A stretch of DNA of 49,015 nt from an uncultured Bacteroidales bacterium (lineage in GTDB: Bacteria > Bacteroidota > Bacteroidia > Bacteroidales > WCHB1-69), in contig ONCM01000021.1 of NCBI GenBank assembly GCA_900316305.1, positions 1 through 49,015 on the forward strand, in the 5' to 3' direction. Shown piece after piece: positions 1 through 49,015 of the stretch. Position 1 is the first letter of the stretch. The number at the start of each line of letters is the position of its first letter. The translations under genes and the position numbers were made by a program. The notes beneath the pieces were generated by a model. The model did no database searches. It was not told the DNA's origin and saw only the letters and a list, made by a program, of their open reading frames with translations.

Positions 1-99
1 CACATCGAAGCAAAAGTGGAGCACGGAATCCTCACCATCACCCTGCCGAGAGTGCAGAAAGAGGAGCCCAAAATCGCCCGCACCATCGCCATCGGGTAA
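1..99 (+). CDS. Hsp20-family small heat-shock protein, C-terminal fragment
   Basis: The first 99 bases read as an open frame of 32 codons ending in TAA. The residues (EAKVEHGILTITLPR, then IARTIAIG at the end) match the last beta strands of the alpha-crystallin domain and the I-x-I tail of small heat-shock proteins, where 'nGvL.i.lPk' is the usual signature. These are ATP-independent cytoplasmic holdase chaperones. The start lies outside the window, so full length and upstream control cannot be judged. A strong hairpin terminator follows. The assignment rests on about 32 residues and is good but not certain. Confidence 0.72.
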   Translation, partial: HIEAKVEHGILTITLPRVQKEEPKIARTIAIG

Positions 100-124
100 T
101 TTTTCAATCAAAGCCAATGATTTC

Positions 125-157
125 ACGCCGCATTCGAAAGAGTGCGGCGTTTTTTTT
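125..157 (+). terminator. Intrinsic terminator after hsp20
   Basis: Ten-base stem (ACGCCGCATT pairing with AGTGCGGCGT, one G-T wobble), loop CGAAAG, then a run of eight T. It lies 26 nt after the Hsp20 stop codon and separates that gene from ligA. Confidence 0.88.
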
Positions 158-175
158 GTGCCGTCAATCGACACT

Positions 176-2312
<2,137 letters not shown>

Positions 2313-2352
2313 AGGAAGCGATGAAAGACGATGAAAAGCGATGAAAAACGTT

Positions 2353-3156
2353 TTAATTTTCTATTTTCGCATCTGAGAGTGTGAAGCTGCCGTCGGCGTT
2401 GAGGGTGACTTTCGCGCTAATGGTGGGCATATCGTCGTAGTGGAGGACTTTGCCGGTCACGAAGCTCACGCCGGGAGTGGCATGGACATATACGTTTTCG
2501 CCACTGATGTCGTAGGAGAGTTGTTCGCCGAACCACAGGGCATCGTCGTAAAAGTCGCCCATATCCTTCACCGTATTGGTCACCGTAACCGGTTCCTGAT
2601 CTCCGCAATAAAGCGTAATCTTCTCGCCCTTAATGGAATACTTCAGTTGATTACAGAGAGCCTGCTGCATCTCGTATGGGTCGATGGTGGCGGCGATTGT
2701 TGCGGGTCCGTTTTCAGGAAACTTGATCTGATAAAGACGTTCCACATGTACACCCGTGCCTTCCATAGGGATGCCCGTGAGCCAGAGGCAGCCGTTAGCC
2801 GCATCATAGCGGGCCGTAGGGTTGTTTCCGTGTCGGATGTTGGCGAGGATAGTCGCCCGACTCTCCTTTGCCACCACAATACCGAAACCATCGGAAGAGG
2901 TGACCGAATCGCAACGCACCAGACTCCACACCGCGACCTTATTGACGGTGTCAAGCAGGAGGTTCTCAAAATTGCTGTCCAGCACATGGCGGTCCAGCGT
3001 CGCATTGACCATTTCGGAGGCAGCGCCCTCTTTCACAGGTTCTTCCAAAACACCCTTGACGGGTTTCGTTTCCACTTTTTTGCCTTTGCAGGAAACGGCG
3101 ACCGCAGCGGAGACGGTCAGCAGCACACAGATTGCAATAAGATTTCGAATTTTCAT
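2353..3156 (-). CDS. Putative lipoprotein of unknown function
   Basis: 267 residues. The N-terminus (MKIRNLIAICVLLTVSAAVAVSC) is a hydrophobic signal ending in a lipobox-like V-S-C, so the mature protein should start at that cysteine and be lipid-anchored in the envelope. The rest is soluble and mixed alpha/beta: a Lys/Glu-rich linker (about residues 24-45), then beta-rich sequence. I recognise no enzyme motif or family. It converges with ligA, the two stops being 40 nt apart, and is transcribed away from the fucosidase gene. A TATTTTCG near-match to a -7 box on this strand (3230-3237) may be its promoter. It may be a lineage-specific lipoprotein. Confidence 0.7.
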   Translation of the reverse strand: MKIRNLIAICVLLTVSAAVAVSCKGKKVETKPVKGVLEEPVKEGAASEMVNATLDRHVLDSNFENLLLDTVNKVAVWSLVRCDSVTSSDGFGIVVAKESRATILANIRHGNNPTARYDAANGCLWLTGIPMEGTGVHVERLYQIKFPENGPATIAATIDPYEMQQALCNQLKYSIKGEKITLYCGDQEPVTVTNTVKDMGDFYDDALWFGEQLSYDISGENVYVHATPGVSFVTGKVLHYDDMPTISAKVTLNADGSFTLSDAKIEN

Positions 3157-3250
3157 TATTACTGGATTTTGATTATACGCTTAATTACCAATAGTTTATG
3201 GTTTAAGGTTTCAGGATGAAAAACCGGACGCGAAAATACAACAAAAAATG

Positions 3251-3258
3251 TACTTTTG
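3251..3258 (+). promoter_or_regulatory. -7 promoter box of the GH29 gene
   Basis: TACTTTTG, an exact TAnnTTTG match, 21 nt before the chosen ATG at 3280. It supports that start over the in-frame ATG at 3256, which overlaps the box. Confidence 0.72.
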
Positions 3259-3279
3259 CACTTCCACAAATTTCATTTT

Positions 3280-5142
3280 ATGAAACGTCTGACCCTACTG
3301 TTTTTTGCGCTATCCCTGACGCTGTCATCTTTCGCGCAGTGCCCCAGGTCCGATGGAGAACCCACCATCATCGACTTCACCGGCAAGTTCGTGCAACCCA
3401 ACTGGGAGTCCATCAACCAGCGCGGCTATCCGCAATGGTTCCGCGACGCGAAACTCGGCATCTTCATCCATTGGGGACTCTACTCCGTGCCCGCGTATGC
3501 CTCCAAGGAGGGCTACGGCGAGTGGTTCTACCGCGGTCTAATGCAACGCGTGCCTGAACGGATGCGCATCATGAGCCTCTACGCCGACACCACGAAACCG
3601 ACATTCGAGCAATATTCCGAACTCACAAAATACTGGCATGCAGAACTCTGGAATCCCGACGACTGGGCGCAGATGTTCAAGGATGCTGGTGCGCAGTACG
3701 TCGTCCTCGTTACCAAGCACCACGACGGCTACTGTCTGTGGGACAGCAAGTTCCAACCCGAATGGAACAGCGTAGTGAGCGGCCCGAAGCGCAACATTGT
3801 GGAAGAACTCACGAATTCAGTGCGAAACAAAGGCATGCGAATGGGCTTTTACTACTCGCTGCCCGAATGGACCAACCCGCTCCACATCTGGATGCAGGAC
3901 CCCGACGATTCTATCAGTGACTACGTCAACGACTATATGGTGCCACAATTCAAGGAATTAGTGGAACGCTACAAGCCCGACCTCCTCTTCTCCGACGGCG
4001 ACTGGAACAACACGGCCGAGCAGCTGCGCTCGCCGTACCTCATCAGCTGGTACTACAACACCGTGGGCAAGGATGCCATCGTCAACAATCGCTGGGGCAA
4101 CGGCACGAAGCACGGCTTCCTGACCCCCGAGTACAGTGCGGGCATCGCCAACACGGAGGTGCCATGGGCCGAGTGCCGCGGGCTCGGGCGCAGTTTCGGA
4201 CTCAACCGCAACGAGAACCTCGACAACTACATGACCGACAAGGAGTTGATCCAGCATTTCGTGGAGTTGGTGGCGCACGGCGGCGGCCTGACCCTCAACG
4301 TGGGTCCCTACGCCGACGGCACCATCCCCCTCATCCAGCAGGAACGCCTGAGAGCGCTCGGCAACTGGCTGGAAATCAACGGTGAGGCCATCTACGGGAC
4401 AATACCGTATGATATTCCGTGCCAACGAGAGCAAACCTTCGCCCAACTGCCTCCCACCAAAACTATCAACTTCGATTGGGTGCGCAATGCCCCGATGCGC
4501 GGGGTGAGCACCGACAATTTTAGTATTACTTGGACCGGGGATTTTCAAGTCAAAGAAGATGGAACCTATACTTTCTTTGCCACTGCAGATGATAGTATGA
4601 CCATCTACTTAAGTGTTAATGGTGAACCACCATTCCAACTGCTCAATATTGACAAAAATCCTTCCATAAAAACGAATTTCGCACATGGTCCTTTGCATAA
4701 AGGAGATAGTGTTTTTATATTGATTTTTTATCAGGAAAATGAGTTGGAAGCCTCCGCATCTTTACTATGGCGCAAAGACGATGAAAAATTCACCCCAGTG
4801 GAAGCAAACTGGGATGGTCAAGTCTTTTGGGAGAAGACCACCCGTTGTTTCACCACCAAGAACAACAACCTCTACATCATCGAGTTCGAGCGTCCAGATC
4901 CTCATAAACCGTTGGTCATCAAGAATATGCCCAAACTGAACCCTAAAGCGGAAATGATCCTATTAGGAACCGAAGAAGAGATGGATTTCCAAGGTTACAA
5001 AGGGGTAAAATACAACATGCTCAAGTGGAAGCAGGACAAGAAAGGCTCCGTCACCATCGACTTCTCCGCCATCGACTCAAAAAAACTGAACGAGTTGGAA
5101 AATGCGTGGGTGATCCGAGTTGTTGACTATAAAGGAAAATGA
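3280..5142 (+). CDS. Secreted GH29 alpha-L-fucosidase with PA14-like domain
   Basis: 620 residues. A Sec signal peptide (MKRLTLLFFALSLTLSSFAQ) is followed by the GH29 TIM barrel: WFRDAKLGIFIHWGLYSVPAY near residues 53-73, AQYVVLVTKHHDGYCLWDS near 138-156, and PDLLFSDGDW near 233-242, where Asp239 is in the position of the family nucleophile. After the barrel (about residue 400) comes a beta-rich segment (FSITWTGDFQVKEDGTYTF...DDSMTIYLSVNG) typical of PA14 carbohydrate-binding domains, then a C-terminal beta domain. It should release L-fucose from host or plant glycans in the periplasm or at the surface. I see no T9SS tail. The PA14-like portion (about 4500-4800) is visibly more AT-rich than the barrel, which suggests separate acquisition. 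Subfamily and linkage cannot be read by eye. Confidence 0.9.
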   Translation: MKRLTLLFFALSLTLSSFAQCPRSDGEPTIIDFTGKFVQPNWESINQRGYPQWFRDAKLGIFIHWGLYSVPAYASKEGYGEWFYRGLMQRVPERMRIMSLYADTTKPTFEQYSELTKYWHAELWNPDDWAQMFKDAGAQYVVLVTKHHDGYCLWDSKFQPEWNSVVSGPKRNIVEELTNSVRNKGMRMGFYYSLPEWTNPLHIWMQDPDDSISDYVNDYMVPQFKELVERYKPDLLFSDGDWNNTAEQLRSPYLISWYYNTVGKDAIVNNRWGNGTKHGFLTPEYSAGIANTEVPWAECRGLGRSFGLNRNENLDNYMTDKELIQHFVELVAHGGGLTLNVGPYADGTIPLIQQERLRALGNWLEINGEAIYGTIPYDIPCQREQTFAQLPPTKTINFDWVRNAPMRGVSTDNFSITWTGDFQVKEDGTYTFFATADDSMTIYLSVNGEPPFQLLNIDKNPSIKTNFAHGPLHKGDSVFILIFYQENELEASASLLWRKDDEKFTPVEANWDGQVFWEKTTRCFTTKNNNLYIIEFERPDPHKPLVIKNMPKLNPKAEMILLGTEEEMDFQGYKGVKYNMLKWKQDKKGSVTIDFSAIDSKKLNELENAWVIRVVDYKGK

Positions 5143-5155
5143 TCTCCCTTATCCC

Positions 5156-5236
5156 CGCCAACCGCCAACTGCTAACTACTAACTGCTAACTACTAACTAC
5201 TAACTGCTAACTGCTAACTGCTAACTGCTAACTGTC
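5156..5236. repeat. Short direct repeats, CTAACTGCTAACTAC type
   Basis: About ten tandem copies of a 7-bp word (CTAACTG or CTAACTA) fill the gap between two convergent genes. Related words, read on the other strand as GTTAGCAGTTAG, occur at 16086-16118 and 20367-20390. Confidence 0.85.
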
Positions 5237-5237
5237 T

Positions 5238-5645
5238 CTACCCCGCCGCGTGCAACGTCCTCGGCATCAGCTTGGCGCAATGGTTTATGATATCGCGTGC
5301 GACCTCAAAACCGGCATCTGACACCTTTTTCTGTTTGCTGCCATCATAGCCCATGTATAAATGCAGGGTCTCATAGCCATTATTCAGATACTGCAACAGT
5401 TTTCTGTCACGCTTCCCCGCGACCTCCCTGTACTTTTCTATCGATGGACGGCCTCTGCCTTTGCGCACATGCAACACCGCATCAAGCGCTATCAGGCAAC
5501 CCTTCCAAAGGATGTCGCCAGCCGTTTTAACGTATTTACTGTCCATATATGACTTTGTATCAGGGTCATACATTGCCTTTTGAATGACTTCTTCTGCGTT
5601 GGCCACGTATCTGAGGGCCTCTTTGATTGGATCTTGATATTCCAT
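5238..5645 (-). CDS. Small helical protein, DUF5618-like
   Basis: 135 residues, no signal peptide, no membrane segment. The sequence is mostly helical and rich in Lys and Glu (DPIKEALRYVANAEEVIQKAM...). A central conserved-looking block (YVKTAGDILWKGCLIALDAVL) is followed by RKGRGRPSIEKYRE and a Tyr-rich segment (YETLHLYMGYDG). It resembles the Bacteroidetes family DUF5618, small cytosolic proteins of unknown function; I make that match from memory and it is tentative. An HEPN/four-helix-bundle fold is possible. No partner gene is near: it lies alone between the fucosidase and a palindrome-rich gap. Confidence 0.68.
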   Translation of the reverse strand: MEYQDPIKEALRYVANAEEVIQKAMYDPDTKSYMDSKYVKTAGDILWKGCLIALDAVLHVRKGRGRPSIEKYREVAGKRDRKLLQYLNNGYETLHLYMGYDGSKQKKVSDAGFEVARDIINHCAKLMPRTLHAAG

Positions 5646-5690
5646 GATTATTAGTTTAATGGTTAAAGGTTAAAAGGTTAAAGTCTGAGT

Positions 5691-5716
5691 TAGAGACGCG
5701 AAATTTTGCATCTCTG
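5691..5716. repeat. Degenerate GTAGAGACG-family palindrome (copy 2)
   Basis: TAGAGACGC and GCATCTCTG arms around a GAAATTTT centre. It is an imperfect relative of the 28-nt palindrome at 33067-33094, with which it shares the AT-rich centre. The rest of the 5646-5926 gap is AT-rich DNA with no gene that I can support. Confidence 0.6.
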
Positions 5717-5902
5717 CAGTCAGACGACATAAGTCTAACTTTTACGATGCAAAGATACAACAAAAACAAGCGTTTGTCAAGGGTTTTTGAAAATATTTTT
5801 TACCATTGAAAATCAACATGTTATTAATTTTCAGCAAGATAAATTTACAATTATTTGTTAAAATAATTTTTGATTTTCGCAAAGTTTCGGAACATTTACG
5901 TC

Positions 5903-5930
5903 GTAGAGACGCGCCATGGCACGTCTCTAC
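5903..5930. repeat. 28-nt palindrome, GTAGAGACG family (copy 3)
   Basis: GTAGAGACG and CGTCTCTAC arms around CGCCATGGCA. The right arm contains the TAG stop codon of the MATE gene read on the minus strand (5927-5929), so the element sits on the very end of that coding region. Confidence 0.8.
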
Positions 5931-7267
5931 CGGAGGTACCCGTATCTGCTGCCGTTCCGCATCAGCATCGTCACGGTGAGCACGAGGGCGGCACATTCGG
6001 CGAAGATGATGGCATACCAGATGCCGTTGACCCCGAAAATTGCGGGTAACAGCAGAACTGCCAACGTCTCGCAAACCATCGTGCGATTCGTGGAGATGAG
6101 CGCGGACACCAGTCCGTTGTTCAATGCGGTGAAAAAGGCTGAGGCGTATCCGTTGAAACCCATCAACAGGAACGAGATGCCGTATATCCGTAGAGCGTGG
6201 GTTGTAAGTGCTAACAGATCAGGATCATAGCCGACGAAAACCTGCGACAAAGGACGAGCCAGCAGCTGCGCAAACAGGAACTCCGTCAGCCCCATAATCC
6301 CAATCAGCATCATACTTTTGGTAAAGACGTTCCGCAACTCATCGCGGTTGCCCGCCCCGTAATGGAAGCTGACAATCGGACCCGAGCCCATACCATAGCC
6401 GATATTGACAGCGGCGAAGATGAACGCCACATACATCACCACGCCGTATGCCGCCACGCCATCTTCCCCTATATATTTCATCAATTGGTAGTTATAGAAC
6501 ATCGCCACCATCGCAGCCGAAATATTTGAGAAGAACTCGCTGATGCCGTTGAAGCAGGTCAGCCGTAACGCCGCACCGTCGAACACGGGACGACCCAGCT
6601 GCAGACGGGATTTGTTCGGGACGATGAAATAGACCAACGGAATGGTTGCGCCTGACAGCTGCGACAGTGCCGTAGCCCACGCCGCGCCCTTCAGTCCCCA
6701 GCCAAAACCCGCGATGAACAGGGCATCCAACGCCATATTCAACCCGCCGGCAATAAGGGTTACAATCAGGCCGAGATTCGGCTTCTCCGCCGCAATGAGC
6801 ATCGAATGGAACATGATCTCCAGCATGAAAAACGGCATTGCCAGAAGCAATATCCGACCGTACATCACGCACTCGCCCAACAAGGCCTCGTCCGCGCCCA
6901 GCAGGATAGAAACCTCGTCGAGGAACGGCCATCCTATAGCGGCAAAAAGCACACCGCAAATCGCCCCAAGATAGACCAGCATGGAGAAAATGCGGTTGGC
7001 CTCAACAGGCTTCCCCTCCCCCAACGTCTTAGCAATCAACGCCGTACCGCCCGCCCCGAAGACAAAACCGATTACGCTCAAGAACATGATAAAAGGGAAA
7101 ATGAGGTTGAGAGCGGCGAAAGAGGTCGTGCCCGCGAAATTGGAAACGAAGAAGCCATCCACCACGCTGTAAATCGAGATGAACACCATCATCACCATGG
7201 AAGGCACGGTGAAGCGCAGCAACTTCCCTATCGTGAAGTGGTCGGAAAGGAGGATCGGTCGTTTCAT
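5927..7267 (-). CDS. MATE-family multidrug/cation antiporter
   Basis: 446 residues with about twelve hydrophobic helices, the standard MATE length and topology. Typical features are the N-terminal block FTIGKLLRFTVPSMVMMVFISIYSVVDGFFVSN, FVFGAGGTALIAKTLGEGK after helix 3, and the second-half counterpart (GYGMGSGPIVSFHYGAGNRDELRNVFTKS). The family exports cationic drugs or metabolites across the inner membrane, driven by Na+ or H+; the substrate cannot be predicted. The start at 7267 is set by a -7 box only 9 nt upstream, which excludes longer in-frame starts. The last residues are encoded by the palindrome copy at 5903-5930, so the C-terminus may have been trimmed or replaced. Confidence 0.93.
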   Translation of the reverse strand: MKRPILLSDHFTIGKLLRFTVPSMVMMVFISIYSVVDGFFVSNFAGTTSFAALNLIFPFIMFLSVIGFVFGAGGTALIAKTLGEGKPVEANRIFSMLVYLGAICGVLFAAIGWPFLDEVSILLGADEALLGECVMYGRILLLAMPFFMLEIMFHSMLIAAEKPNLGLIVTLIAGGLNMALDALFIAGFGWGLKGAAWATALSQLSGATIPLVYFIVPNKSRLQLGRPVFDGAALRLTCFNGISEFFSNISAAMVAMFYNYQLMKYIGEDGVAAYGVVMYVAFIFAAVNIGYGMGSGPIVSFHYGAGNRDELRNVFTKSMMLIGIMGLTEFLFAQLLARPLSQVFVGYDPDLLALTTHALRIYGISFLLMGFNGYASAFFTALNNGLVSALISTNRTMVCETLAVLLLPAIFGVNGIWYAIIFAECAALVLTVTMLMRNGSRYGYLR

Positions 7268-7275
7268 ACAGGGCG

Positions 7276-7283
7276 CAAAAATA
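7276..7283 (-). promoter_or_regulatory. -7 promoter box of the MATE gene
   Basis: On the minus strand this reads TATTTTTG, matching TAnnTTTG, with a very short leader (about 9 nt) before the ATG at 7267. Confidence 0.65.
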
Positions 7284-7320
7284 CAATTTTTAGGCAATAG
7301 GCAACAGGCAATAGAAACCC

Positions 7321-7380
7321 TCATTCATAATTCATAATTCATAATTCTACATTCTTCATTCTACATTCTACATTCTACAT
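7321..7380. repeat. ATTCATA / ATTCTAC short direct repeats
   Basis: Tandem copies of ATTCATA and then ATTCTAC fill the divergent gap between the MATE and peptidase genes. The same words occur at 28399-28435 and, on the opposite strand as GTAGAAT, at 10175-10208 and 20311-20340. Confidence 0.8.
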
Positions 7381-7394
7381 TGAAAAAGAAATTG

Positions 7395-7402
7395 TATCTT
7401 TG
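7395..7402 (+). promoter_or_regulatory. -7 promoter box of the M20 peptidase gene
   Basis: TATCTTTG, an exact TAnnTTTG match, 35 nt before the ATG at 7438. Confidence 0.72.
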
Positions 7403-7437
7403 CCCTTTCAAATCTTGAAACTTAAAACCCAAACAAT

Positions 7438-8796
7438 ATGAACATCAAAAACTACATTCAAGAGAACGAACAACGTTTCTTAAACGAACTTTTCAGCCTG
7501 CTGCGCATCCCGTCCATCAGCTCGGAGAGCGAGCACAAGGGCGACATGGTGCGCTGCGCCGAGCGTTGGAAGGAGCTGGTCATGGAGGCTGGCGCCGACA
7601 GCTGCGAGATCTACCCCACCGAGGGCAACCCCATCGTGGTGGGTCAGAAGATGGTCGATCCCAACGCCAAAACCGTGCTGGTCTATGGCCACTACGACGT
7701 GATGCCTGTCGATCCCATAGAACTCTGGAACTCAGAGCCTTTCGAACCCGTCATCAAGGACGGCAAGATTTGGGGACGCGGCTCAGACGACGACAAGGGT
7801 CAGTCCTTCATGCACGCGAAGGCATTCGAGTACATGGTAAAATCCGGCAGTCTCAAGTGCAACGTCAAGTTCCTGCTTGAAGGCGAGGAGGAGATCGGCA
7901 GCACGCAACTCTACGACTTCTGCACGCAGCACGCCGACCTGCTCAAATGCGACGTCATCCTCATTTCCGACACGGGCATGATCGCCACCGACACACCCTC
8001 TATCACCGCCGGTCTGCGCGGCCTCTGCAACATGATCGTGAAGGTCACCGGTCCGAATCGCGACCTCCACTCCGGCATCTTCGGCGGCGCGGTCGCCAAC
8101 CCCATCAACGTGCTGTGCGACCTCATCTCCGGCCTTATCAACGACAAGGGCGAGGTCACCATTCCCGGCTTCTATGACGATGTAGTGGTGCTCTCCAAAG
8201 AGGAACGCGAACTCATCGCGCAGGCTCCGTTTAACGAAGAGGAGTACAAGAAATCGTTGGATGTCAAGGAATTGTACGGCGAAGAAGGTTACAGCACCAT
8301 CGAGCGCACGGGCATCCGTCCGAACTTGGGCGTGTGCGGCATCGAAGGCGGCTACACCGGCGAGGGCTTCAAGACCGTTTTGCCCGCCACGGCTTCCGCC
8401 AATATCTCCATGCGCTTGGTCGCCAACCAGGATTCCCACAAGATTGCGGAGCTCTTCCAGAAGCACTTCGAGAACATCGCGCCCGACTACGTGAAGGTGG
8501 AGGTAATCCCCGCACACGGCGGCGAAGCTTACCGTTGCGGCATGGACGTGCCTGCATATCAAGCTGCCGAGAAGGCATACATGGATGTCTATGGCAAACG
8601 TCCGATCCCGACCTACAGCGGCGGCAGCATCCCGATCGTGGCGCACTTCGAGAAGGTGCTAGGCGTGAAGTCCATCCTCTGCGGCTTCGGTCTCGCCGAG
8701 GACAACATCCACTCTCCAAACGAGAACTATAAGCTCGAACATTTCCGCAAGGGAATTGAAGTAATCACCCACTTCTACGAACATTTCTGCGAATAG
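7438..8796 (+). CDS. M20-family metallodipeptidase
   Basis: 452 residues, cytosolic (no signal peptide). The M20 zinc site is visible: VYGHYDVMPVD (His about 85), the bridging Asp in GRGSDDDKGQ (about 115-121), the general-base pair in LEGEEEIGS (about 148-154), ISDTGM, and the C-terminal His in AEDNIHSPNE. The dimerisation insert contains DLHSGIFGGAVANP. The pattern fits the CNDP2/DapE-like dipeptidase branch, which hydrolyses dipeptides released by protein degradation. Its own promoter and the downstream aminotransferase promoter suggest separate transcription. A catabolic role next to an aminotransferase suits an amino-acid-fermenting bacterium, but that is inference. Confidence 0.93.
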   Translation: MNIKNYIQENEQRFLNELFSLLRIPSISSESEHKGDMVRCAERWKELVMEAGADSCEIYPTEGNPIVVGQKMVDPNAKTVLVYGHYDVMPVDPIELWNSEPFEPVIKDGKIWGRGSDDDKGQSFMHAKAFEYMVKSGSLKCNVKFLLEGEEEIGSTQLYDFCTQHADLLKCDVILISDTGMIATDTPSITAGLRGLCNMIVKVTGPNRDLHSGIFGGAVANPINVLCDLISGLINDKGEVTIPGFYDDVVVLSKEERELIAQAPFNEEEYKKSLDVKELYGEEGYSTIERTGIRPNLGVCGIEGGYTGEGFKTVLPATASANISMRLVANQDSHKIAELFQKHFENIAPDYVKVEVIPAHGGEAYRCGMDVPAYQAAEKAYMDVYGKRPIPTYSGGSIPIVAHFEKVLGVKSILCGFGLAEDNIHSPNENYKLEHFRKGIEVITHFYEHFCE

Positions 8797-8815
8797 TGTA
8801 TAACCGAAAAAAGTG

Positions 8816-8823
8816 TATCTTTG
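8816..8823 (+). promoter_or_regulatory. -7 promoter box of the aminotransferase gene
   Basis: TATCTTTG, an exact TAnnTTTG match, 39 nt before the ATG at 8863. Confidence 0.72.
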
Positions 8824-8862
8824 CCGACAAATTTTTGAATTAGTAACTATCAATATATCAGT

Positions 8863-10173
8863 ATGAAGAATACACCGATTCCCGCAGAAATTGTGGATAA
8901 GAAAGTCGCTGAAAGCGGCATCAGCAGCGTTGGCAAAGCCTCCATCCGTGAGGTGAAACGTCTGATCAACGAAATCGAGCAGGCTTCCGGCAAGGAGTTT
9001 GTGCGTATGGAAATGGGTATCCCTGGTCTTCCGCCGTGCTCCGTGGGCGTGGAGGCGCAGATCGAGGCCCTGAAGAAGGGCGTCGCCGCCATCTACCCTG
9101 ACATCGAGGGCATTCCCGCCCTGAAACAGGAAGCTGCACGCTTCGTCAAGAACTTCATCGACCTTGAAGTCGAACCCGAAAACTGCATCCCGACCGTCGG
9201 TTCCATGATGGGCGGCATGGCAGGCTTCATGACCTTCGTGCGCTGTCGCAAAGAACGCGACACCACCCTCTTCATCGACCCCGGTTTCCCCGTGCAGAAG
9301 CAGCAACACCGCGTCATGGGCCTCAAATACGAGACCTTCGACGTCTATAACTTCCGCGGTCCGAAGCTTCGCGCCAAACTGGAAAGCTACCTCGAGAAAG
9401 GCAACATCCACACCATCATGTACTCCAACCCCAACAATCCTTCCTGGATCTGTTTCACCGAGGAGGAGCTGCAAATTATCGGCGACATGGCCAACAAGTA
9501 CGACGTGTTCGTCTTCGAAGACCTTGCCTATTTCGGCATGGACTTCCGCCAGAACATCTCCGCTCCGGGCATCCCGCCCTACCAGCCGAGCGTCGGCAAG
9601 TACACCGACAACTATGCCCTGCTGATCTCCGGTTCCAAGGCATTCAGCTATGCCGGTGAGCGTATCGCCCTGATGATTATGTCCAAAAAGCTCTACAACA
9701 GAGAGTTCGACGACCTGGAGCCCTACTTCAAGATGAAGAAGCTCGGTCGCGCCATCATCTACGGCACGGTCTATGCTATCAGTTCCGGCGTTGCGCACTC
9801 CGCACAGTACGCCATGGCCGCCATCCTCAAGGCCTGCAACGACGGCACCTACAACTACATCGAAGATGTGAAGGAGTACGGCGAGAAGGCCGCCATCATG
9901 AAGAAGATATTCACCGACAACGGTTTCGAGATCGTCTATGACAAGGACGGCGACAAACCGCTGGCCGACGGCTTCTACTTCACCGTGGCTTACCCGGGCA
10001 TGACCAGCGACGAGCTGCTGCACGAATTCCTGTACTACGGCGTAAGTGCCATCTCCTTAAGCACTTGCGGCAGCGAGCGCAACGAAGGCCTCCGCGCCTG
10101 CGTCTCCCTGACCCCGCGCAGACAGTTCCCGATCTTGGAAGAGAGACTGAAGCTGTTTAAGGAGAACCACTGA
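8863..10173 (+). CDS. PLP-dependent aminotransferase, class I/II
   Basis: 436 residues, cytosolic. Fold-type I features are present: the PLP lysine in LLISGSKAFSYAGERIALM, the NPNNP motif (YSNPNNPSW), the cofactor-contacting Asp in VFVFEDLAYFGMDF, and a C-terminal substrate arginine candidate in SERNEGLRACVSL. It transfers amino groups between an amino acid and a 2-oxo acid; the exact substrate is not readable. The N-terminal region (about residues 1-60) is longer than in AspC-type enzymes. It follows the peptidase gene by 66 nt, but its own -7 box suggests an independent start. A terminator hairpin lies 35 nt after the stop. Confidence 0.9.
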   Translation: MKNTPIPAEIVDKKVAESGISSVGKASIREVKRLINEIEQASGKEFVRMEMGIPGLPPCSVGVEAQIEALKKGVAAIYPDIEGIPALKQEAARFVKNFIDLEVEPENCIPTVGSMMGGMAGFMTFVRCRKERDTTLFIDPGFPVQKQQHRVMGLKYETFDVYNFRGPKLRAKLESYLEKGNIHTIMYSNPNNPSWICFTEEELQIIGDMANKYDVFVFEDLAYFGMDFRQNISAPGIPPYQPSVGKYTDNYALLISGSKAFSYAGERIALMIMSKKLYNREFDDLEPYFKMKKLGRAIIYGTVYAISSGVAHSAQYAMAAILKACNDGTYNYIEDVKEYGEKAAIMKKIFTDNGFEIVYDKDGDKPLADGFYFTVAYPGMTSDELLHEFLYYGVSAISLSTCGSERNEGLRACVSLTPRRQFPILEERLKLFKENH

Positions 10174-10207
10174 TTCAATGTAGAATGAAAAATGTAGAAT
10201 GTAGAAT

Positions 10208-10239
10208 AACGGGGGACTCGGAAGGGTTCCCCGTTTTGT
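10208..10239 (+). terminator. Terminator after the aminotransferase (CTCGGAAGGG-loop family)
   Basis: AACGGGG pairs with CCCCGTT around a loop containing ACTCGGAAGGGTT, then TTTTGTTTT. Its loop is almost the same as in terminators at 16059-16085, 20339-20368 and 33111-33146. It ends at the stop codon of the convergent TPR gene and may serve both strands. Confidence 0.82.
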
Positions 10240-10240
10240 T

Positions 10241-11062
10241 TTACAGTCTGGCGACCATTTTATAGAATTCGCTTTCGCGCATCTTTTTCTTGACACTTTC
10301 CTTTGTATCATCTTCCCAAGGTTTATATGGATAAACGATCTCCACGCCTAACCATTGGATGCAATAACGTTCGTAGTCGCCGTAATCCGAGGTGAACGTC
10401 TTCAGATAGACGCCATCGATGGATTTCTCCAACTTTTTGAGCAACTTTGGCTTCCCTTTCAGCAGTTTCTCCAATTCGGCGATGATTTTCGAATTATCCG
10501 CCAATCCAGAGTCGAAAACCTGCGGAAGGAGCTTTCCGATGGCCTTGTCGGGTTGTCCGAGCTTCTGGTAGATGTCAGTGTAGCGCAAGGCGGTTTGGAT
10601 GTAGTGTTCAGCGTAGGCGTTGCCGCAAGTGCTGATGAACGGATACTTCGTATCCGAAAGTGACAAATAGCGTAGTGCAGAGTCATATTGCTGCAGCTCG
10701 TAATAGCAGTCACTGATTTGGGAGGCCGCTCGGTGGCAATAATTGGCGTATGGGGATGCCATAATGCCTCCGCCCGACGGTTCCCGCTCGTCTTGATTTC
10801 CATTCAAGATTAATGAAAACACTTCTATTGCCTTCTTATAATCTTTCTGTAACAAACAGATATATCCGGCATTGTTCAACGCCCTCGGGTACAACTCGTT
10901 GCGGGGATGATTCTCCACGATGTACATATATCCGGCCAACGCCTTGTCCAATTCGCCTTCCTCAAAATAATCGTGCGCCTCCTGGAAATAGTCGGAGGGC
11001 ATTTTCTGTCCGAAAGCAAACAGTCCGAACGACAGTAGCAACAATAACAGTTTGATTTTCAT
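10241..11062 (-). CDS. Secreted TPR-repeat protein
   Basis: 273 residues. A signal peptide (MKIKLLLLLLSFGLFAFGQ) is followed by TPR-like helices: YFQEAHDYFEEGELDKALAGYMYIVENHP, then YPRALNNAGYICLLQKDYKKAIEVFSLIL, then further degenerate repeats. Such proteins are periplasmic or outer-membrane scaffolds. The C-terminal third (GDYERYCIQWLGVEIVYPYKPW...) has no family that I recognise. Its ATG overlaps the TGA of the upstream gene (ATGA), so the two are translationally coupled and probably work together. No catalytic residues are visible. Confidence 0.8.
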   Translation of the reverse strand: MKIKLLLLLLSFGLFAFGQKMPSDYFQEAHDYFEEGELDKALAGYMYIVENHPRNELYPRALNNAGYICLLQKDYKKAIEVFSLILNGNQDEREPSGGGIMASPYANYCHRAASQISDCYYELQQYDSALRYLSLSDTKYPFISTCGNAYAEHYIQTALRYTDIYQKLGQPDKAIGKLLPQVFDSGLADNSKIIAELEKLLKGKPKLLKKLEKSIDGVYLKTFTSDYGDYERYCIQWLGVEIVYPYKPWEDDTKESVKKKMRESEFYKMVARL

Positions 11063-12651
11063 AATGTTACAAAAAATTGATATATAGCATTGTCCCTCAT
11101 TCCAAAAAAGATTACTTGTCGGCCGTCGAAATAGCTTTTTTCAGAAAAGATTCTATCCACATTATACAATTCACCGCAAATCCTGCCATTGACAACTACC
11201 TGATATTCCTTTTCACCCGTGTTGAGGATTGCAAAATAACCATCATCGTTGAAAAGCCCGTCCACGACACCACCCGGCTTCGAATCATCTCCGTATTGCT
11301 TAAACAGGGGCAACAAAGCTTCGGAAAATTGGCCGTCATAAACAAAATAGCCCTTGTCCCCGTAATTCATGCAGAAGAGCGAATGACCATACGAGGATTT
11401 TCTGTACTCCCACAACTTCGGCAGTACCTCGTCCCAAGGATATATTGTGTACTTCTCGGACTTACTTATCGGATTGAACAACAACTCTTCGTCTTTATAT
11501 ACATAAACAGAGTCATCCGTCTTGAAGTAGTGTACTGAACTGCCTTGGGGCGAAATATAAAGTGGCATAGCCCGAACACCGTATTTCGAAAGCGGCTTTT
11601 CTATTTTAACATTATCAACCACCTTGTACAGGTAGTAATCCTTCAGCCCGTAATAGGCAAAACGACCATTTGTATCAATAGAAGGATTGAACAGTTCATC
11701 AAAATCGACTAAATAATCCTTTCCATTCACATTCAGATAATGATGCTTGTCTTTTTCAAAAGTATAGAATGCATTCTTGCTGTCAAGCAGTGTGATGTTG
11801 CTGAAATCCTCAATGCCCCTGCGCATTCGTCCGTTCAGCACAAGATAGTCCGGCCCGCAATCATCGCCAGTGCGATAGTAGGCTCCGTCTTCCATCAAAG
11901 CATATTTCCAAGTGGTTCTGACATAGTCAAATACAGTATCTTTGGTGTGAATGAAAAACATATAGTCGTACTTTCCAACCGGATTCTCAGGCTTTACGAT
12001 TTCAGTGTAAAGATAATCGCCTTTGTCATTGATAGCCAATGCGTTAAAATGGAGGTCAGAAGTATCTATGGGTTGGCCGTTCACATATAGCACGAAACGG
12101 CCGTTCTGTTCGAGATAATAAATCGCGTTGCCGTTATCGCTGAAATCAACCCACTCTTCGTCTTTCAGCTTGAACTTTTTGATGGTTTCGAGGGGAGTAG
12201 AATAGACCAAGCGGCCGTCGAGATAGAAAAAGGCGGTGTCGTTGCGGAGCGAGGTGTTGGCGAAATGCTGACGGGTGTCTCCCGAACGATACCCTTGCAC
12301 CGTTCCAGCTATCGGACCGTAGATATTCGTTCCGTCTTCATTCATCACATAGAGAGGATCCGCGTTTTGGGAATCGCATAAACGCAAAAAACGGCTGCTT
12401 CCATACTTAGAATAGCCGCCTCCGGCATAGCAGAGTCCTTCTATCGGTGCGTTGCTCGCGACCGCCGTTCGATTGCCGTCTTTTTTCACGCAGAAGCAGT
12501 AGTTTCCATCACGGTCAAACGAAATGGTATAACTATACGTTTCTATTTCATACGCACTCGTGGTGTCCGCCCACAAAAGTCGTTCCGTGAGGGTCTGACC
12601 CTGCAGAACAAACGCCGCAAGCGCAAAAAGGAGCAGAAGAGACTTTTTCAT
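11059..12651 (-). CDS. Secreted protein of unknown function, WD40/propeller-like
   Basis: 530 residues after choosing the ATG at 12651, where the signal peptide MKKSLLLLFALAAFVLQGQ begins. The mature part is beta-rich and repetitive, with recurring blocks such as VDFSDNGNAIYYLEQNGRFVLYVNGQPI, LNVNGKDYLVDFDE and YQVVVNGRICGELYNVD, about 40-50 residues apart, which suggests a beta-propeller. I do not recognise the family. A near-consensus -7 box (TATTTTCG on the minus strand, 12681-12688) precedes it. It overlaps and is probably co-expressed with the TPR protein at 10241-11062. Confidence 0.72.
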   Translation of the reverse strand: MKKSLLLLFALAAFVLQGQTLTERLLWADTTSAYEIETYSYTISFDRDGNYCFCVKKDGNRTAVASNAPIEGLCYAGGGYSKYGSSRFLRLCDSQNADPLYVMNEDGTNIYGPIAGTVQGYRSGDTRQHFANTSLRNDTAFFYLDGRLVYSTPLETIKKFKLKDEEWVDFSDNGNAIYYLEQNGRFVLYVNGQPIDTSDLHFNALAINDKGDYLYTEIVKPENPVGKYDYMFFIHTKDTVFDYVRTTWKYALMEDGAYYRTGDDCGPDYLVLNGRMRRGIEDFSNITLLDSKNAFYTFEKDKHHYLNVNGKDYLVDFDELFNPSIDTNGRFAYYGLKDYYLYKVVDNVKIEKPLSKYGVRAMPLYISPQGSSVHYFKTDDSVYVYKDEELLFNPISKSEKYTIYPWDEVLPKLWEYRKSSYGHSLFCMNYGDKGYFVYDGQFSEALLPLFKQYGDDSKPGGVVDGLFNDDGYFAILNTGEKEYQVVVNGRICGELYNVDRIFSEKSYFDGRQVIFFGMRDNAIYQFFVTL

Positions 12652-12742
12652 AACCCGTGATTTAATTGACAACGATGCCGCGAAAATACAAAATTATTTT
12701 TGTGATTTTGCTGCTTACGCGATACGCGGCCCCCACTATGTC

Positions 12743-14248
12743 TTACTCCGTGATTTTATCAATAAAGTTGTCCGATTTTCGATACATCAGGAAATAGACC
12801 GCGTCGTCCGTCACTTTGATCAATTGGTCGAAATACTCTCCGTATGACATGGTCTTATTCGGATTAGCAGGCGCGTAAAGGATTTTTGGCTCGAAATTTA
12901 AGTCGTTTTCCAAACGGCCCATCACGATGCAACGGGGTTCAGGCTTCGTGAATACCAGCCGATTCCATTTGCTGGGATTCCGGCTTCCGTAATTACTCTT
13001 GTTTCCATTGTATAACAACCAAACATCACCCTTCCATTCGAAAATCACTGGAATGTCCTGATGGTTGCCGCCACCATCAACACAGGAGTAAGGCAAAACG
13101 GCGGAATTCAGCATATCGCCCTTGTTATCAAAAAGATACAAGTAAATATTCTGATAATAGTTGTTGATGTGGACAGCTCTACCATCTGACCACATTTCCT
13201 GCGAATGACGATAGGCCAGCACCATAACGCGACCATCTTGCAATGACAATACCATGCCAGGTTCAAACCCCACATCCTTCATTTCCGCTTCGTATGTGAT
13301 GTTTTCAGGGACATACGGTTTTTCCGATTCAAAGAAATTTTCGCTCTGCAGTTCCCCTTCTTCATTAACCAAGATGGTCGCCACACCCTCTTTTGTCTCT
13401 CCAAAGATGAAGAACCGGTCGTTTTTGCCAGGCAACATCCTCGCACAAGGATTGAAAATTTCACGGCTGTTATCTGTCAGTTCAACAGGGACAACATTTC
13501 CGGCTGCAGTTACAGTAAGATAGCGATAAGCCACACCTGACGAGAAGGCCACCATACCCACACCCCAATGAACATCTTTCCCACTCTGCGCCCACTCCTC
13601 AATAAAAACGGCCCCGTTATTGGTCAAGAACCCTTTCGCTTTGTATGGACTTGGACCTGAGAACTCCTTCTGTGCATGATTGAGCGTGTTTCCCTCCGCA
13701 TCAACATCCTGCAAGTCAAGACTATATCCGTCTATTTTCGAATTGCTTGGCTTGGTGTATGTCACGAAAACAGTCCTGTTATCGCCGGAAGATCGCAAAA
13801 TGAGAGCTGCGGCGAGTTTTTTCCCTTCTGCAGGAACACTAAGTATAGTATTAAGCACCAACTTCTTATGTTTCTTCTCCATAATCGGGAACGATGCCTC
13901 GTAATAATCCACACTTTTTGTCTTCTTGTTGTATTTGTAGCCAAGGAGCACCACGTCATTGTCCCGCAAATAAGCAGTCCTGAACTCATAATCTTCATCT
14001 ATTTCATGCTCCACCGCAATGATTTGCTTTTGTTTGTCATAAACGGTGATGTACATGTCATCATCCGTGTCGTACCAACCTTTTTTCACGCCGCACAGAT
14101 AAAGATATTGGTCATCTTCACCTAATACAGTGAGGCGGGAGCCGTCCTCAATTTCGGTTTCCGGTCCATTCGGGACAAGGGTTTGTGCGCGGCCGCCAAA
14201 CATTACAAACAGGAACAGAAAAGCTAATAAGATTCTATTTTTCTTCAT
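12743..14248 (-). CDS. Secreted paralog X1, unknown function
   Basis: 501 residues with a signal peptide (MKKNRILLAFLFLFVMFGGRAQ). It is clearly paralogous to the gene at 16216-17688. Shared blocks include QTLVPNGPETEI right after the signal, EDDQYLYLC, ITVYDKQK, EHEIDEDYEFRTAY and GYKYNKKTKSVDYY, and the two align along their whole length. The mature chain is beta-rich (propeller-like) without recognisable catalytic residues or a T9SS tail. The start at 14248 follows the shared signal peptide; the extra MI upstream is not needed. The 5' region (14249-14308) is virtually identical to that of the paralog, so the two are probably controlled together. A role in the envelope is all that can be inferred. 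Confidence 0.75.
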   Translation of the reverse strand: MKKNRILLAFLFLFVMFGGRAQTLVPNGPETEIEDGSRLTVLGEDDQYLYLCGVKKGWYDTDDDMYITVYDKQKQIIAVEHEIDEDYEFRTAYLRDNDVVLLGYKYNKKTKSVDYYEASFPIMEKKHKKLVLNTILSVPAEGKKLAAALILRSSGDNRTVFVTYTKPSNSKIDGYSLDLQDVDAEGNTLNHAQKEFSGPSPYKAKGFLTNNGAVFIEEWAQSGKDVHWGVGMVAFSSGVAYRYLTVTAAGNVVPVELTDNSREIFNPCARMLPGKNDRFFIFGETKEGVATILVNEEGELQSENFFESEKPYVPENITYEAEMKDVGFEPGMVLSLQDGRVMVLAYRHSQEMWSDGRAVHINNYYQNIYLYLFDNKGDMLNSAVLPYSCVDGGGNHQDIPVIFEWKGDVWLLYNGNKSNYGSRNPSKWNRLVFTKPEPRCIVMGRLENDLNFEPKILYAPANPNKTMSYGEYFDQLIKVTDDAVYFLMYRKSDNFIDKITE

Positions 14249-14309
14249 AATCAATAAAACATTTTCGTTTTTTCGGCCGCAAAATTACAATTAATTTCCG
14301 AACGATTAT
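14247..14309. repeat. Shared upstream module, copy A
   Basis: About 63 nt nearly identical to 17687-17749, covering the first codon, leader and -7 box (TAATTTTG on the minus strand, 14280-14287) of paralog X1. Identity ends at 14308, where the tail of the small lipoprotein's transcription unit begins. Confidence 0.85.
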
Positions 14310-14314
14310 AGCCA

Positions 14315-14352
14315 AAAGCGGCGGACGTGTCAGTTTCGCCCGCCGCTTTCAT
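14315..14352 (-). terminator. Hairpin after the 72-aa lipoprotein
   Basis: AAGCGGCGG pairs with CCGCCGCTT around a 16-nt loop. On the minus strand it lies just after the stop of the small lipoprotein gene. The following T-run is weak, so termination is likely but not certain. Confidence 0.6.
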
Positions 14353-14360
14353 CCGTAGTG

Positions 14361-14579
14361 TTACTGGTTGCATCTGTAGAAGTCCATGCCTGCCTCTTCA
14401 TTGAGTTTGTCTTGCATAGCCTTGCACTCTGCTTTGGTTGAAGTCTCATCTTCGTAAGCGGGTGGTGTGATGTGTGTGACATCCGTTTTGACATAGCAAT
14501 GGCAACCCGTTTTGTTGCAAGAGGTGGACACAACTGCCAGCATGAAAACTGCGGACAATAAAACCAATACTTTTTTCAT
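14361..14579 (-). CDS. Small lipoprotein (72 aa)
   Basis: The N-terminus MKKVLVLLSAVFMLAVVSTSC is a lipoprotein signal with the cysteine at residue 21. The mature peptide is only about 52 residues, with five further cysteines or cysteine-containing blocks (NKTGCHCYVKTD, KAECKAM, FYRCNQ) that could form disulphides or bind a metal. It has no family that I recognise. It lies between paralog X1 and the LytTR regulator, and its upstream region is a diverged copy of the X1/X2 promoter module, so it probably belongs to the same regulon. Confidence 0.75.
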   Translation of the reverse strand: MKKVLVLLSAVFMLAVVSTSCNKTGCHCYVKTDVTHITPPAYEDETSTKAECKAMQDKLNEEAGMDFYRCNQ

Positions 14580-14724
14580 TTTATTCTCAAAGGACTTCTG
14601 GATGATATAATATGGATGATTGTGATCCTCTTCGCGGAAGTCCGTGTCACGAAGATATCGGCAACCACCTTCGTTAATGGGTTCAGTACATTAATTTTTT
14701 ATATACATCACTTTTGTTGTTTAT

Positions 14725-14813
14725 TTTTCGGCTGCAAAATTACTATTAATCTCCGAATATTTTTATCCCTCACAGCAAAAATATGTTCCCTCTCAACCCA
14801 AAATATGACGTTC
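14725..14813. repeat. Shared upstream module, copy C
   Basis: Diverged copy of the module upstream of X1 and X2. It has TTTTTCGGCTGCAAAATTAC with a -7 box (TAATTTTG on the minus strand, 14735-14742), then a distal block containing AATATGTTCCCTCTCAA that matches 17765-17781. The rest of the gap 14580-14980 holds only AT-rich DNA and the repeats at 14886-14941. Confidence 0.8.
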
Positions 14814-14885
14814 CAACAATCCAATAATCTCTATGGATTAAGATAAATCTCTCACAATCAGTATTTTATGATAGAAATAGGATTT

Positions 14886-14941
14886 AATACCCTAAACAGT
14901 ATTTTGGGGTATTAAACTGCCGTTGGGGTATTAACTGACGG
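14886..14941. promoter_or_regulatory. Candidate operator: repeated GGGGTATTAA sites
   Basis: Two near-identical 19-nt direct repeats, TTGGGGTATTAAACTGCCG (14904-14922) and TTGGGGTATTAACTGACGG (14923-14941), plus an inverted half-site TTAATACCC (14885-14893). They lie immediately upstream of the regulator's -7 box (14953-14960). Direct repeats are typical of LytTR binding sites, so autoregulation is the simplest reading. This is inference. Confidence 0.6.
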
Positions 14942-14952
14942 AATAAAATGAG

Positions 14953-14960
14953 TATCTTTG
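14953..14960 (+). promoter_or_regulatory. -7 promoter box of the LytTR regulator gene
   Basis: TATCTTTG, an exact TAnnTTTG match, 20 nt before the ATG at 14981. The upstream in-frame ATG at 14948 lies before this box and cannot be in the transcript. Confidence 0.75.
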
Positions 14961-14980
14961 CCGCTGTAAAGTTCAACATT

Positions 14981-16042
14981 ATGAAACAGCAAAAAACAAT
15001 TGTCACCATTTTACTGAATATCCTGTTTTGTGCCGCACTGCTGTGGTTCTTCTCCCGCAACGCAATCCTTCGCCCATTTTTAGGTAGTCGGGCCAAAGAG
15101 GTTTTTTCCGGATTGCTACTGCTGGCCACATTGTACGCCAACTATTATCTCTTTTATCCAAAATTGTATCGGGGCCACACTTCGCTATATTGGTTTTCTG
15201 TTGTCATTGCCTGTTTGGCGGCTGGAGGCCTGGAATTGGCTCTTGGCTACACATTTATTTCGAAATGCAATGTAGTGCTAATATCTGAAGTTGGACCTTT
15301 TAATTATTTCGCCACAACATTATTATTCATTGTTTTCCGAAACCTTGCTTTCAACCTCTTTGCTTACGTGTTGAGAGAAAGGAAGCAACTGCAACAATCC
15401 TTGGAAACGGAGAGCAAGGTTGTCTATCAATATGCCAGAATGCTTGACGTTTGCGATGACCAAAACAACTGTCAGCACATCCCCATAGACAAGGTTTTTT
15501 ACTGTAAGAAAAATGGGAATGAAACGGGAATCCACACGGTTGAGGGCATCAAATACACCCGCTATTGTACTATCAAATACTTGGAACAACATCTTGGAGA
15601 CAAAGAGTTTATCCGTGTATCCTCCTCCGTCATCGTCCCTTTCCAGTACATCGCCTCATGCGACGGGAAGGCTGTGACCCTGAAGAACCTGTTTCGGTCA
15701 GAAGCTTCCCTCTCCTTCCCATTGGACGCCAAAAGAGCCCCTCAGATTGCAGCCGCCATCGATGAATATCTGCATGCTGACATTGAAGAGAAAAACGAGT
15801 TACAGATAGAAGGCGAAGAAGAAAAAGGCAAAAGAGGTCCGTCTGTACCGCCGAAAGAGAAGCTCGACGCTGTACTCAACTACATCAAAGAGCATCCCGG
15901 TTGCCGCTCCACGGAACTCATTTTCCACACCTCCTATTCGCAGACCACCATGGATCGCTGCCTCTTTGAACTCAAGAAGAAAGGGCTTATCGAATACACC
16001 GGCAGCAAGAAGAGAGGCGGGTACTTTATTCTTAATTCATAA
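14981..16042 (+). CDS. Membrane-anchored LytTR transcription regulator with extra winged helix
   Basis: 353 residues. Four hydrophobic helices occupy about residues 5-135 (IVTILLNILFCAALLWFF, VFSGLLLLATLYANYYLF, YWFSVVIACLAAGGLELAL, TTLLFIVFRNLAFNLFAYVL). A short coiled linker (RERKQLQQSLETESK) leads to a LytTR DNA-binding domain (about 160-245: IPIDKVFYCKKNGN...GIKYTRYCTIKYLEQHLGDKEFIRVSSSVIV). An acidic linker precedes a C-terminal winged helix (about 287-350: KLDAVLNYIKEHPGCRSTELIF...GLIEYTG). There is no kinase or receiver domain, so it is a one-component membrane regulator. Its neighbours on both sides are the paralogs X1 and X2, its likely targets, and it has repeated sites in its own promoter region. 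Confidence 0.82.
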   Translation: MKQQKTIVTILLNILFCAALLWFFSRNAILRPFLGSRAKEVFSGLLLLATLYANYYLFYPKLYRGHTSLYWFSVVIACLAAGGLELALGYTFISKCNVVLISEVGPFNYFATTLLFIVFRNLAFNLFAYVLRERKQLQQSLETESKVVYQYARMLDVCDDQNNCQHIPIDKVFYCKKNGNETGIHTVEGIKYTRYCTIKYLEQHLGDKEFIRVSSSVIVPFQYIASCDGKAVTLKNLFRSEASLSFPLDAKRAPQIAAAIDEYLHADIEEKNELQIEGEEEKGKRGPSVPPKEKLDAVLNYIKEHPGCRSTELIFHTSYSQTTMDRCLFELKKKGLIEYTGSKKRGGYFILNS

Positions 16043-16058
16043 TTCAAAATGCATAATT

Positions 16059-16085
16059 ACGGGGACTCGGAAGGGTTCCCGTTTT
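16059..16085 (+). terminator. Terminator after the LytTR gene (CTCGGAAGGG-loop family)
   Basis: ACGGG pairs with CCCGT around GACTCGGAAGGGTTC, then TTTTAG. It has the same loop sequence as 10208-10239 and 20339-20368. A decayed second copy follows at about 16118-16135 (ACGGGGATTCGGAATGG). Confidence 0.75.
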
Positions 16086-16205
16086 AGTTAGAAGTTAGCA
16101 GTTAGAAGTTAGCAGTTTACGGGGATTCGGAATGGTGCGGCATCAATACGTGCAGATACGCGAGATACGCGGAGATATAATCAAGCAAGATACGCGGGGA
16201 AACTA
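16086..16205. repeat. GTTAGCA repeats and GATACGCG words
   Basis: GTTAGAAGTTAGCAG repeated twice (16088-16118), then three copies of AGATACGCGG-like words (16153-16200). The same words appear at 12715-12730 and 20390-20400. No gene is supported in this gap. Confidence 0.65.
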
Positions 16206-16215
16206 TAATCTCGCA

Positions 16216-17688
16216 CTATTTTATGATTTTTTCGATTCGATTGTCCCCATAGCAATGCTTCAGAAAATACACGGCATCATCAGAGACGTGCATGATTCCC
16301 ATATAATATTCATTGCCAACGTTGTTTTTAGGGGGCAGGTAGAGAGCTGATGATTCGCAATTCAAATCATCATCTATTTTTATTATTGCGATACAGTATT
16401 TTTGGTGTTTGTCCGGTGTTTCCCATTTACTGCTTTTCTGAGGACCATAATTGTTTATATGGCCATTATACATTATCCACGCGTTTCCTTCCCATTCTAT
16501 CAATGGAACGTCAGTGCTTAATTGTAAATCCCAACTCAAATAGGAAAAAGGTAGCACTTGCGTACTCATCTCTCCATTATTATCGAACAAGAATAAAATA
16601 AGGCTTTGGTTTGCATAATACACGTAAATACGGTCGCCACTTTCAACATGGCGTTTGTATTGTGTGCCGGAAACGATTGTCCGTCCATCACTTAATGGCA
16701 GGACTTGAATCGGAACGAAACAGAGCCCCTCTTCTCGATCTTCATACGTGATACCTTCCGGTTCTTTGGGAAATTCTGTGTCGAAGCTATACTGCCATAG
16801 TAGTTCCCCTTGTTGGTCTATCTCAAGAGTTGTCACACCCGACGGGGTCTCACTGAACAGGTATAAATTACCATTAGGTGTTAAAGCGGAAATCGGTTTG
16901 ATCATCTGGATGTCTGAATATACGGGCGGAGCGAATTCGCCATCGGAAGTGATAGTCAAATATCTGTAAATAAGGTCCTTTGTCTTGATTTCAAGTCCCA
17001 ATTCTTCTTTTGGGTTTTCATCAAATTTGCTGATTGTTCGTTCTTCTATCACGTATGCTGTGGCGTTGTTTGTCAAAAAAATTGTTTTCCCCATGGGCCA
17101 AACGCCATCCTGTTGCCGTTGGGTTTTCATAAGTTCGGTTCCGTCTGTTGAACAGACTTTCACATCTATCGAATAGGATTTCGTCTTGCTGCTTTTGGGA
17201 CGGGTATAAGTTACAAATGCCATCTTTGTGTGGTCGGGTGACCAAACGATTTCAGCAAAAACGAGGTTGGAGTTCTCCGCAGGAACGCTATAGGTAACTG
17301 TTTTGATAAATTTACGGGGCGTTTTCCCCATAACAGGGAATGAACACTGGAAATACTCTACGCTTTTAGTCTTATTGTTATATTTAGATCCCATTAGCAC
17401 TACATTGTTGTCTTGCATATATGCGGTTCTGAACAGCAGATCTTCATCCATCTCATGTTCTCTTACGACAGCATTTTTTTCTTTGTCATATACCGTAATA
17501 CATAGATCGTCATCATAATTCCTATCGTTGGAACAAAAATAGAGGTATTTGTCATCCTCAGACATCAACGTGACGATTGTGTTGTCGCCAATTTCGGTTT
17601 CCGGTCCATTCGGGACGAGGGTTTGTGCGCGACCCCCGAGCATGAAAAACAGGAGCGTCAAAGCTAAAAAGATTCTATTTTTCTTCAT
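16216..17688 (-). CDS. Secreted paralog X2, unknown function
   Basis: 490 residues with the signal peptide MKKNRIFLALTLLFFMLGGRAQ. It is paralogous to the gene at 12743-14248 over its full length, with the same mature N-terminus (TLVPNGPETEI) and blocks such as DDLCITVYDKEKNAV, EHEMDEDLLFRTAYM and GSKYNNKTKSVEYF. It is beta-rich, with no recognisable catalytic site or sorting domain. The C-terminal part (DLNCESSALYLPPKNNVGNEYYMGIMHVSDDAVYFLKH) mirrors X1. Divergence within the coding region contrasts with the near-identical 5' region. It is probably an envelope protein controlled together with X1 and the small lipoprotein by the LytTR regulator between them. Confidence 0.75.
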   Translation of the reverse strand: MKKNRIFLALTLLFFMLGGRAQTLVPNGPETEIGDNTIVTLMSEDDKYLYFCSNDRNYDDDLCITVYDKEKNAVVREHEMDEDLLFRTAYMQDNNVVLMGSKYNNKTKSVEYFQCSFPVMGKTPRKFIKTVTYSVPAENSNLVFAEIVWSPDHTKMAFVTYTRPKSSKTKSYSIDVKVCSTDGTELMKTQRQQDGVWPMGKTIFLTNNATAYVIEERTISKFDENPKEELGLEIKTKDLIYRYLTITSDGEFAPPVYSDIQMIKPISALTPNGNLYLFSETPSGVTTLEIDQQGELLWQYSFDTEFPKEPEGITYEDREEGLCFVPIQVLPLSDGRTIVSGTQYKRHVESGDRIYVYYANQSLILFLFDNNGEMSTQVLPFSYLSWDLQLSTDVPLIEWEGNAWIMYNGHINNYGPQKSSKWETPDKHQKYCIAIIKIDDDLNCESSALYLPPKNNVGNEYYMGIMHVSDDAVYFLKHCYGDNRIEKIIK

Positions 17689-17797
17689 AATCAATAAAAC
17701 ATTTTCGTTTTTTCGGCCGCAAAATTACAATTAATTTCCGAACGATTTTATACTCCTCAGCAGAAATATGTTCCCTCTCAATCAAAAATATAACGTT
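17687..17797. repeat. Shared upstream module, copy B
   Basis: Upstream region of X2, with its -7 box TAATTTTG on the minus strand at 17720-17727. The proximal 63 nt match 14247-14309. The distal block (CAGCAGAAATATGTTCCCTC and onward, 17758-17797) matches 14773-14813 upstream of the small lipoprotein. It is therefore the most complete copy. Confidence 0.85.
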
Positions 17798-17852
17798 TAA
17801 ATAAAACAGCAATTATCACCATTAGCAGTTTGTAGTTACGCGCAAGCGACGC

Positions 17853-17939
17853 TTTTCGGCATCGCTATTTTCCACCGCTCGGAGGCGGTGACCCCTATGC
17901 CGCTTGGAAGCGGCGACTCATATAAATCTTCCGAAAACC
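17853..17939. repeat. Double-hairpin palindromic element
   Basis: Two adjacent hairpins of similar sequence, CACCGCTCGGAGGCGGTG (17873-17890) and GCCGCTTGGAAGCGGC (17899-17914), lie between outer inverted arms TTTTCGG and CCGAAAA. It looks like a REP/BIME or miniature transposable element. The remainder of the gap 17798-18155 is AT-rich with no convincing promoter box or gene. Confidence 0.65.
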
Positions 17940-18155
17940 CGCCGCCCTTGAGCTGGCACACCCCACCAAAACCATTACAAAATATTGATTTTCATAGTTT
18001 TACAATACATCAAAATAAAATTATTGGCATTTATAAATTTTTGTATTTTTACACACCCCATTTCCATATTTTGTTAACGGACTTCGCAATATTTGGAAAT
18101 AATGGGGCTAAAAAAGATATAAACAGGAAAGTCCATTCATTAAAATCCCAATAGT

Positions 18156-19187
18156 ATGAAAAAAACATTACTTCTTTTCGCGGCCATCTGCTGCATGGCA
18201 CTGACTTACGCGCAAGCGCCCATGGCCATGCTCCAGCATGGGACGAACTTGACCCCCTTCTACGGCAACGACGCGATGACCAACGCCTACAATGCCGCCC
18301 AGGACGAGGATGTCATCATCCTTTCACCCGGTGTTTTCAACGCCTGCAACATCAACAAAGCCATCACTGTGCGCGGTGCGGGCATGATGAGCGACTCCGC
18401 CACCGGCACCACCCGCACGCTCATCAATGGCGATTTTGTAATTGAGCTTTTTGATTCCACAAAATCTGTTGCTTTTGAAGGACTCTACCTCAACGGCGTA
18501 CATCCCGACACCGTATGGAATCTTCAATTCACCAAGTGCTTCATCGCTAGTCTCGACAACGTCCCCTACTATAATGCAAGCATTAACAACTGCAATATTG
18601 TACACTGCATTATACCGGCATTTAATGCGACTAAATTCCATAACGCCCACTTTTATAACAGTGTGGTCTGCGATCCGAGTTATTATACTACTTTTACAGG
18701 AGGGGAATGTGTATTCGACCACTGTATCATTAAATTCAACGGCAACAATTATTGGGGATCATCCGCTATCGACAAGGTTTATTCCACAAACAGTATTTTA
18801 GTGCCTAGGGACACTTCGTCTTCAATCGCCACGGATCCAGAAAACACCTGCATACATCACGAATATGGCATTGGCATCACGCACCATGCCAACAATTTCT
18901 TCCATCCCGCAGGAGCAGCGGAGGCAAATCATCTGTACAACTTCAGCGATTTCAACCAAGTGTTTGTCGGCTTCGATTTCGATGTCACTATTTATGCCGA
19001 CTACCACTTACTTCCTAGTGTTGCCGCCACCTATCTCGGCAGCGACGGCACGCAGATCGGCATCTACGGCGGCGCCATGCCGTTTGATCCGAGAATTCTG
19101 AACCCGAACATCGGACATATCACCGTCGGCGGACAGACCAATGATCAGGGGCAGCTCCCTGTCACCATCGAAGTTGTAAACGAATAA
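18156..19187 (+). CDS. Secreted right-handed beta-helix protein
   Basis: 343 residues with a signal peptide (MKKTLLLFAAICCMALTYAQ). Short beta-strand ladders (DVIILSPGVFNACNINKAITVRGAGMMSDS..., VAFEGLYLNGVHPD, SINNCNIVHCIIPAFNATKFHNAHFYNSVVC, ECVFDHCIIKFNGNNYWG) are typical of parallel beta-helix proteins of the pectate-lyase superfamily. 'GV(F)...I.kaItvrGaG' is the usual first coil. No catalytic triad can be assigned, so it may be a polysaccharide lyase or only a binding/structural surface protein. No T9SS tail is present. It lies 12 nt upstream of a T9SS substrate and forms a probable two-gene operon with it. Confidence 0.75.
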   Translation: MKKTLLLFAAICCMALTYAQAPMAMLQHGTNLTPFYGNDAMTNAYNAAQDEDVIILSPGVFNACNINKAITVRGAGMMSDSATGTTRTLINGDFVIELFDSTKSVAFEGLYLNGVHPDTVWNLQFTKCFIASLDNVPYYNASINNCNIVHCIIPAFNATKFHNAHFYNSVVCDPSYYTTFTGGECVFDHCIIKFNGNNYWGSSAIDKVYSTNSILVPRDTSSSIATDPENTCIHHEYGIGITHHANNFFHPAGAAEANHLYNFSDFNQVFVGFDFDVTIYADYHLLPSVAATYLGSDGTQIGIYGGAMPFDPRILNPNIGHITVGGQTNDQGQLPVTIEVVNE

Positions 19188-19199
19188 TCCCCTGCCGTT

Positions 19200-20309
19200 A
19201 TGAAACGATTATTCATCTTTATCGTTGCATGGTTGGCGGTGGGAATGCTGTCGGCGCAGAGCCTGACGCGGTGCAAGTACTGGTTTGACCAGAACTACAG
19301 TGCCGCTCAGGAGGTGACGCTCGGCAACAGCACCCTGCAGTTCCAAGTCGATGCTTCCGCGCTTCGCGTAGGGTTGCACAGTCTGAACCTGCACATCCAA
19401 GACTCGGCCGGCGTATGGTCGTCACCCCGTTCGTTCCTCTTTTTTTACGTCCCCTCCGTCGCATCAGCCACTTCCATCTACAAATACTGGTTCGACGACA
19501 ACACAGCGGATGCCCAAAACGGGACACTCACCAACGGCACCATGATGCTGAACGCTTCCTCGCTGCCCGTCGGCATGCATACGCTCTCGCTCCAATGCAT
19601 GGTGGGCACCGACATCCGTGTGGAGCAGCACCTGTTCTATAAGATGCCCGCTCCAGCGCAGAGTACCTCCTTCACCTTCCACTACCGCATCGACGGCGGT
19701 GAATTCCAGACCGCCGACTTCAACTCGCAAGGCGGCGCCGTGGCACTGACACTCGACCTGTCCGACATCGCCGAGGGCACGCACACCATCGACCACTACG
19801 TCACCAACGGTGCCAACACCCCGATGACGGTGATGCAGACCGACACGTTCGAGCGTCCTCACGTCACCCAGTACTTCACCCTGACGGTGCTTTCCGCCAA
19901 CGAGACGATGGGTTATACCCTCGGAAGTGGTGTGTGGCCGGACGATGATCCCGTGAGCATCGAAGCGGTTCCGCACCCCAACTATCACTTCACGAATTGG
20001 AACGACAATGTCACGACTAACCCGCGCAACATCGTCCTCACCTCTGACACCACATTCACGGCTTATTTCGCCTATAACGACGGTGTGGAGGACTATTCGT
20101 CAGAAAACATCCTCGTCTATACCCGTCCCGGAACCATCATGGTGAGTGTCGAGATTCCGAAGTCGATCTGGGTCTATGACATGCAAGGCCGTTTGGTCGC
20201 CCACCGTCCCGACGACGGCTCGACCACCTGCGCCATCCCCGTCAGCGGCGGCACCTATTTGGTGAAACTCGGAGATGTGAGCCTCAAGAAGGTGGTGGTG
20301 ACGGAATAA
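19200..20309 (+). CDS. T9SS-exported surface protein with three Tyr-Trp-Phe repeats
   Basis: 369 residues. After the signal (MKRLFIFIVAWLAVGMLSAQ) there are three related modules of about 55-60 residues, starting CKYWFDQNYSAAQEV, YKYWFDDNTADAQNG and FHYRIDGGEFQTADF, each with a G(L/M/T)H(S/T)L-type core. Then comes an InlB-B/Listeria-Bacteroides-type repeat (YTLGSGVWPDDDPVSIEAVPHPNYHFTNW...TTFTAYF). It ends in a T9SS type A sorting domain (about 300-369: SIWVYDMQGRLVAHRP...GGTYLVKLGDVSLKKVVVTE). The protein should be exported by the type IX system and attached to the cell surface; ligand unknown. A terminator follows within 30 nt. Confidence 0.82.
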   Translation: MKRLFIFIVAWLAVGMLSAQSLTRCKYWFDQNYSAAQEVTLGNSTLQFQVDASALRVGLHSLNLHIQDSAGVWSSPRSFLFFYVPSVASATSIYKYWFDDNTADAQNGTLTNGTMMLNASSLPVGMHTLSLQCMVGTDIRVEQHLFYKMPAPAQSTSFTFHYRIDGGEFQTADFNSQGGAVALTLDLSDIAEGTHTIDHYVTNGANTPMTVMQTDTFERPHVTQYFTLTVLSANETMGYTLGSGVWPDDDPVSIEAVPHPNYHFTNWNDNVTTNPRNIVLTSDTTFTAYFAYNDGVEDYSSENILVYTRPGTIMVSVEIPKSIWVYDMQGRLVAHRPDDGSTTCAIPVSGGTYLVKLGDVSLKKVVVTE

Positions 20310-20338
20310 TGTAGAATGAAAAATGTAGAATGTAGAAT

Positions 20339-20368
20339 AACGGGGAGCTCGGAAGGGTTCCCCGTTTT
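20339..20368 (+). terminator. Terminator after the T9SS protein (CTCGGAAGGG-loop family)
   Basis: AACGGGG pairs with CCCCGTT around AGCTCGGAAGGGTT, then TTTTAG. Its sequence is nearly the same as 10208-10239, including the GTAGAATGAAAAATGTAGAATG stretch in front, so a larger segment of about 55 nt (20311-20366 against 10178-10235) is repeated. Confidence 0.8.
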
Positions 20369-20488
20369 AGTTAGCAGTTAGCAGTTAGTAGATACGCGCA
20401 GGTTATGCTTCCCGGCGTTGCAATGTGAGCTGCCTCTCGAAATCGAAAAATAAAAAAACAAAGTTTCCTTTTTTTCGTAAAAAAAGAA

Positions 20489-20496
20489 TATCTTTG
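20489..20496 (+). promoter_or_regulatory. -7 promoter box of the 894-aa T9SS protein gene
   Basis: TATCTTTG, an exact TAnnTTTG match, 46 nt before the ATG at 20543. Confidence 0.72.
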
Positions 20497-20542
20497 CAGC
20501 GATATTAATATTATTTCGTTTCAAAGAAGAATCTCCAACATA

Positions 20543-23227
20543 ATGCTTGCCAAAACATCAAAAAAAGCTATTGTCTGCGTCATCGCGTATATTTTGATGG
20601 CCGTCCCTTTGGGTGCCCAAATCGACAACTTGTTTTGGTTTGCCGCTCCTGAGATTTCCCCGAACCATGCACATAACCCTATCACCTTCTGTTTCACGTC
20701 GTTCAGCAGTCCTGCCGTGGTCACCATTTCGCAGCCGGCGAACCCCAGCTTCACGCCCGTGACAGTCAACCTCGCCCCTTACAGCTACTACGCCATGGAC
20801 GTCACCAGCCAGGAGAGTATCGTTTCCACGGCACCCGTGAACACGGTTTGTAACTACGGATTCAAAATCACTTCCACGTCAAACATCACCACCTACTACC
20901 AACTAGGTGCCAACAACAGCGAAATCTACACGCTGAAAGGCCGCAATGGTTTGGGCACCGACTTCATCGTGCCGATGCAGAACCTTCTGGTGGATGGTCC
21001 GCCCTCTGACCCGCGCAACAGCATCGAAATCGTGGCCACCGAAAACAACACGACGGTTACGATCATCCCGTCGCAGCCGCTGACGGGCGGCATCGCGGCC
21101 GGCACCCCCATCACCATCGTCCTCAACGCGGGACAGTCCTACTGCATCAAATCCGCAGACCAGTCGGCCGCCGGACACCTCACCAACACACGCATCACCT
21201 CCGACAAGCCCATCGCGGTGAACTCCACCGACGATTCCGTAGCCAGCAATCAGTTCACCGGCTATTCCGGTCAGGATCTCGTTGGCGAACAGATTGTCCC
21301 CAACGACTATGCCGGCGACTTCTTCATTGCCATGTATAACAATCGTGAGTTCGAGAACATTTGCATTATCCCTACAGTTGACACCACGCAGATTTTCATC
21401 AATGGCAGCACGACGCCGAGCGCCATACTCAATGTGGGACAGAGTTACACTTACATGCCCAGCAGTTCGCCCACCATCGCGACGATGATCACCTCCGACA
21501 AGCCCATCCACGTCTTCCAACTGACTGGTTCCGATGGGGAGGCCGGTGGCACGCAACTGCCCGCCCTGGGCTGCACCGGCTCCCAGGAGGTCGTCTATGC
21601 CCGTCCCTCCTACTCCACCCACTTGCGTCTTTCCATCGTGGTGCCCACCGCATACGTCAACGGCTTCACCATGACCGTGGGCAACAACAATATCCCTGTT
21701 CCGGCATCCTATTTCACCCAACTGCCCTACAACAACGCATGGTCCTACTGCTACCACGATTTTGCCTCTTCTGTTCCGACACAGACTGTCATGATTCTGC
21801 AAAACTCTCTCGGACCTTTCCATCTGGGCATCCTCGACTACTATTCCGGAATGTCCTCCTCCCTGGGTTATTTCAGCGACTACAGCAGCATCGGCCGTAT
21901 TGATGTCTTCATGCCGGACCTCTACTGTCTGCACGATTCCGTCCGTTTCAACTATATCACGGAAAACATCGACACCGTGCATCTGGTCACCCCCGCCGGC
22001 GACACGCTGACCCAAGAGCCGTTCATCATCAGCGACCTCACTTTGGCTGACACCGGAAAATATTATCTACTGGCGCACAGTATCATCGGTTGCGAGGACA
22101 CATGGGTGGTGGACAGTATTACCATCAACCTGATCAACTCTTACAAGCCCGATTTGGGTCCCGACCAATATCTCTGCACCGGCGAATCGGTCACGTTGCA
22201 TGCCAATTATTCCGCGGCCGGCGCACAGTATTACTGGAACACCGGTGACACAGGCGACTCCATTGAGGTAATCACTTCCGGCGAGTATATTCTCAACGTC
22301 TCCTTGGACAACGACGCCTCGCTCGCGTGCGAGAGTTCCGACACAGTGCTGGTCTATTTCTACCCGCTGCCCGTGGCGGATCTGGAGGCCGACATTCTTA
22401 CGGGATGCACGCCGCTGACTGTCCATTTCACCGATATTTCAACGCCTGCCGTGGACAGTTTGACCACCGAGTGGTTTATTTTCGACGAAAATTACAACAT
22501 CATCGATTATTCCAACGAGGACAACCCCGTTATTGACTTCAACGACGGAGGCACCTACTCCGTAAAGTTGATCATCACCACGCCTGAAGGCTGCCAAGAC
22601 TCCGTCACCAAATGGAACTACATCACCACTTCCCCTCAGCCGACCATTGATTTCCTCGCCTCTCCGGAAATTTCCATGATGAGCGAAAACGGCGGCGAAG
22701 TAAATTTCACCGCATATCTATCTGACAATGTGCTAAACAACCAGGACTATCATCTCACCTGGGACTTTGGCGACGGAGAGGTGACGGAAGGCGAGATTTC
22801 CACTTCGCACATTTATACTTCTTGGAACGACTACGTGGTGACACTGACCCTGCTTACCGGCGGCGGTTGTGGCGATTCTGTCAGCCACTCTGTTGTCATC
22901 GAAGACGACCTGATATTCCCCAATGTCATCACCCCCAACGGCGACGGCATCAACGATGTTTGGGCTATTGAGAACCTCAACACCGACATCAACCCCGAGG
23001 ATCCTGATGAATACCGTCACAACGAGCTAACCATTTACAATCGTTGGGGAAAACAGGTCTTCCATGTCAAGAATTACGACACGTGGGCCAAAGACGGCCA
23101 AATCCACGCAGGCACGAACCCATTTAGCGGAGAAGACCTCTCCGATGGGGTATATTATTACACGTTCAGCTATAAAGGGAAAGCGAAGACCACACAGTGG
23201 CACGGGTCGATTACGATAGTTCGATGA
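20543..23227 (+). CDS. Large surface protein: IgGFc-binding-like, PKD domains, T9SS type B tail
   Basis: 894 residues. A signal peptide (about 1-27) leads into an IgGFc-binding-protein N-terminal-like region (about 30-430), recognisable by repeats of 'ITSDKPI' (TRITSDKPIAVNSTDDS, MITSDKPIHVFQLTG) and VGEQIVPNDYAGDFFIAMYNN. PKD/Ig-like domains follow (about 540-800; TWDFGDGEVTEGEISTSHIYTSWNDYVVTLTL is a classic PKD core). The C-terminus is a gliding-motility-associated (CHU_C) T9SS type B sorting domain, with VITPNGDGINDVW and YNRWGKQVFH...DGVYYYTFSYKG. It is probably a surface adhesin or matrix protein secreted by T9SS. A binding partner cannot be read from sequence; the family name does not imply IgG binding here. 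Confidence 0.88.
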   Translation: MLAKTSKKAIVCVIAYILMAVPLGAQIDNLFWFAAPEISPNHAHNPITFCFTSFSSPAVVTISQPANPSFTPVTVNLAPYSYYAMDVTSQESIVSTAPVNTVCNYGFKITSTSNITTYYQLGANNSEIYTLKGRNGLGTDFIVPMQNLLVDGPPSDPRNSIEIVATENNTTVTIIPSQPLTGGIAAGTPITIVLNAGQSYCIKSADQSAAGHLTNTRITSDKPIAVNSTDDSVASNQFTGYSGQDLVGEQIVPNDYAGDFFIAMYNNREFENICIIPTVDTTQIFINGSTTPSAILNVGQSYTYMPSSSPTIATMITSDKPIHVFQLTGSDGEAGGTQLPALGCTGSQEVVYARPSYSTHLRLSIVVPTAYVNGFTMTVGNNNIPVPASYFTQLPYNNAWSYCYHDFASSVPTQTVMILQNSLGPFHLGILDYYSGMSSSLGYFSDYSSIGRIDVFMPDLYCLHDSVRFNYITENIDTVHLVTPAGDTLTQEPFIISDLTLADTGKYYLLAHSIIGCEDTWVVDSITINLINSYKPDLGPDQYLCTGESVTLHANYSAAGAQYYWNTGDTGDSIEVITSGEYILNVSLDNDASLACESSDTVLVYFYPLPVADLEADILTGCTPLTVHFTDISTPAVDSLTTEWFIFDENYNIIDYSNEDNPVIDFNDGGTYSVKLIITTPEGCQDSVTKWNYITTSPQPTIDFLASPEISMMSENGGEVNFTAYLSDNVLNNQDYHLTWDFGDGEVTEGEISTSHIYTSWNDYVVTLTLLTGGGCGDSVSHSVVIEDDLIFPNVITPNGDGINDVWAIENLNTDINPEDPDEYRHNELTIYNRWGKQVFHVKNYDTWAKDGQIHAGTNPFSGEDLSDGVYYYTFSYKGKAKTTQWHGSITIVR

Positions 23228-23251
23228 AAGACGATGAATATATTCATCGCT

Positions 23252-24064
23252 TTATAATTCAGAGAGGTGTAATTCGATGGGGATGCCGTTGTCGGGGCGA
23301 CCGTAGGAGACATTCTCACGGATCACCTTTGAGACATAATCCATGGCGTTCTGCACGCTGGTTTCCAAGTCATAACCCTGAATATATCTACCAAAGGTGA
23401 TGGAGGAAAACACATCGCCTGTACCCGAAAATTGCGATTTAAGTTGCTGATAGGGCAATACTTTTGTTCTTCCGGTAAAATTATCGTAGAGCATCGTGCA
23501 AGTCTGTCCTTCAAGAATCATGCTGGAGACCACTACGGAGTTTCCGGTCAATTCGTGGAGGCTGGCAATCAACGTCTCCGCCTCGCTCGTGGTCAACGAC
23601 TCCTTGCCAAGAAAGAGTCCCGTCAGGAACTGGGCTTCCGTAACGTTGGGGACAATCACATCGGCAACCTTGCAGATTTCACGCATATACTCTACCGTCT
23701 GTTGCGTCAGACCGTTGTACAGTTCTCCATCGTCGGCCATAATAGGATCGACGAAAATACGGGTGCCGCGCGCTTTGAGACGACGACAATAGTCCGTCAC
23801 CAACTGAGCCTGTTCTTTGGAAACTAGAAATCCGGTACAAACGGCATCCACCGTGAAGCCCTGCTCCTCCCAAACATCGATGCATTGGCGCATATAGTCC
23901 GTCGTGTCAAGCACCGCGAACTTTCCGTAACCAAAGTTGTTGGAGACCAACGACGACGGAAGACGGTAAATTTCATACTTCATGTGGGAGAGAATCGGCA
24001 ACATCACGGACATTCCGAGATTGCCGTAACCTACTATATCACCGATGAGTAAAATGCTGTTCAT
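23252..24064 (-). CDS. Pyridoxal/pyridoxamine kinase-like protein (ribokinase family)
   Basis: 270 residues, cytosolic. The ribokinase-fold signature is clear: the N-terminal strand and glycine turn (MNSILLIGDIVGYGNLG), DAVCTGFLVSKEQ, VDPIMADDGELYNGLT, VPNVTEAQFLTG, and the catalytic anion hole FSGTGDVFSS with the base Asp217. The layout matches PdxY/PdxK-type kinases, which phosphorylate B6 vitamers with ATP to feed PLP synthesis. The normal 'S.Q..v..G..G' opening is altered (DIVGYGN in place of SxVxxGxVG), so substrate choice (B6 against hydroxymethylpyrimidine) is open. It starts 26 nt after the COG0523 GTPase stop and is probably co-transcribed with it. Confidence 0.83.
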   Translation of the reverse strand: MNSILLIGDIVGYGNLGMSVMLPILSHMKYEIYRLPSSLVSNNFGYGKFAVLDTTDYMRQCIDVWEEQGFTVDAVCTGFLVSKEQAQLVTDYCRRLKARGTRIFVDPIMADDGELYNGLTQQTVEYMREICKVADVIVPNVTEAQFLTGLFLGKESLTTSEAETLIASLHELTGNSVVVSSMILEGQTCTMLYDNFTGRTKVLPYQQLKSQFSGTGDVFSSITFGRYIQGYDLETSVQNAMDYVSKVIRENVSYGRPDNGIPIELHLSEL

Positions 24065-24090
24065 ATCACTTTGACCATTGACTATTGACC

Positions 24091-25437
24091 TTAATCTTCG
24101 AGACAGTCGTCCAGTTCGCGGGTCAGTTGTTCCTTATCCATATTCTGGCCGATAAAGACGATTTTGATCATGCGGTCGCCATATTCGGGATCCCAGTCGC
24201 GCATGAAGGAGGGGTCCTCTTGCATCAGCTGCACCAGTTCCTCCTGAGGGGCGGTGGCATACCAGAGTCCTGCTTCGGTGAGCTTCTGCTGCACGCCAGC
24301 CTGCTCGTAGAGGTACGACATGCTGCGATATTCGCGGAAATAGCAAACGCCCTTGGCACGAATCACGTTTTTCGGACGCTTCTTCGACAGAAACTTGTTG
24401 AATTCCGCAATCTTGAACGCCTTCCGACGGTAATAGACGAACGTGGAAATGCCATATTCCTCCACTTCCCCACCCTCGTGTTCATGATGGTGATGATGAT
24501 GATGGTGATGATGTTCGTGTTCATCGTCGTGTTCATCGTCATGTTCATCGTCATGTTCATCGTGATGTTCATCGTGATGTTCATCGCCATGTTCATCGTG
24601 ATGTTCATCGCCATGTTCATCGTGATGTTCATCGCCATGTTCATCGTCTTCATCGTGATGATGGTGGTGGTCTGCACGGGCTTCGCGTTCTTCCTCCTCG
24701 GTGGTCTCGCGTTCCAGTTCGCGCACCCAGCCCGTAGAGATGGCAACCCGCTCATAGTCAAATGCCTTCGTATCCACGATACGATCTAAATCCACCTGGG
24801 CGTAGTCGGTTTCGATGATTTCCGCACCTGGATTCAAATGGCGGATAATCTCTTTCACGCGCTCAATCTCATCTTCGGTCACTTCCGACACTTTGTTGAG
24901 CAGCACGATGTTACAGAATTCTATCTGCTGGATGAGCAGGTTCTCAATGTCCTCCTCATCAATGTTTTCCCGTTCGAGGTCGTGACCACAGGAGAACTCG
25001 CTCTGCATCCGGAGTGCATCCACGACCGTCACGATGCAATCGAGACGCGGGGTGCCGTGCTCGGTGTATTTCGGGTTCATCTGCGGGATGGAAGAGATCG
25101 TGCGGGCGATGGGCTCCGGCTCGCAGATACCGCTGGCCTCGATCACGATGTAGTCGAACTGCCCCGTTTTGACCAAATCGGAGAGCTGATCGACCAAATC
25201 CATCTTGAGTGTGCAGCAGATACAGCCGTTCTGCAGGGCCACCAGACTTTCGTCTTTCTCGGCCACGATGCCGCCCTTCTGAATCAGCGACGCATCGATA
25301 TTCACTTCGCCTATGTCGTTGACTATCACCGCAAACTTGATGCCTTTGCGGTTCGTTAATATGTGGTTCACCAACGTGGTTTTACCGCTTCCAAGATAGC
25401 CGGTGAGCAGCAACACGGGTACATCTTTCTTTGTCAT
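24091..25437 (-). CDS. COG0523 (CobW/ZNG1-type) GTPase with very long His-Asp-Glu tract
   Basis: 448 residues. The G3E GTPase domain has Walker A GYLGSGKTT (13-21), the metal motif CICC (72-75) typical of zinc-handling members, VVD and the base motif NKVSE (about 181-185). Residues 257-320 are almost only His, Asp and Glu, built from GDEHHDEH units, and should bind many Zn(II) or Ni(II) ions. A CobW C-terminal domain follows (YGISTFVYYRRKAF...YFREYRSMSYLYEQAG). The family uses GTP to deliver metal to client proteins or to buffer scarce zinc. A -7 box (TACTTTTG on the minus strand, 25461-25468) lies 24 nt upstream. No Zur box was identified. Pairing with a B6 kinase-like gene is notable because such kinases need divalent metal, but a link is only inference. 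Confidence 0.92.
   Translation of the reverse strand: MTKKDVPVLLLTGYLGSGKTTLVNHILTNRKGIKFAVIVNDIGEVNIDASLIQKGGIVAEKDESLVALQNGCICCTLKMDLVDQLSDLVKTGQFDYIVIEASGICEPEPIARTISSIPQMNPKYTEHGTPRLDCIVTVVDALRMQSEFSCGHDLERENIDEEDIENLLIQQIEFCNIVLLNKVSEVTEDEIERVKEIIRHLNPGAEIIETDYAQVDLDRIVDTKAFDYERVAISTGWVRELERETTEEEEREARADHHHHHDEDDEHGDEHHDEHGDEHHDEHGDEHHDEHHDEHDDEHDDEHDDEHEHHHHHHHHHHEHEGGEVEEYGISTFVYYRRKAFKIAEFNKFLSKKRPKNVIRAKGVCYFREYRSMSYLYEQAGVQQKLTEAGLWYATAPQEELVQLMQEDPSFMRDWDPEYGDRMIKIVFIGQNMDKEQLTRELDDCLED
24480..24670. repeat. Coding tandem repeat for the His/Asp/Glu tract
   Basis: Repeated 24-nt units (CATGTTCATCGTGATGTTCATCGC pattern, here only described by its 12-nt words CATGTTCATCG and TGATGTTCATCG) coding for GDEHHDEH on the minus strand, followed by shorter 12-nt DDEH units and a run of His codons. 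Slippage could vary the copy number. Confidence 0.85.
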
Positions 25438-25460
25438 ATTCGCTTCAATTTTTCGGGGCG

Positions 25461-25468
25461 CAAAAGTA
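25461..25468 (-). promoter_or_regulatory. -7 promoter box of the COG0523 gene
   Basis: It reads TACTTTTG on the minus strand, an exact TAnnTTTG match, 24 nt before the ATG. Confidence 0.7.
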
Positions 25469-25507
25469 CAAAAAATTGGCTTTTGGCTGTTAGCTATTAG
25501 CTATTGG

Positions 25508-26338
25508 CTAGAAGGCGTAGATGTATTCGGCGCAGAGAGAGCCGACGAAGCCTTGCTGTTTGGTGTAAGATTTCAGCTTGGTGCCTGCGGAGTTGGCATC
25601 GACCACCTTGTCAACCACCCAGTCGCCAAAAAAATAGACATTCAGCTTGTTATGCTGGCTGAGCCGAAGGTCAACCCCAAGACAGCTGCGGTAACGATTG
25701 ACATATCCGTCCTTGAAGCCACCCAGAAACCAACCGGGTTCGTCACTCACCGCACCTTCGTCCGTCAGGTAGTTTGTGCCGTCAAAGTTGGCGTGAATTG
25801 TCGGGGCATTCAGGAAATTACGCAGCTCAAAATAAAGGTACGGCGAGGCAATCCGGGTGTTATACTTCACCTTCAGACGACTTTTGAGGGTGAAAGCGTT
25901 ACGCGGGTACTGGAAGTCGTTGAAATCACCCTGCCGGTAAGTCCACTGGATGCGTTCCCGCAGGGAAAATGCCCAACGGCCCGCATGTACAGTACCTCGC
26001 ACGTCTGCATAGAGGCGGTGACGCAAATTCTTGAACGCGCTTTTGCTGGAGCTATAGGGCGCGATAAAGAGGTAACCCAGCCCAAACTTGAGATACGGGT
26101 TCACCTTGTAACTCAATCCCAACTCCGTTTGCAGACGGTCAAAACTCCGGAAATTATTGTCAAAACGGACCTCCTCGTTCAACGAAATATGGAAACCCTT
26201 AGTAATCCGCTTGTCTATCCCCGCCGACACCCGCGCCCCGAATTCGGGATCCAAAGCAACGTCCGTCTGCGCAAACGAAGAATTGACAATTAGTCCCACC
26301 ATCAGAAGAAACAACCATATCTGCTTTCTGTTTACCAT
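25508..26338 (-). CDS. DUF2490-type outer-membrane beta-barrel
   Basis: 276 residues: a signal peptide (MVNRKQIWLFLLMVGLIVNSSFAQ), then alternating amphipathic beta strands with aromatic girdles (GFHISLNEEVRFDNNFRSFDRLQTELGLSYKVNPYLKFGLGYLFIAPY, RLYADVRGTVHAGRWAFSLRERIQWTY) and a terminal aromatic strand (FVGSLCAEYIYAF). Strand pattern and length match the Bacteroidetes DUF2490 family of small outer-membrane barrels, function unknown. It is the last gene of a minus-strand cluster with DUF4956 and VTC proteins, separated from the former by 68 nt of TAACC/TTGACC-type direct repeats (26340-26408), so co-transcription is likely but not certain. Confidence 0.78.
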   Translation of the reverse strand: MVNRKQIWLFLLMVGLIVNSSFAQTDVALDPEFGARVSAGIDKRITKGFHISLNEEVRFDNNFRSFDRLQTELGLSYKVNPYLKFGLGYLFIAPYSSSKSAFKNLRHRLYADVRGTVHAGRWAFSLRERIQWTYRQGDFNDFQYPRNAFTLKSRLKVKYNTRIASPYLYFELRNFLNAPTIHANFDGTNYLTDEGAVSDEPGWFLGGFKDGYVNRYRSCLGVDLRLSQHNKLNVYFFGDWVVDKVVDANSAGTKLKSYTKQQGFVGSLCAEYIYAF

Positions 26339-26339
26339 G

Positions 26340-26408
26340 TTATATTACCATTGACTGTTGACCTTTGACCATTGACCAATAACCTATAACCAATAACCTA
26401 TAACCATT
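26340..26408. repeat. TTGACC / CTATAACCAATAAC direct repeats
   Basis: Three copies of a CCATTGAC or TTGACC word, then CCTATAACCAATAA repeated twice. The same CCATTGACTATTGACC words lie at 24073-24090. They fill short intergenic gaps. Confidence 0.75.
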
Positions 26409-27126
26409 AAAAAAGGTGGTCATTTTTCACCTTGGTGACCTGATTTATCGTATTTTCGGGTTGAGTGCTGTAATAGTAGATCTTGATATAGGCGATATCT
26501 TTCAGATAGTCGATATGGCCGACCTCCAATCTTCTGATATCCAGACCGGTACGGGATTTCAAATCTGCCATCAGCTCGGCCTCGCGGTCGGCATGTGCCA
26601 GGGCAACCTTCTCGTAAACAATGATTTTGCACTCCAGGTGGGTTTTGCGGTGGATGGTCTCGAACGCCCAAACGGAGAGCACGATAATCAGGTTGGTGAT
26701 CACCAGTTCGGCGTAGCTCACGGTCATCGCCAAACCATTGATGACGGAGACACCGACCACCACAAAGAGGTAGGTCATCTCCCGGATCGGCACCGTTTCC
26801 GTTCGATAGCGGATCATGCCGAAAATGGCGAAAAGTCCGAGCGCGAAACCGATCTGCACCTTCACATTGTCCATCAGGAATATCAGGAAGAAGATCGTGA
26901 TACTGAACAACATAAAAGTGAAATAGTAGTCGCGGCGCTGACTCTTTTTGTAGTAGAGGCAGCCCACGATAATCCAACACACCACCAAGTTAAGGGCGAA
27001 ACGCATCAGCATCACCCACAAGCTGGGGCCGTCGAACCACGGGATGCCAAACAGACCGGGACCTTCCGCATTGCCAAATTCGCTCGCAATGTCGGAATCA
27101 AACATAATATCATCCATCTGTATCAT
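26407..27126 (-). CDS. DUF4956 membrane protein
   Basis: 239 residues. Three or four membrane helices (FALNLVVCWIIVGCLYY, YYFTFMLFSITIFFLIFLMD, VQIGFALGLFAIFGMIRYRTETVPIREMTYLFVVVGVSVINGLA, LVITNLIIVLSVWAF) precede a cytosolic C-terminal domain (ECKIIVYEKVALAHADREAELMADLKSRTGLDIRRLEVGHIDYLKDIAYIKIYY). The stretch FAIFGMIRYRTETVPIREMTYLF is characteristic of DUF4956. Its ATG overlaps the TGA of the VTC gene (ATGA), indicating translational coupling. DUF4956 and VTC proteins commonly neighbour each other and CotH proteins; a CotH-like gene is 2 kb away here. Confidence 0.88.
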   Translation of the reverse strand: MIQMDDIMFDSDIASEFGNAEGPGLFGIPWFDGPSLWVMLMRFALNLVVCWIIVGCLYYKKSQRRDYYFTFMLFSITIFFLIFLMDNVKVQIGFALGLFAIFGMIRYRTETVPIREMTYLFVVVGVSVINGLAMTVSYAELVITNLIIVLSVWAFETIHRKTHLECKIIVYEKVALAHADREAELMADLKSRTGLDIRRLEVGHIDYLKDIAYIKIYYYSTQPENTINQVTKVKNDHLF

Positions 27127-27914
27127 TGTTCCAAAGATTTTATTTGATAATTTTGATTTGTTAACTTATTGACATAACGTATTTTCTGCTTAAAGCGATT
27201 GTATTTCAGATGCTCATCGGTGAGCAACATTCCAAGGCAGTACTTGCTGAGGCCTTTCCGTTGCACGTGCGCATCGCGAAGGAGATCCTTGAACTTGGAA
27301 GGCAACGAACCGTCCTGTTTCACCTCAATGATCACCAGATCAGAGACTTCAGCATCACAACCGCTGAGATGGTTATGGAATCGGATGCCGAAATCGATGG
27401 TTATCCGTTCCGTTTTGGCCTTGTTCACGAGCGTGATACGCTGAAAAGCGTTCTCCAGTCGAGGAGACAGCGGTTGGTCGGTCACCCAGACCTTCTCGCG
27501 GATAAACTCCGCCATTTCAGGCAGTTGGTAGAGGTCGCCCCAAGCCTCCATAGGGATGGGAATACGTTTTTTCTTGGTGCGGCCGGTGTTTTTCTTGTTC
27601 TTAACCTCGCAAAAAGCCAAATTGGATTCCACATAAATGCGCTGGCGTACCTTCTGCCGCCGCAGCCTACGGTTATGGTGCATCGTATAGGTCAGGGCAT
27701 CCGGTGTGTCAAAATAGAGCGTTCGGTAGTTTGCAATACGCTGACCCTCATTCTCTTGCACAAAGAAATGCTCGCCCCACAGCGGAGCCATGCGCAACAG
27801 CGTCTCCCTGTTGGTCGGAAACTTGCTATCCACACGGTTCATCAGCTTCACGGTGCTCATCTTCTCCAAAGAGATGGGCACCATTTGCTGCAAGATTTCA
27901 GGCAACGTGTCCAT
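27123..27914 (-). CDS. VTC-domain (polyphosphate polymerase-like) protein
   Basis: 263 residues, cytosolic. The tunnel-forming basic motifs of the VTC/triphosphate tunnel fold are visible: LMNRVDSKFPTN, YRTLYFDTPDALTYTMHHNRRLRRQKVRQRIYV, FCEVKNKKNTGRTKKKRIPI, ITIDFGIRFHN, LVIIEVKQDG and RKGLSKYCLGM. In yeast this fold polymerises phosphate from ATP; bacterial relatives next to DUF4956 are largely uncharacterised. It begins 2 nt after the upstream lipoprotein-like gene's stop and overlaps DUF4956, so it sits in the middle of a tight operon. It could make polyphosphate or another phosphorylated polymer at the membrane. Confidence 0.88.
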   Translation of the reverse strand: MDTLPEILQQMVPISLEKMSTVKLMNRVDSKFPTNRETLLRMAPLWGEHFFVQENEGQRIANYRTLYFDTPDALTYTMHHNRRLRRQKVRQRIYVESNLAFCEVKNKKNTGRTKKKRIPIPMEAWGDLYQLPEMAEFIREKVWVTDQPLSPRLENAFQRITLVNKAKTERITIDFGIRFHNHLSGCDAEVSDLVIIEVKQDGSLPSKFKDLLRDAHVQRKGLSKYCLGMLLTDEHLKYNRFKQKIRYVNKLTNQNYQIKSLEQ

Positions 27915-27916
27915 TT

Positions 27917-28318
27917 TTATCGGATATATTCGTATTCGCGCACCGAAATCAGCACTCCTTTGGCATTGTAGTTCAGTTGCCGCTTTTTCGTGCCGTCTGC
28001 GTTGTACTCGATTTTATGGATGCGGTAGGGCTTGTTCTGCTCATTATAGACCACCTCGCGCACCACGCGTCCGTTCGCGTCGTACTCGTAGGTCTCACGC
28101 GCCTGCATACCATACGAATTGTATTCAATTTCCTCGATCTTGCGCCCTTCTGCATCGTATTTGGTGACGTGGTCCAGATATTTGGTACCCTTGACTGGCG
28201 TTTTCCAAGTTTTCACCGTCAAATTCTTCTTTGCCTCCTTCTTAGAAGATGTCGTCTGTCCCAACGAAACCGTCGCAAACATCAACACACAACCCAGCAA
28301 TATGATAATCTTTTTCAT
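27917..28318 (-). CDS. Secreted YD/MORN-like repeat protein (133 aa)
   Basis: The ATG at 28318 is chosen because it opens a signal peptide (MKKIIILLGCVLMFATVSLGQ). The mature part has four short beta repeats of the 'YD..G+...E..Y+' type (VTKYDAEGRKIEEIEYNSYG, YEYDANGRVVREVVYNEQN, IEYNADGTKKRQLNYNAKG, SVREYEY), similar to RHS/YD or antitoxin-type MORN repeats. Exported and probably periplasmic. It is the first gene of the operon with VTC, DUF4956 and DUF2490. A -7 box (TATTTTTG on the minus strand, 28368-28375) lies 49 nt upstream. Confidence 0.8.
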   Translation of the reverse strand: MKKIIILLGCVLMFATVSLGQTTSSKKEAKKNLTVKTWKTPVKGTKYLDHVTKYDAEGRKIEEIEYNSYGMQARETYEYDANGRVVREVVYNEQNKPYRIHKIEYNADGTKKRQLNYNAKGVLISVREYEYIR

Positions 28319-28367
28319 TCTTTTTATAATATTATGGTCAATATTTTCCAATTACTATTCACGGCCG

Positions 28368-28375
28368 CAAAAATA
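28368..28375 (-). promoter_or_regulatory. -7 promoter box of the VTC/DUF4956 operon
   Basis: TATTTTTG on the minus strand, in the divergent gap with wecB. Confidence 0.68.
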
Positions 28376-28438
28376 CAATTTATATACTATCCCCCTATTC
28401 ATAATTCATAATTCTACATTCTACATTCATAATTTTTG

Positions 28439-28446
28439 TATGTTTG
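28439..28446 (+). promoter_or_regulatory. -7 promoter box of wecB
   Basis: TATGTTTG, matching TAnnTTTG, 21 nt before the ATG at 28468. It excludes the in-frame alternative start at 28444. Confidence 0.68.
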
Positions 28447-28467
28447 CCCCGCGAAACGAAAGACATA

Positions 28468-29535
28468 ATGAAGATAGTCACCATTCTCGGAGCGAGACCG
28501 CAATTCATCAAGGCTGCGGTGGTTTCTCGGGCTTTGTCGCAATACGACGACATCCGGGAAATCATTGTGCATACCGGCCAGCACTTCGACCCAAACATGT
28601 CGCAACTCTTCTTTGAAGAGATGGGCATTCCTGAGCCATCGTATAACCTTGACATCCATGGACTTCCGCATGGTGCGCTCACCGGCCGCATGATGGAGCA
28701 GGTAGAGGGGGTGTTATTGCGCGAACGGCCCGACTGGCTGCTGGTTTATGGTGACACCGACTCGACTCTTGCGGGCGCGCTGGCCGCCAAGAAGCTGCAC
28801 ATCCGTGTAGCGCATGTGGAGGCCGGACTCCGCTCCTTCAACGAGGCAATGCCGGAGGAAATCAACCGCATCCTCACCGACCGCATCAGCGACCTGCTCT
28901 TTTGTCCGTCCGAAATGGCTGTGAACCAGCTTCGTGACGAAGGACGGCTGGCCAACGGGGCGCAGGTGGTGATGAGCGGCGACGTGATGAAGGACGCGGC
29001 CTTGCAGTTTGCACCGTTGATGCGCCAACCCGCCGCCGAACTGCCTGACCGATTCGTACTCTGCACTTTCCACAGAGCCGAAAACGTGGACAACGAAAAG
29101 ACGCTCAAGCAGTTGCTTTACGCCCTTGAGCTTACCTGCAATACCATTCCCGTGGTGTGCCCGCTGCACCCGCACACTCGCAAAAGCATCGAAGCCATCG
29201 CCTACCCCATCGACCAATCACCCATACAATTTATTGAACCCGTCGGCTATCTGGAGATGCTCTACCTGCTGAGTCACTGCACGTTGGTGATGACTGACAG
29301 CGGCGGACTGCAGAAAGAGGCCTACTACATGAAAAAATACTGCGTGACACTCCGCAACGAGACCGAATGGACCGAACTTGCCGGGTGCGGTTACAACCAC
29401 GTCGTCGGCACGGAACCCATGAACATCGTGCAAACCGTGCAGAACCTGCTGGATGTGACGCCCGTGTTCCCGTTCGAGCTCTATGGCGATGGACATGCGG
29501 CGGAGGCTATTGCGAAGACGATGAATAGGCGATGA
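28468..29535 (+). CDS. wecB: UDP-N-acetylglucosamine 2-epimerase (non-hydrolysing)
   Basis: 355 residues, cytosolic. It interconverts UDP-GlcNAc and UDP-ManNAc, supplying ManNAc-type sugars to surface polysaccharide. Family motifs appear in order: GARPQFIKAA (8-17), HTGQHFDPNMS, YGDTDSTLAGALAAKKL, HVEAGLRSFN, PEEINRILTDRISD, TFHRAENVD, PLHPHTRK, EPVGYLEMLYLLSHC and TDSGGLQKEAYYM. The length is normal. No other polysaccharide genes are adjacent, so the product may serve a cluster elsewhere. The ATG at 28468 was chosen because MKIVTILGARPQ is the standard N-terminus and the -7 box precedes it. Its 3' end runs into a GATGAA tandem repeat. Confidence 0.95.
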   Translation: MKIVTILGARPQFIKAAVVSRALSQYDDIREIIVHTGQHFDPNMSQLFFEEMGIPEPSYNLDIHGLPHGALTGRMMEQVEGVLLRERPDWLLVYGDTDSTLAGALAAKKLHIRVAHVEAGLRSFNEAMPEEINRILTDRISDLLFCPSEMAVNQLRDEGRLANGAQVVMSGDVMKDAALQFAPLMRQPAAELPDRFVLCTFHRAENVDNEKTLKQLLYALELTCNTIPVVCPLHPHTRKSIEAIAYPIDQSPIQFIEPVGYLEMLYLLSHCTLVMTDSGGLQKEAYYMKKYCVTLRNETEWTELAGCGYNHVVGTEPMNIVQTVQNLLDVTPVFPFELYGDGHAAEAIAKTMNRR

Positions 29536-29690
29536 ATGGCGATGAATGGCGATGAAAAACGATGAAAAGACGATGAAAAGCGATGAAAAGCGATGAAAAG
29601 CGATGAATAACGATGAAAAGCAATGAAAAGCGATGAAAAGACGATGAAAAGCGATGAAAAGCGATGAATAACGAGGAATAAACGAGGAAA
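29519..29690. repeat. GCGATGAAAA tandem repeat array
   Basis: About 15 imperfect copies of a 10-11 nt unit (GCGATGAAAA, GACGATGAAAA, GCGATGAATA) begin within the last codons of wecB, where one copy supplies the TGA stop, and fill the gap to the CotH gene. Shorter runs lie after ligA (2309-2350) and after the IgGFc/PKD gene (23222-23240), again at gene ends. Confidence 0.88.
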
Positions 29691-29701
29691 CGACATACAC
29701 A

Positions 29702-31552
29702 ATGCATATTAAAAATCTGATAATTAACACAATCATTATTTTTTGTTTTGCGGTTCCATTATGGGCGCAGGACAGCGAGGTCAAGTTTTCGCCGAAAGGC
29801 GGGGTTTATGCCAACGCTCTTCCGGTGAAGCTGTCGTGTAACAATCCTGATCTCCAAATCCGCTATACGTTGAACGGGGCCACGCCGGACGGGAGTTCCA
29901 CACTCTATACCAGTTCTCTCCATCTGAATGCCGGAATGCGTTCGAAATCTGACATTTACAAGATCCCCATTTCTCCTGACAACGATCCCTATCGCCCCGA
30001 TTTCTACGTTCCTGATTCGGTGATAAAAGGCATCGTAATCCGCGCCGCAGCGTTTGATCAACAGGGGAACCGCGTCAGTCCGGTAGTCACGCAGTCCTAC
30101 TTCATCAAATCTTTGGGTTGCGACATCCACGGTCTTCCTATCGTCTCCATCTGTGCCGACTCGTTGTCGCTTTTCGCCCACGACACGGGGATTTTGGTGC
30201 CAGGCGACCTTTATGACCCAGAAGACATCGACCACACCGGAAATTACGCCCAATCGGGCAGAGAATGGGAACGGCTCATCAATGTGGAATATTACGACGA
30301 CAACAACGACGGCTTCAACCAAATGGCGGGTCTGCGCACCCATGGAGGCATTCTCGCCAGACGCTCACAGCAGAAAGGGCTGAAGATTTATGCCCGTGAA
30401 GAATACGGAAAAAAGAATTTCAAATACAAGATTTTTGAAGAATCACACTTGAAGAAATTCAAGCATCTGATACTTAGACCGTATAGAAACTCTTGTACGT
30501 CGGCGGGCATCCACGACTGGCTGTCGAACCAGATAGCGGCCCCGCTCAAGATGGGAATCACAGCTTCCCGACCGACCGCGCTCTTCCTCAACGGCGAATA
30601 CTGGGGCATCTATTTCATTGAGGAGAAGGTTGACGAGCGTTACTTGGAAAGCCATCACGGCGTCAATCCCGACAGTGTCAACATCATTGCCGCATGGGGA
30701 GCGTTGGAGAGCGGCTCGTCGGACGATTTTTTCAACCTTTACTACTCTTTGGCAGCGGCGGACCTTTCCGATCCGGTTCAATATTACCATTTCTCCCAAA
30801 GAATTGACATTCCCAACATCATCGATTACTTCATTTTCGAACTTTTTGCCGCCAACTGGGACTGGCCGGTCAACAATGTGCGTTGCTGGCAGAAGCCCGG
30901 CGGTATGTGGCACTGGGTGTTTTACGATGGGGATTGCTGTTTGGACGATGACCAATTCCCCATCTACGAAAACGCCACCTATATCGGGGAAATCACCTGG
31001 CCCACCGCCCAATGGTCCACCCTTTTCTTCCGCAAATTGTTGGAAAGTCCCACCTTCAAAAACCAGTTCCTCATCCGCTTGGAACAGCTCAACAAGACCT
31101 GTTTCAGTTACAAAAAAACGAAGCCCTATCTGAGCAAGATACAACATACTCTAAGAGAAGAGATTCCGCATCAGGTGCACCGTTACAACCATCCAGAAAG
31201 CCTCGGTAATTGGGAAGATGCCTGTCAAAAAATCGACAATTTCCTGGCGGGAAGGGAAAAAGGATTCTGGCAACAGACCACTGAATTTTTCAACTTGGGA
31301 GAAGAGAGCATCACCTCGGTGAAGTGTTATCCCAACCCAGCGTCCTCCGGTGAAATTCTCCACATTCAGGTTGAGGCGGAAAGCGATGCCACCCCTTGGC
31401 TTTCGGTCTATGATCTGAACGGACGATTAATACACTGCCAATACTTTTTCCTGCAGGAGGGCGAGAACAGCATCCCGCTGAACATCGGCAAGCGCAAGGG
31501 GGTGTATATCGTGAAAGTGGGGGACGAGAAGTGCAAGGTGATCATCTTGTAA
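29702..31552 (+). CDS. CotH-kinase-like T9SS-exported protein
   Basis: 616 residues. Signal peptide (MHIKNLIINTIIIFCFAVPLWAQ); chitobiase/FN3-like N-terminal domain (about 25-140: VKFSPKGGVYANALPVKLSCNNPDLQIRYTLNGATPDG); CotH domain (about 145-520), with IVSICADSLSLF, NVEYYDDNNDGFNQMAGLRTHGG, KGLKIYAREEYG, LILRPYRNSCTSAG, LFLNGEYWGIYFIEEKVDERYLESH, NWDWPVNNVRCW and VFYDGDCCLDD as expected for the atypical kinase core; T9SS type A tail (about 535-616: SVKCYPNPASSGEILHI...GVYIVKVGDEKCKVIIL). CotH phosphorylates spore-coat proteins in Bacillus; a surface-exported version would act outside the cell, where ATP is scarce, so activity is uncertain. It lies near the VTC/DUF4956 pair often found with CotH. 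Confidence 0.9.
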   Translation: MHIKNLIINTIIIFCFAVPLWAQDSEVKFSPKGGVYANALPVKLSCNNPDLQIRYTLNGATPDGSSTLYTSSLHLNAGMRSKSDIYKIPISPDNDPYRPDFYVPDSVIKGIVIRAAAFDQQGNRVSPVVTQSYFIKSLGCDIHGLPIVSICADSLSLFAHDTGILVPGDLYDPEDIDHTGNYAQSGREWERLINVEYYDDNNDGFNQMAGLRTHGGILARRSQQKGLKIYAREEYGKKNFKYKIFEESHLKKFKHLILRPYRNSCTSAGIHDWLSNQIAAPLKMGITASRPTALFLNGEYWGIYFIEEKVDERYLESHHGVNPDSVNIIAAWGALESGSSDDFFNLYYSLAAADLSDPVQYYHFSQRIDIPNIIDYFIFELFAANWDWPVNNVRCWQKPGGMWHWVFYDGDCCLDDDQFPIYENATYIGEITWPTAQWSTLFFRKLLESPTFKNQFLIRLEQLNKTCFSYKKTKPYLSKIQHTLREEIPHQVHRYNHPESLGNWEDACQKIDNFLAGREKGFWQQTTEFFNLGEESITSVKCYPNPASSGEILHIQVEAESDATPWLSVYDLNGRLIHCQYFFLQEGENSIPLNIGKRKGVYIVKVGDEKCKVIIL

Positions 31553-31569
31553 CATATCCGAAAAATATG

Positions 31570-31577
31570 TACCTTTG
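31570..31577 (+). promoter_or_regulatory. -7 promoter box of kal-kce
   Basis: TACCTTTG, an exact TAnnTTTG match, 56 nt before the kal ATG. No equivalent box precedes kce. Confidence 0.7.
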
Positions 31578-31633
31578 CTGCCTCAAAAAAACAGACATTC
31601 AAATTATTACAAATATCTGAAAAATAATACATT

Positions 31634-32029
31634 ATGGAAGAAAAGAAAACATCAATGATTCGTTTGAGAATGAGTTCTCAAGACGCCCATTACGGCGGCA
31701 ACCTCGTTGACGGCGCCCACATGCTCGCCCTCTTCGGCGACGTGGCCACCGAGCTGCTCATCATGCAAGACGGAGACGAAGGCCTCTTCTGCGCCTACGA
31801 CAACGTGGAGTTCCTCGCCCCCGTCTATGCCGGCGACTACATCGAGGCAGTCGGTGAGATCACCAAGGTGGGCAACACCTCCCGCAAGATGGTCTTCGAG
31901 GCCCGCAAGGTCGTCCGTCCGCGTCCCGACATCAGCGCCTCCGCCGCCGACGTGTTGGAAGAACCCATCGTCGTCTGCCGCGCCTCCGGCACCTGCGTCG
32001 TCCCGAAACAATGCCAACGGAAGAATTAG
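31634..32029 (+). CDS. kal: 3-aminobutyryl-CoA ammonia-lyase (Kal)
   Basis: 131 residues, a single hotdog domain. The sequence [65 protein letters not shown] is very close to what I know of Kal. The enzyme removes ammonia from L-3-aminobutyryl-CoA to give crotonyl-CoA in the 3-keto-5-aminohexanoate route of lysine fermentation. It is followed by kce, the preceding pathway step, which supports the call over a generic thioesterase. The remaining genes of the pathway (kamA, kamDE, kdd) are not in this window. Confidence 0.9.
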
Positions 32030-32032
32030 TTT

Positions 32033-32220
32033 ACAAGTTTAGTAGCTTAGAAGCTTAGTAGCTTACAGGCTTAGTAGCTTACAGGCTTAGTAGCTTACAG
32101 GCTTAGTAGCTTACAGGCTTAAAATCCCGGGCAAAAGAGTAAACTCTTAAGCTCCTAAGCTCCTAAGCTCCTAAGCTCCTAAACCATAAACTATAAACCA
32201 TAAACTATAAACTATACACC
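32033..32220. repeat. TAGCTTACAGGCT tandem repeat and CTCCTAAG repeats
   Basis: Between kal and kce lie four copies of a 16-nt unit (TTAGTAGCTTACAGGC), then CTCCTAAG repeated four times on the opposite sense of the same word, then ATAAACTATAAACC repeats. Because TTAGTAGCTTA and TAAGCTCCTAA are roughly complementary, the transcript could form a long imperfect hairpin between the two genes. Confidence 0.8.
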
Positions 32221-32226
32221 AAAAAT

Positions 32227-33057
32227 ATGGAAAAACTGATCATAACCGCCGCCATCTGCGGTGCAGAAGTAACGAAAGAACAGAACCCTGCCGTGCCTTA
32301 CACCGTCGAGGAGATCGTGCGTGAGGCGAAGAGCGCTGTGGATGCCGGTGCCGCCATCGTGCACCTGCACGTGCGCGAAGACGACGGCACGCCCACCCAG
32401 AGCCGTGCCCGCTTCCAAGAGTGCGAGGAAGCCATCTACAAAGCTTGCCCGAACGTCATCCTCATCCCTTCCACGGGAGGTGCTGTGGGTATGACCCCCG
32501 ATGAGCGTCTGCAATCGACCGACACCACCCCGATCCCGGAGATGGCCACCCTCGACTGCGGTACCTGCAACTTCGGCGACGAGATTTTCGACAACACGAT
32601 GCCCACGATGCGCGCCTTCGGCAAACGCATGATGGAACGCGGCATCAAACCCGAATACGAGTGCTTCGAGATGGGTCACCTTGACACCATCCTCACCATG
32701 GCTCGCAAAGGCGAGGTTCCCGGCGCCCCGATGCAGTTCAACTTCGTGTTGGGCGTTCCCGGCTGTACCCCTGCCACCGTTGACAACCTCTGCTGGTTAG
32801 TGAAAAATATCCCCGCCGGCAGCACCTGGACCAGCACCGGTATTGGTCGCCACGCTTTCACCTTGGCCGCTCCCACCATCGTGATGGGCGGTAACGTGCG
32901 CGTGGGCTTCGAAGACAACCTCTACCTCGAACGCGGCGTGCTCGCCAAGAGCAACGGCGAATTGGTGGACAAGGTCGTCCGCATGGCCAAACTGCTCGGC
33001 CGCCCCGTCGCCACCTCCGACGAAGCTCGCGAAATCCTCGGGCTGAAGAAGAGATAA
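32227..33057 (+). CDS. kce: 3-keto-5-aminohexanoate cleavage enzyme (Kce)
   Basis: 276 residues, BKACE (DUF849) TIM barrel. Zinc ligands and active-site blocks are visible: TAAICGAEVTKEQNPAVPYT, GAAIVHLHVRE (both His), the following PSTGGAVGMTPDERL, and FEMGHLDT. Kce combines 3-keto-5-aminohexanoate with acetyl-CoA to give acetoacetate and L-3-aminobutyryl-CoA, which Kal then deaminates. The kal-kce pair therefore runs two successive steps of anaerobic lysine degradation. The enzyme length and the KEQNP(A)VPYT substrate loop fit true Kce better than other BKACE types. A palindrome and a terminator follow. Confidence 0.92.
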   Translation: MEKLIITAAICGAEVTKEQNPAVPYTVEEIVREAKSAVDAGAAIVHLHVREDDGTPTQSRARFQECEEAIYKACPNVILIPSTGGAVGMTPDERLQSTDTTPIPEMATLDCGTCNFGDEIFDNTMPTMRAFGKRMMERGIKPEYECFEMGHLDTILTMARKGEVPGAPMQFNFVLGVPGCTPATVDNLCWLVKNIPAGSTWTSTGIGRHAFTLAAPTIVMGGNVRVGFEDNLYLERGVLAKSNGELVDKVVRMAKLLGRPVATSDEAREILGLKKR

Positions 33058-33066
33058 GACGTGAAT

Positions 33067-33094
33067 GTAGAGACGCAAATTTTTGCGTCTCTAC
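33067..33094. repeat. 28-nt perfect palindrome, GTAGAGACG family (copy 4)
   Basis: GTAGAGACGCAAAT followed by its reverse complement. It has the same outer arms as copies at 176-203 and 5903-5930, and lies between the kce stop and its terminator. Confidence 0.82.
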
Positions 33095-33110
33095 TGAAAC
33101 CCGAAATCTA

Positions 33111-33146
33111 AAACACCTCGGAAGGGATTCTGGGGTGTTTTTTTTG
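33111..33146 (+). terminator. Terminator after kce (CTCGGAAGGG-loop family)
   Basis: AAACACC pairs with GGTGTTT around TCGGAAGGGATTCTGG, then seven or more T. It shares the CTCGGAAGGG core with terminators at 10208, 16059 and 20339. It lies 27 nt from the end of the convergent NlpC/P60 gene. Confidence 0.85.
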
Positions 33147-33172
33147 ATGTCTTTACACACAGATTGCCCCGT

Positions 33173-33676
33173 CTAGTCGCACCGTATAATCCTCCTGGCA
33201 CCACCGTAGGTCGTCTGATAGTTCGAGTCGGTGAAACGGCTCACGCAAACACAACCGTTACCGGCAGAGGCATGGATAAACTTGAAATCTCCATTTTCAT
33301 AGTCAGAAATGGCAATCCCCACATGTGAAATATGCCGATTCGGATACTCTCCTGAGACAAAAAACACCAAATCACCACGCTTGATATTGGTCAGAAACAC
33401 CCGCTCTCCTTCAATGCATAACGTGCTGGTGGTGCGGGTGACCACAACTCCCACTTGGTGAAAAGCATAGTTCACAAGTCCGGAACAATCATAAGTATTA
33501 GGACCTGATCCTCCCCATTCGTATGGACATCCCAACTTTAAGCGTGCAAACAAGATTACTTCGTCAATCCGATCCTCACAACTCCTATCGTCAATACCAA
33601 CAGACTGCGCTGAGCCATGAAAAGCACCATTAAGCGTCAACAAAAGAACAAGAAGGATTAATCGGGTAAATCGCAT
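33173..33676 (-). CDS. Secreted NlpC/P60 cell-wall hydrolase
   Basis: 167 residues. A signal peptide (about 1-24: MRFTRLILLVLLLTLNGAFHGSAQ) precedes an NlpC/P60 domain with catalytic Cys64 in TYDCSGLVNYAFHQVG, the GDLVFF strand, His118 in ISHVGIAIS and a third polar site near FIHAS (His135). It cleaves peptide stems of peptidoglycan (gamma-D-Glu-diamino acid bonds) in the periplasm. It is the last gene of the long minus-strand operon, 11 nt after the TssF-like gene, so it could open the wall for the envelope complex encoded upstream, or be an exported toxin. No immunity gene is evident. Confidence 0.88.
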   Translation of the reverse strand: MRFTRLILLVLLLTLNGAFHGSAQSVGIDDRSCEDRIDEVILFARLKLGCPYEWGGSGPNTYDCSGLVNYAFHQVGVVVTRTTSTLCIEGERVFLTNIKRGDLVFFVSGEYPNRHISHVGIAISDYENGDFKFIHASAGNGCVCVSRFTDSNYQTTYGGARRIIRCD

Positions 33677-33687
33677 ATTTTTGGGGA

Positions 33688-35475
33688 TTACAATCTAACA
33701 TTCACTTCGAATTCACAAAAACCTGTAGTTCGGAGGTTGATTTTCTGTTGTAATTCTGTGGATACACGTTGAGCGAAATCCTCTGGAATCTCGAGATTTT
33801 GGGGTTGGGCTAACGAGATAGACACCACCATTTTCTGCTGTCCTTCACAAATATCAGGTTGAAAGGTTATATCCAATACCATCTCTTTCGGTATCTGATA
33901 CACGCCTCGCAACTCCTTATAACAGAATTGTTTGATGTCGAACTTCGTAATCAGCCTATCTCTCGTCAAATGATAATAGCTGGCCATTTGCTGAAGTGTT
34001 TCCTCGTCAGTAACCTCATCACGACCACCAAATGTAGTCAGCATAATGGCACTTCCCGCCTCATCGAATATTGGGGGTAGTTTCACGGCACAAGATGGCG
34101 TTAATCCATTTCCCTGCTGTCCGTCCGTAAGCAGATATGACACTGCCATCCTGGACTGACCGCCGGAAACATAGGCATTAGAATGCTTTTGGAGCATCAC
34201 ATATACTCCTTCATAGGCAGACTGATTTTTACTGATGATGCTCTCTATCTCATTTAACAAGACCCTCACCTCGTTCACTTTCTCGTCAAAATCGATATCG
34301 GCAAAGGGCCTAAACGCATGGAAATCGGACGAATAGCGATGCGTGAGGGCACGCGTCTGTGATACGAGTTTCCCTGCATGATATCGTTCCGCACCAAAAC
34401 GGCGAAGGGTAATTTGCTCAGCGTCAAAAGAACGATCTGAAGGAGCAAGCAATTGAAGGAGTTCTTTTCCATTTTTCACAGTATGCACGATCGGAGAATC
34501 TTTCTTTTCCTGAAAGTCAACACTTTTCTCCATGGCAATCTTTTTAATAGGCTCCTCGGCAGACAAATTGACGCTACCTTTTTCTACATTCACGACAGGT
34601 ATGCAATTGATAAGTACATCGTCTTCTGTTAGGTTCACTTCTTCTAAACCAACAGTCAGTTGAATAGACAATGTAGATTGATCTTCGACTTTATAATCTC
34701 CTAAATAAAACAACTTGTCAGTCAATGGGGCCAATCTATCCAACCAACTTTCCGTTGTCCCGTAGAGAAGGGAACGATTGAAAACACAATGGTTCACATT
34801 GAAGATGTCACACAATGGCAAACGATCGTAGTCCTTGAGAGAAAACACAGGAACTTGTACGCCATCCACATGGAGGGACAACGATGATATGGTATGATTG
34901 GGGAAATAGAGAGATACGCCAGAAAGATTGTCAAAATTGAATTTTCCAGATAGGGTTATATCAAAAGTGTTCCGATTGACTTTTCTGACAGCGCCTATCG
35001 TCGCGTTCAGAATTTTAGTCTTCAAAAGGGGCATGAACGAAAAGCTCTCCTGCTCTTTGAAGCGCATTTTGGTTTTAGAACGCTTTTCCAAACGAATCAC
35101 CGTGGAATCATCCACTACGTGTGAAACTTCTGAGCCATCCACCATTTTCACTCGCAAAACCGTCATGGAAGGTGTCGGCCTGGTCAACGTGAAAGGGACA
35201 GTCCTTCGGATGAATTCATCCAATATGGATGTGCGCAACGCCGAAACCTGTTCTTTCAACAGATTTGTCTGATGTGCCAACGCAGTCATCAACAGGTTAA
35301 GGACAGGGTCTCGCTCCAAATTTTGCCTCACGGCGTTTTCTTCAGCCTCATCCAATCTCTTATTCGAGAAAGATTTGCCATCATTAAAGCTGTCTAAAAG
35401 CCCGTCTTGCTCCCATTGTTTGATAGCTTTGTTGAGCAGTTCTCTGCCTGATTGTATATTCAATTGATTATCCAT
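33688..35475 (-). CDS. tssF: TssF-like baseplate protein
   Basis: 595 residues. Similarity to T6SS TssF and baseplate-J-type proteins is seen in the N-terminal block ERDPVLNLLMTALAHQTNLLKEQVSALRTSILDEFIRRTVPF, in NFDNLSGVSLYF, in the 'NC.P.vN' motif (DDVLINCIPVVNVEKG) and in the C-terminal block TTFGGRDEVTDEETLQQMASYYHLTRDRLITKFDIKQFCYKEL, followed by a beta domain. TssF forms the wedge of the contractile baseplate with TssE, TssG and TssK. The ATG at 35475 lies 5 nt after the tssE stop; a GTG at 35485-35487 overlapping tssE is the alternative. No tail sheath or tube gene is present in the window. The relation to the Bacteroidetes subtype (T6SSiii) is by resemblance, not by computed search. 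Confidence 0.72.
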   Translation of the reverse strand: MDNQLNIQSGRELLNKAIKQWEQDGLLDSFNDGKSFSNKRLDEAEENAVRQNLERDPVLNLLMTALAHQTNLLKEQVSALRTSILDEFIRRTVPFTLTRPTPSMTVLRVKMVDGSEVSHVVDDSTVIRLEKRSKTKMRFKEQESFSFMPLLKTKILNATIGAVRKVNRNTFDITLSGKFNFDNLSGVSLYFPNHTISSLSLHVDGVQVPVFSLKDYDRLPLCDIFNVNHCVFNRSLLYGTTESWLDRLAPLTDKLFYLGDYKVEDQSTLSIQLTVGLEEVNLTEDDVLINCIPVVNVEKGSVNLSAEEPIKKIAMEKSVDFQEKKDSPIVHTVKNGKELLQLLAPSDRSFDAEQITLRRFGAERYHAGKLVSQTRALTHRYSSDFHAFRPFADIDFDEKVNEVRVLLNEIESIISKNQSAYEGVYVMLQKHSNAYVSGGQSRMAVSYLLTDGQQGNGLTPSCAVKLPPIFDEAGSAIMLTTFGGRDEVTDEETLQQMASYYHLTRDRLITKFDIKQFCYKELRGVYQIPKEMVLDITFQPDICEGQQKMVVSISLAQPQNLEIPEDFAQRVSTELQQKINLRTTGFCEFEVNVRL

Positions 35476-35480
35476 AACTA

Positions 35481-35915
35481 TTACCACACATAAAAATCGA
35501 CCTCATGGCTGTAATTTTGGGTTTTATCGCCTTTAATCAGTCCTGAAATCAACAGTTTGACATTATGTTTTCTCGAATCGTAATCCATCGTCACCTCACT
35601 CACACTCATTCGAGGCTCGTACTTTTCGATATTGCGTTTTAAGGCGTATGCGAAATTTTTCGGATTTTTGCTCGACCCCGTGATCTTAAAGTCGCTCATG
35701 GGTTCGTCTGCCTTCATGCAAGCAACGGTACGCTTCTTCTCATCAAAGTTCTCGAAACGGAAATTCTTAAAAACAAAGCCGAAATCGGGATCCGCCTTGA
35801 ATTGACCCATCGGGGTGGCGATCAACAAATCAATGAAGCGGTCAACGGATTTCTTGATATCCGTTTCCTGCTCCACCGTACCGTTCGTTATCTGAAAGGG
35901 TATCTTAATGTACAT
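35481..35915 (-). CDS. tssE: TssE / gp25-like baseplate wedge protein
   Basis: 144 residues, the usual size for the gp25 family. Core motifs are DIKKSVDRFIDLLIATPMGQFKADPDFGFVFKNFRFENFD near the N-terminus, and the C-terminal EPRMSVSEVTMDYDSRKHNVKLLISGLIKGDKTQNYSHEVDFYVW. The family nucleates sheath assembly at the baseplate in T6SS, phage T4 and extracellular injection systems. The EPR motif (EPRMSVSEV, about residue 97) is conserved in gp25/TssE. It starts 2 nt after the TssK stop, so the baseplate genes are tightly linked. Confidence 0.82.
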   Translation of the reverse strand: MYIKIPFQITNGTVEQETDIKKSVDRFIDLLIATPMGQFKADPDFGFVFKNFRFENFDEKKRTVACMKADEPMSDFKITGSSKNPKNFAYALKRNIEKYEPRMSVSEVTMDYDSRKHNVKLLISGLIKGDKTQNYSHEVDFYVW

Positions 35916-35917
35916 CG

Positions 35918-36826
35918 TTACAACATATAAGTGAGTTCCTCTTCCTCCGGTTCCGGTTTCGGTTTTTCCACTACCGGTACGGGTTCAGTTTTGACTTCTT
36001 GGAGATAGGCTATGGCAGCATGAAGGTACGATAATGCCTCTTGGATGGTCTCGAAAAGTGCATTCGGATTGAATTCCCGCCAAATAAAGTTGTCCATTCG
36101 AGTCATAAGGGTTTCGTCTGCATCGTCAAATAAATGGTTGGCTTTGACAACAAATATGATTTTTTTCAGACGAGTGACAAACGAGGCGGGAAGATCACTG
36201 CTAAGTGTATTGGACCATTCAATGAGCAAGTAGCCGATTTGGCCGTAAGCGGCCGTAAGTTCCCTCTTTTCGACTAACTCAAGCATCTTCGTAATCTGTT
36301 GGCGACAATGTCCTGCCAAGTCAGCCAACTGGTTACATGCATTGATTGAGAAACAAGGTGGAATAAAGTCCAAAACTTCCCATTCTCCATTCTCCGCCCT
36401 AAGTTTCATTATCGGAAACAACAAAGGAGAAGAAGGATTGAACAGATTGATTAGTTGAAATTTATAATTTCTCTCCACCTGAGGAACACCATTTTTCTCA
36501 ACATGTTCTTCTTCCCCGTATGAAACGGTCAGATAGTACGTTCCTTGAACTTCCTTGGGAAGCGGAAGAGTTACACCTTTCGTAATATTCAAAAGATTTC
36601 CCTCACTGTCCATGATGGTACAGGCTATTTTGTCAAGCGTAAGTTTATGGTCGAGAATCGTATATTTCAGTTCAAAATCACGCATCGGGACAAGTCCGTA
36701 TGCGAAAGGCACCAACATCTGGCGATTTATTCTACTGATATTATCATGGTGACTATCCGCATAAAGAAACGTTTCCGGCATTATTTCCATGCCCTTTTTC
36801 CAGTCTATTCTATTAAATGTCTTCAT
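35918..36826 (-). CDS. tssK: TssK-like baseplate protein
   Basis: 302 residues from the ATG at 36826, which lies 4 nt after the upstream gene's stop. The N-terminal block FNRIDWKKGMEIMPETFLYADSHHDNISRINRQMLVPFAYGLVPMRDFEL follows the TssK pattern (V-x-W-x-E-G-M...P-x-x-F/L...). It is shorter than TssK of Proteobacteria, in keeping with Bacteroidetes versions. The middle is helical (CRQQITKMLELVEKRELTAAYGQIGYLLIEWSNTL) and the C-terminus is Pro/Glu-rich (VPVVEKPKPEPEEEE). TssK links the baseplate to the membrane complex and to effectors. Neighbours are TssE- and TssF-like genes. Confidence 0.7.
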   Translation of the reverse strand: MKTFNRIDWKKGMEIMPETFLYADSHHDNISRINRQMLVPFAYGLVPMRDFELKYTILDHKLTLDKIACTIMDSEGNLLNITKGVTLPLPKEVQGTYYLTVSYGEEEHVEKNGVPQVERNYKFQLINLFNPSSPLLFPIMKLRAENGEWEVLDFIPPCFSINACNQLADLAGHCRQQITKMLELVEKRELTAAYGQIGYLLIEWSNTLSSDLPASFVTRLKKIIFVVKANHLFDDADETLMTRMDNFIWREFNPNALFETIQEALSYLHAAIAYLQEVKTEPVPVVEKPKPEPEEEELTYML

Positions 36827-36830
36827 ACTG

Positions 36831-37628
36831 TTAAAGATAAGTGTTATAATCCAACGTAAGGGTTCCATCCAGCACAAAAGGATGTCCCATTTCTTTTATA
36901 GCATATTCATAAGCCTGCTCAACAGGGAAAAACCACTCCGCCACAAACTGGACAAACTCACCCAGCTTCTGATACTGTGCGGCGTATTCTTTATTGGTCA
37001 ATGAGGATATGTAAAACACAATTCGGGCGACAGGAATATTATATTCATTCCCGGTAGTATCCGAAAATAATCGGAAAACCCGATGTATTTCCGTTTGAAA
37101 GCCTGTGATTGCGGTCATCAACCTCCCTATCAGCACATAATCACCTCTGATTTCAGATGCTTGTAACAACAAAGGAAGTGCTTTTTTTATTTCTGGATTC
37201 TGAATCGTCTGTACATCAATGTCATAAAGGGATTTCAATAACACCTCGACCGTTTCTGATTCCAAATTCTGAACGACATTGTCCAACCCAAGGGTGACGT
37301 GGAAAAATTCCGTGTCGAGAGGAACAAAGAAATTCAGAATGCGCTCTTTTACAGGGGTAAACGGTTTGGATCTCTGTTTTGGATCTCGCAGACGGTTCTC
37401 TTCCACCAAAAGTGCTTCCGGCAACAGATGGCACAAGCCATCGCGCGACAAACTGATCTGGTTGGGCATAGAATCCGACGTATCCACCTCCAAAAGATCC
37501 TCACAATAATTGCTGTAGAAAACCCCTTTTGAGCTAATCCGAACTGGCGCGTTATCTGGAAGATACGTGTTCACCCATGTCTCGGCTTTCAAATCGCCTA
37601 TCGGATCATATTGCTGATTGACTCTCAT
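36831..37628 (-). CDS. TssG-like or unknown baseplate-associated protein
   Basis: 265 residues, no signal peptide or membrane segment. The sequence is not readily recognisable. Its position directly before tssK-tssE-tssF and the motif 'SRDGLCHLLPEALLVEENRL' followed by a helical part (ERILNFFVPLDTEFFHVTLGLDNVVQNLE) and a C-terminal part (VRIVFYISSL-like, VQFVAEWFFPVEQAYEYAI, PFVLDGTLTLDYNTYL) suggest a TssG-like wedge subunit. I treat this as an inference from gene order. A 16-nt gap separates it from the E1-like gene upstream. An alternative is an adaptor specific to this operon that ties the ubiquitin-like enzymes to the baseplate. Confidence 0.6.
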   Translation of the reverse strand: MRVNQQYDPIGDLKAETWVNTYLPDNAPVRISSKGVFYSNYCEDLLEVDTSDSMPNQISLSRDGLCHLLPEALLVEENRLRDPKQRSKPFTPVKERILNFFVPLDTEFFHVTLGLDNVVQNLESETVEVLLKSLYDIDVQTIQNPEIKKALPLLLQASEIRGDYVLIGRLMTAITGFQTEIHRVFRLFSDTTGNEYNIPVARIVFYISSLTNKEYAAQYQKLGEFVQFVAEWFFPVEQAYEYAIKEMGHPFVLDGTLTLDYNTYL

Positions 37629-37644
37629 AATGATGGCGATATGA

Positions 37645-38844
37645 TTATTGGAAAGGATATCTGGATTCGTCTTTTGTCAGTTCCACATAGAAATACCCCG
37701 ATTCCGTCGTGATTTGCAGAATATCGAAATAAGGTATGCCAATTTCCCTGAGCGTCAACTGCTGGTATGGGAATTCCTCGTCAATATTCTCGTAGGTGTT
37801 CTGATTCAAATCCATTCGCAATCGGCAATAGAGTTGGGGATTCGAGTCGATGTAATCGGGAATCTTCGACTCGGGAAGCATCGGCATGAAGCATTGGTTA
37901 TCGTTCCGAGTAGCGATTTTATCCACAAAGCGATCGTTCCGAAGGTTGATTTCCACGCTCTCCACATTCAGCAGATCCTTGAGCATAGCAATACAGTTCT
38001 CCACCGTGATGTCGGCTGACAGTTGCGGAATCTTGAATACGGGTTTCCAATACTCGTGGGATGGACAATCGGTATGATAAGCGGTTGATTTGTAAATTTT
38101 CACATTGTTATGCATCCCCTCGTAATGGAACCACTGGCCACATAAGGAGGTCAGTTCACCCTTATACAGTTCCTCTGGATGAAGAAGCTTCATAGCCTCC
38201 TGCGTTTGCACGGCGCCGATGATAGAGGCGATAACGGGAGTCGTGGGGATGCGTCCTGCATCTTCGTTGCGCTTGGCCACGCCCGCGCAGGACATCTTCT
38301 GGAACAGGTTGTGTTTGGCAGTGTCCGAAAGGCCGCATTCGTAGCAGTTCACACCGCGTTTGAACACTTTCACCACACCGTTCAGATCTTCGATACCACC
38401 ATCGACCCAAGGCACGCCGGCACGCATACACTGGCGGTTCAGCTGCAGACGGGCCAGGCGGCTATCCAAACAGCCGATCACCACGTCCATCTGCTTATAG
38501 ACACCCAAACCGACATCCGAATTCAGGTTGCCCACAATGTATTGCACATTGATGTTCTTGTTAATTTCTTTTATGCGTTTGGCAGCCACTTCTGCCTTAT
38601 ACAATCCCTTGTCGGCATCGGATTCGCGGAAAAGGATGGAGCGTGTCAGGTTGGAATACTCAATGGTGTCAAAATCCACAATATAGATATTGCCCACGCC
38701 AAACAGTGCGAGATTTTTCAGCACTTCGTTTCCTAATGCGCCCGCGCCCACGACCATCACTTTGGCCTTCTTCACATTCTCTTGCTTAAACCAGGAGAGC
38801 AGCGAAAAAACACCTGCACCCCATTCTTTGCGTTCGTTTGCCAT
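37645..38844 (-). CDS. E1-like ubiquitin-activating enzyme (ThiF/MoeB superfamily)
   Basis: 399 residues from the ATG at 38844, 2 nt after the upstream barrel gene. The adenylation domain has the GAGALG nucleotide loop (33-38), DFDTIEYSNLTRSILF with the R-finger (57-72), Lys82, GCLDSRLAR (124-132) and GVPWVDGG (143-150). Zinc ligands are CYEC (167-170) and probably CPSH (260-263), matching the two Cys pairs of MoeB/E1. Cys186 (MSCAGVAKR) is the candidate catalytic cysteine. Residues about 270-399 form an extra C-terminal domain with beta-grasp character (TLREIGIPYFDILQITTESGYFYVEL), like the E2-recruiting UFD of eukaryotic E1s. It should adenylate the Gly terminus of the ubiquitin-like protein at 47006-47326 and pass it to the E2 at 46400-46999. 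Confidence 0.9.
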   Translation of the reverse strand: MANERKEWGAGVFSLLSWFKQENVKKAKVMVVGAGALGNEVLKNLALFGVGNIYIVDFDTIEYSNLTRSILFRESDADKGLYKAEVAAKRIKEINKNINVQYIVGNLNSDVGLGVYKQMDVVIGCLDSRLARLQLNRQCMRAGVPWVDGGIEDLNGVVKVFKRGVNCYECGLSDTAKHNLFQKMSCAGVAKRNEDAGRIPTTPVIASIIGAVQTQEAMKLLHPEELYKGELTSLCGQWFHYEGMHNNVKIYKSTAYHTDCPSHEYWKPVFKIPQLSADITVENCIAMLKDLLNVESVEINLRNDRFVDKIATRNDNQCFMPMLPESKIPDYIDSNPQLYCRLRMDLNQNTYENIDEEFPYQQLTLREIGIPYFDILQITTESGYFYVELTKDESRYPFQ

Positions 38845-38846
38845 AA

Positions 38847-40127
38847 TTATTTGTTTTTTATTCCAAAGATATACATGATTCCCACCTCCAATCCAGAATT
38901 TATAAAACGACATCCTTTGCCCGACAACAGATTGTATTGGTTCAGGCGGTAAGTTGCTCCTGGAAGATGTTCATCCTCAGGCAAGCCTTTTGACACGGGA
39001 GTGATGGCGAAATCCACTTTGACCCCCAATTTGACTACCCAAGGCGAGGTTTTACCTTGCTGAACACGGCACAAAGGCAGGTAAATGCCACCCGCCAGCC
39101 GGCCTGTCAACAGGAAACGATTCACTTCCGCATTTTTCGTCCTCGTTTCAAGATTTATATCGCGTCCGAAGCCCAACGGTGAAAATTCATCCAATGTGAG
39201 ATCCACTGGGTTTCCATCAATTTGACTGTAATGTCCCGAAAGACTATAATATCCCGATGCACGCAATGTTGAGGCGATGCAAAACGAAGGTACCAGCGTG
39301 AATTGCACGTACCCGCTGATGCGGTCGTGATAGGGCTGCCCGATTGAGAGTGTGAGCGGAATACTGAGATAGTGCATGGCGGCGCTTTCCTCCACATTCC
39401 GACATGAAAGAGAGGCTGTGTAGGAACATTGGTCCGAATCCGTTGCCGCGAGAGCATTGTCCGACAGCTGTCCTATCCCGGCAGCAAACCTCAGCCGGCT
39501 ATACTCCAGACCAACCCCTAAGGACAAGGAACCTTTGGACACCAAGGAACGACTGCCCCAATAGAGCCCAATCTGATGAGAAAGGGTCATCCGACGGTTC
39601 CACACCGACTGCCCTGAAATGTCCTTTTGGTCCAAGAGGGAGCTAAACAGCAACGGTATTCCGATACTGTAGCTCACCCCGAGATGCGGACATTCCGCCG
39701 AAAGGCTTCTGCCACCATGTTCGGGGACATCTACTTTTGCCAAACTGTCCCGAATGGCCAGCAAAGAAGCGTTGAGGGTGTTCACACGATTGGTCAGCGA
39801 GTCAATGGTTCGTTCCCGGTCAAGAAGGTCGCGCTCCTGGATAATCAATTGCATCTGGAGGCTGTCATCCTGCACGGGAGCTTTCCCTTTGAGTTTGTTC
39901 AACTCTTTCTGCAGGGATGCCTTCTCCTTCTCCAACTGGGAAACGGTCTTATTCAACTCCGTCACCAAACCGTATTCTAAATATTGGATATCATCAGGGC
40001 TCCCTTTATAGTACTTCATTTTGACAATATGGCCCTTGTACTTTCCCGTGACCACATTCTGCCCAAAGAGAATATTTGTGCAGCACAGGAAAATCAGCAA
40101 GCCTATTGCAAACTTCAAAATTTTCAT
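38847..40127 (-). CDS. Outer-membrane beta-barrel with coiled-coil N-terminus
   Basis: 426 residues. A signal peptide (MKILKFAIGLLIFLCCTNILFGQ) is followed by a short beta segment, a coiled coil (about 58-130: LNKTVSQLEKEKASLQKELNKLKGK, IQERDLLDRERTIDSLTNRVNTLNASLLAIRDSL), and then about 290 residues of amphipathic beta strands ending SGLEVGIMYIFGIKNK, with a terminal aromatic residue pattern typical of barrels. Probably an outer-membrane protein whose coiled coil spans the periplasm. It lies between the RING/FHA membrane protein and the E1, gaps 6 and 2 nt, so it is co-expressed with the ubiquitin-like machinery. It may dock the complex to the outer membrane; function unproven. Confidence 0.75.
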   Translation of the reverse strand: MKILKFAIGLLIFLCCTNILFGQNVVTGKYKGHIVKMKYYKGSPDDIQYLEYGLVTELNKTVSQLEKEKASLQKELNKLKGKAPVQDDSLQMQLIIQERDLLDRERTIDSLTNRVNTLNASLLAIRDSLAKVDVPEHGGRSLSAECPHLGVSYSIGIPLLFSSLLDQKDISGQSVWNRRMTLSHQIGLYWGSRSLVSKGSLSLGVGLEYSRLRFAAGIGQLSDNALAATDSDQCSYTASLSCRNVEESAAMHYLSIPLTLSIGQPYHDRISGYVQFTLVPSFCIASTLRASGYYSLSGHYSQIDGNPVDLTLDEFSPLGFGRDINLETRTKNAEVNRFLLTGRLAGGIYLPLCRVQQGKTSPWVVKLGVKVDFAITPVSKGLPEDEHLPGATYRLNQYNLLSGKGCRFINSGLEVGIMYIFGIKNK

Positions 40128-40133
40128 AACAAA

Positions 40134-42557
40134 TTATTTATCTTTTTCAATATAGGTAAACAACGTATTCCCAATGGTAAATTCCGTACCATGGTTCAGC
40201 AGGATAGTCTGTCCTTTCTCCATCACTTGTCCGCTGGGCAGACGGGTACCGTCGGCAAGTGCCCGACAATAGGGCCGGTCGTTCTCCAAATAGATCTCCA
40301 CCTGCTTGTCGGCAATATTACTGGCATCGTCCCAGTTCATCTCCAAGACACAGTCTATGGATTTGCCTATCGTCACCTTGTTGAATCCGCCCGTCACGCT
40401 CATCCACTTGTAGATGGCGATGTCACGTTCCTTCACCGGGCCGGAAATCCGCAAGAAGTACTTTTCGGAGACAAAGTGCACCACCGCGATGGCGATGCCG
40501 AAGCCAGCGGCGTAGATCATATAGCTGAACATACTGAGTACATCTTTGGCAAAAGTGGCCAGATAGAGCACCACAAAACTGATCAGCACGGAAATCAGAC
40601 CGCCAATCAAGGCACTCTTAAGGTTGATGTCTGTCTTGAAGGAAAGGGTGAAGGCTATTCCAACGGCAAACAGAGCCCACGGAATCCAGTCGGTGTAAAT
40701 GCAGTTGGTGTCTTTTCCCAAGAGGATGATTATCACGGCACCGAGCAGGAAGGCGCTGAACCCAACCACACTACCCACCAAGGCTCGCAAAAGCATAAGA
40801 CTCCATATTTTGAGGTTTTTCTTCCTGAATTCAATCTGATAACTGAAGAACAGGGTGATGAAAAAGCCTAACAAAAGACCACAGAGCAGCATGGACTGGA
40901 TTTTGGAGACGAACGACATGGTGGTGAATCCTTGCAGGGTATCAGCCGGTCGCAGCAGATTCACCAACCCGGTAATCATCGATGAAAACAGGGTCTCCGA
41001 ATAGCACAACCGCATGAAAAACCACGACACCAGACCCGCCATCAGGCCGTACACCATCCACATCACAAAGTAGGGGGCGTTGCGCGGATCCGAAAGTTGC
41101 TCCTTGTTGTAATAATGGATGCCCTTGGAGCAGTTGTGGATACCGTATTCCGGACAACGGTTCCGGTTCTCCTCCCAACACTCAAGATGCACCACATGTT
41201 CGCATTTCACCACTATTTTATCCCCGTCTTGAAATGGTTCCTTGCAATGATAGCAATGCTGCTGCTCGACCGGCGAGCCGCTGTTGCTACTCCGATAATC
41301 CACGATATACTTCTTACAGAATATCTTATATTGAATCCAAGGCACGAGATATTGCAGGATCAAATAAGCCAACAAGATGAAAATCAGGCCATAAAGCAAA
41401 CCCGTCAGAATCGTGTGTCGGTTTGAGGTGGTGTTCCCCTCCGATGCCACAATGATCGGAATATGCTGGTTTCCAAACGCGTAGTTCATAACCCCTTGTG
41501 CCAATACCGTGGCATTGTCCCGCAACGTAACAGTAAGCGTACGTTGTGTGCCGTCGTACGTTTTGCCCACAGGATTCACCAACACCAGCCTGTAATCAGC
41601 TGCGATGGAGTCAATGGTTCCCATCAGGGTCTCTTGCAGTTGCGCAACATCGAACAGGGTGTGGAACTGTCCTTTCAGCGCGTCTTTCGTGGGTGCGGAC
41701 GCGCAAAGGGCCTCCATCTCATCCTTGATATTGGCCGTAGCGGCAGGATCGCCGATATAAATACAATGTATCGGCACGTACGGAATCTCCGAATGCGCCT
41801 GTTTCTCCGACAGTTCCCAAATTTCCCCTTTCCACTTGAAAAAGTCGGCACCGATAAACGTGCCGTCGGAATTCATCACCCGACCGTCCGTGAACACAAA
41901 CAACATCTTCTGCGTGGAATCCTGAAGGGCGGGATTGTGCGGCACTTCAGGGTAATGCATCCCGAAAGTACCCGACAGTTCCTCCATCTTGGCCATGATC
42001 GCCTTGTAGAGATATTTCTCCGTGCCCTCCTTCACGACAAATTCCTCATAGAACTTGAATTTCATGTTCTCCTTCGTAGCCAAAAGGCTCGGTGTCACGG
42101 TACTATCCATGAACGATAAGTAGATTTTAGTATTCGGCAGGATGTCTATGATATGACAGATTTGAGTATATTGTTCCAACAGCTCATTCTGCGAAATGCT
42201 CCCACTTCTGTCCACGAGAAACAGCATGGAGATCTGGTCGGAAATGACCTTTTTCTGACGAATGTCTATGACGGAATCCACTTTAGGAGGCATATCCTGC
42301 CCCATCGTACTCACATCAGACACGATAAAATTGCCCGCACTGAGCTGATTGACAAACTTCTTCTTGCCCGCCGCATCCAGAATCTTGAAATCCACATAGA
42401 GCGTGTCCGCTTTCTCTGATTTCGAGAGTTGCACGATGGATATCGAATCCGACGGCGCTGTTGCTGACGAATTCAGCTGTCCGGCCTGTTGTCCCCGCTG
42501 GCACGCGGCACCGAGGAGCAAAGCCACCGCAATCATAAAAACAAACTGTTTTTTCAT
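40134..42557 (-). CDS. vWA / RING-H2-like / multi-TM / FHA membrane protein (candidate E3)
   Basis: 807 residues. The N-terminus (MKKQFVFMIAVALLLGAAC) is a signal or lipoprotein-type leader, giving a periplasmic vWA domain (about 108-320) with the MIDAS motif DRSGS (116-120). A membrane helix (383-405) leads to a cytosolic RING-H2-like zinc site: C435, C438, C452, H454, H457, C460, C468, C476, with Cys-x2-Cys, Cys-x-His-x2-His-x2-Cys-Trp and a less regular last pair. About six more helices follow (497-518, 555-573, 587-612, 624-640, 648-670, 676-695). The tail (about 718-805) is FHA-like (VTIGKSIDCVLEM...DKQVEIYLE...LNHGTEFTIGNTLFTY). Between JAMM and E1 genes, a RING-like membrane protein is a natural E3 candidate, and FHA and vWA domains recall T6SS regulators. 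The last two are inferences. Confidence 0.82.
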   Translation of the reverse strand: MKKQFVFMIAVALLLGAACQRGQQAGQLNSSATAPSDSISIVQLSKSEKADTLYVDFKILDAAGKKKFVNQLSAGNFIVSDVSTMGQDMPPKVDSVIDIRQKKVISDQISMLFLVDRSGSISQNELLEQYTQICHIIDILPNTKIYLSFMDSTVTPSLLATKENMKFKFYEEFVVKEGTEKYLYKAIMAKMEELSGTFGMHYPEVPHNPALQDSTQKMLFVFTDGRVMNSDGTFIGADFFKWKGEIWELSEKQAHSEIPYVPIHCIYIGDPAATANIKDEMEALCASAPTKDALKGQFHTLFDVAQLQETLMGTIDSIAADYRLVLVNPVGKTYDGTQRTLTVTLRDNATVLAQGVMNYAFGNQHIPIIVASEGNTTSNRHTILTGLLYGLIFILLAYLILQYLVPWIQYKIFCKKYIVDYRSSNSGSPVEQQHCYHCKEPFQDGDKIVVKCEHVVHLECWEENRNRCPEYGIHNCSKGIHYYNKEQLSDPRNAPYFVMWMVYGLMAGLVSWFFMRLCYSETLFSSMITGLVNLLRPADTLQGFTTMSFVSKIQSMLLCGLLLGFFITLFFSYQIEFRKKNLKIWSLMLLRALVGSVVGFSAFLLGAVIIILLGKDTNCIYTDWIPWALFAVGIAFTLSFKTDINLKSALIGGLISVLISFVVLYLATFAKDVLSMFSYMIYAAGFGIAIAVVHFVSEKYFLRISGPVKERDIAIYKWMSVTGGFNKVTIGKSIDCVLEMNWDDASNIADKQVEIYLENDRPYCRALADGTRLPSGQVMEKGQTILLNHGTEFTIGNTLFTYIEKDK

Positions 42558-42574
42558 AGCTATATCTGTTTTAT

Positions 42575-44194
42575 TTATACTCTTTTTCTTCGAGTCCACT
42601 CCTTCATCTCTTTGAGGGATGTATGAATGAACCGTATTTTCTGCTCGACATTAAGCCATACCAAGTAACATTCCTGCTCAGAACGATATACAAGACAAAA
42701 GTCGGCTTGGATGAGCTTATCATCGCAACGATGCGCGTCAAACGCCTCTTCCGTATCGGAGTCCACGACCAGCCAGCCGATTTGACTATCTTCGCCAGAT
42801 ACACCGCAAGCCGTGACAACGCGGGTCTTTTTTCCCTCGTTCTGACGAATCTCCCCATAGAGGGGATAGGATTCTTCAGAAATTTCCGCATAAACCGCAT
42901 CGTCAATCTGGTTGATGGCTTTGGCAGAGAAGGCGAATTCGTCCTTCAGGTCCTCCGTCGAGACAATGAAACTGTTCTCCACGGTTGCCGACTGCACGGC
43001 AACCGTCTTGTGTCGGCTCCATTCGTTCAGCACGTCAAAGGAGATGGTCTTGAGCAAATCATCCTTATTGTTCATTCCCCCGCTGTTCTTTGCCGTGAAG
43101 AAAGCCATCTGCCAGTTCGGGGTATTGGTGTCAATCACAATGGCCACCATGCGTTTAGGCGCATCCGGGTAGGCAAGTTGCTTCTGCACCACCAGATCAT
43201 GGGAAGAGAGGAACAGACCCAGTCCCGGATGGGAATGCATCCAGACAGTGTGCACATAATCCCGCCCGGTCTTTTCGCACAGATTGCGGATGGCACTGCC
43301 CAGTTTGATGCCGATTTTGAGTCCGAAATTCAGCGAATACTCGTCGTAAACCGCGTCATCACCGGGAATCACCATCTCTTCGACGCTGATATTGTATTGC
43401 TCATCGTTCCCGTCCACCGTCTCCCAGCCGCCAATCAGGTAGCATCCAGTCTCATTGGTGCGCTCGGGCTGCTCAAGGAATGCCTTGTAATAGCTATTGA
43501 GACTTTTCACCGCCTCACGGGAGAAATAGACCTTCTTCACCGCTGTGTCAAGACAGAACTCCCCCATATCAACCGCAAAAAATGCCTCAGGATGCTGGCG
43601 AATATAGTCCAACCCGACCACATAGTCGTTCTTTTCCTCTTCCACCACCTGCATCACATGCTGGTTTTCCTCCGGCAGGTCATCCTTCACTTTCCGTTTT
43701 CTTCTCAACAAAAGAAGAGCGACTACCAAAACAACCAGCAGCAGGAAGCCGCCGGAAGCGAAATAGATCACCGATTCGCCTAGCTCAAGCCATTTGGCAT
43801 AGAAAGGGGTCTTCGGAGTGTCTTCCGCTTCTTCAGCAAAGTTCCGAAGGTCGATTTTCACACTGTATGGTTGATCGTAAACCTCCATCCTTTGGGGATT
43901 CCTGAAATAAACGGTCAGGGAATCGTATCCAGCTATTTCCTCGGGAGTGATGTCTTTGACAACGTAACTTTTTTCCTGTTCCAAAATCTTGCAGGAATCC
44001 CCTACAAAACGTTTCAACGAAACAGGCATATTCTCCGCAGGGAGGAGGGCACAAAGATTACTCGGTTTATCGATGATCAGCTCCTGAGTCTGGGCATCAT
44101 AATATACAGCCGCGATGCCCTTTTGTGCTGACGACACCATGGAAGTGCAGGACAACAGGACACAGGCGACTGCGATTCGCAGATACCGCTTCAT
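42575..44194 (-). CDS. Membrane-anchored JAB/JAMM metalloprotease (deconjugase)
   Basis: 539 residues from the ATG at 44194, where a signal peptide (MKRYLRIAVACVLLSCTSMVSSAQ) begins. About 115 residues of periplasmic beta domain (25-140) precede a membrane helix (142-163, YFASGGFLLLVVLVVALLLL) and a basic stop (RRKRK). The cytosolic JAMM domain (about 210-370) has the glutamate in NETGCYLIG (Glu248) and the zinc motif HSHPGLGLFLSSHD (His320, His322, Ser330, Asp333), an exact HxH-x7-S-x2-D. A C-terminal domain of about 160 residues is unassigned. It should cleave ubiquitin-like conjugates or process the precursor, but the ubiquitin-like protein already ends in Gly, so deconjugation is more likely. 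It sits 4 nt after the coiled-coil gene. Confidence 0.9.
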   Translation of the reverse strand: MKRYLRIAVACVLLSCTSMVSSAQKGIAAVYYDAQTQELIIDKPSNLCALLPAENMPVSLKRFVGDSCKILEQEKSYVVKDITPEEIAGYDSLTVYFRNPQRMEVYDQPYSVKIDLRNFAEEAEDTPKTPFYAKWLELGESVIYFASGGFLLLVVLVVALLLLRRKRKVKDDLPEENQHVMQVVEEEKNDYVVGLDYIRQHPEAFFAVDMGEFCLDTAVKKVYFSREAVKSLNSYYKAFLEQPERTNETGCYLIGGWETVDGNDEQYNISVEEMVIPGDDAVYDEYSLNFGLKIGIKLGSAIRNLCEKTGRDYVHTVWMHSHPGLGLFLSSHDLVVQKQLAYPDAPKRMVAIVIDTNTPNWQMAFFTAKNSGGMNNKDDLLKTISFDVLNEWSRHKTVAVQSATVENSFIVSTEDLKDEFAFSAKAINQIDDAVYAEISEESYPLYGEIRQNEGKKTRVVTACGVSGEDSQIGWLVVDSDTEEAFDAHRCDDKLIQADFCLVYRSEQECYLVWLNVEQKIRFIHTSLKEMKEWTRRKRV

Positions 44195-44198
44195 CGCA

Positions 44199-44972
44199 CT
44201 ATATGGACGGGGTATATTTTTTCTTCTTTTTTCCATTAAGCTGTTTGTTAAGTTGTTTCTTACTCACAATAAGATTAATCAAGAAAGCCAGCAAAGCCGC
44301 CACGATGGTTACTTTGAAAATAATGTCGCCCCATTTGACGGTTTCGATGTTCTGGGCTTCGCTGATAGTTTTATGACCGCTGTCTATCCGCTTGCACAGG
44401 GAGTCCAAAAGCGGATTTGACGCGATGATATCCTTATGTTGGATTTTCTGGGTGGCAAAGACCGGGTAGAGATCCATATCCCTGTTCTTCAAGGCAACAA
44501 GAGTGTCTTTGGCGGCCTTCCGCTTCATCTGGGGAAGTTGTTGGAATATGGCCGTGAGTTGGTCGTACTGGAGAGCCGTCAAAGTGAATTCCGTCTCCAA
44601 GTCGCGGGCCAGCGCCTCTACCTTGGCTTCCTGTTGAAGTATCTCCATCTTCTCGTCAATAGCCTTGCGCAAAACCATGATATCCATCCACATATCGTAA
44701 AGAATCTGGCTCTGCAAAGTAATAAACGACCTGTTTTCGTTATAGAAGACATCCATCTGCGTCGTGCATCTGAGATAATCGTCAGAGAGCCGGTCACAGT
44801 CCGTGAACGAGATCATCTCTCTTTCAATGGACTCCAACTGCGCCTGATAGTTCTTCAGCTCGCTCTTGATCGCCTTGACCGAATCGGCATAACCGCTCTG
44901 CGACACCGCCCGCATCGGCAATGTCAACACCAAAACAGCCCAAACTACGATTGACAGAGTTTTCGTTCTCAT
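44199..44972 (-). CDS. Envelope coiled-coil protein with C-terminal membrane helix
   Basis: 257 residues from the ATG at 44972; a GTG two codons upstream is the alternative. The N-terminal signal (MRTKTLSIVVWAVLVLTLPMRAVSQS) leads to a helical, coiled-coil-rich periplasmic region (DSVKAIKSELKNYQAQLESIEREM, LRKAIDEKMEILQQEAKVEALARDLE, LTAIFQQLPQMKRKAAKDTLVALKNRDM). A C-terminal membrane helix (about 219-238, IIFKVTIVAALLAFLINLIV) and a basic cytosolic tail (SKKQLNKQLNGKKKKKY) follow. It may form a periplasmic scaffold with the JAMM and RING proteins, which share its topology. No family is recognised. Gaps of 5 and 4 nt on either side show operon membership. Confidence 0.75.
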   Translation of the reverse strand: MRTKTLSIVVWAVLVLTLPMRAVSQSGYADSVKAIKSELKNYQAQLESIEREMISFTDCDRLSDDYLRCTTQMDVFYNENRSFITLQSQILYDMWMDIMVLRKAIDEKMEILQQEAKVEALARDLETEFTLTALQYDQLTAIFQQLPQMKRKAAKDTLVALKNRDMDLYPVFATQKIQHKDIIASNPLLDSLCKRIDSGHKTISEAQNIETVKWGDIIFKVTIVAALLAFLINLIVSKKQLNKQLNGKKKKKYTPSI

Positions 44973-44977
44973 AACCA

Positions 44978-46393
44978 CTATTTTACAGCATTCTGATAAG
45001 CCCTTTTCGCATCCTGATATTGTTGGATGACTGTCTGGTACTTTTTGTTATTCTTGCACGCATCTGAAAACTCTTTCAGATAGGAGTCCGTCTCCCTGAC
45101 GATACTGTAGAAAGTCTGTTCGTTCTTGACTTTCTTGACACGGTATTCGTTCAGCAAATTGTTGATTTTCATCGTCGCCGACTTAATTCTCTCCTGATCT
45201 ATATTACAATGAGAACCTCCGCCGCCACCGGTTCCGCCACCAGTTCCACTACCACCGGGGCATTTAAGGTCGTTCAGCATCTTTCGGCGATCCACAAAAC
45301 GTTTTGCCAGACTCTTCAATTCCGGAAATTCCTTGTATTGGTTCTCATCAAACGACACTTCGTTGAATTTGGCAGCATTTTCTTTGTATTTCCTGCACGC
45401 CTTGCCATTTCCAGTGTTCTTGGCAATGGAGATATCATCAATGAGCGCATCCATTTGCGCAATCATCCGTTGCAAAGAGTCCGCCGTGACAATGCCCTCC
45501 CCTATTTTGTTGTAATAGCGGTGGAATGTGGCATACTCCTGTTCCAGTTCTCCACAATCGGTCTCCACAATACCCTTGCGGGCGGTCTCGTACTTGCCCA
45601 AAAGTTCCATTTTCCGAAGGACAACCTCTTTCGAACTTCCCGAAGGGTCTCTTTTCTCAATTTGATAGTCAAGCAGTTTCTGATAATCTTTGGTCAGTTC
45701 TTCATTCCATTGCCTGTATTTGCTGATCATCTCGTGCTGTCCGAAACAGTTGCTTTCCGGCAACCTCAACGATATGGAGAAGTTGTTGGAGATGTATTGC
45801 AAGGCCACTTTGTTAAAGAACTGGGGAAAGTCATACTTCGCTTTTATAGGAATTACATTGTTGATTTTCAATATAGTGGGGACAGTTGCATTGGTGATTC
45901 TGATCTTCAGCACAATCACCTTGTCTCCCGAAAGTGCCATCATCACATCCGACTCTTTCTCGTTCAAAAGCAGCCCGTTCACACACTCGAAAGCCGGTTT
46001 TGGAGCAAATCCGTCTTTTATTTGGGATTTCATATCCGTGGTCATATCCAATTTCGACCTATAATTATTTTTGAAGTGGTCACGCAGCATTTGGTCGTTG
46101 AATTGTTTGCCACTAAGCGAAGAAGGGCACCAGAGGTGAGTGAGCCAGTCCTTTTTCTTCATCGGCCTTTCATAACGGCTGCGGACAACCACATTGATAA
46201 TGTCCTGTTGAGGATCGTAAGTGGCCTCCAGCATCAAAGGAACCGACTGGCAATCGTTGGACGGTCCGCGGAGGATGACCGGGATATATTGTGTTTTTTC
46301 CGGCTCTACAGCGTAGGAGAGCACCACGTCATTCTGTGCAAAAACTGCATTCAGACTGAGAATCGAAAAGAAAATCAGCAAATATTTTTTCAT
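44978..46393 (-). CDS. Secreted helical/beta protein of unknown function
   Basis: 471 residues. The signal peptide (MKKYLLIFFSILSLNAVFAQ) is followed by a beta-rich N-terminal part (NDVVLSYAVEPEKTQYIPVIL..., AKYDFPQFFNKVALQYISNNFSISLRLP). A long helical region (about 230-390) comes next, then a Gly-rich linker between two cysteines (CPGGSGTGGG...SHC), then a helical tail (MKINNLLNEYRVKKVKNEQTFYSIVRETDSYLKEFSDACKNN). I recognise no domain. It starts 6 nt after the E2-like gene and ends 5 nt before the next ATG. A periplasmic structural subunit of the envelope complex is the most natural guess. Confidence 0.72.
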   Translation of the reverse strand: MKKYLLIFFSILSLNAVFAQNDVVLSYAVEPEKTQYIPVILRGPSNDCQSVPLMLEATYDPQQDIINVVVRSRYERPMKKKDWLTHLWCPSSLSGKQFNDQMLRDHFKNNYRSKLDMTTDMKSQIKDGFAPKPAFECVNGLLLNEKESDVMMALSGDKVIVLKIRITNATVPTILKINNVIPIKAKYDFPQFFNKVALQYISNNFSISLRLPESNCFGQHEMISKYRQWNEELTKDYQKLLDYQIEKRDPSGSSKEVVLRKMELLGKYETARKGIVETDCGELEQEYATFHRYYNKIGEGIVTADSLQRMIAQMDALIDDISIAKNTGNGKACRKYKENAAKFNEVSFDENQYKEFPELKSLAKRFVDRRKMLNDLKCPGGSGTGGGTGGGGGSHCNIDQERIKSATMKINNLLNEYRVKKVKNEQTFYSIVRETDSYLKEFSDACKNNKKYQTVIQQYQDAKRAYQNAVK

Positions 46394-46399
46394 TGTCCT

Positions 46400-46999
46400 T
46401 TATTCGTTTTGTAAATTATGATACTCCTGCAGTTCCGTAATCCAGCCGTTGGGTTCCGCCTGGTCGAGCACCCATTCCGCAACCTTGTTATCCTGCGGGT
46501 AAGGAGGCGTGTTCAGGGCATGGTACTTTTCATACTTCAGATAGGAGACCACCCGGTTGATATAGAACGACAGATCGGTATAGCTTCCACAGGCATTGGT
46601 GTTCAGGCACACCAGTCCGGCAAAATCACCGAAATAGCGGATGTTGGGGTGCCAAGGGTGCGGAATCTTGAGACCAGTGGGTGTTTGGGTGAGGAACTTG
46701 AACTCCAGTTTGGAATCCACCCCCGGATAGTTGTTGGGGATGATGATGCGCATGATGAATTCATCATGGAAAACCGGCCGTTGCCATCCGTTTTCGTCGG
46801 CCTCCTCCACCCCGCAGAACGACTTGATATTGAAAATGATTTCGTAGATGACGGGAAGCCCTTCGGCGTTTCGCTTCCGGATGATGTAGCTCACCTCCGG
46901 ATTATGCATATAGCGCTCGTCAATGGACATCCATTCGTTCAGCAATCGCGCATTTCGTCCTATAAAATGCTTGTCTTTGTATTTTTCTACCTCTCTCAT
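46400..46999 (-). CDS. E2-like ubiquitin-conjugating enzyme
   Basis: 199 residues, no signal peptide, UBC fold. After the N-terminal helix (RNARLLNEWMSID...) come the beta meander (EVSYIIRKRNAEGLPVIYEIIFNIKSF...), IIIPNNYPGVDSKLEFKF (YP motif), the HPN triad (117-119, IPHPWHPNIRYFG) and the catalytic Cys131 in GLVCLNTN, followed by LSFYINRVVSYLKYEKYHALN (usually 'l..vl..i...l..pN..'). This is a true active E2-type arrangement, not an inactive UEV. It takes the ubiquitin-like protein from the E1 and passes it to target lysines, perhaps with the RING-like protein. Gaps to neighbours are 6 nt each, so it is co-translated with the ubiquitin-like gene. Confidence 0.92.
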   Translation of the reverse strand: MREVEKYKDKHFIGRNARLLNEWMSIDERYMHNPEVSYIIRKRNAEGLPVIYEIIFNIKSFCGVEEADENGWQRPVFHDEFIMRIIIPNNYPGVDSKLEFKFLTQTPTGLKIPHPWHPNIRYFGDFAGLVCLNTNACGSYTDLSFYINRVVSYLKYEKYHALNTPPYPQDNKVAEWVLDQAEPNGWITELQEYHNLQNE

Positions 47000-47005
47000 C
47001 TTCTC

Positions 47006-47326
47006 TTAGCCGGCTATAGGGTCCATAATCACTTCCAACGTATCACCGCTTTTCACGTTATAGTCACGCAAGCAGCACTCCGTCTTTCCAATTTTGGGGT
47101 TAAGAATAATAAAATTATCGTTTTCGTCCTTCTTTCCGAAGAAATATTCCACCACCACACCGTCCTTATCGACGTTCGGCAGGTCAAAAATGGCTTTCCC
47201 GTTTTCGTCCGTACTATGACGCAGGTTCTGCATCAGCACATTCAGCGTAGCGTTGGGATCGATCAGCTTGTAACGGATCGTCTTGTTCTTGTAATGCACT
47301 CTGAGGTAAAAGTCGTCTCTTTCCAT
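47006..47326 (-). CDS. Ubiquitin-like modifier ending in Gly
   Basis: 106 residues, cytosolic. The beta-grasp pattern is visible: YLRVHYKNKTIRYKLIDPNATLNVLMQNL at the start (strand-strand-helix) and CLRDYNVKSGDTLEVIMDPIAG at the end, which lines up with the last part of ubiquitin (DYNIQKESTLHLVLRLRGG). The chain ends in Ala-Gly, so the C-terminal glycine is already exposed and could be adenylated directly by the E1-like enzyme. The middle (about 36-75) is longer than in ubiquitin. It is next to the E2 (6-nt gap). The T9SS repeat protein ends 21 nt upstream with no clear promoter box between, so the operon may start farther up or inside that gene. Confidence 0.85.
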   Translation of the reverse strand: MERDDFYLRVHYKNKTIRYKLIDPNATLNVLMQNLRHSTDENGKAIFDLPNVDKDGVVVEYFFGKKDENDNFIILNPKIGKTECCLRDYNVKSGDTLEVIMDPIAG

Positions 47327-47347
47327 TTTCTTTGTTTTTTGATGAAT

Positions 47348-49015
47348 TTATCGGTTAATTATTAATTTTTCGGTATCAAAGCTTCCGTCATGACGGAATG
47401 ATTTCACAAAATAGAGTCCATTGGCGAGAGCCATACTCATATCCAGCATATTGTCTCCATCCACCTTCCGCGACATCACCACCTGTCCGTTGGCATTGAG
47501 AATCTGCACATTCACAGTGCCTTCTGGAAGCATCAGCCGGAACTGTCCGTCGTTGGGATTCGGCAGGATTCGGATCTTGGCGGATTGGGAGGGAACATCA
47601 ACCCAACAGTCTGTATAAGTGCCGCAGGTGCCAGGTTCCTTAGCAGCGACAAGCACCTGGTAACAGGCATCCATCTCCAAGCTGCTCTCAAGCTCATAAT
47701 CAGCCGGATAATAATACTGTTTGGTGGCATTATTAATCGCAACCCCGTTTTTGTACCACTGATACTGTAAGTTCGCATCCGGATACACAAGCATATACGG
47801 GATACCGTCGCGCTTCTTGCTGACGATATTCTTTATGTCCTGAAGTGCAGGGATGATGGTCAGGTGCAAGGTCACGATACTATCGCAGCCATTTGCCGCC
47901 GAAAATATCCCTGTATAGTCGCCAGAAGTTGTGTAGTTGTTGTCATTCCAATAGTAGTTACCACATTCTGTCACTGAGACTTCTGTGTAAACAGAGCTAA
48001 GTATAATGAGGTGCAAGGTGTCCACCTGCGTGCACCCGTTGGCATCAGGGTGAGCGTATGTATAAGTGCCTGAGGTTGTATATGTCATTCCTGTACCTTC
48101 TGTCCACGTGTAACTGTTGCAGATCGTGAGAGAAGTGGCGGTGTGCACGGGGGTGTGGATGGTCAGATGCAGCGTATCCGCGCTCGCACAACCGTCAGCA
48201 TTGTTATACGAATAGGTGTAAGTTCCCGATGCAGTATAAGCCTCTCCATGCCAAATGTATTTTTCACATATGGTTTCGGTGAAGACGTTGTGCGTGCCAT
48301 GATGGATGGTGAGGTGCAACGTGTCCACGCTCGGACAGTCGTATTCGTTGTTGTAAGGATAGGTGTAAGTTCCTGAAGCCGTATATGTTTGTCCATGCCA
48401 TGTATAGCTTTCGCAAGCGGTTTCGGTGAAGACATTGTGGGTACCGTGATGGATGGTCAGTTTTAGGGTATCCGCACTTGAACAACCGTAATCATTGGTA
48501 TATGGATGAATATAAATACCTGAAACATCATAGGTTATTCCATGCCATGAGAAACCTTCACAAGCAGTCTCAATTTCAACATTATGTGTACCATAATGCA
48601 CGGTCAAGTGCAACGTATCAACACTCTCACATCCGGCGGCATTAGTATATGCATACGTATATATACCCGATGTGGTGTAGGTTTCACCGTGCCAGACAAA
48701 ACTCTCGCAGGCGGTTTCGGTATCAACATCATGAGTGCCATATTTTACGACCAGTTTCAGTGTATCAGCGCTTGCACAACCATCTGCGTTTGTATACTCA
48801 TAGGCATAGGTGCCTGATGTGGTATAAGTTATACCATGCCAAGTAAAACTTTCACAGGCTGTTTCGAATATAACGTTATGAGTGCCGTGATTTACAGTCA
48901 GTTTTAGGGTGTCAGCACTCGAACAACCGTAATCATTAGTATATGGATGAATATAAACACCTGAAACATCATAGGTTATTCCATGCCATGAGAAACCTTC
49001 ACAAGCAGTCTCAAT
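47348..49015 (-). CDS. Giant T9SS-exported repeat protein, C-terminal part
   Basis: The open frame continues to the window edge on the minus strand, so the start is missing; at least 555 codons are present. The visible part has eight or more repeats of 49 residues (147 bp) with the pattern TACE.(F/Y).WHG.TY..SG.Y.Y.Y.N..GC.S.DTL.LT(I/V)HHGTHNV. A smaller beta domain follows (QYQWYKNGVAINNATKQYY...), then a T9SS type A sorting domain (about the last 75 residues: IRILPNPNDGQFRLML...GLYFVKSFRHDGSFDTEKLIINR). It should be exported to the cell surface as a long adhesin-like stalk. Two repeats three units apart (48458-48574 and 48899-49015) are almost identical at the DNA level, showing recent duplication. 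It ends 21 nt upstream of the ubiquitin-like gene. Confidence 0.88.
   Translation of the reverse strand: METACEGFSWHGITYDVSGVYIHPYTNDYGCSSADTLKLTVNHGTHNVIFETACESFTWHGITYTTSGTYAYEYTNADGCASADTLKLVVKYGTHDVDTETACESFVWHGETYTTSGIYTYAYTNAAGCESVDTLHLTVHYGTHNVEIETACEGFSWHGITYDVSGIYIHPYTNDYGCSSADTLKLTIHHGTHNVFTETACESYTWHGQTYTASGTYTYPYNNEYDCPSVDTLHLTIHHGTHNVFTETICEKYIWHGEAYTASGTYTYSYNNADGCASADTLHLTIHTPVHTATSLTICNSYTWTEGTGMTYTTSGTYTYAHPDANGCTQVDTLHLIILSSVYTEVSVTECGNYYWNDNNYTTSGDYTGIFSAANGCDSIVTLHLTIIPALQDIKNIVSKKRDGIPYMLVYPDANLQYQWYKNGVAINNATKQYYYPADYELESSLEMDACYQVLVAAKEPGTCGTYTDCWVDVPSQSAKIRILPNPNDGQFRLMLPEGTVNVQILNANGQVVMSRKVDGDNMLDMSMALANGLYFVKSFRHDGSFDTEKLIINR
47998..49015. repeat. 147-bp coding tandem repeats
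   Basis: Direct repeats of about 147 bp within the giant surface protein, with the conserved words CCATGCCA, TGTATCAGC/GTATCCGC and GGTGTAAGTTCC. The 117-nt segments at 48458-48574 and 48899-49015 differ at about five positions and lie 441 bp (three units) apart. Copy number beyond 49015 is unknown. Confidence 0.85.

Follow-up and report, generated by a model that had tools for sequence, protein, structure and literature searches.

The best explanation for a minus-strand operon from an uncultured Bacteroidales bacterium (WCHB1-69) is that it would encode one half, baseplate plus membrane components, of a type VI secretion system (T6SS), a spring-loaded apparatus for protein injection, with a built-in ubiquitin-like conjugation pathway. 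The window, the whole stretch of DNA analyzed, is the 49,015-nt contig ONCM01000021.1 of assembly GCA_900316305.1. The host is a gut and rumen bacterium. Genes for a ubiquitin-like protein (Ubl), an E2, an E1, a membrane JAMM protease, and a vWA-RING-FHA membrane protein are followed directly by genes for TssG-like, TssK, gp25/TssE, and TssF proteins (Table 1).

TABLE 1 Genes of the operon, with window coordinates
Product	Coordinates	Strand	Evidence
Ubl, 106 aa, C-terminal Gly	47006..47326	-	Profile match to ubiquitin; Gly106 invariant
E2, UBC-type, HPN + Cys131	46400..46999	-	UQ_con in 28/31 family members; PDB E2 matches
g471, apparent signal peptide; candidate membrane-complex partner (inferred role)	44978..46393	-	Family in 76/78 loci
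g259, signal peptide and one C-terminal TM; candidate membrane-complex partner (inferred role)	44199..44978	-	74/78 loci; hydropathy
JAMM/JAB protease, signal peptide and one TM (159-177)	42575..44236	-	RPN11 profile match; motif; hydropathy
vWA-RING-FHA membrane protein, candidate E3 and candidate T6SS membrane-complex core	40134..42599	-	Family Pfam matches; RING ligands; TM segments
426-aa exported protein, coiled coil and barrel-like part predicted by eye	38847..40127	-	12/78 loci; signal-like N terminus (hydropathy)
E1, ThiF/MoeB-type, Cys209	37645..38913	-	ThiF match; Cys209 invariant
TssG-like baseplate protein	36831..37628	-	TIGR03347 match in 2/19 family members
TssK	35918..36877	-	TIGR03353 3.7e-11, under curated cut-off
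gp25/TssE	35481..35915	-	PF04965 9.5e-8, above cut-off
TssF	33688..35487	-	PF05947 3.7e-4, under curated cut-off; family in 65/78 loci
NlpC/P60 protein, final gene of run, membership unsure	33173..33676	-	PF00877 2.7e-21

All of the reading frames claimed in a preliminary description of this DNA are present where it placed them. That description ended short of the TssG-like, TssK, gp25, and TssF genes and proposed a nearly minimal eukaryote-like system. A free-standing system of that kind has to be given up as a view because 77 of the 78 related loci also carry one or more T6SS baseplate genes. The gene set is strongly conserved, which disposes of the objection that it might not recur in related genomes.

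Modifier, E1, and E2

The case for the identity of the cassette proteins rests on their families because the window copies of the Ubl and the E2 matched no Pfam family in a single-sequence search and the window JAMM (Prok-JAB, 0.034) and RING (Prok-RING_1, 0.0016) fell under the curated Pfam cut-offs. When the Ubl profile was compared with the PDB, the best 30 of the 60 matches listed were ubiquitins, ubiquitin variants, or UBD. Among the matches listed, tandem chains reached down to 3e-22 and single-copy chains lay between 2.4e-5, for a designed variant, and about 0.07, over profile positions 73 to 104. Gly106 is invariant (79/79, and 37/37 when deeper relatives are included).

Pfam UQ_con was matched by 28 of the 31 E2 family members, the window copy not among them, with a best value of 9.6e-9, and the family profile matched solved E2s in the PDB (best, 9.5e-7). 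The HPN motif (His117, Pro118, and Asn119 in window numbering) and Cys131 were present in 79 of 79 sequences and in all 31 family members. The Prok-E2_B model (PF14461) had no match in the window's own genome; the same model also matched no control, which makes the negative uninformative. The E1 matched Pfam ThiF at 1.7e-54 in a single ThiF stretch, and its Cys209 (window numbering) was kept in 74 of 74 aligned sequences. The catalytic cysteine proposed earlier is this invariant residue, renumbered: the claimed Cys186 is Cys209 of the longest open reading frame, whose Met24, at 38844, is probably the true start. Comparison of the C-terminal part of the E1 with the PDB yielded nothing convincing; we suspect that it is a ubiquitin-fold domain.

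As judged from sequence, the features of a conjugation pathway are present: a Ubl with a C-terminal Gly, an E1 with an adenylation domain and a Cys, and an E2 with HPN and a Cys. Chance is no explanation for the family matches together with the invariance of the active sites. The earlier parts list has gained profile matches and invariant active-site residues for the modifier, E1, E2, RING candidate, and JAMM.

JAMM protease and membrane proteins

The JAMM family profile matched RPN11 at 1.3e-10, Pfam JAB was matched by 7 of 13 family members, and E262, H334, H336, S344, and D347 (window numbering) were kept in 14 of 14. A regular expression for the motif, E...HxHP(x6)SxxD, was found in 20 of 86 loci, the identical 20 that were found with the JAMM profile. 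The protease is present in all 14 loci in which the Ubl gene precedes the E1 gene but in none of the 60 with the E1 gene first, the commoner order. The claim of a complete set including a deconjugase therefore applies to the first gene order but not to the second. The 426-aa exported protein is also confined to the gene order with the JAMM.

The 20 members of the vWA-RING-FHA family included 16 with matches to zf-RING_2, 11 to FHA, 9 to Prok-RING_1, and 4 to VWA_2. The window RING has all eight zinc ligands, seven of which are conserved in 78 of 78 sequences and the other, C490, in 76 of 78. Among the 20 aligned members, 18 have all eight, L083 has seven, and L092 is degenerate. The last ligand pair is 6 to 7 residues apart, versus the usual 2. 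The proposal of a RING protein agrees with ligand conservation in close relatives but does not extend to the deeper relatives L092 to L096, in which the ligands are lost. Hydropathy predicts that both the RING and the JAMM are cytosolic.

The window g471 protein had no match in Pfam, and the Pfam matches of g259 were weak only and were taken for chance. No homologue of the NlpC/P60 protein was found in the stored stretches of the relatives (the family consists of one sequence, the window copy itself).

Association with T6SS genes

Baseplate genes, not effector genes, are the closest and most constant neighbors of the cassette. TssK, TssE, TssF, and TssG were all found, TssG solely through the 2 of 19 TssG-like family members that matched TIGR03347 (best, 5.6e-10); the window TssG-like copy had no family match, and comparison of its family with the PDB yielded nothing convincing. 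In G564 a single collinear cluster runs from ClpV through TssB, TssC, Hcp, VgrG, a PAAR-like gene, and the cassette to the baseplate genes, and in G437 a run from ClpV to VgrG leads into the cassette. The cassette also has PAAR-like and effector-like genes in its vicinity, and an eCIS_core protein is encoded near that of L092. These neighbors would be expected if the Ubl were conjugated to effectors, or were itself delivered, as a tag for loading or for a function inside the target cell, with the membrane proteins as ordinary anchors. However, such tagging of cargo is improbable given the constancy of the baseplate genes and the location of the candidate E3 in the inner membrane.

In the window's own genome, a separate contig carries genes for TssC, two TssD proteins, VgrG, a DUF4280 PAAR-like protein, and a ClpV-type ATPase, as well as a TssB assigned by position and family profile only. 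The genome thus holds a sheath, an Hcp tube, a VgrG/PAAR-type tip, and ClpV. VipB (PF05943) was rejected as a sheath probe because it missed this sheath; Bacteroidota TssC detected it. A TssC gene was found in 46 of the 50 genomes with the cassette that were tested, in single copy in 45, and the background for the sheath gene was 17 of 393 Bacteroidales genomes. The failure to find TssC in the other 4 of these 50 genomes counts against the proposed explanation, as do the lack of the JAMM in the commoner gene order, the loss of the RING ligands in deeper relatives, and the failure to find the PF17541 sheath in three of six genomes of class-wide relatives. In one such relative (G001), the stretches examined contained no T6SS or eCIS gene except AAA-ATPase matches to the ClpV profile.

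Fifteen of the 18 cassette-linked TssC rows, that of the own genome included, formed a 100/100 clade, with L080, L098, and L101 elsewhere. A single clade for all 18 was rejected (p-AU, 2e-4; long branches flagged). Rows L017 and L100 are one gene fetched twice. In the sister T6SS (L102), kinase and FHA genes are found instead of the cassette.

The coupling of the cassette to the T6SS is well supported. It is very unlikely that the cassette is an independent Bil- or CBASS-like phage defense system that adjoins T6SS genes by chance. Bacterial Ubl-type conjugation does work in phage defense (excerpts of PMC10097602 and PMC11153139), and the E1 matched PADLOC E1-E2 models (best, 6.3e-15). However, PADLOC gave no match for the Ubl, E2, JAMM, or RING protein, two gene orders both interleave the cassette with baseplate genes, and TssC co-occurs in most cassette genomes. 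Chance neighbors, Bil, and CBASS were considered as readings and dropped.

The membrane complex of the Bacteroidota T6SSiii is TssNQOPR, with TssN as its core, a vWA-like domain in TssR, and a ubiquitin-like cytosolic domain in TssN (PMC10781749, in the excerpts available). A TssN model had no match in the own genome and one in the 50 cassette genomes, in the genome with a second sheath gene. The model matched 8 of 393 genomes and failed in 4 of the 11 with a T6SSiii-like TssC score (G624, G632, G654, and G713), so a TssN-like gene could have been missed. No window protein had a Pfam match to TssO, TssP, TssQ, or TssR at an E value of 0.1. It might be proposed that the Ubl serves only as a noncovalent structural replacement for the ubiquitin-like domain of TssN, a proposed baseplate dock (PMC10781749, same excerpts), with the role of E1 and E2 minor or lost, and the lack of a detected TssN would be consistent with this. 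Yet the C-terminal Gly of the Ubl, Cys131 of the E2, and Cys209 of the E1 are invariant, which would fit catalysis, and we consider a solely structural module very doubtful.

Proposed mechanism and significance

This is probably a T6SS lineage that needs Ubl conjugation at the inner membrane in order to assemble or fire. For the substrate of the Ubl and its role in the T6SS, we infer the following. The E1 would adenylate the Ubl at its C-terminal Gly and, via Cys209, transfer it to the E2 at Cys131. As a complex in the inner membrane, the vWA-RING-FHA protein, g471, and g259 would replace TssN and its partners, and the cytosolic RING would recruit the charged E2 to the baseplate docking site. 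Once attached there to a subunit of the baseplate or of the membrane complex, the Ubl would permit or control assembly or firing. Where the gene order includes the JAMM, the membrane-bound protease may remove the Ubl or trim its precursor, and the FHA domain may link the Ubl step to phosphorylation.

A more specific version, which we advance tentatively and consider rather unlikely, is that the covalent Ubl is itself an assembly part, a TssN-type docking surface that E1, E2, and the membrane RING add posttranslationally to the membrane complex, licensing baseplate docking. If so, loci without the JAMM would use conjugation as a lasting step of construction and not as a reversible switch. The related cassette found close to an eCIS would then indicate a wider use of Ubl conjugation by the contractile injection machines of Bacteroidota.

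T6SSiii was the only T6SS type in Bacteroidota in a 2024 survey (PMC10781749, as excerpted). If dependence of the T6SS on Ubl conjugation is correct, Bacteroidota also hold a T6SS lineage without TssN, beside T6SSiii. In the literature searched, with incomplete coverage, no report was found of a Ubl conjugation pathway that belongs to a bacterial secretion machine. The results suggest a part for protein tagging in the building or control of an injection machine. The cassette is present in named cultured species, with Xylanibacter ruminicola D31d and Mediterranea massiliensis as examples of culturable commensals that have it, and thus the role of early ubiquitin-like pathways is directly testable; removal of the modifier could be read on a visible machine.

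Comparison with known systems

CBASS with Cap2/Cap3 is another bacterial system with the chemistry of E1, E2, and JAB. Its Cap2 fuses E1 and E2 in one protein and acts on the CD-NTase, whereas here the E1 and E2 are separate and there is a dedicated Ubl. No CD-NTase was found among the Pfam, NCBIfam, or PADLOC matches of the operon genes, which places the operon outside the CBASS Cap2/Cap3 definition. Burroughs, Iyer, and Aravind reportedly predicted, in 2011, bacterial RING-linked neighborhoods of E1, E2, JAB, and Ubl genes (Pfam Prok-RING_1), a domain that the window RING matches weakly (0.0016; 9 of 20 family members). We know of no T6SS link for those neighborhoods.

BilABCD is likewise a bacterial Ubl, E1, E2, and JAB set, in which, from the excerpts of PMC11354881, BilB has a CEHH motif, BilD has an inactive and an active adenylation domain, and BilA resembles ISG15. 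The window E2 and E1 lack the CEHH motif and the two adenylation domains that define it there; instead, they have HPN-Cys and one adenylation domain and occur with a single 106-aa Ubl, a RING protein, and T6SS genes. The operon of Caldiarchaeum subterraneum also combines a ubiquitin-like protein, E1, E2, RING protein, and JAMM (Rpn11), and its cascade has been reconstituted (PMC5654768, as excerpted). Its RING protein is small and free, in contrast to the RING described here, which lies inside a large inner-membrane vWA/FHA protein in a T6SS-linked system known from sequence alone.

A close likeness in machinery is to T6SSiii, as described in the same excerpts of PMC10781749, with a PF17541-type TssC, a TssD-type Hcp, VgrG, a PAAR-like protein, ClpV, and TssE, TssF, TssG, and TssK. 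The differences are that TssN was not detected here, with the vWA-RING-FHA protein, g471, and g259 present instead; that TssG-like and TssK genes adjoin; and that E1, E2, and Ubl are built in, together with the JAMM in one gene order.

Ubiquitin-like conjugation genes continue into T6SS baseplate genes

The preliminary description of the window claimed a complete set of genes for a ubiquitin-like protein (Ubl), E1, E2, a RING protein, and a JAMM protease. Its genes and residues are all present in the reading frames; the E1 cysteine that it called Cys186 exists but is Cys209 in the longest ORF. Overlooked were the adjoining type VI secretion system (T6SS) baseplate genes of the same run, whose members either overlap or are separated by no more than 16 nt. 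The 319-, 144-, and 599-aa genes are TssK (TIGR03353, 3.7e-11), gp25/TssE (9.5e-8), and TssF (3.7e-4). TssG was matched by 2 of 19 members of the 265-aa gene's family (best, 5.6e-10), with no match for the window's own copy. Thus, the ubiquitin-like genes lead directly into T6SS baseplate genes.

The genome comprises 3.28 Mb in 99 contigs, the window being all of contig C55. Contig C48 carries the remaining T6SS parts: a ClpV-type ATPase, TssC, two Hcp, VgrG, a PAAR-like protein, effector-like genes, and TssB, assigned by position and family profile only. One TssC was found in the genome, and a profile search of it did not find TssN. The closest relatives of its E2 are in Bacteroidales MAGs (98-100% identity).

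Features of the window and of related loci (L-numbers)
Feature	Position	Strand	Remark
Gene run	47326-33173	-	
Ubl		-	106 aa; first in run
E2		-	199 aa
g471	44978-46393	-	
g259	44199-44978	-	
JAMM protein		-	553 aa
vWA-RING-FHA protein		-	821 aa
Exported protein		-	426 aa
E1		-	422 aa longest ORF, probably 399 aa
TssG-like		-	265 aa
TssK		-	319 aa
gp25/TssE		-	144 aa
TssF		-	599 aa
NlpC/P60 gene	33173-33676	-	167 aa; last of run, 11 nt past TssF; not found in relatives' stored stretches
Repeat-rich surface protein	47348-49015	-	type IX sorting tail (PF18962); truncated by contig end; 21 nt before ubl; relatives precede ubl in 11/78 loci (profile)
VTC-domain, DUF4956, DUF2490 genes	within 25508-31552	-	consecutive
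CotH-kinase protein	29702-31552	+	type IX sorting tail
Two effector-like genes, own genome	L090:15404-17782		behind VgrG and PAAR-like gene; one M23-type peptidase-like by eye, other a weak metallopeptidase match
PEGA-domain protein	L061:2883-4250		beside JAMM-free cassette, conserved in 50 loci
234-aa protein	L068:3635-4339		beside JAMM-free cassette, 37 loci; ribosome recycling factor match just over cutoff
PAAR-like DUF4280 protein			beside JAMM-free cassette, 44 loci
Kinase and FHA-trypsin genes	L102:15721-17244, L102:18725-19999	-	
eCIS region, G202	L116:1-8585		
eCIS_core region, G202	L092:156-5456		

Conservation and two gene orders

Querying public genomes with the E2 of the window, by short peptide patterns and hence not exhaustively, gave 78 loci, mostly Bacteroidales from ruminants and other gut sources. 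Named records include Xylanibacter, Prevotella, Bacteroides, Mediterranea, Parabacteroides, Alistipes, and Millionella; one locus is from a Sphingobacteriia MAG. Iterated profile searches, with some counts lowered by contig ends, found Ubl and E2 in 78, vWA-RING-FHA in 77, g471 in 76, TssG-like and TssK in 75, g259 in 74, E1 in 73, gp25 and TssF in 65, JAMM in 13, and the 426-aa protein in 12. At least one baseplate gene accompanied 77 loci, the exception (L023) being a stored stretch that ends within E1.

Among the 79 sequences (78 loci plus the window), 74 with both Ubl and E1 could be classed by gene order. The window and its kin have Ubl-E2-g471-g259-JAMM-(vWA-RING-FHA)-426 aa-E1-TssG-TssK-gp25-TssF; most others have E1-TssG-TssK-gp25-TssF-Ubl-E2-g471-g259-(vWA-RING-FHA). 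JAMM was present in 14/14 Ubl-first and 0/60 E1-first sequences, and a motif search of 86 loci returned the same 20 JAMM loci as the profile. A Ubl tail past the conserved Gly occurs in L019 and L093-L096, all with JAMM, and in L003/L097, a 5.4-kb contig on which no JAMM gene was seen. The pattern of tails alongside JAMM fits precursor trimming, for which ancestry is an alternative explanation.

Active sites, with predicted folds and topology

Active-site positions were invariant or nearly so among related rows: Ubl Gly106 (79/79; 37/37 including deeper relatives), E2 His117, Pro118, Asn119, and Cys131 (79/79; HPN and Cys131 still invariant in 31/31 with deeper relatives added), E1 Cys190, Cys193, Cys209, and Cys283 (74/74), RING C449, C452, C466, H468, H471, C474, and C482 (78/78) with C490 (76/78), and JAMM E262, H334, H336, S344, and D347 (14/14). 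The folds are predicted from profile matches. The Ubl profile matched ubiquitin, the E2 profile eukaryotic E2s in PDB (9.5e-7), and the JAMM profile RPN11 (1.3e-10). UQ_con matched 28 of 31 E2 family members, the window copy not among them; in the vWA-RING-FHA family (20 members), zf-RING_2 matched 16, FHA 11, and VWA_2 4.

A simple hydropathy scan predicted a signal peptide and one transmembrane helix (159-177) in the JAMM protein, which would make its JAMM domain cytosolic. In the vWA-RING-FHA protein, a signal peptide, a helix at 397-415, and several within 511-707 were predicted, so its vWA would be periplasmic and its RING cytosolic; FHA would be cytosolic provided that the later helices are even in number. 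For g259, a signal peptide and a helix near 219-243 were predicted. With RING and JAMM predicted to be cytosolic, the candidate E3 and protease would lie on the side of the inner membrane at which the T6SS baseplate docks.

Co-occurrence with TssC but rarely with TssN

Profiles matched vWA-RING-FHA in 6, TssC in 17, and TssN in 8 of 393 Bacteroidales genomes. Five of the six vWA-RING-FHA genomes had TssC, the exception (G410) being in about 700 contigs, and none had TssN; seven of the eight TssN genomes also had TssC. Five TssC genomes (G139, G624, G632, G654, and G713) matched neither vWA-RING-FHA nor TssN. In four of these, TssC scored like that of T6SSiii, the Bacteroidota type with a TssNQOPR membrane complex, which indicates that the TssN model misses some.

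Fifty of the 78 cassette genomes were tested for TssC and TssN. Of the 13 loci whose own flank holds a full-length TssC, 12 were among the 28 omitted. TssC was found in 46, as a single copy in 45, and TssN in one (G795). G795 is also the sole genome with two TssC, one of them T6SSiii-like at 751 bits; cassette-type copies score about 329-372, and a partial one 231. Kinship makes all Fisher p values too small: 2e-43 for TssC in 46/50 cassette genomes versus 17/393 Bacteroidales, 5e-7 within the 393 (5/6 versus 12/387), and only 0.04 for avoidance of TssN across the 17 genomes with TssC. Physical linkage was found as well. The contig of L017 (genome G564) carries, collinearly, ClpV, TssB, TssC, two Hcp, VgrG, a PAAR-like gene, the full cassette, and baseplate genes, and in G437 ClpV through VgrG run on to Ubl, E2, JAMM, and vWA-RING-FHA, with two more genes in between.

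TssC phylogeny and deeper relatives

In a 26-row TssC tree, 15 cassette-linked TssC, including that of the window's genome, formed one 100/100 clade (L017 and L100 are a single gene fetched twice), and the TssN genomes fell within a separate 100/100 clade. L080, L098, and L101 fell outside the cassette clade, and a single clade for all 18 cassette-linked TssC was rejected (p-AU 2e-4). This rejection implies that the cassette either was ancestral and lost or has moved, uncertainly because of long branches. Locus L102, sister of L101 in this tree, had no vWA-RING-FHA or TssN match in profile searches; near its ClpV are a Ser/Thr protein kinase (4.3e-34) and an FHA-trypsin protein (9.9e-16). This suggests, without proof, that control is exerted by either the cassette or a kinase-FHA pathway.

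An E2 relative occurred in 8 of 395 class genomes. In the deeper group the RING ligands are lost (L092-L096), and no PF17541 (TssC-type) sheath was found in 3 of six genomes. The L096 cassette is oriented divergently to gp25 and TssF; L095 has a ClpV fragment about 9 kb from the cassette and TssC on the same contig. In G202 the cassette lies near a contractile injection system (eCIS) with sheath, tube, VgrG-like, and gp25 genes and also near an eCIS_core protein; its sister G321 has eCIS_core proteins as well. In the stretches of G001 that were read, no T6SS or eCIS gene was recognised except ATPases matching the ClpV profile.

A possible role for the modifier

The sequences show the components, the invariance of their catalytic residues, and the coupling of the set to a T6SS. 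According to a 2024 survey (PMC10781749), TssN carries a ubiquitin-like domain on the cytosolic side, and baseplate docking is its proposed function. Here, the Ubl would be passed from E1 to E2 to RING and onto a membrane-complex or baseplate component, and its attachment may serve to control or to build the machine. At its boldest, this reading holds that, where TssN is undetected, the docking domain is attached post-translationally. That the commoner gene order has no JAMM agrees with a permanent step.

Comparison with known systems

Bacterial E1-E2-RING-JAB neighbourhoods were reportedly predicted in 2011; what is new here is therefore the coupling to a T6SS, together with the missing TssN. 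The literature searched, with incomplete coverage, yielded no report of a T6SS that includes a ubiquitin-like conjugation pathway. A human-gut survey found, by its initial method, no T6SS in nine Alistipes genomes, and its available text mentions neither ubiquitin nor ThiF (PMC4714493). According to the 2024 survey, which covered 1253 complete Bacteroidota genomes, T6SSiii is the phylum's only T6SS type, its membrane complex is present, whole or in part, in all, and tssN lies systematically between tssK and tssG (PMC10781749). TssN is undetected here, and the TssG-like and TssK genes adjoin each other.
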